The notes beneath the pieces were generated by a model. It searched no databases and was not told the origin of the DNA. It worked only from the letters and a program-made list of their open reading frames with translations. Position numbers and translations under genes: made by a program. Of a DNA stretch of 35,602 nt, positions 1-35,602 are shown piece after piece (position 1 is the first letter of the stretch; the number at the start of each line of letters is the position of its first letter). Origin of the DNA: an uncultured Pseudomonadota bacterium (GTDB taxonomy: Bacteria > Pseudomonadota > Gammaproteobacteria > Steroidobacterales > Steroidobacteraceae); contig CAISHQ010000115.1 of assembly GCA_903885195.1 (NCBI GenBank), positions 1 to 35,602 on the forward strand. Direction: 5' to 3'.

Positions 1-254
1 GATACTCGGCCGCCCTCTTCCGCGCTCAGTGCCGCCTCGTCGCGCGCGCCGATGGCGCCGGTGAACGACACCCGGTCGGCTACTTCAACGGGCGCGATGC
101 TCATCGTCGTGACGAGTGGCACGGGACTGCCCGCTGAATCGGCCGCACCGAACGGCCAGTACAAACGCAGCAATCCGAGCGACGTCAGCGCGATGAGGCC
201 TGCGAGGGTCCAAAGGATCGGGCGTGGCACGGAGGACAAAGACAGACGGCTCAT
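1..254 (-). CDS. Efflux RND-type periplasmic adaptor (membrane fusion protein), N-terminal fragment
   Basis: The gene runs off the left edge, so only the first 84 codons are visible. The protein starts MSRLSLSSVPRPILWTLAGL. It has one hydrophobic segment at about residues 13-35 that acts as a signal or inner-membrane anchor. This is followed by a stretch reading VEVADRVSFTGAIGARDEA, the typical first beta strands of HlyD/AcrA-type adaptors (V..V...FTG.I.AR.E). Such adaptors bridge an inner-membrane pump and an outer-membrane channel; the pump gene should lie just outside the window. The ATG at 254 was chosen because it follows an AGGGTG sequence and because the protein then begins with a proper anchor. 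A sigma70-like promoter with an internal palindrome lies about 90 bases upstream. The family call is from a short fragment, so the transported compound cannot be named. Confidence 0.75.
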   Translation of the reverse strand, partial: MSRLSLSSVPRPILWTLAGLIALTSLGLLRLYWPFGAADSAGSPVPLVTTMSIAPVEVADRVSFTGAIGARDEAALSAEEGGRV

Positions 255-335
255 TGACGGGGCACCCTTGTGAAGAACGATGTCGATACAGCGCTACGCC
301 GGTGACGGCGCAGCACTGCAACGAGAACAACCTGA

Positions 336-357
336 GTGTTATATTAGACTACAACAC
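336..357. promoter_or_regulatory. Palindromic operator overlapping the adaptor promoter
   Basis: A 22-bp imperfect palindrome has perfect outer arms GTGTT and AACAC and 8 of 11 matching base pairs overall. It covers the -10 box and part of the spacer of the promoter at 343-371. The length and position fit a repressor site of the TetR or MarR kind often found in front of efflux genes. No regulator gene is visible on this side of the window, so the binding protein is unknown. Confidence 0.45.
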
Positions 358-371
358 CATAACGCAGTCAA
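343..371 (-). promoter_or_regulatory. Sigma70-like promoter of the efflux adaptor gene
   Basis: On the minus strand a -35 TTGACT (366-371) and a -10 TCTAAT (343-348) are separated by exactly 17 bases, pointing at the adaptor gene that starts at 254. The -35 hexamer contains the TGA stop codon of the upstream serine hydrolase gene (368-370), so the promoter begins where that gene ends. This is the closest match to consensus that I found in the window. Confidence 0.6.
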
Positions 372-1630
372 CGCGGCTGGGGAGAACCCCCCTGAGGTAA
401 ACCGCGGATCAAAAGGTTCGGCAGCGCGCTGTTATCCCACTCCCCACCCGCTCCCCGCGGCGGATTGTCGCCGACCCGCAGAACGACGAGCCGGCGGGAC
501 GGAATGATGAACACCACTTGGTTGGAATTGCCGTCGAACAGAAACACATCGTCGGCGAGGTAGGGCTCCGAGTGCAGCACGCGGCGTGCCTCGGCGTCGC
601 GCGCCGGATTGGCGAAGCCGCGCCGCGCGATATAGCGCCCCGCGACGTAAACGCCGAGTCCGTAGTACGGATTCTCAGCCGTCGGGGTGCGCATCGCCTG
701 CACGTACCCGGCCGGCAGAAGCCGCTTGCCCTCCCAGACGCCATCCTGCAGCAGCAACACACCGAGGCGCAGCCAGGCCTCGGCCGGAAGCATGAGACAA
801 CAACCGGAGTGTGCCGTACCGCCCGGGCGGTTGACCCAGATCGTGCCCCCCGGAGAACCGAGCCGTTGCAACACCTCGCGAGAGAGCCACTCGCCGTAGC
901 GCACGCCGGTGGCCCGTTCGATCAGCACCGCGACGAGCTCCGAGGTCGCGTTGTTGTACTCGTAACGTGCGCCCGGCTCATCCACCACCGGATAGTCGTG
1001 GATGATGATCTGCTCGTGACGCGGATGCAGGTAGGCCCGATTGAGTATGTCCTCGGCGGTCATGGCGGGCCCTTGCGGCAGGAACCCGGAGCGCATGTCG
1101 AGCAGGTGGCGGACCAGGATCTTCGAGCGGCGTGGATCGCCGCGCCACTCGCTGATGAAATCCGCCACTGGCTGATCGAGCGAGCGGATCTTGCCGAGCG
1201 CGAGGGCGCGCCCGATAGCGACGGCGGTCATGGGCTTGGCGAGAGATCTCGACGGGAATGTATCTTCAGGCTTCATCCCCTTGAAAAAGCTGGCTTTTTC
1301 AATCTTTCCGTCGTGCCATACCATGAATGCCGAGGAGTTGTTACGGGCGGCGTACTGCTCTGCTGCCTGCAAGGCAGCCGCTGCGATTCGGGTGTTGCCG
1401 GCGGCTGCGCCCGCCAGTGGCACCGGGTTACGCGCTCCAGGCACAGGCTCGAGCGGCTCGTAGGTTTCGAGCCCGAGGCCGAGTCGCGACGCGTCCATCA
1501 AGCGCGCGAAGCGCTCAAGATAGACCGCCTCGTCGGCTGCCGAGTAACTGGATGGACCTGCCGCGGCAGAGGTCACGGTGAGCGCGAGCATCATGGCCAG
1601 CGAGGAAGTCGAACGAACGAGAGATTTCAT
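368..1630 (-). CDS. Secreted class C beta-lactamase-like serine hydrolase
   Basis: This 420-residue protein belongs to the beta-lactamase/penicillin-binding/esterase superfamily (Pfam Beta-lactamase type). A signal peptide at about residues 1-24 (hydrophobic core then SAAAG) sends it to the periplasm. The catalytic SxxK is Ser129-Leu-Ala-Lys132, the second motif is Tyr225-Asn-Asn227, and the third, usually KTG, is His274-Ser-Gly276. The HSG form is common in esterase- or peptidase-like members. About 75 residues between the signal and the catalytic domain are not recognisable. The family also covers esterases, D-aminopeptidases and transacylases, so antibiotic hydrolysis should not be assumed. 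It is followed by the efflux adaptor gene with its own promoter. No convincing ribosome binding site helps the start choice, but this ATG gives an intact signal peptide. Confidence 0.85.
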   Translation of the reverse strand: MKSLVRSTSSLAMMLALTVTSAAAGPSSYSAADEAVYLERFARLMDASRLGLGLETYEPLEPVPGARNPVPLAGAAAGNTRIAAAALQAAEQYAARNNSSAFMVWHDGKIEKASFFKGMKPEDTFPSRSLAKPMTAVAIGRALALGKIRSLDQPVADFISEWRGDPRRSKILVRHLLDMRSGFLPQGPAMTAEDILNRAYLHPRHEQIIIHDYPVVDEPGARYEYNNATSELVAVLIERATGVRYGEWLSREVLQRLGSPGGTIWVNRPGGTAHSGCCLMLPAEAWLRLGVLLLQDGVWEGKRLLPAGYVQAMRTPTAENPYYGLGVYVAGRYIARRGFANPARDAEARRVLHSEPYLADDVFLFDGNSNQVVFIIPSRRLVVLRVGDNPPRGAGGEWDNSALPNLLIRGLPQGGSPQPR

Positions 1631-1690
1631 GGCGCGAAAGCCTAGCCGCCGCAGCCAACGCGCGCAAACCGCGTAACATCCCTGCCCGTC

Positions 1691-1873
1691 ATGCGCACTG
1701 CCAAACCTCTTTTACTCGTCAGCACTCCGATTGGCGTCGGCTGGGGACTGCTCGAAGCCTGGCGTGTCGGCTGGTGGCTGGGCACGTTGATGCTAGTGTT
1801 GGTGACCGTGGTGAGCAGTTTCGGCGCACTCACGGTTTGGCGTATTTACAAGGATCGAGCACGCGACCACTGA
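1691..1873 (+). CDS. Small two-helix membrane protein, unknown function
   Basis: This 60-residue frame has two hydrophobic segments (about residues 6-24 and 30-50) and a basic C-terminal tail (WRIYKDRARDH), the layout of a small inner-membrane protein. I do not recognise a family. There is no Shine-Dalgarno sequence; a TAACAT element lies 11 bases before the ATG, so the mRNA could be nearly leaderless. Its last 28 bases overlap the end of the convergent universal stress gene. It lies head to head with the serine hydrolase gene, about 60 bases apart. The hydrophobic pattern and charge balance argue for a real gene, but a chance open frame in GC-rich DNA is possible. Confidence 0.5.
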   Translation: MRTAKPLLLVSTPIGVGWGLLEAWRVGWWLGTLMLVLVTVVSSFGALTVWRIYKDRARDH

Positions 1874-2715
1874 CTGCTGGGGTCGCGGGGAATCACCATG
1901 AGGTCGCAGGTCACGCGCCCCACCACCTGCTCAGCGAAGCTGGGCTGGCCCGCACGCGGTGACAAGCGAGTGCCCTCACCGAGGACCAGCACGTCGATCC
2001 GCTGCTCGCGAATAAGGTCCACCACACCCTCGAGCGGCGAGCCAGGCACCTGATGCACCGACTGCGGCGCCAGATCGCGCCACCTGGCCTGGATATCGCC
2101 CGGCTCGGGATCCGAACGTCGATCCTGCGGGTCGCGCATCAGCCCCACCGACCAGACGCCATGGCACTCGCGTGCCAACTGGGCCGTGGTCAGCAAGATT
2201 GAGCGCGACATCACCTCGTCGCGCGCGTTGGGGTCGAGCGCGACGCAAAACCGCGGCACGGGTTGCGATTGATGACCCTGCGACAACAGCAACGGCACCG
2301 GGCAGCTGCGGATAATCTGCATCTCGGCCGGTTGCGGCGGCCGCGCCCTGCCCTCGCGGGAGTTGGCGAGACTCTTGATCACCAGCATTGGGCGCAGTTG
2401 CTCGACCCGCGCGGCAAGGCCCTCGTGCACCGCGAAAGCGCAGCCGAAACTCAGGTTGATACGCAGGTCCGTGGCGGATATCGAGCCGCGCAAAGCCTGC
2501 AGGAATCGCTCGTTTTCTGCGTCGCAGGCGGCGACGACGGCCCGCGCCTCGTTGCTGTGTGCCTGCTCGCGAACAGCCCAGGCATGGTCGGTGTCGCAGA
2601 GAAAGATGTCGATGGACGCATCCAGATGCCGCGCGAGGACCGACGCCTTGTGCAACGAGGACTGCGCCTCGGTGGACCGATCGGCGAGAACCAGAATGAT
2701 GCGTTGGGGACTCAT
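1846..2715 (-). CDS. Tandem-domain universal stress protein (UspA/UspE family)
   Basis: The 289-residue protein has the length and layout of two consecutive Usp folds. The first opens with a hydrophobic strand (RIILVLADRSTEA) and a helix with KASVLARHLDASIDIFL. The second ends with IDVLVLGEG followed by the usual closing strand CDLMVIP. The ATP-binding loop (G-2x-G-9x-G-S/T) in the second half is degenerate, so nucleotide binding is uncertain. Such proteins are cytoplasmic stress-response factors. The open frame extends 100 codons upstream through the zinc-finger gene, but that extension is in the wrong frame for it and has no Usp character; the ATG at 2715 starts exactly at the first strand. 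The DksA-like gene lies 52 bases upstream on the same strand, so co-transcription is likely. Confidence 0.85.
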   Translation of the reverse strand: MSPQRIILVLADRSTEAQSSLHKASVLARHLDASIDIFLCDTDHAWAVREQAHSNEARAVVAACDAENERFLQALRGSISATDLRINLSFGCAFAVHEGLAARVEQLRPMLVIKSLANSREGRARPPQPAEMQIIRSCPVPLLLSQGHQSQPVPRFCVALDPNARDEVMSRSILLTTAQLARECHGVWSVGLMRDPQDRRSDPEPGDIQARWRDLAPQSVHQVPGSPLEGVVDLIREQRIDVLVLGEGTRLSPRAGQPSFAEQVVGRVTCDLMVIPRDPSSQWSRARSL

Positions 2716-2767
2716 CTTCGAAGACGAATTGTTCGGTGACGAATTGTGGGTATGACGGGCATCACTC

Positions 2768-3106
2768 TCAAGCGGAGTGCCGACGGGCACAGCAGGCGCA
2801 TTGATCCGCCTCCGGTATGGCCTGCAGGCGCTCTGTCTCAATGTCCTGCCCGCAACGGCTGCAGCAGGAGTACTCGCCCCGCTCGAGGCGGGCGAGCGCC
2901 ACGTCGACCTGCTGAAGCAAATGCCGTGTGGACTCGTCGATGCCGTGCAGGACTTCCTCATTCTCGCGTTGGATCGCCTGATCGGCGAAGTCTGCGACCA
3001 GAGGATCGCGTTCATGCCGAAGGTCGGTCGCGACGGCCTCGCTGCGACCCATCAGTTCAGCACGACGCGCAAGCAGTCGGGTGCGGATCTGGGCGGTGTC
3101 TTGCAT
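2768..3106 (-). CDS. DksA/TraR-family C4 zinc-finger protein
   Basis: This 112-residue protein has an N-terminal helical hairpin (about residues 1-75, acidic and glutamine-rich) and a C-terminal zinc finger of the form C-x2-C-x17-C-x2-C (CSRC ... CACC), followed by ARRHSA. That is the DksA/TraR C4 finger with the conserved ERL.A.P linker between the cysteine pairs. DksA-type proteins enter the RNA polymerase secondary channel and modulate transcription, often with ppGpp. It is shorter than the roughly 150 residues of canonical DksA and resembles the paralogues often linked to stress genes. The ATG at 3106 is preceded by GGAG at a good distance (ctGGAGcgaccATG), so a longer frame starting 18 codons upstream was rejected. 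It is divergent from fixL, with 122 bases between. Confidence 0.88.
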   Translation of the reverse strand: MQDTAQIRTRLLARRAELMGRSEAVATDLRHERDPLVADFADQAIQRENEEVLHGIDESTRHLLQQVDVALARLERGEYSCCSRCGQDIETERLQAIPEADQCACCARRHSA

Positions 3107-3228
3107 GGTCGCTCCAGGCGGTATTGAGGGTGCTGCATAGTATGCCCGGGCAGCAGGCACCTGCCATCGCGAAAAGTACCTAGCTTGTCGCGTGCTAGGA
3201 TGCGGGGACCGCGTTTGTCAGCCTTGTC

Positions 3229-4776
3229 ATGAACCGAAACGAGACGCCCGCGAGACTCAGTCAGCCCGAACTGCAGGCCCTGCTCGACGCCACGGTCGAC
3301 GCGGTGATCGTCATTGACGCGAAGGGGCATATCGAGAGTTTCAATCGATCCGGCGAACGTCTGTTCGGGTATTCGGCGGGGGAACTGCTCGGCCGCAATG
3401 TCAGCGTCTTGATGACCGACACCGATCGTAATGCCCATGACGAGTACATGGCACGGTATCTCTCGACAGGCGTGCCGCATATCATCGGCATCGGCCGCGA
3501 AGTCGATGCACGGCGCAAGGACGGCAGCCGTTTTCCCGTATTCCTCTCCGTTGGACAAGTGCACGGCGTGGACCCACCGCGGTTCGTGGGCCTGCTGCAT
3601 GACATCACCTTGCGACGTGAGGCGATGGCGGCGCTGCGCCGCGAGCGCGATCGGGCCAACATGTATCTGGAAATTGCGCAGGTCATATTGCTGGCCCTGT
3701 CGACCGACCAGCGCATCCAGCTGATCAATCGCAAGGGCTGTGACACGCTCGAGCGTCGCGAGATGGACCTACTCGGGCGCGACTGGTTGGAAGTGGCCGT
3801 GCCTGAGGAGCAGCGCGCCGCGGTGCTCGCCGAACTGCGGGAACTGAATGCGGAACCAGTTGGCGACGCTCCCGCTGCAGAGCGCTATTTCGAACACCAT
3901 GTTGTCGCTGCCGACGGCAGCCGTCGGCTCATCGGTTGGCGCTGCATCGCCATGCGCAACGCGGAGGGCCGCCTGATCAGCTACTTTGCCTCGGGCGAAG
4001 ACATCACCGACTCGCGGCGTGCCGCCGAGGACGCCTTTATCGCCCAACAACGCATCACACAGGTATCGCGCCTTGCAACCATGGGCGAAATGGCGGCCGG
4101 CATCGCCCATGAATTGAACCAACCGCTCGCGGCGATTGCGAACTATGCGAATGCAGCGATGCGCCTCGCTGCGACCCAAGGCATCGCGCAAATCGACCCC
4201 GAAGGCGACGTCACGCTCGCGCTGGAGCAGATCAGTCAGCAGGCACAGCGCGCCGGAGAGATCATCCGCCGGCTGCGCGCGCTAGTCCAAAACCGGGAAA
4301 CCCGGCATGAATCAGCCAACGTCAACGAGCTCGTCAACGAGGTCATCGGCTTCACGCAGGGCGACGCTCGATTGCATGAAGTCCGCATCGTGCGCGAGCT
4401 CGACCCGTCGCTACCGATCGCCATGCTCGATCGGATCCAGATCCAGCAGGTCGTACTCAACTTGTTACGCAACTCGATCGAGGCGCTCGCGGAACGCCCA
4501 GCGGCTGAGCGGGAAATCCGCGTAACCACCTGGCACGACGGTAACGAGACGCTGCGCATCGAGGTCAGCGACCGCGGCCCCGGGGTGCCCGCAGATCTCG
4601 TTGATCGTATCTTTGACCCCTTCTGCACCACCAAGGCCACAGGCACCGGACTCGGCCTCGCCATCAGCAGATCGATTGCCGAAGCGCATCGTGGCAAACT
4701 GCTGTATCGAAGACGCTCGGGCGGCGGCGCCTGCTTTGTGCTCGAATTGCCCTGCCCGTCGGGGAGAACCGCATGA
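3229..4776 (+). CDS. fixL: FixL-type haem-PAS oxygen sensor histidine kinase
   Basis: The 515-residue soluble kinase has PAS1 (about 12-128), PAS2 (about 140-265), a HisKA dimerisation domain (about 275-360) and a HATPase domain (about 395-510). No membrane helix is seen. PAS1 carries the FixL haem signature HDEYMARYLSTG followed by HIIGIGR. His70 matches the proximal haem ligand (His200 in Bradyrhizobium japonicum FixL) and Arg90, exactly 20 residues later, matches the oxygen-sensing Arg220. The phosphoacceptor is His294 in IAHELNQPL. The ATP lid motifs are DRGPGV (448-453), IFDPFCTTK (461-469) and GTGLGLAIS (472-480). PAS2 has no haem signature. The known role is oxygen-controlled phosphorylation of FixJ. 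The stop overlaps the start of the response regulator by four bases, so the two are translationally coupled. Confidence 0.9.
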   Translation: MNRNETPARLSQPELQALLDATVDAVIVIDAKGHIESFNRSGERLFGYSAGELLGRNVSVLMTDTDRNAHDEYMARYLSTGVPHIIGIGREVDARRKDGSRFPVFLSVGQVHGVDPPRFVGLLHDITLRREAMAALRRERDRANMYLEIAQVILLALSTDQRIQLINRKGCDTLERREMDLLGRDWLEVAVPEEQRAAVLAELRELNAEPVGDAPAAERYFEHHVVAADGSRRLIGWRCIAMRNAEGRLISYFASGEDITDSRRAAEDAFIAQQRITQVSRLATMGEMAAGIAHELNQPLAAIANYANAAMRLAATQGIAQIDPEGDVTLALEQISQQAQRAGEIIRRLRALVQNRETRHESANVNELVNEVIGFTQGDARLHEVRIVRELDPSLPIAMLDRIQIQQVVLNLLRNSIEALAERPAAEREIRVTTWHDGNETLRIEVSDRGPGVPADLVDRIFDPFCTTKATGTGLGLAISRSIAEAHRGKLLYRRRSGGGACFVLELPCPSGRTA

Positions 4777-5408
4777 ATCGACAACCCATCGTGTTCGTGG
4801 TCGATGACGACGACGCCGTACGCAATTCCTTGCGACTATTGCTCAAGTCCGCGAGTCTATCGACCACGGCGTTCGCCTCGGCCCAAGAATTCCTCGCCGG
4901 CTGGACAGCCGACCAGCCTGGTTGTCTCGTGCTCGATGTCCGCATGCCCGGCATGAGTGGTCTTGAACTGCAGGAAGAGCTCAATCGCCGCGGCGCGATC
5001 ATTCCCGTGATCTTCATCAGCGGTCATGCCGACGTGCCCATGGCCGTCGAGGCCATCCAGCATGGCGCTTTCGATTTTCTGCAAAAGCCGTTCAGCGATC
5101 AGGATCTGATCGATCGCATCCAGCGTGCGCTCGCGGCCGATGCCGGCAACCGACAGGCCCTCAGTCAACTCGACGAGCTGCGCAAGCGTTATGCATCGCT
5201 GACCCCGCGCGAGCAGGAGGTGCTCGTGCTCGTGACGGACGGCAGGGCCAACAAGGTCATGGCCGGCGATCTCGGGCTCAGTCAACGTACGATCGAAATC
5301 CACCGCGCCCGAGTCATGGAAAAAATGGGCGCCCGATCGGTCGCGCAACTCGTGCGCATGACCCTGGATCTCGGCATCGGCGACGCATCGGCCACAGGCT
5401 CGCGCTGA
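4773..5408 (+). CDS. fixJ: FixJ-type response regulator (REC plus LuxR helix-turn-helix)
   Basis: The 211-residue protein has a receiver domain (about 5-120) with the acidic cluster DDDD (11-14), phosphoacceptor Asp55 in LVLDVRMPGM, Ser83 in FISGHADV and Lys105 in LQKPF. A short linker leads to a LuxR/GerE-type helix-turn-helix (about 140-205; LTPREQEVL, then LSQRTIEIHRARVMEKM). This is the FixJ/NarL layout and, with the coupled FixL, the likely output of oxygen sensing. Targets in rhizobia are fixK and high-affinity oxidase genes. Here the nearest candidate is the convergent cytochrome c gene, whose stop is four bases away, but that gene is transcribed toward fixJ and I see no recognisable FixJ or FNR/FixK box in front of it. 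Confidence 0.9.
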   Translation: MNRQPIVFVVDDDDAVRNSLRLLLKSASLSTTAFASAQEFLAGWTADQPGCLVLDVRMPGMSGLELQEELNRRGAIIPVIFISGHADVPMAVEAIQHGAFDFLQKPFSDQDLIDRIQRALAADAGNRQALSQLDELRKRYASLTPREQEVLVLVTDGRANKVMAGDLGLSQRTIEIHRARVMEKMGARSVAQLVRMTLDLGIGDASATGSR

Positions 5409-5412
5409 ATCC

Positions 5413-6087
5413 TCAGGGCGAAGGTTCGGGCGGCGGCAGCCGCGACAGATAGTCAGCCAAAGCAGCCCGATCTACGGGCGTAAGCCTTTTGAAGAACGCA
5501 GCGTGGCTCTGCGACAAAGTCGGGGCACCCGGCATGCCGTTGCTCTCCTCGCGCAGCTTGCGTGCGATGTACGGCGCGTGCTGCCCGGCGAGCGCCGCAA
5601 TGCCGCGAGTCGCGACGGCGCCCGCCGAAGCCCCATGACAACCCGCGCAGCCCTCGGACCAGCGCCGCGCCCCGAGCGCGAGTTGCGTCCCATCGCCGCG
5701 CGCAGCAGGTGTGCTCCGACGCAGACCCGCCACATGCTGAGCGACAAGATCGATCTGCTGCCGATCCGCCAGATGCTCGGCATCTGCAAAATGCTGCATG
5801 CGCAGATCCTTGCGCTCACCGCTGCGAAAACGCAGCAACTGCTGCGTGACCACGCTGGCAGGCTGCGCACCGATCGCCGGGATCGTGCCGTCCGCGACAC
5901 CGCCGCCATCTGGCCCGTGGCAGGCCGCGCAATTAGCGAACAGCGCCCTGACCTCCGCAACGGGTGCCTGCGAGGCTGATGCTTGCGCAGCCGATGCGGG
6001 CGCCGCGTGAGCTACAACGCACTGACTCGCCATCGTCAGAACTGCGAGCCATGAGTTTCGATTCAGGGCGTTGATCATGCGGCACAT
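5413..6087 (-). CDS. Periplasmic dihaem cytochrome c (cytochrome c4-like)
   Basis: This 224-residue protein has a signal sequence ending near residue 28 (VVAHAA) and two CxxCH haem sites, Cys53-AACH57 and Cys147-AGCH151, one per domain of about 90 residues. Met97 (LRMQHF) and a Met in SNGMPGAP are likely distal haem ligands. The two similar class I domains and the overall length match cytochrome c4, which carries electrons to terminal oxidases in the periplasm. The gene is convergent with fixJ, which may hint at a shared theme of oxygen and respiration, but this is inference. The start at 6087 (MCRM) could instead be the Met four codons later; both leave the signal peptide intact. The upstream outer-membrane gene ends 80 bases away on the same strand. 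Confidence 0.87.
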   Translation of the reverse strand: MCRMINALNRNSWLAVLTMASQCVVAHAAPASAAQASASQAPVAEVRALFANCAACHGPDGGGVADGTIPAIGAQPASVVTQQLLRFRSGERKDLRMQHFADAEHLADRQQIDLVAQHVAGLRRSTPAARGDGTQLALGARRWSEGCAGCHGASAGAVATRGIAALAGQHAPYIARKLREESNGMPGAPTLSQSHAAFFKRLTPVDRAALADYLSRLPPPEPSP

Positions 6088-6167
6088 GGTACGTCGATCG
6101 CCCTGCCGAGGTGAACGGCACGCGACTGCGTGATGTACCTATTCGAGACTCGAAGAAGATCCGGCGC

Positions 6168-6938
6168 CTAGCGCGGACGCCAAGAAAGACCCAGACCCAC
6201 GCTCGTGAAACGGGCGAAAGCGTAGACTTCCTCGTTATTCGCACCGCCATCGAGATAACGCACGGTGCCGTAAACGTGCCAGTCACCGCTCATGCGACGC
6301 GACAGCCGGACTCCGGCATCGATCGCATATCCCGGCCCTCCGGCGAGGGCGTCGATGTCACCCTCAAGCCGCCAGTCGGTACCGAGGCGCCGCTCGAACG
6401 TGCCGTGCAACAACGGGACGAAGCCGGTGTTGTCTTTGCGGGCCGTCACGGCACCCTGCCGAAGCTGGATGGACGCATCACGAATCTTCGCCGTGAAGCC
6501 CACCTTAACCTGCAGATCATCGCGTTCGATCCAGCGGTAACGCCAGCTCGCACGCCAGGAGTTGAACTCGTACTTGGCATCGACTGCACCGGTGGCGAAA
6601 GCACTGCCCTGAAACGATACGGGTCGATCGAGCCGACCGCGCTCATCGACGCCGAGCGGCGCAAGCAGCACCCGCCACTCCGAGCGCTCGCCCAAAGTGC
6701 CCGCCAACTGCAGCCGCGGCTGCAGGAACGGACCGCTGCCCGTGATGTCATCGATCGAGAAACGCGTGGAAGGCGCCGCATTAGGCACCTGAGCCACATT
6801 GCGCCCCTGCCATCCACCGAGCGCCTCCAGATCGACCTGAGTGAGATCAGCACGCGCTGAGCTGGCAAGCCCCATAACGCTGACCACCCCAAGCACCAGA
6901 GACACCCACAACCTGTTTCCGGCTTGGTCACGCATCAT
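6168..6938 (-). CDS. Outer-membrane beta-barrel protein, unknown function
   Basis: The 256-residue protein has a signal peptide (about 1-30, ending SSARA) and then alternating amphipathic strands typical of a small porin-like barrel, such as EWRVLLAPL, AKYEFNSWRASWRYRW, DWRLEGDIDAL and DWHVYGTVRYL. It ends in VGLGLSWRPR, a plausible last strand although not closed by phenylalanine. I do not recognise a named family. The ATG lies one base after the ppc stop codon (TGAcATGATG), so it is probably co-transcribed and translationally coupled with ppc, an odd pairing of an anaplerotic enzyme with an outer-membrane protein. Confidence 0.7.
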   Translation of the reverse strand: MMRDQAGNRLWVSLVLGVVSVMGLASSARADLTQVDLEALGGWQGRNVAQVPNAAPSTRFSIDDITGSGPFLQPRLQLAGTLGERSEWRVLLAPLGVDERGRLDRPVSFQGSAFATGAVDAKYEFNSWRASWRYRWIERDDLQVKVGFTAKIRDASIQLRQGAVTARKDNTGFVPLLHGTFERRLGTDWRLEGDIDALAGGPGYAIDAGVRLSRRMSGDWHVYGTVRYLDGGANNEEVYAFARFTSVGLGLSWRPR

Positions 6939-6939
6939 G

Positions 6940-9669
6940 TCACCCCGTGTTTTGCAAACCTTGTGCGATGCCGTTTAGGCTCGCGAGCAACGCCTCGAAG
7001 AGATCGCGATCCTCGCGACTGCTTGCGCGCCAACGCCGCAGCAAATCCACCTGCATCAGATTCATCGGATCGACATAGGGGTTACGCAGTTGCAGCGCGC
7101 GTTGCTGCGTGCGATCGCCATCGAGCAGCTCGCTTTGCTGCTTGATGTCGAGCACCGCCGTACGGGCGAGATCATGATCGACACCGAGTGCGGCGAAGAT
7201 CTCTCCGCCCTTGCCTTCGGCGAGTTGGTGGTAATGGGTCGTGATCGACCAGTCGCTATGCGCGAGCATCACTTCGATGTCATCGATCAAGTTACGGAGA
7301 AACGGCCAACTCGCGCAACTCGCCTGCAACGCTGGCAGGCCAAACTTTTGCAACGTCGCGTGCAATCCTGCACCGGCACCCAGCCACCCGGGCAGCATGG
7401 TGCGGTTCTGCGTCCACGCGAACACCCAAGGCACCACGCGTAGGCCCTGCAAGCCCTCAGCGCCCGGCCGCGAAATGGGTCGACCACCGATCTGCACCCG
7501 CTCGATGACGTCGATGGGCGTCACGGCGCGAAAGTAGGCCATGAACTCCGCGGTATCGACCACCACCTTGCAGTAGGCGGCAGCGCTGTGTTCGGCAAGA
7601 TGCGCTGCCAGTGCGAGTGATTCGGGATCGACATCACGCAGCCGCCCGCTGCGTCGTGCCTGAGCGGCGAGCGAGAGCGCTCCGAAGCCGCGCTCGAGCG
7701 TACGCAAAGCGATCGGGCCAAGTCCGTAGTGCTGATGAATGCCCTCGCCCTGCTCGGTCAGACGCAAGTCTCCGCCCACGGCCACCGCTGGCGTGTTGCG
7801 CACGAGCGCATCGATGCGACTACCGCCGCGCGGAATGCTGCCACCCCGCGCATGCATGATCAGCGCCCGTTCATCCGCCGCCGTCACGGCGCGGTGGATA
7901 TCAGCCTGCGCGCGATAGACCGCGAAGCGCGAGGCCACGAGCCCCTGTTGTTTGGCGCCATCCGAATATCCGACCAGCACCATTTGACGTCGACCTCGCG
8001 CGTCGAGATGGCGCCGATACACGGCATCGGCGAGCAAGCTCTGCAACGTGGCGCCCGCCTGATCGAGAGCCTCGATCGACACGAACATCGGCGCGATGTC
8101 CACGGCAATAGTCGCGGTTTTCTTGTCGTAGGCCTCGGCCCACTGGGCAAGAAGCAGCGTTGCCAACACGTCGTCGGCGCCCTCTGTGCCGTTGACGACG
8201 TATGCGCCGATCGCCTCGGCACCGTACCGCCGTCGGCACTGCAACATTGCCTCGAACACCGAGAGGCTGCGCTTGCCGAGCGCATCAAGATCCACTGCAG
8301 GGCTCGCATCCCTCGCGATCAACTCGCTGAGTCGTGCCTGACGCGTCGTGCGATCGAGTTGCAGCCAGTTCGGCTCATCGATCGCCCGTGCGATCACCCC
8401 ATGATGCACCGCGGCATGCTGGCGGATATCGAGCGTCGCTAGGTGAAAGCCGAAGGTGGCGATGCGCCGCTGCAGCCGACGTATGGCGAACAGACCGGCG
8501 TGCCGACCGCGATGGCGCCGCAGACTCTCCGCGATGAGATCGACGTCGCGCTGGAATTGGGCGGGACCCTCGTAGGCCGCAGGCCGACCGTCGTAGGTCG
8601 CGCGCAGACGCTCGGCAACCTGACCCAGAAACACCCGGTACGGCATACGGTCGTGACGCGCGGGTGCGCTCGAGCGGCTCGACGGCAGCAACGTGTCGTA
8701 CTCGTCGATGCGCTGTTGCAGCGCTGGCAGTATCCCCACGCGACTGCCGCTCTGCGAGAGCGCCTGGGCCAGATCCTGTACCTCGGTGAAGTAGGCATTG
8801 ATGATGGCGCGCTGCTGCCGCGCGAGGGTCTCGCGCATCGACTTGGCGTGGACATCGGGGTTACCGTCCATGTCACCGCCGACCCATGTGCCGAAGCGAA
8901 TGATGGTCGGCAACGAGATCGAATCGGCCTCGACACCATAATGGCGAGCGATGGCGTCGGCGATTTCCTCGTAGAAATTCGGCACGACCCGATACAGCAC
9001 CTCGGCGAGATAAAACAGCACGTGCTCGCGTTCGTCGGCAAGCGTCAGGCGTTGTCGTGGATGATCCTCGGTCTGCCAGCCGGTGGTGAGCTCGGTGCGG
9101 ATACGACCAATCGAAGCCTGCTGCTCGGAGGGCGAAAGCGTCGGGTTAAGTCGATCGTAGAGCAGCTGCGCCAATCGCAACTGCTTGCGAAGGATGGTGC
9201 GTCGCGTCGACTCCGTCGGGTGCGACATGAACACCGGCGCGATGTGCAAGGAGCCGATCAACTCGAGCAACTGCTCGAGCGAGAGGCCAGCGGCCTTCAG
9301 CTGCGAAATGGCATCGCCCACGCCCCCGGGCTGTGGACGCTCGGCATCGTCCTGAAAATACGCGCGACGACGGCGTATGCGATGCACCTGCTCGGCCAGA
9401 TTGACCGCCTGGAACCACATGGAAAAGGCGCGCTCGAGATCGCGCGCCTGATGAGGTTCGCGCCCACGGATGTGCTGTTCTAGTTCGGCCGCTGCAGCAG
9501 CATTACCCTGGCGAGCTGAGATGGAGAGTCGCCGCAGGCCTTCGACCAGTTCGAACAGCTCGTCGTCACCCTGATCGCGCAGCACCTCACCGACGAGGCC
9601 ACCGAGCATGTGCACGTCGTCACGCAGTGCCGCGTGCTTGGGTGGAAAATCGATTTCGGTACGATTCAC
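6940..9669 (-). CDS. ppc: Phosphoenolpyruvate carboxylase
   Basis: This roughly 909-residue enzyme makes oxaloacetate from PEP and bicarbonate and refills the TCA cycle in the cytoplasm. Family motifs are all present: HPTESTRRT (catalytic His near residue 150), GGDMDGNP, VGYSDGAKQQG with the active-site Lys, ARGGSIPRGG with both catalytic arginines, LTEQGE, FAWTQNR and the C-terminal GLQNTG. Several neighbours are unusual: GGDRDGNP has Met for Arg, GYSDS.KDAG reads GYSDGAKQQG, and FHGRGGS.GRGG reads MHARGGSIPRGG. The open frame begins at a GTG at 9714, but that codon is inside the terminator hairpin of the preceding gene. I therefore prefer the GTG at 9669 (then NRTEIDFPPK), which has no Shine-Dalgarno but has a TAAACT element about eight bases upstream. 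Length is normal for the family. Confidence 0.92.
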   Translation of the reverse strand: MNRTEIDFPPKHAALRDDVHMLGGLVGEVLRDQGDDELFELVEGLRRLSISARQGNAAAAAELEQHIRGREPHQARDLERAFSMWFQAVNLAEQVHRIRRRRAYFQDDAERPQPGGVGDAISQLKAAGLSLEQLLELIGSLHIAPVFMSHPTESTRRTILRKQLRLAQLLYDRLNPTLSPSEQQASIGRIRTELTTGWQTEDHPRQRLTLADEREHVLFYLAEVLYRVVPNFYEEIADAIARHYGVEADSISLPTIIRFGTWVGGDMDGNPDVHAKSMRETLARQQRAIINAYFTEVQDLAQALSQSGSRVGILPALQQRIDEYDTLLPSSRSSAPARHDRMPYRVFLGQVAERLRATYDGRPAAYEGPAQFQRDVDLIAESLRRHRGRHAGLFAIRRLQRRIATFGFHLATLDIRQHAAVHHGVIARAIDEPNWLQLDRTTRQARLSELIARDASPAVDLDALGKRSLSVFEAMLQCRRRYGAEAIGAYVVNGTEGADDVLATLLLAQWAEAYDKKTATIAVDIAPMFVSIEALDQAGATLQSLLADAVYRRHLDARGRRQMVLVGYSDGAKQQGLVASRFAVYRAQADIHRAVTAADERALIMHARGGSIPRGGSRIDALVRNTPAVAVGGDLRLTEQGEGIHQHYGLGPIALRTLERGFGALSLAAQARRSGRLRDVDPESLALAAHLAEHSAAAYCKVVVDTAEFMAYFRAVTPIDVIERVQIGGRPISRPGAEGLQGLRVVPWVFAWTQNRTMLPGWLGAGAGLHATLQKFGLPALQASCASWPFLRNLIDDIEVMLAHSDWSITTHYHQLAEGKGGEIFAALGVDHDLARTAVLDIKQQSELLDGDRTQQRALQLRNPYVDPMNLMQVDLLRRWRASSREDRDLFEALLASLNGIAQGLQNTG

Positions 9670-9690
9670 GGCCGAGAGTTTACACCCGCC

Positions 9691-9726
9691 CAAAGCAAAG
9701 GCCGGGCGACTCACGTCGCCCGGCCT
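9691..9726 (-). terminator. Rho-independent terminator of the TonB-dependent receptor gene
   Basis: On the minus strand a perfect 12-bp stem (AGGCCGGGCGAC and its complement) with a four-base GTGA loop is followed by TTTGCTTT. It sits 20 bases after the receptor stop codon and just before ppc, and should separate the two transcription units. The T tract is interrupted, so some read-through into ppc is possible. Confidence 0.75.
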
Positions 9727-9746
9727 CTGATTGGTCGATCACCCGC

Positions 9747-12320
9747 TTAGCGGAACGAGTAGGTGAAATCGATGCCGTAGGCAGCGCCCGGCGAGTCGTG
9801 GATGAACGAACCGCCGAACTCCGGAGCCGGAATGATTTCCTGCAGGTAGTTCTCGTCCGTAATGTTACGACCCCAAGCGGTCACGCCAAACTTGCCGTTG
9901 CTCACGCCGACACGGGCGTTGACGCTGTAGTAGGCGTCGCGGCTCATCTTGTCGAACGTCCCCTGACCGAACTGGAAGTACGTGAACAGGTTCGGCAACC
10001 GCTGCTTCTGCACCGGGTGGAACCAGGTCTCACCCACGAACGACGCATCGACGCGCGCATTGACCACCCAGTCCGAACCACCAAACGGCAGCTCGAAATC
10101 GACGCCGGCGTTGCCGGTGTACTTCGGCGCGTACGGCACTTCGCCGCCGGCCGTGTACGGACGGCCGACGTACTTGTCGATGTTGCCATCGGTCGTCGAA
10201 TAGGCCGCAAACACCGACACGTTGTTGTTCACGCGCCAGCGCCCATCGAGCTCGAAGCCCTTGATGGTCACTTCGTCGATGTTGGTCACAACGCGCAGCA
10301 GACCGAACGGACCCGCGAAGAAGTTGAAGAACTGCATGTCTTCAACCTTCGTGTGGTACACGGCAGCGTTCACGCTCAGACGGCGATCGAGGAAGAACGA
10401 CTTGAAGCCAAGCTCCGCCGCCTTCGACACTTCCTTGCGGTAGGTGTCGTTCACGTCGGTGATGTTGAGGACCGCGTTCGCACCGCAAGTGGGCGGCAGG
10501 AACGAAGCGCCCAAGCACAGCACCGTGCTGCCCGCACGACCGTAGTTGGTGTTGACCGTGGCCGCGCTACCCGAGGAGTTGAAGCCACCGCTGCGGAAAC
10601 CGTAGCCGTAGGACGCGTAAACCGCGAAGTCGTCGTTGGCCTTCCAGTTGGCCGAGAACTTCGGCTGCAGCTGACTGAAGGTCGTCGAGCGGCTCGGGAT
10701 GCCGTTGGTAGCGAACGACGGGTTGACGGTGTAAGCCGGGTTAATGAACGGCCTCGAGAAGAAGCTGAAGTCCGGCGTCTGCGCACGGCAGATCGCCGTG
10801 TTGGTCGTCGTACAACGCGGCACGTTATTGTCGACGGCGCGGTCTTCGCTGTCATAACGCAGCGCAAGCGCGAGCTCGAGCTGGTCGGTGACGTCGAAGG
10901 CCAACTGGCCGAACGCCGCATAGACGTTGCTCTTGAAGTTGTCATCGTAGAGCAGGTCGGTCGGGTTGAGGCCGCTCGCCGGCACGAAGGCCGTGGCGGT
11001 CAGACCCTTGTTGAGATCCGAACCCTGCGAGACAACCACGCGACGCTTGATGTCGGCGGCGTAGATGCCGGCCACCCAACGCACGTCTTCATCGCCCGGT
11101 GAGGTCAGGCGGAGCTCGATGCTGGCGTCCTTCTGGTCACGCTGCTGGTACTGGTAACCATCGCAAGTGCTCGGGCCGTACGGCGGCGTGAAGCCCGCAC
11201 CGTTGTTGCCAGCCGGAGTCAGCCAGATGCTCGAGGGAATACCGAAGAACGGCGCTTCGTAGCCAGGCTTGCTCAGCTTGGCATCGTTGCTGCTACGGCA
11301 GGTCGGGTTCAGCGCGTAGAGCAGGAACGCCGCGCTCGTGCCATCGGTGAGGAAGTAGTTGGTCTGGTCGTTGTACGCGACGTAGCTCGTCAACGTGCCA
11401 ACGCCAACTTCCCACTCGCCCTTGATGGAGAGGTTCACGTTCTCCTGCTCGTTCTGCGGCAGGATGTTGTTGAGGTAACGGAAGTTGTGCTTGTTCGGGT
11501 CCTCGTAGAACGCCGGAGCGTTCAAGCCCGCCGCCGCATCCGACAGGGCGATCGAAGCGTTGAAGTTGATCGCGCCCGCGTCGATCTTCGAGTACTTGGC
11601 CTTGATATCCACTTCGCCGCCGCCCACATCGAACAGCATGCGACCCTGGACGCCCGTCTCCTCGTAGAAGTCCACGCAATCATCACAGTTACGATCGAGG
11701 TTTTCCCACTGACCGTCGGTCTTGCGCGTGTAGGCCGAGATCGACCCCTTCATTCCGTCGCCGATCGGACCGCCGGCATAAACGCTGGCCTTGTAGCTGT
11801 TGTCCGAGCCATAGCCGCCGCTCACATCGAACGCGGCCGCATCGCCCGGCTTGCGGGTAGTGATGATCATCGCGCCGGCCACGGCGTTACGACCGTAAAG
11901 GGCGCCCTGCGGGCCCTTGAGGATTTCGATCTGCGAAACGCCGGCCAATTCCTGGTTCAGCGCATTCGGGTTGGTCTGCAACACGCCGTCGATGACGAGC
12001 GCGAAGTTGGTCTCCGCGTCGCGACCGGTGTTGATGCCGCGGATGTTGACCTGCATATCGCCGGCTTCGGCGGTCTGCACGGCCGAGACACCCGACGTCA
12101 GGGCGATGAAGTCCTGCGGGCGCTCGATGCCCGCCGCCTTGATTTCATTGGCGGTGAAGGCGGTGATGGTCACGGGCACGTCTTCGATGCGCTCTGCGCG
12201 CTGACGGGCCGTGACGACGATTTCTTCGAGTTGCGCTTCCTGCGCACCAGCCTGAGCAGCGGTGAGGGCCGCGATGACGGCCGCGCTGATCAGGGAAAGC
12301 TTCCGGTTGCGATACAACAT
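9747..12320 (-). CDS. TonB-dependent outer-membrane receptor
   Basis: This 857-residue protein has a signal peptide (1-26, ending AQAGA) and a TonB box LEEIVVTAR (31-39). A plug domain follows (about 45-160, with VQIRG-like MQVNIRGINT, VIDGVLQTN and IEILKGPQGALYGRNAVAGAM). A roughly 700-residue 22-strand barrel closes it, ending IDFTYSFR. It belongs to the Caulobacter/sphingomonad-type receptors that import varied organic nutrients as well as siderophores. The ATG at 12320 has a strong GGAGGG site six bases upstream; the frame continues 36 codons further but without signal-like sequence. It is divergent from an amidohydrolase-fold gene, whose substrate may be imported by it, though no sequence feature proves this. 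Confidence 0.92.
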   Translation of the reverse strand: MLYRNRKLSLISAAVIAALTAAQAGAQEAQLEEIVVTARQRAERIEDVPVTITAFTANEIKAAGIERPQDFIALTSGVSAVQTAEAGDMQVNIRGINTGRDAETNFALVIDGVLQTNPNALNQELAGVSQIEILKGPQGALYGRNAVAGAMIITTRKPGDAAAFDVSGGYGSDNSYKASVYAGGPIGDGMKGSISAYTRKTDGQWENLDRNCDDCVDFYEETGVQGRMLFDVGGGEVDIKAKYSKIDAGAINFNASIALSDAAAGLNAPAFYEDPNKHNFRYLNNILPQNEQENVNLSIKGEWEVGVGTLTSYVAYNDQTNYFLTDGTSAAFLLYALNPTCRSSNDAKLSKPGYEAPFFGIPSSIWLTPAGNNGAGFTPPYGPSTCDGYQYQQRDQKDASIELRLTSPGDEDVRWVAGIYAADIKRRVVVSQGSDLNKGLTATAFVPASGLNPTDLLYDDNFKSNVYAAFGQLAFDVTDQLELALALRYDSEDRAVDNNVPRCTTTNTAICRAQTPDFSFFSRPFINPAYTVNPSFATNGIPSRSTTFSQLQPKFSANWKANDDFAVYASYGYGFRSGGFNSSGSAATVNTNYGRAGSTVLCLGASFLPPTCGANAVLNITDVNDTYRKEVSKAAELGFKSFFLDRRLSVNAAVYHTKVEDMQFFNFFAGPFGLLRVVTNIDEVTIKGFELDGRWRVNNNVSVFAAYSTTDGNIDKYVGRPYTAGGEVPYAPKYTGNAGVDFELPFGGSDWVVNARVDASFVGETWFHPVQKQRLPNLFTYFQFGQGTFDKMSRDAYYSVNARVGVSNGKFGVTAWGRNITDENYLQEIIPAPEFGGSFIHDSPGAAYGIDFTYSFR

Positions 12321-12370
12321 GAACCCTCCGGGTCTGTCCTTAGGTCTGGAGTTGGGAAAAAAACGACGGC

Positions 12371-12400
12371 AGTCTACGGTGGCGACGGGCGTGGGCGCAA
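12371..12400 (-). promoter_or_regulatory. Possible promoter of the TonB-dependent receptor gene
   Basis: Within the 237-base divergent gap (12321-12557) the minus strand has TTGCGC (12395-12400) and TAGACT (12371-12376) separated by 18 bases, about 50 bases before the receptor start. Match to sigma70 consensus is moderate (4 of 6 for the -10). I see no clear operator, riboswitch or small gene in the rest of this gap. Confidence 0.3.
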
Positions 12401-12557
12401 CGCGAATCGTGGTGCGGGGCCCCATCATGTGGCGTATTTACAACAGATGCCGGGGTTCCTAACCTCCACGAAACGGCCGATCCGGCACGCAGGCGGCATC
12501 GGCACCGACAAATTTCGGCATGATGGCTCTCGGATTTAAAGTTGGAGACCCGAACCC

Positions 12558-13430
12558 GTGAGTGCCGCCCAACCCCCTGTCCCTGCCATCGACATCGTCA
12601 GCGGTATCTGGACTGAAGAAGCCCTCTCCTACCGTCCGGGTTGGCAAGAGCAGTTTTTCGCCGGGAAGATGAAGTCCAAGACCAACATGCAGGGTGTCAG
12701 CCTCGAGGATCAGCTCGCGCAGATGGCCGATGCGGGGATCGAGCGAGCCTTATTGTTCGCGCCCAAAGTCGGTCGGCGGGGTCTGCCGGGATCCTTCCAC
12801 CTACCGTACGAGGTCATCGCCAGGGCGGTCGAAAAGTACCCCGGTCGGTTTTACGCGATGGCCGGCATCGATCCCTACGAGGGCATGAACGGCGTGCGAG
12901 CCCTCGAGGATGCGGTGAAGAACATGGGGTTCATCGGTGCGCACGTCTATCCGCACTGGTTCGATCTGCCGCCGGACCATGCCAAGTACTACCCGTTCTA
13001 CGCCAAGTGCGTGGAGCTCGGCGTGCCCATCCAGATGCAGGTCGGTCAGTCGATGGTGTACGCCAAAGAGGCGCCGATGCGCAGCGTCGGTCGCCCGATC
13101 CTGCTCGATGGCATCGCCTGCGACTTCCCGGAGCTGAAACTCATCGGCATCCACGTAGGCATCCCCTGGACCGACGAGATGATCGCGATGGCTTGGAAGC
13201 ACGAGAACGTGTTCATCGGTTCGGATGCGCACAGCCCGAAGTACTGGCCCGAGGCGTTCGTGAAATACATCAACTCCTACGGGCAGGACAAGGTGATGTT
13301 CGGCACAGACTTTCCAGTGCTTGGTTTCAGGCGGACGATGGACGAAGTGCTCGCGCTGAATCTACGGCCGGAACCGCTGCGTAAGTTTCTGCGCGACAAC
13401 GCGCTGCGCGTGTACGGCCTCAAGAGCTGA
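12558..13430 (+). CDS. Amidohydrolase-fold (ACMSD-like) protein lacking the N-terminal HxH
   Basis: This 290-residue protein has the amidohydrolase_2 (PF04909) layout seen in ACMSD-like decarboxylases and hydrolases. Features are a TIM barrel with GIERALLFAPK, YPGRFYAMAGIDP, GFIGAHVYPHW, a metal-binding-type histidine in IGIHVGIPW, and the characteristic GTDFP near the C-terminus (about 247-251). The usual HxH metal pair on the first strand is absent: where D.H.H is expected the sequence reads AIDIVSGIWTEE. It may be a one-metal or non-catalytic member. The GTG start is preceded by GGAG nine bases upstream. It is divergent from the TonB-dependent receptor and convergent with a CoA-transferase gene, suggesting carboxylic acid metabolism, but the reaction cannot be named. 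Confidence 0.8.
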   Translation: MSAAQPPVPAIDIVSGIWTEEALSYRPGWQEQFFAGKMKSKTNMQGVSLEDQLAQMADAGIERALLFAPKVGRRGLPGSFHLPYEVIARAVEKYPGRFYAMAGIDPYEGMNGVRALEDAVKNMGFIGAHVYPHWFDLPPDHAKYYPFYAKCVELGVPIQMQVGQSMVYAKEAPMRSVGRPILLDGIACDFPELKLIGIHVGIPWTDEMIAMAWKHENVFIGSDAHSPKYWPEAFVKYINSYGQDKVMFGTDFPVLGFRRTMDEVLALNLRPEPLRKFLRDNALRVYGLKS

Positions 13431-13488
13431 CCGACGCTCACGGCCGCTCGGCACGCTCGGGGCCGCGCAACGCGCAGGCCCCCGCGTC

Positions 13489-14718
13489 TCAGTCGCCGCC
13501 AACCGTGACGGATCGGGCGGCCTGCTCCTCGCTCATGGCTGCGCCAGAGGACATCAGCGCCTCAATGGTTGCCTCATCGAGTCCCGCTTCGCGCAGTAAT
13601 TGAGCGGTGTGCTCGCCGAGTCGCGGCGCCGGTCGACGGATATCCGCAGGGGTCGAGGCAAAGTTCACCGGGAATGACGCCATTCGCAGCCGCCCCTCGC
13701 TTGGGTGATCCATGAACTTCCAGAATCCAGTGGCGACGAGGTGTGGATCGTCGGCCAGACCCTCGAGCGTGTTGACCACGATGTGCGGAATGCCCGAGTC
13801 GTCGAAGACCTTCAGCCACTCGGCTGTGGTACGAGTGGCGATGATGCGCGCCGTCGTCTGATTGGTGGCGTCGATGTTGCGCACTCGATCGGCCAAGGTC
13901 AGGAAGCGCGGATCGGTGGCGAGTTCCGGATGACCCGTCAGCTCGCAGAACTTCACCCAATGCGCGTTGAGATACGGAAGCACGCCGATATACCCGTCCA
14001 GCGTCTTGTACGGCTTTCGATCCTTGCTCATGAGGCGCGTGTACCCTGGCTTGCCCTTCGGCGGATCGAAGGTCATGCCCCAGAGATGCTCGGCCATGAC
14101 GAAGTTCACCATCGTCTCGAACATCGGCACCTCGATCTCCTGGCCCTCGCCGCTGCGCTCGCGATGAAAGAGCGCAGCGAGCACGGCGTAGACCACCGTG
14201 ATTGCCGTGGTCTTGTCGGCGACGATGGTCGGCAGGTACCGCGGTTCGCCGAGTACCATTTCATTGAGCATAGCGATGCCGCTCGCCGCCTGAATGGAAT
14301 CGTCGAGTGCGCCGAGCTTCCCGTAGGGCCCGCGCTTTGAGTAACCGTAGGCACCGCAATAAATGATTCGCGGATTGACCTTCTTGAAGTCCGCGTACTC
14401 GAGACCGAGCTTGGTCATCACCTGCGGTCGGTTGTTGTGCACGAACACGTCGGCATCGCGCGCGAGGGCGAGCAGCGCATCACGCGCGCCGGGCAGCCGC
14501 AGATCCAGCACGATGCTGCGCTTGTTGCGGTTGCAGGTGAGATACAGCGCTGCCATGCCGGGGTGGTTGGCCGCACCGAGCGATCGGTTGCTGTCGCCCC
14601 GCGGCTGCTCGACCTTGATGATCTCGGCACCCATGTCGCCGAGCATCTGGCAGGCCCATGGCCCGAGCACGACGCTGGTCATCTCGACGACTTTGACTCC
14701 GTGCAGCGGACCCGGCAT
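13489..14718 (-). CDS. Class III CoA-transferase (CaiB/BaiF family)
   Basis: This 409-residue enzyme moves CoA from a donor thioester to a carboxylic acid through a covalent aspartyl-CoA intermediate. It shows the family start (GVKVVEMTSVVLGPWACQMLGDMGAEIIKVEQP), the NRNKRSIVLDL strand and the active-site region GALDDSIQAASG. The catalytic Asp is most likely Asp139, four residues before Gln143. Length matches the family (about 380-410). Start: ATG after an AGGAGAG-like site. It is a stand-alone gene, convergent with the amidohydrolase and divergent from a membrane protein gene. Two further CaiB/BaiF genes lie 4-6 kb downstream, so this could activate a related acid. Substrate unknown. Confidence 0.9.
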   Translation of the reverse strand: MPGPLHGVKVVEMTSVVLGPWACQMLGDMGAEIIKVEQPRGDSNRSLGAANHPGMAALYLTCNRNKRSIVLDLRLPGARDALLALARDADVFVHNNRPQVMTKLGLEYADFKKVNPRIIYCGAYGYSKRGPYGKLGALDDSIQAASGIAMLNEMVLGEPRYLPTIVADKTTAITVVYAVLAALFHRERSGEGQEIEVPMFETMVNFVMAEHLWGMTFDPPKGKPGYTRLMSKDRKPYKTLDGYIGVLPYLNAHWVKFCELTGHPELATDPRFLTLADRVRNIDATNQTTARIIATRTTAEWLKVFDDSGIPHIVVNTLEGLADDPHLVATGFWKFMDHPSEGRLRMASFPVNFASTPADIRRPAPRLGEHTAQLLREAGLDEATIEALMSSGAAMSEEQAARSVTVGGD

Positions 14719-14778
14719 CTCTACTCTCCTGCAGTACGATCGACTGGAACGATGCGATCAGGATGATACGCTTCGCCC

Positions 14779-15486
14779 ATGTACTCGGAACTGTTCCTCG
14801 CACAGAGCCTCCTTCAGGCGGTCTTGTGGGTGTGGTGCTGGCGTCTGTGGCGCACACGCGGACTGCTGGTCGCTGCCCTGCTGCTCATCCCGCAGTTCGG
14901 GCTCGCGTGGGACAACCTCATTGTCGGACTCGGTCGCTTCATCGGCTTCGGCCCGCTGCTCGAAGCGCTGTCCTGGCCCCGCTTCTGGCTGCACTGGCTG
15001 TTCGGCACCTGGCTGATCGTGGCCGCGGGTTCAGCGCTGCGCCTCGCCGGGTTTGCGTGGATGCGCCCGGCGCGCAGCCTGGTGATGTTCTGCTCGCTGA
15101 CCGTCGCCTTGATGATGTTTGATCTGCCTCACTTCTGGCGTGACAGCCTGCATCCCGTGTGCGAGTTCGATCTGATTCGCTACTCCACCGCCGTTTCCGC
15201 CGACACGCTGTGTTACGCCGGACAGACCGTGGTCAAATCCTCGCCGCCGATCGCTTCGATTCTCACCTGCTTCGTCGTCATTGGTGTCGGCCTCGTACTG
15301 TCGCTGCGCCGCGGCTTCCCGTGGATGTTCGCCGGTGGCGCCCTGATGCTGGCGAGTGCCATGCCGGGACTGCGCGACTACAAACTTGATAACTTCGGCG
15401 AGATCCTGATCGCGGGCGGGTGCCTGTGGGCGCTAGATCGATTCAGCCTCGATAGACGATCGAACGCAGCGGCACCGAACACGTGA
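14779..15486 (+). CDS. Polytopic inner-membrane protein, unknown function
   Basis: This 235-residue protein has about six or seven hydrophobic helices (for example residues 7-20, 28-48, 70-92, 100-117, 155-175 and 180-197). It is rich in Trp, Leu and Phe, with a periplasmic-looking loop between helices that holds two cysteines (HPVCEFD and DTLCYAG) able to form a disulfide. I do not recognise a family. There is no Shine-Dalgarno; a GATACG element eight bases before the ATG suggests a leaderless or near-leaderless mRNA. It is divergent from a CoA-transferase gene and its stop overlaps the next gene start (GTGA), so it is coupled to the EamA-type transporter and may work with it. Confidence 0.75.
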   Translation: MYSELFLAQSLLQAVLWVWCWRLWRTRGLLVAALLLIPQFGLAWDNLIVGLGRFIGFGPLLEALSWPRFWLHWLFGTWLIVAAGSALRLAGFAWMRPARSLVMFCSLTVALMMFDLPHFWRDSLHPVCEFDLIRYSTAVSADTLCYAGQTVVKSSPPIASILTCFVVIGVGLVLSLRRGFPWMFAGGALMLASAMPGLRDYKLDNFGEILIAGGCLWALDRFSLDRRSNAAAPNT

Positions 15487-16460
15487 GTCCTGACAAGACC
15501 GCGCGGCGCGATCGACTGGCAGCGATCGCGGCTGCAACTGCTGCCATGCTGTTCGCGACCAAAGGCATCTTCGCGAAGCAGCTCTATTCAATGGGCGTGA
15601 GCGTCGAAGCGCTGGTCACCATCCGCGCGACGCTCGCCGTGCCGTTATTCTGGTGGCTCGCGCTGCGCCGCGAACCGATCGCCGTCATCCGCCAGACGCC
15701 ACCCTCGGCCGTACTCGCCGCCGTGATCGCAGGTGCGCTCTGCTACTACGTGGGCGCACTGCTCGATTTCCATGCGCTGACCATGATCGATGCCAGCATC
15801 GAACGTGTGCTGATTTTCAGTTACCCGGCCATGGTGGTGCTGTTCACCTCGGTGCGCGATCGTCAGCGCCCCTCGGCACGGGTACTCGGCGCGGTCGCAC
15901 TCGCCTACCTCGGGATCTTCTTCACGATGGGCGGTTTCGATATGGTCGAGCTGCGCGCCAATCTCGTCGGCGCATTGCTCGTGATCGGCTCCGCGCTGAC
16001 CTACGCGGTGTACTTCATCATCAGCGAGAAATACACGCGGCTGATCGGCAGCGCGCGCTTCACGCTCATCGCCATGACGGCCTCGGCGAGCTGCCTAGTT
16101 GTGCATTTCGCGTTCATCGGCGGAACGGCGCAGTTACCCATGATCAGCGCGCCGGCCTGGGGCCTGCTATTTGTAATCGCTGTGGTGTGCATGTTCTTGC
16201 CCGCCCAGTTGCAGGCCGAGGGCGTCCGTCAGATCGGCGCGCAGCGCGGAGCGGTGATGTCGACGGTGGGGCCACCCACCACCGTGATTCTCGCGTTTTT
16301 CTTGCTCGGTGAGCGCCTCTCAGGCTGGCAGTGGGTGGGCATCGCACTCATCGTGCTCGGCATTCTGGTGCTCGATCTGACGCGCAGTCAGGCGGTGACG
16401 CGCACTCAGGCGGCCAGCCAGGCCGAACCGTCGCCGCCGCGCAGCAAGTCGAACGAATAG
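15483..16460 (+). CDS. EamA-family (drug/metabolite transporter superfamily) permease
   Basis: The 325-residue protein has ten predicted transmembrane helices arranged as two EamA repeats. The first begins AAIAAATAAMLFATKGIFAKQLY and the second GALLVIGSALTYAVYFIISEKYT. The last helix ends GIALIVLGILVLDL, a typical EamA finish, followed by a polar tail. Such permeases usually export amino acids, nucleosides or other metabolites. The GTG start overlaps the previous stop by four bases. Its last 55 bases overlap the end of the convergent GntR-family gene, so both C-termini are encoded in the same DNA. Substrate unknown. Confidence 0.88.
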   Translation: MSPDKTARRDRLAAIAAATAAMLFATKGIFAKQLYSMGVSVEALVTIRATLAVPLFWWLALRREPIAVIRQTPPSAVLAAVIAGALCYYVGALLDFHALTMIDASIERVLIFSYPAMVVLFTSVRDRQRPSARVLGAVALAYLGIFFTMGGFDMVELRANLVGALLVIGSALTYAVYFIISEKYTRLIGSARFTLIAMTASASCLVVHFAFIGGTAQLPMISAPAWGLLFVIAVVCMFLPAQLQAEGVRQIGAQRGAVMSTVGPPTTVILAFFLLGERLSGWQWVGIALIVLGILVLDLTRSQAVTRTQAASQAEPSPPRSKSNE

Positions 16461-17170
16461 GTGAAACGCTCGGCGGGATGATGGGTCTGCGACAACAGCA
16501 GAACCTGCCCTGACGCATCGCGGTAGCGCCGCGTGACGCAGAGAGATGCGCTGTTGACAGGCACACCCAAAGCGCTGGCGCGCTGCGCATCGAACAGATC
16601 TGCCGTCACCTCAACCTCCACCCGCGCCACGCGCGCGCCGAAGCGGGACTCGATGAGTTCGTACACCCGACCCGCCCGACGCCCCATGGCACCGACCACA
16701 CCGGCATAAGCCTCGGGCAGATAGATGTCGCTCCACCCGATGAGCACCCGATCTGCCCTCATGCGACGCAAAGCCGTGACCCGACGCCAAGGCGCACCGC
16801 GCCGGCATTCGAGCCGCCGCGCAAGCTCCGCATCGACGCGTAGCGCCTCATTGCCGATGACTTCCAGACGACTGTCCTCGGCGTAGCGCATCCAGCCGGC
16901 GGGAGAGCCCAGCTTCTGCACGTGCGCACTCGAGGGCTCGCGCGCCGTCACCACCGTGCCGATGCCGCGGTTGCGACTGATCAGCCCGAGCTCGGCGAGG
17001 CAGCGCAGGGCTTCGCGCACCGTATGCCGACTGACACGATACCGGCTCATCAGCTCGAGTTCCCCGGGCAAGGTTGAGCCCACGGCGTACCGGGATTCGC
17101 CGATGGCCTGCTGCAAGGCATCGGCGAGACGCCGGTAGCGAGGCTGCGATCTTGGCGGATTGACCAACAT
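16406..17170 (-). CDS. GntR/HutC-family transcriptional regulator
   Basis: This roughly 254-residue protein has an N-terminal winged helix (about 10-76; RYRRLADALQQAIG, TLPGELELMSRYRVSRHTVREALRCLAELGLI, RNRGIGTVV) and a C-terminal UTRA effector-binding domain (about 95-245), the HutC subfamily layout. It probably binds a pathway intermediate and represses the divergent operon that starts at 17230. Two starts are possible: 17188 and 17170. I prefer 17170 because the helix-turn-helix domain begins soon after and a TAAAAT -10 element (17179-17184) lies eight bases before it, implying a leaderless transcript. One of the two operator palindromes (17169-17180) overlaps this start, a strong sign of autoregulation. 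Confidence 0.88.
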   Translation of the reverse strand: MLVNPPRSQPRYRRLADALQQAIGESRYAVGSTLPGELELMSRYRVSRHTVREALRCLAELGLISRNRGIGTVVTAREPSSAHVQKLGSPAGWMRYAEDSRLEVIGNEALRVDAELARRLECRRGAPWRRVTALRRMRADRVLIGWSDIYLPEAYAGVVGAMGRRAGRVYELIESRFGARVARVEVEVTADLFDAQRASALGVPVNSASLCVTRRYRDASGQVLLLSQTHHPAERFTYSFDLLRGGDGSAWLAA

Positions 17171-17180
17171 GTCCGGACAT
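17169..17180. promoter_or_regulatory. Operator palindrome 1 of the GntR-family regulator
   Basis: A perfect 12-bp palindrome, ATGTCCGGACAT. It overlaps the preferred start codon and the -10 region of the regulator gene, so binding here should block its own transcription. GntR-family proteins bind short palindromes of this kind as dimers. A near-copy lies 31 bp away. Confidence 0.65.
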
Positions 17181-17199
17181 TTTAGCATGCAGGCTCGAA

Positions 17200-17211
17200 A
17201 TGTCCGTACAT
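17200..17211. promoter_or_regulatory. Operator palindrome 2 of the GntR-family regulator
   Basis: ATGTCCGTACAT, matching operator 1 at 11 of 12 positions. The centre-to-centre distance of 31 bp is close to three helical turns, so both dimers would sit on the same DNA face. It lies just upstream of the GGGAG ribosome site (17220-17224) of the MaoC gene and likely covers the operon promoter. On the other strand, its TGTCCG part supplies a CGGACA -35-like hexamer 16 bases from the TAAAAT of the regulator. Confidence 0.65.
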
Positions 17212-17229
17212 TAATTTTCGGGAGTTTCC

Positions 17230-17748
17230 ATGAGCCACGCCCCCGTGCAGACCGGACCGCAGCGCTACCGCGAATCCTTTGGTCGCTACTACGAAGATTT
17301 CACGGTCGGCGACGTTTACGAGCACCGTCCCGGTCGCACGCTCACTGAAACCGACAACACGTGGTTCACGCTGCTCACCATGAACACGCATCCGCTGCAT
17401 TTCGACGCTGAATATGCCAAGCAATCGGAATTCGGCCGCTGCATCGTCGCCTCCCCGCTCACGCTCGCGATTATCGTCGGCATGAGCGTCACCGACGTAA
17501 GCCAGAAAGCCATCGCCAACCTCGGCTGGAAAGAGATCCGCATGACGGCACCGGTGTTCGCGGGCGACACGCTCTATGCCGAGACTGAGGTACTCGGCAA
17601 ACGCGAATCGGCCTCGCGCCCCACCGCGGGACTCGTCACGGTGCGAACGCTGGGCCGCAACCAGCAAGGCACGGTGGTCTGCGATTTCGAGCGCACTATC
17701 CTCGTCGCCAAACGCGGCCACGCCGTCGAAGATCGAGCAGGAGCATGA
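17230..17748 (+). CDS. MaoC-family enoyl-CoA hydratase (mesaconyl-CoA hydratase-like)
   Basis: This 172-residue single hotdog-fold protein starts with the family signature RYYEDFTVGDVYEHRPGRTLTETD, followed by MNTHPLHFDAEYA and, later, VFAGDTLYAETEVLGKRESASRP. It should add water to, or remove it from, an enoyl-CoA. In the classic hydratase-2 motif D-x-N-P-x-H, the Asp position is Asn52 and the Asn position is His54, while His57 is kept; the pattern resembles the mesaconyl-CoA hydratase-like branch. It is the first gene of the long operon facing the GntR regulator. It has a GGGAG ribosome site, and its stop overlaps the start of the following dehydrogenase gene by four bases. Confidence 0.88.
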   Translation: MSHAPVQTGPQRYRESFGRYYEDFTVGDVYEHRPGRTLTETDNTWFTLLTMNTHPLHFDAEYAKQSEFGRCIVASPLTLAIIVGMSVTDVSQKAIANLGWKEIRMTAPVFAGDTLYAETEVLGKRESASRPTAGLVTVRTLGRNQQGTVVCDFERTILVAKRGHAVEDRAGA

Positions 17749-18890
17749 GCATGTCGGCAGACAACGAAATCATCGACAGCATCGAGCGCTGGTGCGAACG
17801 CGAGCTGCGCCCCGTGGCGAAGAAGTTCGACCACGCGGACGAGTACCCCGAGCCGATCGTTGAGCAGATGAAGGAACTCGGTCTGTTCGGAGCGACGATC
17901 GACCCGGAATACGGCGGCCTCGGCCTGAGCGCCGCCACTTACGCACGGCTCGTCATGACCATCGCCTCCGTGTGGATGGCCCCGGTCGGCATCTTCAACT
18001 CCCACCTGATCATGGCGGCCTGCGTGCAGAGGCATGGCACGGCTGAACAGAAGCAGCGCTGGTTGCCCAAGTTTGCGAGCGGCGAAATCCGCGGCGGCAT
18101 CGGCCTCACCGAGCCGAATGCGGGTACGGACCTGCAAAGCATCAGGACCACGGCGCGGCGCGACGGCAACGGCTACGTCATCAACGGTACGAAGACCTGG
18201 ATCACCAACGGCGTGTACGGCAGTTGCTTTGGCGTGCTGGTCAAGACCGACCCGGAGGCGCAACCGCGCCACAAGGGCATGAGCATGTTCCTTTGCGAGA
18301 AGGGCGCAGGTTTCAAGGCCTCGAAGAAAATCCGCAAGCTCGGCTACAAGTCGATCGACAGCGCCGAGCTCGTCTTCGAAGATCATCGGGTCTCCGCCGA
18401 CCAGCTGATCGGCGGCGTCGAGGGCCGCGGATTCCAGCAGGCTGTCGGCGGACTCGAACTCGGACGCATCAACGTCGCCGCACGCGGTGCCGGCATCGCG
18501 GCCGGAGCCCTGCGCGATGCCCTGCGCTACGCGCAGGAACGACAGACCTTCGGCAAGCCCATCGCCCAGCACCAGGCCATTCAGCTGAAACTCGCGGACA
18601 TGGCCACTCGGGTGGAGGCCTCACGCCTGCTGATTGAGCAGGCCGCACGCAAGTACGACACCGGCGAACGTTGTGACCTCGAGTCGAGCATGGCCAAGCT
18701 CTTCGCCTCCGAGGCGGGCGTTGAGAACAGTCTCGAAGCCATGCGGATCTTCGGCGGCTACAGCTATTCGACGGACTTCGACGTCGAGCGCTATTACCGC
18801 GATGCACCGCTGATGTGTATCGGCGAAGGCACCAACGAAATGCAGCGAATCATAATCGCCCGCCAACTCATCGAGAGGAACCCGCTGTGA
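17745..18890 (+). CDS. Acyl-CoA dehydrogenase (FadE/ACAD family)
   Basis: This 381-residue flavoprotein makes 2,3-enoyl-CoA from acyl-CoA and passes electrons to ETF. Features in order are the N-terminal helical domain, GIGLTEPNAGTDLQSI (flavin-binding strand, about 120-135), W-I-T-NG (about 152-156), RQTFGKPIAQHQAIQLKLADM and the C-terminal GEGTNEMQR. Glu361 there is in the position of the catalytic base of medium-chain enzymes. Length is standard. The first ATG overlaps the MaoC stop by four bases; a second Met two codons later is an alternative. It is the only dehydrogenase of the four in this operon with the plain canonical GEGT motif, so it can act alone as a homotetramer. Confidence 0.92.
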   Translation: MSMSADNEIIDSIERWCERELRPVAKKFDHADEYPEPIVEQMKELGLFGATIDPEYGGLGLSAATYARLVMTIASVWMAPVGIFNSHLIMAACVQRHGTAEQKQRWLPKFASGEIRGGIGLTEPNAGTDLQSIRTTARRDGNGYVINGTKTWITNGVYGSCFGVLVKTDPEAQPRHKGMSMFLCEKGAGFKASKKIRKLGYKSIDSAELVFEDHRVSADQLIGGVEGRGFQQAVGGLELGRINVAARGAGIAAGALRDALRYAQERQTFGKPIAQHQAIQLKLADMATRVEASRLLIEQAARKYDTGERCDLESSMAKLFASEAGVENSLEAMRIFGGYSYSTDFDVERYYRDAPLMCIGEGTNEMQRIIIARQLIERNPL

Positions 18891-20101
18891 GCGAGGCTGC
18901 TGCCGTCGCACTCGGTCTGCCGCTGCAGGGCATCCGCATACTCACTTTCGAGGCCTTCGGGGCAGGCCCCTTCGGCTCCATGTATTTGGCCGACCTCGGC
19001 GCAGAGGTCATCAAGATCGAAAATCGAGCACAAGGCGGCGATGCCACGCGCGGCATGGGCCCCTACTTCCTCGGCGAGCACGATTCGCACTTCTTCCAGA
19101 CGTTCAATTTCAACAAGCGCAGCGTGTGCCTCGACCTGAAGACCGCAGAGGGTCAGCAGGCGTTCAAGCGCCTCGTGGCGCGCTCCGATGCCGTCCTCAA
19201 CAACTTGCGCGGTGATCAGCCGGACAAGCTTGGGTTGACCTACGCCGCCTTGCGCGAAAGCAATCCGCGCATCGTCTGCGCACACCTATCCGCCTATGGC
19301 CGGGACAACGAACGACGCGCCTGGCCGGGCTACGACTATCTCATGCAGGCCGAGGCCGGCTTCCTGCATGTGACGGGCGAACCGGGCTCACCACCCGCGC
19401 GAATGGGCCTGTCGATCATCGATTTCATGACTGGCATCACCACCGCACTGGCGCTGGTCTCCTCGCTGCTCGGCTCTGCGCGAACAGGCGTCGGCCGGGA
19501 CGTGGACGTCAGCCTGTTCGACGTCGCGCTGCACCAGTTGTCTTACCCCGGCAGCTGGTATCTGAACGAAAAGCTGGTCACCGGACGCTCGCCGCGCAGC
19601 GCGCACCCCACCGCCACGCCGGTGCAGCTGTTCCGCACGGCCGACGGCTGGATCTTCATCATGTGCATGACCGAAAAGTTCTGGCAGGAACTGATGCGTG
19701 TACTCGGTCAGCCACCACTCGCCAGCGACCCGCGCTTCACCACCATGCCACTGCGACGCGAGCACCGCGACGAACTGACACCGCTGCTCGATGAGATCTT
19801 CAGCGGCGACACCACTGCGCGTTGGCTGCAGCGCCTGCAAGGTGTGCTGCCCGCCGCGCCCGTGAACGATATGGCGCAAGCGCTCGACAACCCCTTCCCG
19901 CTCGCGACGGGCATGGTCCGCCGAACGCCACACCCGCTGCGCGACGACTTTCGCGCGCTCGCGAACCCCATCAAGCTCGATGGACAGCGGCTGCCGTCAC
20001 GCAGTGGGCCTGCACTCGGTGCCGATACCGACGCCGTACTCGCGGAACTCGGCTACGACGCAAACGAGATCGCGCAGCTGCGCGAGCGGGGGATCACATG
20101 A
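18887..20101 (+). CDS. Class III CoA-transferase (CaiB/BaiF family), first of a tandem pair
   Basis: This 404-residue enzyme has the family N-terminus ([33 protein letters not shown]), FNKRSVCLDLKTAEG and the active site AWPGYDYLMQAEAGFL with likely nucleophile Asp150. The GTG start overlaps the previous stop (GTGA) and has GAGAGGA about eight bases upstream; a longer frame inside the previous gene was rejected. It is followed directly by a second CaiB-type gene. Tandem pairs of this family can form heteromeric transferases, as with BbsE/BbsF of benzylsuccinate degradation. Both partners here keep the Asp, so they could equally be separate homodimers. Likely role: CoA activation of the pathway acid at the expense of another acyl-CoA. 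Confidence 0.9.
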   Translation: MSEAAAVALGLPLQGIRILTFEAFGAGPFGSMYLADLGAEVIKIENRAQGGDATRGMGPYFLGEHDSHFFQTFNFNKRSVCLDLKTAEGQQAFKRLVARSDAVLNNLRGDQPDKLGLTYAALRESNPRIVCAHLSAYGRDNERRAWPGYDYLMQAEAGFLHVTGEPGSPPARMGLSIIDFMTGITTALALVSSLLGSARTGVGRDVDVSLFDVALHQLSYPGSWYLNEKLVTGRSPRSAHPTATPVQLFRTADGWIFIMCMTEKFWQELMRVLGQPPLASDPRFTTMPLRREHRDELTPLLDEIFSGDTTARWLQRLQGVLPAAPVNDMAQALDNPFPLATGMVRRTPHPLRDDFRALANPIKLDGQRLPSRSGPALGADTDAVLAELGYDANEIAQLRERGIT

Positions 20102-21225
20102 AGCTCGAGGGCCTGCGCGTCATCGACCTGTCGCAGTTTCTCCCGGGACCGCAGTTGACCTTGATGATGGCCGACCAAGGTGCCGAGGTGATCAAGATCG
20201 AACCCCCGGGCGAGGGCGAACCCGGTCGCCACATCGGCGTGCGCGATGGTGAGCACACCGTGTTCTTCCGCAACACGCAACGTGGCAAGAGGAGCGTCTG
20301 TCTCAATCTCAAGAATCCCGAGGACCGCGAGTCGCTGCTGCGCCTCTGCGACACCGCCGACGTGTTCGTCGAAGCGTTCCGCCCCGGCGTCGTAAAGCGC
20401 CTCGGGGTCGACTACGACACGCTCGCTGCACGAAATCCGCGAATCGTCTATTGCTCGATCTCTGCGTTCGGCCAGACGGGACCCTATCGGGATCTGCCAG
20501 CGCATGATCTGGCCATCGAGTCGCTTGCCGGGGTCGTGAGCCTGAACCTTGGCAACGACGGCGAACCGGTGATGCCGCACGTCCCGGCCGCCGATATGGC
20601 TGCATCGATGCTCGCACTCAGCGGCGTACTGATGGCCCTCTACCGGCGCGAGAAAACCGGACTCGGCGACTACCTCGACATCGCCATGTTCGACTCCATC
20701 CTGGCCTGGACACCCAACATCACGGGTCAGGTGTTTGCGAACAAGCGGCCGCCGATCGTCAAGCACGAACGCAGTCTTGGCGGCTCGGCGTTCTACAACA
20801 TCTATCGAACCCGCGATGGCAAGCACGTCGTGCTTGGTGCGCAGGAGATCAAATTCGTCCGCAACCTGCTGCAGGCGCTTGGCAGGGCCGAGTTCGTCGA
20901 GCTCTGCGAACGCGGACCGGGGCCGCACCAGGCACCCTTGATCGCCTTCCTGCGCGAGACTTTCGCCGCACGCACACGGGCCGAATGGATCGAGTGGTTC
21001 GCTGGCAAGGACGTCAGCTTCGCCCCGGTGCACGACCTGCGCGAGGCCTTTGACGATCCGCAAGCTGAGGCGAGACAGATGCGACTGCTTGATGCGGAGG
21101 GTCGCGAGCATATTGGGATCCCGATCAAGTTTGCCCGCGAACCGGGCGTAGCCAGGCTGACCCTGCCCGCGCTCGGCGAGCATAATGCGGACTACGTCGG
21201 CAGCCCGGGCGCGGCGTCCCACTGA
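20098..21225 (+). CDS. Class III CoA-transferase (CaiB/BaiF family), second of a tandem pair
   Basis: This 375-residue member starts [19 protein letters not shown], then [41 protein letters not shown] and the active-site stretch [15 protein letters not shown] with likely nucleophile Asp137. The ATG overlaps the preceding stop by four bases (ATGA), which settles the start over a much longer frame that begins inside the upstream gene. It is about 30 residues shorter at the N-terminus than its neighbour, and the two sequences differ enough that recent duplication is unlikely. With its partner it should provide CoA transfer for the operon, which contains no recognisable acyl-CoA ligase. Confidence 0.9.
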
Positions 21226-21283
21226 ACAGAATGGCCCGGCGGCCGACGCCGTTGGTAGCACGCGGCACTTCGAGGAGCACTGC

Positions 21284-22516
21284 ATGGAGTTTCAGTACAG
21301 CGACACCACCCGCGCCTTGCTCAAACGCTTGCTGCGCTTCATGGATCAACACATCTATCTAAACGAGCGGGCGTTCCTGCAGGAGATTGCGGCGAATCGC
21401 GCGCAAGGAAACCCCTGGGTACCGTTGCGTCTGATCGAAGAGCTGAAACTCAAGGCGCAGGCCGAGGGTTTGTGGAACCTGTTTTTGCCGCGCAGCCCAC
21501 GCGCTCCGCAGGGACTCTCGAACCTCGACTACGCACCGCTCTGTGAAGTCATGGGTCGTTCCGTGTTCGCGCCGGAGGTGTTCAACTGCTCCGCACCGGA
21601 CACGGGCAACATGGAAGTGCTCGAACGTTACGCGAGTCCCGCACTCCAGGAGCGCTGGCTCGAGCCGCTGCTACGCGGGGAGATTCGCTCGGCATTTCTC
21701 ATGACCGAGCCCGACGTCGCCTCCTCTGATGCCACGAACATCGCCTGCCGCATCGAGCGCGACGGCGATCACTACGTCATCAACGGCCGAAAGTGGTGGA
21801 GCTCGGGCGCGGGGGATCCGCGCTGCGCGGTCTACATCGTGATGGGTCGCAGCAACCCGGATCATCCCCGACATACGCAGCAGTCCATGATCGTCGTGCC
21901 CGCGAATACGCCGGGCATACGCGTCGAGCGAGCGCTGCCCGTGTTCGGCTATGACGATGCGCCGCATGGCCACATGGAAGTCAGCCTGACCGATGTACGC
22001 GTTCCCGCCGATCATCTGCTGCTCGGTGAAGGTCGCGGCTTCGAAATCGCGCAGGGGCGCCTCGGGCCCGGGCGCATTCACCACTGCATGCGATCGATCG
22101 GCATCGCCGAGCGCGCGTTGGAATTGATGTGCACGCGGCTGGCGACGCGCGTGGCCTTTGGCAAACCAATCGCCACCCAAGGTGTATGGCGGGAACGAAT
22201 CGCCGAGTCGCGACTGCTGATCGAGCAAGCGCGACTGCTGACGCTGAAGACCGCGTGGATGATGGACACGGTCGGAAACAAGGTGGCACGCAACGAGATC
22301 GCCATGATCAAGGTCGTGGCGCCGCAGGTGTCCACGCGCATTCTCGACTGGGCGATTCAGGCGCATGGCGGCGGCGGCGTCAGCGATGACTTCCCGCTCG
22401 CCTACGCGTATGCCGCGCAGCGCACGCTGCGGCTCGCGGACGGACCGGACGAAGTCCATCGCGACGCGATCGCAAAATACGAACTATCCCGGCATCTGCC
22501 GCCGCGCATCGGTTGA
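21284..22516 (+). CDS. Acyl-CoA dehydrogenase, ACAD10/11-like
   Basis: This 410-residue enzyme begins [25 protein letters not shown] and has [16 protein letters not shown] (flavin site), [49 protein letters not shown] and the C-terminal LADGPDEVH. In that last motif an Asp (residue 386) stands where GEGT-type enzymes have the catalytic Glu. This combination is typical of the ACAD10/11 branch, which acts on branched or hydroxylated acyl-CoAs in the animal proteins. The kinase domain fused to animal ACAD10/11 is absent here and no kinase gene is nearby. A GAGGAG site seven bases before the ATG fixes the start. A 58-base gap separates it from the CoA-transferase genes, and its stop touches the sulfatase start. 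Confidence 0.88.
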
Positions 22517-24360
22517 TGATGCAAGCCGGCAGACCCGTACGCCCGCAAACCATCGCACCGAGCGGTGGCTGGCGCGCCCGTGCACTACGCGCGGCGAGCG
22601 TCTTCGCAGGAGCACTGCTTGGCTGCACTGCCCTCGCCAGCAATCTCACCCCGGGCGACAGTAATGCGATCGCGCAATCGACGCCGCGCCCACCCAATAT
22701 CGTCTTGATTGTCGCCGACGACTGGGGCTACACCGACGTCGGTGCATTCGGCGGTGAAATCGCCACGCCCACGCTCGATGCATTGGCGGCCAACGGCACT
22801 CGATTCTCAAGTTTTCATGTGTCTGCCGAGTGCTCACCCACTCGGGCCATGCTTCTGACCGGACTCAACAGTCACCTGACCGGCGTCGGTGCCATGCGCG
22901 AGACCGTGCCCACAAGCCATCTCGGCAAACCGGGATACCTCACCGTGCTCAAGCCCGAAGTGATCACGGTGAGTTCACGCCTGCAGCAGTCGGGCTACAG
23001 AACCTACGCGGTCGGCAAGTGGCACGTCGGCAAGGCGACGCACAATCTGCCACCGGCTCGAGGCTTCGACCGCTCGCTTGTGCAGGCCGACAGCGGATCG
23101 GACAACTGGCAGACCGCACAGCGCTATCTCGCCCTGACCGACAAGGTCTACTGGTTCGAGGACGGCCGTGAGGCGCGCATGCCTAAGGAGTTCTACTCCT
23201 CGCAGTTCTATGTCGACAAGGCGATCGACTACCTGCGTCAGGATCAACAGAGCGACAAACCGTTTTTCCTGTACCTTGCCTTTCAGGCCAACCACATTCC
23301 CCTGCAGGCGCCGCGCGAATTCATTGAGCGCTATCGTGGCAGGTACGACGAAGGGTGGTCGACGTTGCGCGAAGCTCGGCATCGTCGCGCCATCGAACTC
23401 GGGTTGATTCCGCCCGAGGCGAAACTCGCGGCTTGGCCGAACCTCGAAAACTGGACGACGCTCGATGACGATCGCCGGGCCTACGATGCACGGCGCATGG
23501 AAGTCTATGCAGGCATGGCCACCGCCATGGACCATCATCTCGGTCGACTCGTCGCGCATCTGCGCCGCAGCGGCGAGTTCGACAATACAGTCTTCGTATT
23601 TTTGTCGGACAACGGCGCCGAAGCCTCCGACCCCTACGAGTTCACCCTCGGTCGCCTCTGGCTGATGACTCAATACACCAACGAACGCGAGCAACTGGGC
23701 GCGAGGGGCGCGTACGCGAGCATCGGGCCCAATTGGGCGAGTGCCGCAGCGGCACCACTTGCGACCCACAAGTTCTACGCAGGCGAAGGTGGGCTGCGCG
23801 TACCGCTCATCATTAGCAATGTCGCCGGAGCCACTGCGGGAACCATTCACCGCGGCTTTGCGCACGTCACCGACATCGCGCCCACGCTGCTCGATCTGGC
23901 CAGCATCACGCCCGCCGAGCGCCTCACCGGTCACAGCCTGCTTCCGGTGCTGCAAGGCGCGGCCGAGCGTCACCGAGCAGTAGACGAGCCACTGGGCTAC
24001 GAACTCGCAGGCAATGCCGCTCTCTTCAAAGGCGATCTCAAACTGGTGCGCAACATGCCGCCGGTGGGCGATGGCCGCTGGCGGCTACACGACATCGCAC
24101 GCGACCCCGGAGAAACCGTGGATCTCAGCGCTGCTCGCCCGGACGAATATCGATCCATGATCGAGGCCTACGCTCGCTTCGAGCGCGACAACGGCGTGTT
24201 GCCGATGCCCGCCGATTACGATCCGCGGCAGCAGGTGACGCGCAACGCGCTGCGTAACGTGATCCTCCCGGCGGCCCTCCCCCCTCTGCTCTTGACGCTC
24301 ACCATTCTTGGCGGGTGGCTCTGGTTCCGCCGTCGGCAACGGCGGATGACGCAAGCGTGA
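22516..24360 (+). CDS. Formylglycine-type sulfatase (arylsulfatase family) with C-terminal membrane anchor
   Basis: The roughly 614-residue protein has an N-terminal signal or anchor (about 22-45) and the sulfatase fold. Two metal aspartates lie in NIVLIVADDWGY, and the signature ECSPTRAMLLTG contains Cys106, which an FGE-type enzyme converts to formylglycine. Other conserved pieces are GKWHVGK, AFQANHIPLQAP and FLSDNGAEAS. A hydrophobic helix at about 580-600 followed by WFRRRQRRMTQA suggests inner-membrane anchoring with the catalytic domain in the periplasm. The frame opens with a TTG at 22513, but the ATG at 22516 shares its A with the TGA of the dehydrogenase gene and is preferred. Its place among acyl-CoA genes suggests removal of sulfate from a substrate before import. 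No maturase gene is visible. Confidence 0.9.
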   Translation: MMQAGRPVRPQTIAPSGGWRARALRAASVFAGALLGCTALASNLTPGDSNAIAQSTPRPPNIVLIVADDWGYTDVGAFGGEIATPTLDALAANGTRFSSFHVSAECSPTRAMLLTGLNSHLTGVGAMRETVPTSHLGKPGYLTVLKPEVITVSSRLQQSGYRTYAVGKWHVGKATHNLPPARGFDRSLVQADSGSDNWQTAQRYLALTDKVYWFEDGREARMPKEFYSSQFYVDKAIDYLRQDQQSDKPFFLYLAFQANHIPLQAPREFIERYRGRYDEGWSTLREARHRRAIELGLIPPEAKLAAWPNLENWTTLDDDRRAYDARRMEVYAGMATAMDHHLGRLVAHLRRSGEFDNTVFVFLSDNGAEASDPYEFTLGRLWLMTQYTNEREQLGARGAYASIGPNWASAAAAPLATHKFYAGEGGLRVPLIISNVAGATAGTIHRGFAHVTDIAPTLLDLASITPAERLTGHSLLPVLQGAAERHRAVDEPLGYELAGNAALFKGDLKLVRNMPPVGDGRWRLHDIARDPGETVDLSAARPDEYRSMIEAYARFERDNGVLPMPADYDPRQQVTRNALRNVILPAALPPLLLTLTILGGWLWFRRRQRRMTQA

Positions 24361-24382
24361 GGCCATGGTGGAAGTAACCAAC

Positions 24383-24411
24383 TTGTTCGTGCCCCGAGGC
24401 ACTCGCATACT
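24383..24411 (+). promoter_or_regulatory. Possible internal promoter for a leaderless transcript
   Basis: In the 57-base gap after the sulfatase gene, TTGTTC (24383-24388) and CATACT (24406-24411) are 17 bases apart, and the ATG at 24418 follows six bases after the -10. Transcription would begin at or next to the ATG. The spacer holds a short inverted repeat, GTGCC-CCGA-GGCAC (24389-24402), that may be an operator. There is no Shine-Dalgarno in this gap, which supports the idea. Confidence 0.45.
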
Positions 24412-24417
24412 GCAGTC

Positions 24418-25611
24418 ATGAGCAACATCGAAGAATTCCGTCTCGAGACCCGGCAATGGCTCGAGACCCACTGCCCCGCCTCGCTGCGAACGCCGATGTC
24501 CGAGCGCGAAGTCGTTTGGGGTGGGCGCAACGCCACCTTCCCCTCGGACGACGCGCAGCGCTGGCTGCAGGCCATGGGGGAGCGCGGCTGGACGGCCCCC
24601 ACATGGCCCAGAAGTTATGGCGGCGGCGGACTGACCGCGGAGCAAAACGCCGTGCTGCAGGAGGAACTGCGTCGCATCAAGGCGCGCCCGCCGCTCTACT
24701 CTTTCGGACTGTGGATGTTCGGCCCGGTGCTGCTCGAGTTCGGCAGCGAGGAACAGAAACAACGATTCCTTCCACCGATCGTTCGCGGCGAAACTCGCTG
24801 GTGCCAGGGCTACTCAGAGCCGGGCGCAGGATCGGATCTGGCCTCGCTCGCCACACGATGCGAAGACCACGGCGAGCATTTCCTGATCAACGGCCAGAAG
24901 ATCTGGACGAGTTACGCCAATCTCGCCGACTGGATGTTCTGTCTCGTGCGCACCGACACGCGCACCAAACATGGCGGCATCTCCTTCGTCGTGTTTGACA
25001 TGCGCACGGCGGGCGTGGAAACACGACCTATTCGCCTGATCTCGGGCGACTCGCCGTTCTGCGAAACGTTTCTGACCGACGTGCGCGTACCGAAAGACCA
25101 GCTCATCGGACCGCTCAACGGCGGCTGGGAGATCGCCAAACGTCTGTTGATGCACGAGCGGACCAATATTTCCGCCGAAGCGTTCGGCAACGCGGCGGGA
25201 CTCGATCTCATCGAGACGGCCCGGCAGTTTGTGGGCTTGCGCGAGGGCGTGCTGGCCAACACAGACCTGCGTGCACGCATTGCACGCCACCGCATGCGTG
25301 ACGAAGCCTTTCGACTCGCGGTGCAACAGGCGCGAACGGGGCACGGGCGCAGCAGCAGTGCCGCAACCTCAGCCCTCGCCTCAAGCTTCAAGGTCGCCGC
25401 CGCGTCGCTCAATCAGGAGCGCTGCGAGCTGCTTCTCGAGTGCCTCGGTCACGAGGGCCTTGGCTGGGAGGGCGAAGGATTCTCGACCGACGCCTTGCGA
25501 GCGACTCGCCATTGGCTGCGCTCCAAGGGCAACTCCATCGAGGGCGGCACGACCGAAATTAACCTCAACGTGATCGCCAAGCGGGTGCTGGGCCTGCCGG
25601 ATCCGGTCTGA
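24418..25611 (+). CDS. Acyl-CoA dehydrogenase, alpha-type subunit of a heteromeric enzyme
   Basis: This 397-residue protein begins MSNIEEFRLETRQWLETHCPA and has WPRSYGGGGLTAEQNAVLQEEL, YSEPGAGSDLASL (flavin site), INGQKIWTSYANLADWMFCL, ERTNIS and the end motif SIEGGTTEINLNVIAKRVLGLP. The GEGT Glu of ordinary enzymes is Gly here (EGGTTE); in steroid side-chain enzymes of this branch the base is supplied from another helix. Those enzymes (for example mycobacterial FadE26/27 and FadE28/29) are alpha2beta2 heterotetramers encoded by adjacent genes. The next gene, 15 bases downstream, looks like the matching beta-type subunit. Likely role: desaturation of a bulky acyl-CoA. The gene may have its own leaderless promoter. 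Confidence 0.9.
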   Translation: MSNIEEFRLETRQWLETHCPASLRTPMSEREVVWGGRNATFPSDDAQRWLQAMGERGWTAPTWPRSYGGGGLTAEQNAVLQEELRRIKARPPLYSFGLWMFGPVLLEFGSEEQKQRFLPPIVRGETRWCQGYSEPGAGSDLASLATRCEDHGEHFLINGQKIWTSYANLADWMFCLVRTDTRTKHGGISFVVFDMRTAGVETRPIRLISGDSPFCETFLTDVRVPKDQLIGPLNGGWEIAKRLLMHERTNISAEAFGNAAGLDLIETARQFVGLREGVLANTDLRARIARHRMRDEAFRLAVQQARTGHGRSSSAATSALASSFKVAAASLNQERCELLLECLGHEGLGWEGEGFSTDALRATRHWLRSKGNSIEGGTTEINLNVIAKRVLGLPDPV

Positions 25612-25626
25612 GCAGGAGTTCACGTC

Positions 25627-26763
25627 ATGTCGATGACCCCAGACCAGCAAATGCTCGAAGACACTGCGCGGCAATTCTTTGCCGAGCGATCGCCTCCGGG
25701 CGCAGTGCGCGCCAACCGGACCGCCGGACGCTCGTTCGATCCCACCCTCTGGCAGCAGATCGGTGAACTCGGGTTCTCCGGCGCGCTCATCCCGGAAAGC
25801 CACGGTGGCTCAGGTATCGGCTATCGTGGACTCGGCCTTGTGCTCGAGGCCGCGGGCCGTACGCTGTGTGCCTCGCCACTGCTGCAGAGCAGCTTCATCG
25901 GGGCGGCGGCCGTGCTGCGACACGGCAGCGCAGCGCAGCAGGCGAGCCTGCTGCCGCGCATCGCTATGGGCGAACTCACGCTGGCCTTGGCGGTGGATGA
26001 AACGCCACATCACCACCCGGAAAACACCCGCACGGTCGCCCGACACGTCGATGGCGGTTGGGTGCTCAATGGACGCAAGCGTTTCGTCGCCGACGGCGAC
26101 AGCGCCTCACTGCTACTGACGCTGGCACGCATCGACACGGCGGGCGCCGAGTCCGACGCGTTGCGCTGGTTTCTGGTGCCGTCCGCAACGGCGGGCGTCA
26201 CACGTCAACGTCTTCACACCGTCGATGGCGAAGGCTTTGCCGACATCGAGTTCGCCGCGGTTGACCTCGGCGCGGATGCAGCACTGGGCACGGCAAGCCC
26301 GACGTCGTGGCAGGATGTTCTCGATGTCGCCTGCATTGCCCTCGCGAGCACCATGCAGGGCTCAGCGGAAGCAGCGCTCGCGCTGACTCTCGACCATCTG
26401 AAGACCCGCACTCAGTTCGGCCAGCTGATCGGCAGCTTTCAATCCTTGCAGCATCGCGTCGCGCGGCTGCATGTGGATCTGCAGCTGGCGCGTGCCGCCG
26501 TCACGGGCGCACTCGACGAACTCGATGCTCGCGGACACGTGACTGCAGACCCGCGCCTGCATCGACTGGCCTCGCTCTGCAAAGCGCTCTGCGGCGACGC
26601 CTTGCACGATGTGTCGAATGAGACCGTGCAGCTGCACGGGGGCATCGGCATGACCGACGTGCACGACAGCGGCTTGTTTCTGAAGCGCGCGCGCGTGCTT
26701 GAGACGCTGTATGGGACAAGCAGCCATCATCGCGACCGCTACGCGCGTCTCGCCGGGATCTAG
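25627..26763 (+). CDS. Acyl-CoA dehydrogenase, beta-type (non-catalytic) subunit
   Basis: This 378-residue partner has the degenerate features expected of the second subunit. The flavin-site strand is eroded (LALAVDETPHHHPENT instead of a TEP.AGSD motif) and the C-terminus has QLHGGIGMTDVHDSGLFLKRARVLETLYG followed by TSSHHRDR, with no catalytic Glu. FGQLIGSFQSLQHRVARLHVDLQLAR is well kept, consistent with a role in binding the FAD across the subunit interface. An AGGAGTT site lies seven bases before the ATG. It follows the alpha-type gene by 15 bases and its stop is one base from the TonB-dependent receptor start. Confidence 0.88.
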   Translation: MSMTPDQQMLEDTARQFFAERSPPGAVRANRTAGRSFDPTLWQQIGELGFSGALIPESHGGSGIGYRGLGLVLEAAGRTLCASPLLQSSFIGAAAVLRHGSAAQQASLLPRIAMGELTLALAVDETPHHHPENTRTVARHVDGGWVLNGRKRFVADGDSASLLLTLARIDTAGAESDALRWFLVPSATAGVTRQRLHTVDGEGFADIEFAAVDLGADAALGTASPTSWQDVLDVACIALASTMQGSAEAALALTLDHLKTRTQFGQLIGSFQSLQHRVARLHVDLQLARAAVTGALDELDARGHVTADPRLHRLASLCKALCGDALHDVSNETVQLHGGIGMTDVHDSGLFLKRARVLETLYGTSSHHRDRYARLAGI

Positions 26764-26764
26764 C

Positions 26765-29170
26765 ATGCTGCGCCCGATCACCCTCATCAGCTGCGTCATC
26801 GCAGCCGCTATCGCCGCGCCCGGCAAAGCGCAGGAGACGGAACTCGAAGAGGTCGTGATCAGCGGCCAACGACAACCCGGTGCGGTGGTCGGCGACATAC
26901 CCCCCGACGTGCAGTTGTCGGCCCAGGAAATCCGCGCACTCGGTGTCAGTAACGTCAGCGAACTGCTGCAGGCACTCGCGCCCGTCCTCGGCACCTCGCA
27001 GGGTCGCGGCGGCGAGCGACCTGTGGTGCTGCTGAACGGCGCCCGCATCAGCGGGTTCAACGAGATCCGCGATCTGCCGTCCGAAGCTATCTTACGCACC
27101 GACATCCTGCCCGAGGAGGTGGCCCTCAAATACGGCTACCGCGCAACGCAACGCGTGGTGAATATCGTGCTGCGACCTCGGTTCCGATCGATAACTGCCG
27201 AAGCCGGTGCGCAAAGTTCAAGTGCTGGCGGGCGCGATGGCGCAGATCTCTCAGGCGGACTGCTGCGCGTGCAACGCGACGATCGACTGCAACTCGATTT
27301 GAAACTGCAACGGAGCGACGAGTTGCTCGAGAGCCAACGCAACGTCCAACAAGTGTCGACAGCCCCGGACGCTACGGGAACTGGCGCAGACCGCACGCTG
27401 CTTCCCGCCGTCGAGCAGTGGAGCGCCAATGCGGTGTGGGCGAAGCCGCTGCGCGAAGGCTTGACGGTGACCCTCAATGCAACGCTGGATGCCGCCGAGC
27501 GCGACTCGCTGTTGGGACTGTCACCCGCGCCACTTGCGCAGGCTATTCGGCGCACGACCGAAACCCAAGATCTGCACCTCGGTGGCTTGGTCAATGGCGC
27601 CACAGGCGGCTGGCGCTGGTCGGCCATCGTCAACGCCGATCGCCGCGACGTCACCACCCTGACGCGCATCGAGGGCGGCAATACGTCTCGACAACGCAAC
27701 GACGAAGCATCGGCGGAACTGCTCGTGACGGGAACGGCCTTCACACTCCCCGCGGGCGAAGCGCTGCTCAATACCCGACTGGGCCTCGACACCCAGGACG
27801 TCACCTCGACCTCGCGCCGTGCAGGAATCGATCGCGAAACGGCACTGACACGCGATCGACAGGACCTGCGCGCCAGCCTCGATATGCCGCTGACGCGTCG
27901 CGCCGACGCGCCACGGCTCGGCAATCTGTCGCTCAACGTCAATGCCGCACGCGAGTGGCTCTCCGACTATTCCGCCCAGGATACGCGCGGTGCGGGAATC
28001 AGCTGGGCGCCGCTCGATCGCTTTCGACTGCTCGCGTCCCACTCGATCGAGGATGGCGCGCCTGAGACGCGGCAACTGGCGGCGCCCGTGCTCACCACAC
28101 CCGGCGTGCGTGTATTCGATTACCTGCGCGGTGAGACCGTGCAGGTTGCGCTCATCGACGGCGGCAACCCGCTGCTGCGCGCGGACCGTCGCGAGGTGAG
28201 CAAACTCGCCTTGACGCTGCGTCCGTTCGACAGCCGCGACGTGACCCTGACCTCCACCTATCTGCGCTCGACGCTGCAGGACAGCATCAGCAACCTACCC
28301 CAGGCGACTGCAGAGGTGGCAGCCGCGTTTCCCGAGCGCTTCGTACGTGATGCGAGCGGTCGATTGCTCGTGGTCGATTCGCGCCCGATCAACTTGGCAG
28401 AGCGTGAGCGTGAAGACCTGCGGACCACGCTGAGTTTCAGCTTGCCTTGGGGACCGCAGCCGGAGCCCCCGTTTGGCAACCGAGGTCAGCGTCCCGCAGG
28501 AATCACACCCGCTGCAGGTCCGCCTCCCGCGGCTGGCGCGCCTCCCGCTGCCGGAGCGACAGCCTCTGCAAGTGCACCTCCCGCGCAGGCGAGCGCGGTC
28601 GATGAAGCCGCGCGGCGCGCCCGGATGGAAGCGATGGGCGCCCGCATGCTGGGCTTTGCGCGTCGCGGCAATCTGCAACTGTCGCTCGCGCACACCCTGC
28701 GCCTGAGCGATACCGCGAGGCTCGCCGCAGGCCAGCGATCGCTCGATCTGCTGAATGGCGACGTGCTGAGCGAGTCGACCGCCCTGCCGAAACAGGAATG
28801 GGAACTGCAGTTCGGCGGCGCCCGCAACGGCTTCGGCGGTCGACTGATCGTCCAGTGGCGAGAAGCGGCGCGCGCGCGCAGTGCGGGCAGCGACCTTGAG
28901 TTCGCCGACTTCACCACCGTCAATCTGCGGCTGTTCGCAGACCTCGGTCTGCAGCCGCTCGCTCGCGAACATCCCTGGATGCGCGGCGTTCGGGTGTCGC
29001 TCGTGGTCAACAACATGCTTGACGACAAGCCACAAGTTCGCCGTGCCGATGGCAGTACACCGGTAAATTTCCAACCCGATCTGCTTGATCCGCTCGGTCG
29101 CAACCTCAGGTTGACCGTGCGCAAGTTCTTTTTCCCCACGGGTCGCGCGCCGGAGCGCGGGCTGCGATAA
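26765..29170 (+). CDS. Atypical TonB-dependent receptor with a Pro/Ala-rich insert
   Basis: This 801-residue protein has a signal peptide (1-23, ending GKAQ), a TonB box-like LEEVVISGQ and a plug domain (about 45-145; SAQEIRALGVSNVSELLQALAP, RPVVLLNGARISG, LRTDILPEEVALKYGY). A long beta-rich region then ends NLRLTVRKFFFPTG with about eight extra residues. The plug lacks the usual RG..L.V.IDG wording, and residues about 578-612 form a low-complexity stretch rich in Pro, Ala and Gly (PAAGPPPAAGAPPAAGA). It probably brings the pathway substrate across the outer membrane. The ATG lies one base after the dehydrogenase stop; a longer frame inside that gene was rejected. The assignment to the receptor family is solid, the ligand is not known. 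Confidence 0.85.
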   Translation: MLRPITLISCVIAAAIAAPGKAQETELEEVVISGQRQPGAVVGDIPPDVQLSAQEIRALGVSNVSELLQALAPVLGTSQGRGGERPVVLLNGARISGFNEIRDLPSEAILRTDILPEEVALKYGYRATQRVVNIVLRPRFRSITAEAGAQSSSAGGRDGADLSGGLLRVQRDDRLQLDLKLQRSDELLESQRNVQQVSTAPDATGTGADRTLLPAVEQWSANAVWAKPLREGLTVTLNATLDAAERDSLLGLSPAPLAQAIRRTTETQDLHLGGLVNGATGGWRWSAIVNADRRDVTTLTRIEGGNTSRQRNDEASAELLVTGTAFTLPAGEALLNTRLGLDTQDVTSTSRRAGIDRETALTRDRQDLRASLDMPLTRRADAPRLGNLSLNVNAAREWLSDYSAQDTRGAGISWAPLDRFRLLASHSIEDGAPETRQLAAPVLTTPGVRVFDYLRGETVQVALIDGGNPLLRADRREVSKLALTLRPFDSRDVTLTSTYLRSTLQDSISNLPQATAEVAAAFPERFVRDASGRLLVVDSRPINLAEREREDLRTTLSFSLPWGPQPEPPFGNRGQRPAGITPAAGPPPAAGAPPAAGATASASAPPAQASAVDEAARRARMEAMGARMLGFARRGNLQLSLAHTLRLSDTARLAAGQRSLDLLNGDVLSESTALPKQEWELQFGGARNGFGGRLIVQWREAARARSAGSDLEFADFTTVNLRLFADLGLQPLAREHPWMRGVRVSLVVNNMLDDKPQVRRADGSTPVNFQPDLLDPLGRNLRLTVRKFFFPTGRAPERGLR

Positions 29171-29210
29171 TGCCGGGCGTTCGTCAGCCCCTTTGCTCGC
29201 AGGTCCACGC

Positions 29211-30401
29211 ATGCTCGAAACACTCAGCGCTGTTCCTCCAGATCCGATCCTCGGCGTTAGCGCCGCCTTCCAGAAAGACAATTCGCCGCTGAAAATCGAC
29301 CTTGGGGTCGGCGTGTACAAGGACGAAGCGGGCAAGACGCCCATCCCGCGTGCGGTGAAGCGGGCCGAGCAGGAACTTCTGGCGGCCCAGAGCACCAAGT
29401 CCTATCTCAGTCCGGTGGGCCATCCCGGTTTCAACGCCCAGGTGGCCGAACTCACGCTGGGTTCGGATCTGGCGGGTCGGAGGGGCGAACTCGCGCTAGC
29501 GCAGGCGCCGGGGGGCAGCGGCGCACTGCGGCTCGGGGCGAGCCTGCTGCAACTGGCGCGTCCAGGATCCACGGTTCACGTCAGCGACCCCACTTGGGCC
29601 AACCACATCCCGTTGCTCGGCGGTGCGGGCTTGAAGCTCGCCACCTACCCGTACTACTCGGCCGAGCGCAACGCCCTCGATTTCGAAGGCATGATGAAGA
29701 GCCTCGACTCGTTGCCAGCCGGCGAAGTCGTGCTGCTACACGCCTGCTGTCACAACCCGACCGGTCAGGATCTCGATCCCTCGCAGTGGGCCGCCGTCGC
29801 CGAGGTGCTCGCGCGGCGTCGACTGATCCCCTTCCTCGACATGGCCTATCACGGGCTAGGCGAAGACCTCGATCGCGATGCCGCCTCCGTCAGGCTCATC
29901 GCCAAGGCCGTGCCCGAACTGCTGATCGCCGTGTCCTGCTCGAAGAACTTCGGTATCTACCGCGAACGCACGGGCCTGCTAGCAGTGCTGTGTCACGGCT
30001 CGGCGCAGGCCGGCATCGTCACCGGCCACCTCGGCCGAGCCGCCCGAACGCTGTGGTCCATGCCACCCGATTCCGGCGCAGCCATCGTCGACCGCGTGCT
30101 GTCCCAGCCCGAGTTGCGTCAGGACTGGATGACCGAGCTCACCCACATGGCCCAGCGCATCAACGGTCTGCGCACTCTGCTGGCCGACAAGCTGAGCGCA
30201 GCCACCGACACGGACTTCGGCTGGATCAAACAGCAGCGCGGCATGTTCTCGCGCCTGCCGCTGTCGCCCGAACAGGTGGCGAAGGTACGCGATCAGCACC
30301 ACATCTACATGACGCCCGATGCGCGCATCAACGTCGCAGGGGTCAGCCCGAGCACTATCGATTACCTCGCCACATCACTTGCCACGGAGTTGCGTCGATG
30401 A
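29211..30401 (+). CDS. Aromatic/aspartate-type class I aminotransferase
   Basis: This 396-residue PLP enzyme has the AspC/TyrB layout: GVGVYKDEAGKTPIPRAVK, SYLSPVGHPGFN, TWANH, HACCHNPTGQDLDPSQW (Asn182), FLDMAYHGLGEDLDRDA (Asp210, Tyr213) and SCSKNFGIYRERTG with the PLP lysine at Lys245. It transfers the amino group between aromatic amino acids or aspartate and 2-oxoglutarate. Sequence alone does not decide between TyrB- and AspC-like specificity, so no symbol is given. The ATG follows an AGG at a fair distance; six codons upstream in the same frame are unlikely to be used. Its stop overlaps the next aminotransferase gene by four bases. Confidence 0.9.
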   Translation: MLETLSAVPPDPILGVSAAFQKDNSPLKIDLGVGVYKDEAGKTPIPRAVKRAEQELLAAQSTKSYLSPVGHPGFNAQVAELTLGSDLAGRRGELALAQAPGGSGALRLGASLLQLARPGSTVHVSDPTWANHIPLLGGAGLKLATYPYYSAERNALDFEGMMKSLDSLPAGEVVLLHACCHNPTGQDLDPSQWAAVAEVLARRRLIPFLDMAYHGLGEDLDRDAASVRLIAKAVPELLIAVSCSKNFGIYRERTGLLAVLCHGSAQAGIVTGHLGRAARTLWSMPPDSGAAIVDRVLSQPELRQDWMTELTHMAQRINGLRTLLADKLSAATDTDFGWIKQQRGMFSRLPLSPEQVAKVRDQHHIYMTPDARINVAGVSPSTIDYLATSLATELRR

Positions 30402-31768
30402 ACGCCTCACCTTCCATGATCGCCGAGGGCGGAGAAGAGGCCCTGCGCGCCTGGTGGATGCCCTTCACCCACAATCGTTACTTCAAGGCTCACCCGCGTC
30501 TGATCGCCTCGGCTTCCGGCGCCTATTACTCGCTGGTCGATGGCCGCCGGGTGTTCGACGGCCTGTCGGGACTGTGGTGTTGCCCGCTCGGCCACTCGCC
30601 CGCCGGCGTGGTCAAGGCGGTGCAAGAGCAGGTCGCTACACTCGATTTCGCACCGAGCTTCCAGATGGGTCATCCGGCGGCGTTTTCTTTGGCCAGTCGA
30701 CTCGTGAAGCTGGCGGGTCGGCCGCGCGATCGGGTGTTCTTCGTGAACTCGGGCTCGGAGGCCGTAGACACCGCGCTCAAGGTTGCGGTCGCTTACCACC
30801 GTGCTCGTGGCGAGGCCTCGCGTACACGCATCATCGGCCGTGAGCGCGCCTACCACGGCGTCGGTATGGGTGGCATTTCGGTGGGCGGCATTCCGGCCAA
30901 CCGCAAGATGTTCGCGCCGCTGATGATCCCGGGCGTGGATCATCTGCCTCACACCTTCGACACGAGCAAGATGGGCTATTCACGTGGCCAGCCCGACTGG
31001 GGCCTGCATCTGGCGGACGAACTCGAGCGCATCGTCGCCCTGCACGATGCGAGCAACATCGCCGCGGTCATCGTCGAGCCGATGCAGGGGTCGACCGGCG
31101 TGATCGTGCCGCCAAAGGGTTACCTCGCCCGCTTGCGCGAAATCTGCAGCAAGCATGGCATCCTGCTGATTTTCGACGAGGTCATCACGGGCTTCGGGCG
31201 TCTCGGCACGCCATTCGCAGCCGATTTCTTTGACGTCAAGCCGGACATGATCACTTTTGCCAAAGCCGTCAACAATGCGGCTGTACCGCTCGGCGGCGTC
31301 ATGGTCGATGAGTCCATCCACGACGCGTTCATGAACGGCCCCGAGCACCTGATCGAGTTCTTTCACGGCTACACCTACTCGGGTCACCCGCTCGGCATCG
31401 CCGCCGCACACGCCACGCTCGACGAACTCGCACCGACAGGCGCCGCGCCCAACGCAGGCCTCATCGGGCAGGCGGCGGCGCTCACTCCCGTGCTCGAGGA
31501 CGCCATCCACAGCCTGCGTGGCGAACCGCTGGTCACCGATATCCGTAACCTGGGTCTCGCTGCGGCCATCGACGTGGCGCCGATCGCTGGCAAACCGGCA
31601 TTGCGCGCCTTCCAGGTGTTCGAACAGGCACTGAACCGCGGCCTGATGTTGCGCTTCACGGGAGAAACGCTGGCCCTCGCGCCGCCGTTCATCTCGAGCG
31701 AGCGCGAGGTTCGCGACGCCGTCGAAGCCTTGCGCGAATCGCTGCGAGCGACTGCTGCACTGAACTGA
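30398..31768 (+). CDS. Class III omega-aminotransferase (beta-alanine:pyruvate type)
   Basis: This 456-residue PLP enzyme has WWMPFTHNRYFK at the N-terminus, VFFVNSGSEAVDTALK (cofactor phosphate loop), AYHGVGMGG, IVEPMQGSTGV, LIFDEVITGFGRLG (Asp260 binding the PLP ring) and TFAKAVNNAAVPLGGV with the PLP lysine at Lys289. The opening WMPFT.NR.FK and the overall length match omega-amino acid:pyruvate transaminases. The ATG overlaps the previous stop (ATGA); a much longer frame that starts inside the previous gene is an artefact of GC-rich coding. Together the two enzymes could pass amino groups through a common keto acid, but no pathway is evident. Confidence 0.9.
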   Translation: MNASPSMIAEGGEEALRAWWMPFTHNRYFKAHPRLIASASGAYYSLVDGRRVFDGLSGLWCCPLGHSPAGVVKAVQEQVATLDFAPSFQMGHPAAFSLASRLVKLAGRPRDRVFFVNSGSEAVDTALKVAVAYHRARGEASRTRIIGRERAYHGVGMGGISVGGIPANRKMFAPLMIPGVDHLPHTFDTSKMGYSRGQPDWGLHLADELERIVALHDASNIAAVIVEPMQGSTGVIVPPKGYLARLREICSKHGILLIFDEVITGFGRLGTPFAADFFDVKPDMITFAKAVNNAAVPLGGVMVDESIHDAFMNGPEHLIEFFHGYTYSGHPLGIAAAHATLDELAPTGAAPNAGLIGQAAALTPVLEDAIHSLRGEPLVTDIRNLGLAAAIDVAPIAGKPALRAFQVFEQALNRGLMLRFTGETLALAPPFISSEREVRDAVEALRESLRATAALN

Positions 31769-31811
31769 GCGTGCCGCCTCGATCGCCGCCGACGCGGCGC
31801 TCGGCGTGCAC

Positions 31812-33803
31812 TTAGCCAGCGAGCAGCACTTGCTCGGCGTGCTCGAGCGCCTCGGGCGTGCCACAGAGCACGATCTGATCACCCTGTTCGAGCAACACGT
31901 GATCGCAGGGTGCGCGCAGCACCCGATCGCGGCGCACCACCCGATCGATGCGTACGGCACCGAGCGTCGGTGCCAAGGTTTCGATCTTTTGCCCAATTCC
32001 GGCGGCGCCCGGTGGCAGTACGACACTGGCCAGTTCCTCGCTGTCCTGCGGGGCATCGGCCTCAGGCAGGTCGAGTTCTCCGCGAACCAGACCGCGCAGA
32101 CTCTGGTAGCGATCGTTACGGATGCTGCCAATGGTGCGCACGACGCGGGACACGGGTGTTTTAAGCGCCAGCAAAGCGTGTGAGGCCAGCATCAAGCTGG
32201 CCTCGAAGGTTTCGGGTACCACCTCGGTTGCACCCGCCGCCCGCAGTTCCTCGAGGCGACTGTCGTCCTGCGTGCGCACGAGGATCGGCAGATCCGTGCT
32301 GAAGCGTCGGATGGCGCGCACGATGCCAAGCGCGATGTCCGGATCGGAGAACGTCACGACCACGGCACTCGCCGAATCGACACCGACACGCTGCAGCAGC
32401 TCCTCGTCTGCGGCATCCCCATACATCGCTGGCAGCCCCGCGGCGCGTGCCGCGCGCACTCGCGCGGGATCGAGATCCATCGCGAGGAACTCGATGCCCT
32501 GCGACTCGAGTACCCGCGCCAGATTCTGCCCGACGCGACCAAAGCCGCAGAGCAGTACGTGCTCGCGGGCCGCAATGCCCTGCAGCAGCGGATCATTCGC
32601 ATCGCCGGCGACAGGCGACACGCGCTCGTTGCGCCGTCGCTCTCGCAGCACCAGCCGAGCAATATTCCGATTGTGGCGCAGCAGCAGCGGCGCACTGACC
32701 ATACTCAGTACGATCGCCACCAACAACGGCTGCGTGATGGTCTGATCGACCACCTCGCCCTGGATGAGGATGGTGAGGATGGCCACACCGAACTCACCCG
32801 CCACCGATAGCACGAGGCCGGTGCGCACCGCCTTGAACCTCGGCAAGCCGAAGAGGAGCGCGACGCCCGTCATCAACAAGGCTTTGATGAGCGTCATCGC
32901 CAGCAGGATACCGAGCACCACCAACCACTCGTCGTAGAGCACGCGCAGGTCGAGCAACATGCCGACCGAAATGAAGAACAATCCCAGCAGGATGTCGCGA
33001 AAGGGTCTGATGACAGCTTCGACCTGGTGGCGATACTCCGTCTCCGCCAGCATCACGCCGGCAAGGAATGCCCCAGTAGCCATGGATACGCCCGCCAGGT
33101 GCGACACCCACGCCGAACCGAGCGCGACCAGAAGCACGGCGAGGGTAAAGAGCTCACGCAAACGACTGTGCGCGATCTCGTAGAGCAGCGGACGCAGCGC
33201 ATAACGCCCGGCGAGCAACACCACGGCGAGAGCCAACACACCCGCACCCACCGCGGCAGCGATGCCCGAGGCCGTGAACTCCGCTCTGCCCGAAGCGAGC
33301 GCGCCCGCGAGGACGAGAAACGGCTCGAAGGCGAGATCTTGGATCAGCAGTACGCTAAAGGCCATGCGCCCGTGGGTTCGATTGATCTCGACCTGTTCGG
33401 TCAGCTGTTGCTCGACGATGGCTGTCGAACTCCCCGCCACCGCCCCGCCGAGGGCGATCGCCGCAAGCAGCGGCACATCGAGCAGCGCAAAGGCCGCGGC
33501 GCCGACACCCGCGGTGAGCGCCATCTGTGCGGCGCCCACGCCGAACACTTCGCGCCGCATCGCCACCATACGCGGCCATGAAAACTCGAGGCCGAGGGTG
33601 AAGAGCAGGAACACGACGCCGAGTTCGGCGAGCAGCCGGGTCGTATCGGAGCCGCTCGTCAGAGCCAGTGCATGCGGCCCGAGCAGCGCCCCCACGGCAA
33701 GATAGCCGAGGATGGCAGGTAGCCCGACGCGACGTGCCAAAGCCACCACGAGCACCGCGGCCGCGAGCAAGGTAAGCACTGCCGCGAGCGGATCGTCGAT
33801 CAT
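31812..33803 (-). CDS. CPA2-family cation/proton antiporter with TrkA (RCK) domains
   Basis: This 663-residue protein has about twelve transmembrane helices (residues 5-385). Typical family pieces are LPAILGYLAVGALLGP, ELGVVFLLFTLGLEFS, GAVAGSSTAIVEQQL, LLIQDLAFEPFLVLAG and GVSMATGAFLAGVMLAET. A cytoplasmic nucleotide-binding RCK domain follows (about 415-535; HVLLCGFGRVGQNLARVL and MDLDPARV), then a TrkA_C domain (about 565-655). This is the KefB/YbaL architecture for K+ or Na+ efflux in exchange for protons, gated by a bound nucleotide or thiol adduct. The upstream msrA gene ends 12 bases before its start, so the two probably form an operon linked to oxidative or electrophile stress. I see no KefF/KefG partner gene nearby. 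Confidence 0.9.
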   Translation of the reverse strand: MIDDPLAAVLTLLAAAVLVVALARRVGLPAILGYLAVGALLGPHALALTSGSDTTRLLAELGVVFLLFTLGLEFSWPRMVAMRREVFGVGAAQMALTAGVGAAAFALLDVPLLAAIALGGAVAGSSTAIVEQQLTEQVEINRTHGRMAFSVLLIQDLAFEPFLVLAGALASGRAEFTASGIAAAVGAGVLALAVVLLAGRYALRPLLYEIAHSRLRELFTLAVLLVALGSAWVSHLAGVSMATGAFLAGVMLAETEYRHQVEAVIRPFRDILLGLFFISVGMLLDLRVLYDEWLVVLGILLAMTLIKALLMTGVALLFGLPRFKAVRTGLVLSVAGEFGVAILTILIQGEVVDQTITQPLLVAIVLSMVSAPLLLRHNRNIARLVLRERRRNERVSPVAGDANDPLLQGIAAREHVLLCGFGRVGQNLARVLESQGIEFLAMDLDPARVRAARAAGLPAMYGDAADEELLQRVGVDSASAVVVTFSDPDIALGIVRAIRRFSTDLPILVRTQDDSRLEELRAAGATEVVPETFEASLMLASHALLALKTPVSRVVRTIGSIRNDRYQSLRGLVRGELDLPEADAPQDSEELASVVLPPGAAGIGQKIETLAPTLGAVRIDRVVRRDRVLRAPCDHVLLEQGDQIVLCGTPEALEHAEQVLLAG

Positions 33804-33815
33804 CGGCGGGTCAAC

Positions 33816-34451
33816 TCAAAGCGGGCAGGACACTCCCGTGCCACCGAGACCGCAGTAACCGGCCGGATTCTTGGCCAAGTATTGCTGGTGGTAGTCTTCG
33901 GCATAGTAGAACTCCGGCGCCGCGCGCACCTCGGTGGTGATGCCGGCAAAACCCCGCGACTGCAGTTCGGCCTGATAGCGCACCAGGCTCTGCTGCGCCT
34001 GCTCGAGTTGCTCGGCCGAGGTGCAGTAGATCACCGAACGATACTGTGTGCCGAGATCGTTGCCCTGCCGCATGCCTTGGGTCGGATCATGTCGCTCCCA
34101 GAACGCTCGCAGCAGCGCGGCGTAGCTGACGACGGCAGGATCGAAAAACACCCTGACGACTTCCGCGTGTCCCGTCTGACCGGAGCAGACTTCCTCGTAC
34201 GTCGGATTCGGCGTGTAGCCGCCGGCGTACCCGACCGACGTCGACACGACTCCCGGGATCTGCCAGAACAGGCGTTCGGCGCCCCAGAAACAGCCCATGC
34301 CGAATACCGCCTCGACGATGCCGGGCGCAAAAGGAGGACGCAGCGGCGCCCCGTTCACGAAGTGCGCCGCAGGGACGGGCATGGAGTGAGCGCGCCCCGG
34401 CAAGGCTTCCGCGGCACTGACGAGTTCGCTTTTTCGTTTGAAGAGAGCCAT
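33816..34451 (-). CDS. msrA: Peptide methionine sulfoxide reductase A
   Basis: The 211-residue enzyme reduces methionine-S-sulfoxide in proteins and free methionine. It matches the E. coli type almost end to end: start [20 protein letters not shown], active-site [18 protein letters not shown] with Cys54, [41 protein letters not shown] and the resolving end [14 protein letters not shown] (Cys200 and Cys209). In E. coli the last two cysteines are one residue closer together. The frame extends 29 codons upstream, but this start aligns with known MsrA proteins. Cytoplasmic, repairs oxidised proteins. It shares a strand and a short 12-base gap with the antiporter gene downstream. Confidence 0.94.
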
Positions 34452-34517
34452 GGCACAAGTCTGTCGTTCGCGCCCCGCAAGTTCAAGTTGGGACGGGGTT
34501 TGGGTTACCCTTGGCGC

Positions 34518-34781
34518 ATGAGTGTGTGTCATGCCCATAACTTGCGCTCAGCGCCCGACGAGACCGAGCGCGCCTATGGCGTTCGCGTCTCGCTACGCCT
34601 GGACGATCCGTTCCGAACGCTGCTCGGTGCCGACTGGAGCCGTACCCACTGGTTCGCCTCGGCCGAGGAGCGCGATGCGGCGCTACTCGAAATGAGCCGC
34701 AAGCACGAATTCTCGCGGCCCGGGGATCAGCCCGCGCTCGTCTACGAAAAAGTTCAGAACGTTCGCCCGAGAAAAAGGTAG
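34518..34781 (+). CDS. Small conserved-looking protein of 87 residues, unknown function
   Basis: This short soluble protein reads [20 protein letters not shown], then [34 protein letters not shown] and [10 protein letters not shown]. The composition and ordered layout (strand, WF..AEERD helix, strand) look like a real domain; I have the impression of similar short proteins in other proteobacteria but cannot name a family. There is no Shine-Dalgarno, while TACCCT lies six bases before the ATG, again a leaderless pattern. It is divergent from msrA (66 bases apart), and its last 28 bases overlap the 3' end of the convergent barrel gene. Confidence 0.6.
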
Positions 34782-35602
34782 AACGCCGTTCGGTCCTCAC
34801 CGAAACCGGTGCCGAGGTAGACCGGGCCGAACACCGTGTCGAAACCGAAAAAAACGCTGCCCTGTTTGCGAGCCGAGCCGAAGCTGATGTCGCCACGGCG
34901 ATCCCAGACGTTGCCAGCCTCGAAAGACAGACCCGCATAGGCTGGCACGTTGAGGAAACCCTCCCCGCCTCGCCCGATTTGCCGGTAGTACATGAGGCGT
35001 GCGATCGCGAAATGGCGTCCCGAGATCGAATCGGGCGCGAGGCCCGAGAGATTCAGAAACCCGCCGAGCGGAAACAGTGCCCGGACACTGCCCGGCTGCG
35101 AATCGGCACTGGTGCCCAACGACACCCAGGCCACACCGGTGTCGCGGCCGCGTGAGCGGGCGATCAATCCATCGACACTGAGCAAGTCCGCGGTGCCGTC
35201 CGAGCCGAGATCCGTGCGCTCACCGCGCCACTCGGCCAGCAGATACTGACCACGCCGGGGGAAATTGCGGTTGTCGAGCACATCGTAGGAAAAGCGCCCG
35301 AACCATTCGCGAACGTCAAAATCGGTCTCAGTGCCGGGCACGGGATTGCCGAGACGTAACCGCGTGTGGCCCGTGACGCGCCGTATGCCAGCGCGTACCT
35401 CGGCGACGTTGCCGATCTCGCGTCCGACGTCGATGCCGTACTCGGTCGTGCGCAGCCGGTACTCGGCGATACGCCGATCATCAGCCAGCACCGGCACGTT
35501 GCGCGCATCGAATCGAGCCTCGGGCATCACGAACCAGCGCGCCGCGTCGCCGAACGGCAGGTACAACTGCGTGGCGACTTTGGGTTCGGAGCCGATCTGG
35601 AA
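34754..35602 (-). CDS. Patatin/BamA-like outer-membrane protein, C-terminal fragment
   Basis: The gene enters from the right edge; 282 C-terminal residues are visible. The sequence is a 16-strand Omp85-type barrel: RRIAEYRLRTTEYGIDVGREIG, EWFGRFSYDVLDNRNFPRRGQYLLAEWRGE (the surface-antigen motif of BamA/TamA and PlpD-like proteins), SVRALFPLGGFLNLSGL, AIARLMYYRQIG and a last strand ending YLFLGRTF with the terminal Phe used for barrel assembly. The spacing and the NFP.RG motif resemble patatin-like phospholipases fused to a BamA barrel (RssA/PlpD type) rather than BamA itself. If so, a lipase domain with GxSxG should lie upstream, outside the window. Confidence 0.8.
   Translation of the reverse strand, partial: FQIGSEPKVATQLYLPFGDAARWFVMPEARFDARNVPVLADDRRIAEYRLRTTEYGIDVGREIGNVAEVRAGIRRVTGHTRLRLGNPVPGTETDFDVREWFGRFSYDVLDNRNFPRRGQYLLAEWRGERTDLGSDGTADLLSVDGLIARSRGRDTGVAWVSLGTSADSQPGSVRALFPLGGFLNLSGLAPDSISGRHFAIARLMYYRQIGRGGEGFLNVPAYAGLSFEAGNVWDRRGDISFGSARKQGSVFFGFDTVFGPVYLGTGFGEDRTAFYLFLGRTF

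Follow-up and report, generated by a model that had tools for sequence, protein, structure and literature searches.

A two-layered CoA-transferase locus in a Steroidobacteraceae bacterium, with a conserved core and a variable cassette

The window, that is, the whole stretch of 35,602 nucleotides that we analyzed, harbors a locus made of two layers, a conserved core and a variable cassette. The core is a GntR(UTRA) gene facing maoC-acad1-caiB1-caiB2, an arrangement found again elsewhere in the window's family and in further Proteobacteria. The cassette, composed of acad2, a sulfatase gene, the acad3-acad4 pair and a TonB receptor-like gene, lies downstream of caiB2 and upstream of a pair of aminotransferase genes. 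The computations show the modular structure, the operator and the mutual exclusion of lyase and cassette. We consider with moderate confidence that the locus is a composite, in which the core would work like an itaconate/methylsuccinate module, the cassette has been added and the linked lyase is absent. The core resembles a gene set that has already been described; its combination with the cassette is additional, the clade possibly using these parts for something new.

Gene content of the locus

Among the window proteins, GntR plus UTRA, MaoC, four acyl-CoA dehydrogenase, two CoA_transf_3 and one Sulfatase matches exceed the Pfam cut-offs (Table 1). This confirms the parts that the sequence-only reading had predicted opposite their own GntR regulator, except for the receptor, for which support is weaker. 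The receptor gene has no Pfam match at E ≤ 0.001 (Plug is sub-threshold, at 19.4 bits vs a cut-off of 23.9), and its low-confidence AlphaFold model (pLDDT 60) best matches TonB-dependent transporters in the PDB, with TM-scores by query of 0.24-0.30 among the best 50 matches. Plug and model matches nevertheless support its labeling as a putative TonB-dependent receptor-like protein.

Table 1. Position and assignment of the genes and operator copies in the window
Feature	Position	Strand	Assignment and basis
gntR	16406..17188	-	GntR family regulator, HutC/UTRA type; Pfam GntR, UTRA
operator copy 2, CATGTCCGGACATT	17168..17181	none	1 mismatch to WWTGTCCGKACAWW
operator copy 1, AATGTCCGTACATT	17199..17212	none	between gntR and maoC
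maoC (core)	17230..17748	+	RipB/Ich-like (R)-specific enoyl-CoA hydratase; Pfam MaoC/MC_hydratase
acad1 (core)	17745..18890	+	acyl-CoA dehydrogenase; Pfam
caiB1 (core)	18887..20101	+	class III CoA-transferase; Pfam CoA_transf_3
caiB2 (core)	20098..21225	+	second class III CoA-transferase; Pfam CoA_transf_3
acad2 (cassette)	21284..22516	+	ACAD10/11 (LvaC)-type dehydrogenase; match to ACAD11 chains
sulfatase (cassette)	22513..24360	+	PAS/AtsA-like; Pfam Sulfatase, CSPTR motif
acad3 (cassette)	24418..25611	+	PimC-like subunit of dehydrogenase pair; TIGR03204 below cut-off
acad4 (cassette)	25627..26763	+	PimD-like subunit; TIGR03203 below cut-off
TonB-dependent receptor-like outer membrane protein (cassette)	26765..29170	+	sub-threshold Plug, structure model
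aminotransferase class I/II	29193..30401	+	borders cassette slot in congeneric loci where that side is covered
aminotransferase class III	30398..31768	+	directly behind aminotransferase class I/II

The tight packing that had been reported is borne out. From maoC to acad4, the junctions are, in order, -4, -4, -4, +58, -4, +57 and +15, the one between acad4 and the receptor is +1 if the ATG at 26765 is taken as the start of the latter (read off the sequence), and five of the eight are of ≤4 bases. The nine genes are present as described, but two same-strand aminotransferase genes behind the receptor (at +22, then -4) had been overlooked, and the transcription unit may therefore reach 11 genes. 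The count of four acyl-CoA dehydrogenases likewise stands for Pfam domains but may correspond to only three enzymes, because acad3 and acad4 resemble a large/small pair. Their adjacency fits a PimC/PimD-type dehydrogenase pair, with scores below the family cut-offs (acad3, 262 bits to TIGR03204, cut-off 624; acad4, 186 bits to TIGR03203, cut-off 653). An argument from catalytic residues was abandoned for acad4 since, in the alignment, both acad3 and acad4 lack a Glu in the column of the acad1 GEGT motif. As thiolase, ligase and crotonase are all absent from the nine genes, ordinary β-oxidation was rejected, in agreement with the earlier view. The reported lack of a 3-hydroxyacyl-CoA dehydrogenase is true of the nine genes but local, since 7 of the 10 relatives having acad2 carry a short-chain dehydrogenase gene behind it. 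An amidohydrolase encoded upstream shows no clear kinship to those of the Variovorax cluster discussed below (best E 0.012).

The core and its operator

Gene presence in relatives was scored by tblastn with probes from the window or its sisters, so that an absent gene is one without a match at the E-value set, within the stretch covered. caiB2 matches occur in 36 of 150 family genomes, the window's own included. All four core genes are found in 50 of 80 named loci (L136-L215 only, to which the counts of core, CitE, MmgE/PrpD and operator all refer), and these 50 contain a CitE-like gene (33 loci), MmgE/PrpD (16) and, within the stretch covered, gntR (28). Cultivated relatives with the core include Steroidobacter agaridevorans (L202) and Caulobacter endophyticus (L186). 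Genes for a CitE-type lyase and MmgE/PrpD often adjoin the core in relatives. Loci with both acad1 and caiB2 number 63, of which 30 show no CitE probe match and 34 no operator in the zones searched; genes of the acad1 family are also found beside other genes, without the core module. Five loci (L142, L075, L037, L325 and L326) end at contig ends, which hides the gntR and lyase places in L142 and the cassette place in L325 and L326. L136 and L324 (genome G736) are one contig, counted once, and several other named loci coincide in contig with loci named after genomes. The window contig has no HpcH_HpaI (CitE) gene, one being present elsewhere in the genome, and six MmgE/PrpD probes found nothing in the window by tblastn.

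A palindromic operator of the TTTGTCCGGACAAA type, TGTCCGKACA, marks the core. Upstream of core or linked genes, TGTCCGGACA was counted 35 times, distributed over 26 of the 80 loci, vs an average of 0.03 for 29 permuted palindromes, and the operator including its G/T variant is found in 30 of the 39 loci that have gntR vs 2 of the 41 that lack it, figures that are not independent since the loci are kin and the search zones were chosen after the operator was seen. The window's assembly contains two perfect 14-base sites, both at gntR-maoC copies (reversed control, 0). Across 24 genomes of the genus there are 16 distinct sites, 13 at gntR-maoC, two before an MmgE/PrpD gene and one elsewhere; in two congeners, the operator marks an MmgE/PrpD gene 66 kb from the core. 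One operator-like site, in genome G187, lies inside a long ORF and was taken as chance. Because copy 2 overlaps the longer start of gntR, the true start of this gene is perhaps Met7 (17170). The GntR protein would act through the operator as a repressor, and the core is probably dedicated to the degradation of small branched dicarboxylic acids under this repressor of its own. Literature searches with the operator forms returned, among the matches listed, no paper on a bacterial regulator by title, and none of the papers listed for a GntR-controlled itaconate cluster fitted, judged by title and opening of the abstract. PMC12290011 contains no word starting with regulator, GntR or LysR. The locus offers a testable regulon, with one regulator, one operator and a core found in several proteobacterial groups, for the use of branched dicarboxylates outside the characterized pseudomonad clusters.

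The claim that no described pathway has such a set fails for the core. The core resembles, by gene content, the pseudomonadal itaconate/methylsuccinate cluster, published as the five-gene set ich-mcd-mmgE-ict-ccl (PMC12290011, PMC9875883), in that both have a hydratase, an acyl-CoA dehydrogenase and a CoA-transferase without ligase or thiolase, and relatives of the window have lyase and MmgE/PrpD genes linked or sharing the operator. Unlike the pseudomonadal cluster, which has one transferase, the window has two, both of class III, together with a RipB-like MaoC, a GntR/UTRA regulator with a defined operator and the extra cassette, and has no linked lyase or MmgE/PrpD. No P. aeruginosa-type cluster was recognized in two class samples via NF038241 and acad1. 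The likeness to the Y. pestis-type itaconate operon, RipABC (PMC12290011), lies in MaoC, which shares 59% identity with a protein of P. caribensis annotated as RipB/Ich and scores 238 bits against NF038241 (RipB/Ich), whose cut-off of 340 is reached in none of the 274 genomes of a class sample. In contrast to that type, the window has CaiB-type transferases and an added dehydrogenase; in P. caribensis, an acetyl-CoA hydrolase/transferase-type protein lies beside RipB.

The acad1 product is 60-68% identical to plasmid dehydrogenases of Azospirillum, Variovorax and Pseudosulfitobacter, encoded beside MaoC, CoA-transferase and CoA ester lyase genes, and on some annotated plasmids its relatives are linked to both MmgE/PrpD and lyase. 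In Azospirillum and Pseudosulfitobacter, genes for CoA ester lyase, MaoC, MmgE/PrpD, acyl-CoA dehydrogenase, CoA-transferase, GntR and TRAP stand side by side; MmgE/PrpD is missing from Variovorax and Aminobacter, and Tistrella lacks the linked lyase and MaoC. CaiB1 is 55% identical to the sole CoA-transferase of the Azospirillum cluster, whereas identity of the Pseudosulfitobacter enzyme to CaiB1 and to CaiB2 is no more than about 30%.

The cassette and its slot

When the same gene order was searched for in other genomes, only the Nevskiaceae isolate ZLKRG17 was seen to share the complete nine-gene order with the window, at 81-88% nucleotide identity. The nine genes are therefore not one conserved unit: the full order is preserved in 1 of 17 related loci, and its parts vary independently, with the receptor present without the sulfatase in four loci, acad3 without the sulfatase in five (two of them cut by contig ends) and the sulfatase without acad3/acad4 in four. 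What fills the slot between caiB2 and the aminotransferases varies among congeners.

By PDB sequence matches, acad2 is closer to ACAD11 than to other acyl-CoA dehydrogenases, with 484 bits to chains 8v3u and 2wbi across almost the full protein (residues 9-402 of 410), 466 bits to the putative acyl-CoA dehydrogenase 4hr3 and 129 bits to the next. The ACAD10/11-LvaC group is described as eliminating phosphate from 4-phosphoacyl-CoA (PMC11342911); no kinase partner for acad2 was found on the window contig, and APH-domain genes are present on other contigs of the genome. The sulfatase aligns with arylsulfatase PAS/AtsA of P. aeruginosa (1hdh) over residues 59-564 (396 bits). Both share the CxPxR formylglycine motif (CSPTR in the window), and an FGE-type protein is encoded in the genome (PF03781 matches). 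The window protein, which has an N-terminal signal, differs from 1hdh by a C-terminal membrane anchor (both seen by eye) and by its genetic surroundings.

Candidate pathways and substrates

In the composite locus that we favor, the facing GntR/UTRA protein would control the core via the TGTCCGKACA operator. A CaiB enzyme would move CoA onto a small 2-branched dicarboxylate, with succinyl-CoA as the likely donor, acad1 would form an unsaturated, mesaconyl-type CoA ester, and MaoC would hydrate it to a citramalyl-type ester, to be split by the CitE lyase encoded next door in many lineages. In the window's lineage, where the linked lyase is absent, the downstream cassette could be read through from the core promoter, and an unlinked CitE-like protein on another contig (C22) could stand in for the lyase.

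The cassette was seen only where the lyase usually linked to the core is missing, as would be expected if the substrate or route had changed. Of 32 related family loci, 16 carry the lyase without any cassette gene, 14 carry cassette genes without the lyase (in one, a cut leaves the lyase place unseen) and none has both. Within one genus, a catabolic module seemingly trades its last-step gene for new genes. This exclusion would be the signature of a re-routing, which we advance tentatively: an old C5-dicarboxylate module would have lost its linked CitE lyase, gained the receptor, ACAD11-type dehydrogenase (accompanied in most species by a short-chain dehydrogenase), sulfatase and heteromeric dehydrogenase pair, in an order that the tree does not settle, and now handle a larger acid, perhaps a sulfated one, through a pathway not yet described. 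If so, an old pathway may have been turned to a new food, and finding the substrate of the modified module could reveal a new carbon source.

That the whole locus forms a single operon serving a single pathway, with a bulky sulfated acid taken in by the receptor, desulfated in the periplasm by the sulfatase, linked to CoA by the CaiBs and then desaturated stepwise by the dehydrogenases, is in our judgment quite improbable. CoA transfer in place of a ligase does fit, and tight packing, the order kept in ZLKRG17, the restriction of the cassette to loci missing the linked lyase and the grouping of the cluster sulfatases in the tree (support 90/93) all speak for it. However, the cassette parts vary independently, the core is widespread without any cassette gene, and five congeners (G073, G203, G138, G149 and G265) have a sulfatase orthologue outside the locus. 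These orthologues have other neighbors, in four cases among them a second sulfatase, which, with the arylsulfatase 1hdh as nearest solved relative and the changing slot contents, would suit sulfatase and receptor genes for sulfate-ester scavenging and nutrient uptake that landed in the slot and are unrelated to the CoA genes. A promoter-like match at 21157-21186, ~100 bases before acad2, points the same way, although the number of such matches does not stand out from that in shuffled sequences (three in all vs 1.6, sd 1.4). None lies directly before the sulfatase or receptor gene, and the sulfatase gene, overlapping acad2 at the -4 junction, is coupled to the operon. We regard scavenging as unlikely. 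Should the substrate prove to be plain methylsuccinate or itaconate, sulfatase and receptor would be ordinary passengers.

It is also doubtful that the adjacent CaiB genes encode one heteromeric transferase like BbsEF, making the core a route for longer alkyl- or arylsuccinates instead of C5 acids. The PDB matches include benzylsuccinate CoA-transferase chains (83-130 bits), but higher scores go to formyl-CoA transferase, YfdE and succinate-hydroxymethylglutarate CoA-transferase, the Azospirillum cluster has a caiB1 homologue without a caiB2 partner, and both CaiBs have, by eye, an Asp at the expected position of the catalytic Asp of the family. A steroid-sulfate pathway was rejected, the literature matches listed concerning human or rat genetics, or bile acid degradation without the word sulfatase.

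The locus and the spread of its core

The window is the complete contig C115 (35,602 bases) of a 2.72-Mb genome in 201 contigs, estimated as 97% complete and 3.9% contaminated. Gene and domain checks bore out the sequence-only reading of nine genes with a facing regulator: maoC, acad1, caiB1 and caiB2, which together with the facing gntR form the core, and acad2, sulfatase, acad3, acad4 and TonB receptor genes, which form the cassette. Close behind on the same strand lie two aminotransferase genes. Upstream, the window encodes an EamA transporter, a Pfam-less protein, a third CaiB, an amidohydrolase and a TonB-dependent receptor, and some of these genes again adjoin the core in congeners. The pair of amidohydrolase and third CaiB genes adjoins the locus in many congeners and in some other genera. 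Identity of the amidohydrolase is 67-97% across 10 named loci, and the gene was not seen at the locus in three genomes (G138, G149 and G361).

Coordinates of features of the locus and of its second copy
Sequence	Feature	Positions	Strand
Window	Amidohydrolase and third CaiB genes	12558-14718	
Window	gntR	16406-17188	-
Window	Second candidate operator site	17168-17181	
C200	Second copy of most of the neighbourhood (L116)	1-15263	

We gathered the homologous region from relatives using several bait genes. With caiB2, 36 of 150 family genomes matched at 1e-90, and in 20 loci around such matches maoC, acad1 and caiB1 accompany it, with gntR in most. Among the best 80 loci of a named-genome scan, acad1 and caiB2 occur together in 63 and all four core genes in 50, core-bearing loci being found in Steroidobacter, Microbulbifer, Caulobacter, Brevundimonas, Sphingomonas, Kaistia and others. 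Since it is found across family genomes and named genera, the core is widespread. Conservation of gene order beyond close relatives holds for the core but not for the nine-gene order. As for single cassette genes, acad2 is common across the order, since 158/296 genomes match at 1e-80, and it occurs without the core in six fully read loci from the family but outside the genus (L078-L083). The sulfatase bait matched in 93/296 order genomes at E<=1e-60; matches of at least 56% identity are limited to 11 genomes, the window's among them, and all 11 belong to its family.

Cassette, sulfatase and lyase

Comparison of 17 related loci for their contents between caiB2 and the first aminotransferase gene reveals a variable slot. 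The full window set is present in one, the Nevskiaceae isolate ZLKRG17. Four hold acad2, sulfatase and receptor (two with a short-chain dehydrogenase behind acad2), and five hold acad2, a short-chain dehydrogenase and acad3, with acad4 seen in three while the other two end at contig ends. The receptor stands alone in four, among them contig C200, which belongs to the window's own assembly, and three slots hold no cassette gene. At the nucleotide level C200 is about 69-73% identical to the window versus 87% to two congeners (G073 and G203), and its G+C is 60.7% versus 64.2% in the window; it is probably a congener contig binned into the window's genome.

A sulfatase orthologue lies outside the locus in five genomes, beside a second sulfatase in G073, G203, G138 and G149, the contig in G265 being 5 kb long. 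Since the sulfatases of the cluster form one tree group (support 90/93), the gene may have entered the locus once. In the tandems of congeners (L038-L041), the second sulfatase is 27% identical to the window's, and GST-like and SDR genes lie near these sulfatases in the loci looked at.

A linked CitE-type lyase and the cassette are mutually exclusive across the family loci. Among 32 loci besides the window, 16 have the lyase and no cassette gene, and 14 have at least one cassette gene and no lyase (including L142, a cut locus in which the lyase's place is unseen); the remaining two, both cut, have neither. The cassette counts leave out a 27% acad2 match in L135, which lies 5 kb or more from the core. 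The window itself carries the cassette without the lyase. Because cassette loci cluster within the genus in the acad1/caiB1/caiB2 tree (support 87/96, with the forks inside open), the presumed cassette gain and lyase loss map to the same part of that tree. A strong match to the cluster-type lyase occurs in 5/24 genus genomes, and the window's genome encodes, away from this contig, a single CitE-like protein with 39% identity to that type. The locus is real and mostly a variation on a known gene arrangement; the pattern of lyase out and cassette in is unusual and could conceal a new pathway.

The regulator and its candidate operator

TGTCCG(G/T)ACA lies between gntR and maoC in 18/19 family loci. 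The palindrome TGTCCGGACA has 54 copies in the best 80 named loci, and 35 of these fall in zones reaching about 260 bases upstream from core or linked genes. The zones, which belong to ten probe-defined genes, make up 7.5% of the sequence, and 29 palindromes built by permuting the letters gave a mean of 0.03 zone matches and at most 1. A zone site is present in 30/39 named loci with gntR versus 2/41 without; among the 63 that hold acad1 and caiB2, such a site occurs in 29 and is missing from 34. In the family table of 32 loci, at least one site lies somewhere in the stretch in 22/22 loci with gntR, and none in 10/10 without it (the cut L142 among them).

The 14-base form has two sites in the window's assembly, at both gntR-maoC copies (reversed control, 0). 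A search of 24 genus genomes yields 16 distinct sites, spread over 13 of the genomes (reversed control, 0): 13 lie at gntR-maoC, one inside an ORF and two upstream of an MmgE/PrpD gene that, in G073 and G203, shares a contig with the core at a distance of about 66 kb. L147 and L164 encode this MmgE/PrpD type close to the core, again with an operator; identity is 65-75% to the G073 protein and about 50% to the Azospirillum one. Since the second site in the window overlaps the longer start of gntR, Met7 may be the real start. At up to two mismatches the window holds no further site, its four matches being the two sites on both strands, a number that 9/100 shuffles reach; GntR control of the cassette would therefore need read-through.

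In six loci of Steroidobacter and Alphaproteobacteria (L202, L205, L159, L165, L170 and L189), a larger recurring set adjoins the core, with two MmgE/PrpD proteins, an AMP-binding (PaaK-like) enzyme, an amidase and a polysaccharide-deacetylase-like protein; an operator lies upstream of some members.

Predicted functions

The sulfatase resembles PAS and carries a CSPTR motif, and the genome encodes FGE-type proteins. The acad3 and acad4 products resemble a large/small subunit pair, and acad2 is an ACAD11-type enzyme. For LvaC, the bacterial counterpart of acad2, PMC11342911 describes phosphate elimination from 4-phosphohydroxyacyl-CoA. The receptor's structure model is of low confidence. Before acad2 there is a promoter-like match, but not above chance level.

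The MaoC protein resembles RipB/Ich yet scores below that family's cut-off. On annotated plasmids of Azospirillum and Pseudosulfitobacter, acad1/maoC relatives stand with CoA ester lyase, MmgE/PrpD, CoA transferase, GntR and TRAP transporter genes, and part of this set lies beside such relatives in Variovorax, Aminobacter and Tistrella. The plasmid set has the gene content of a cluster for which degradation of itaconate and methylsuccinate has been shown in C. necator and P. aeruginosa, as described in PMC12290011 and PMC9875883. Judged by gene content, the core probably has a C5 or similar branched dicarboxylate as its substrate. Two further loci, L298 and L299, have no CaiB match within the stretch examined; in both, an acad1-type dehydrogenase adjoins an MmgE/PrpD protein that shares 62-63% identity with the Azospirillum protein.
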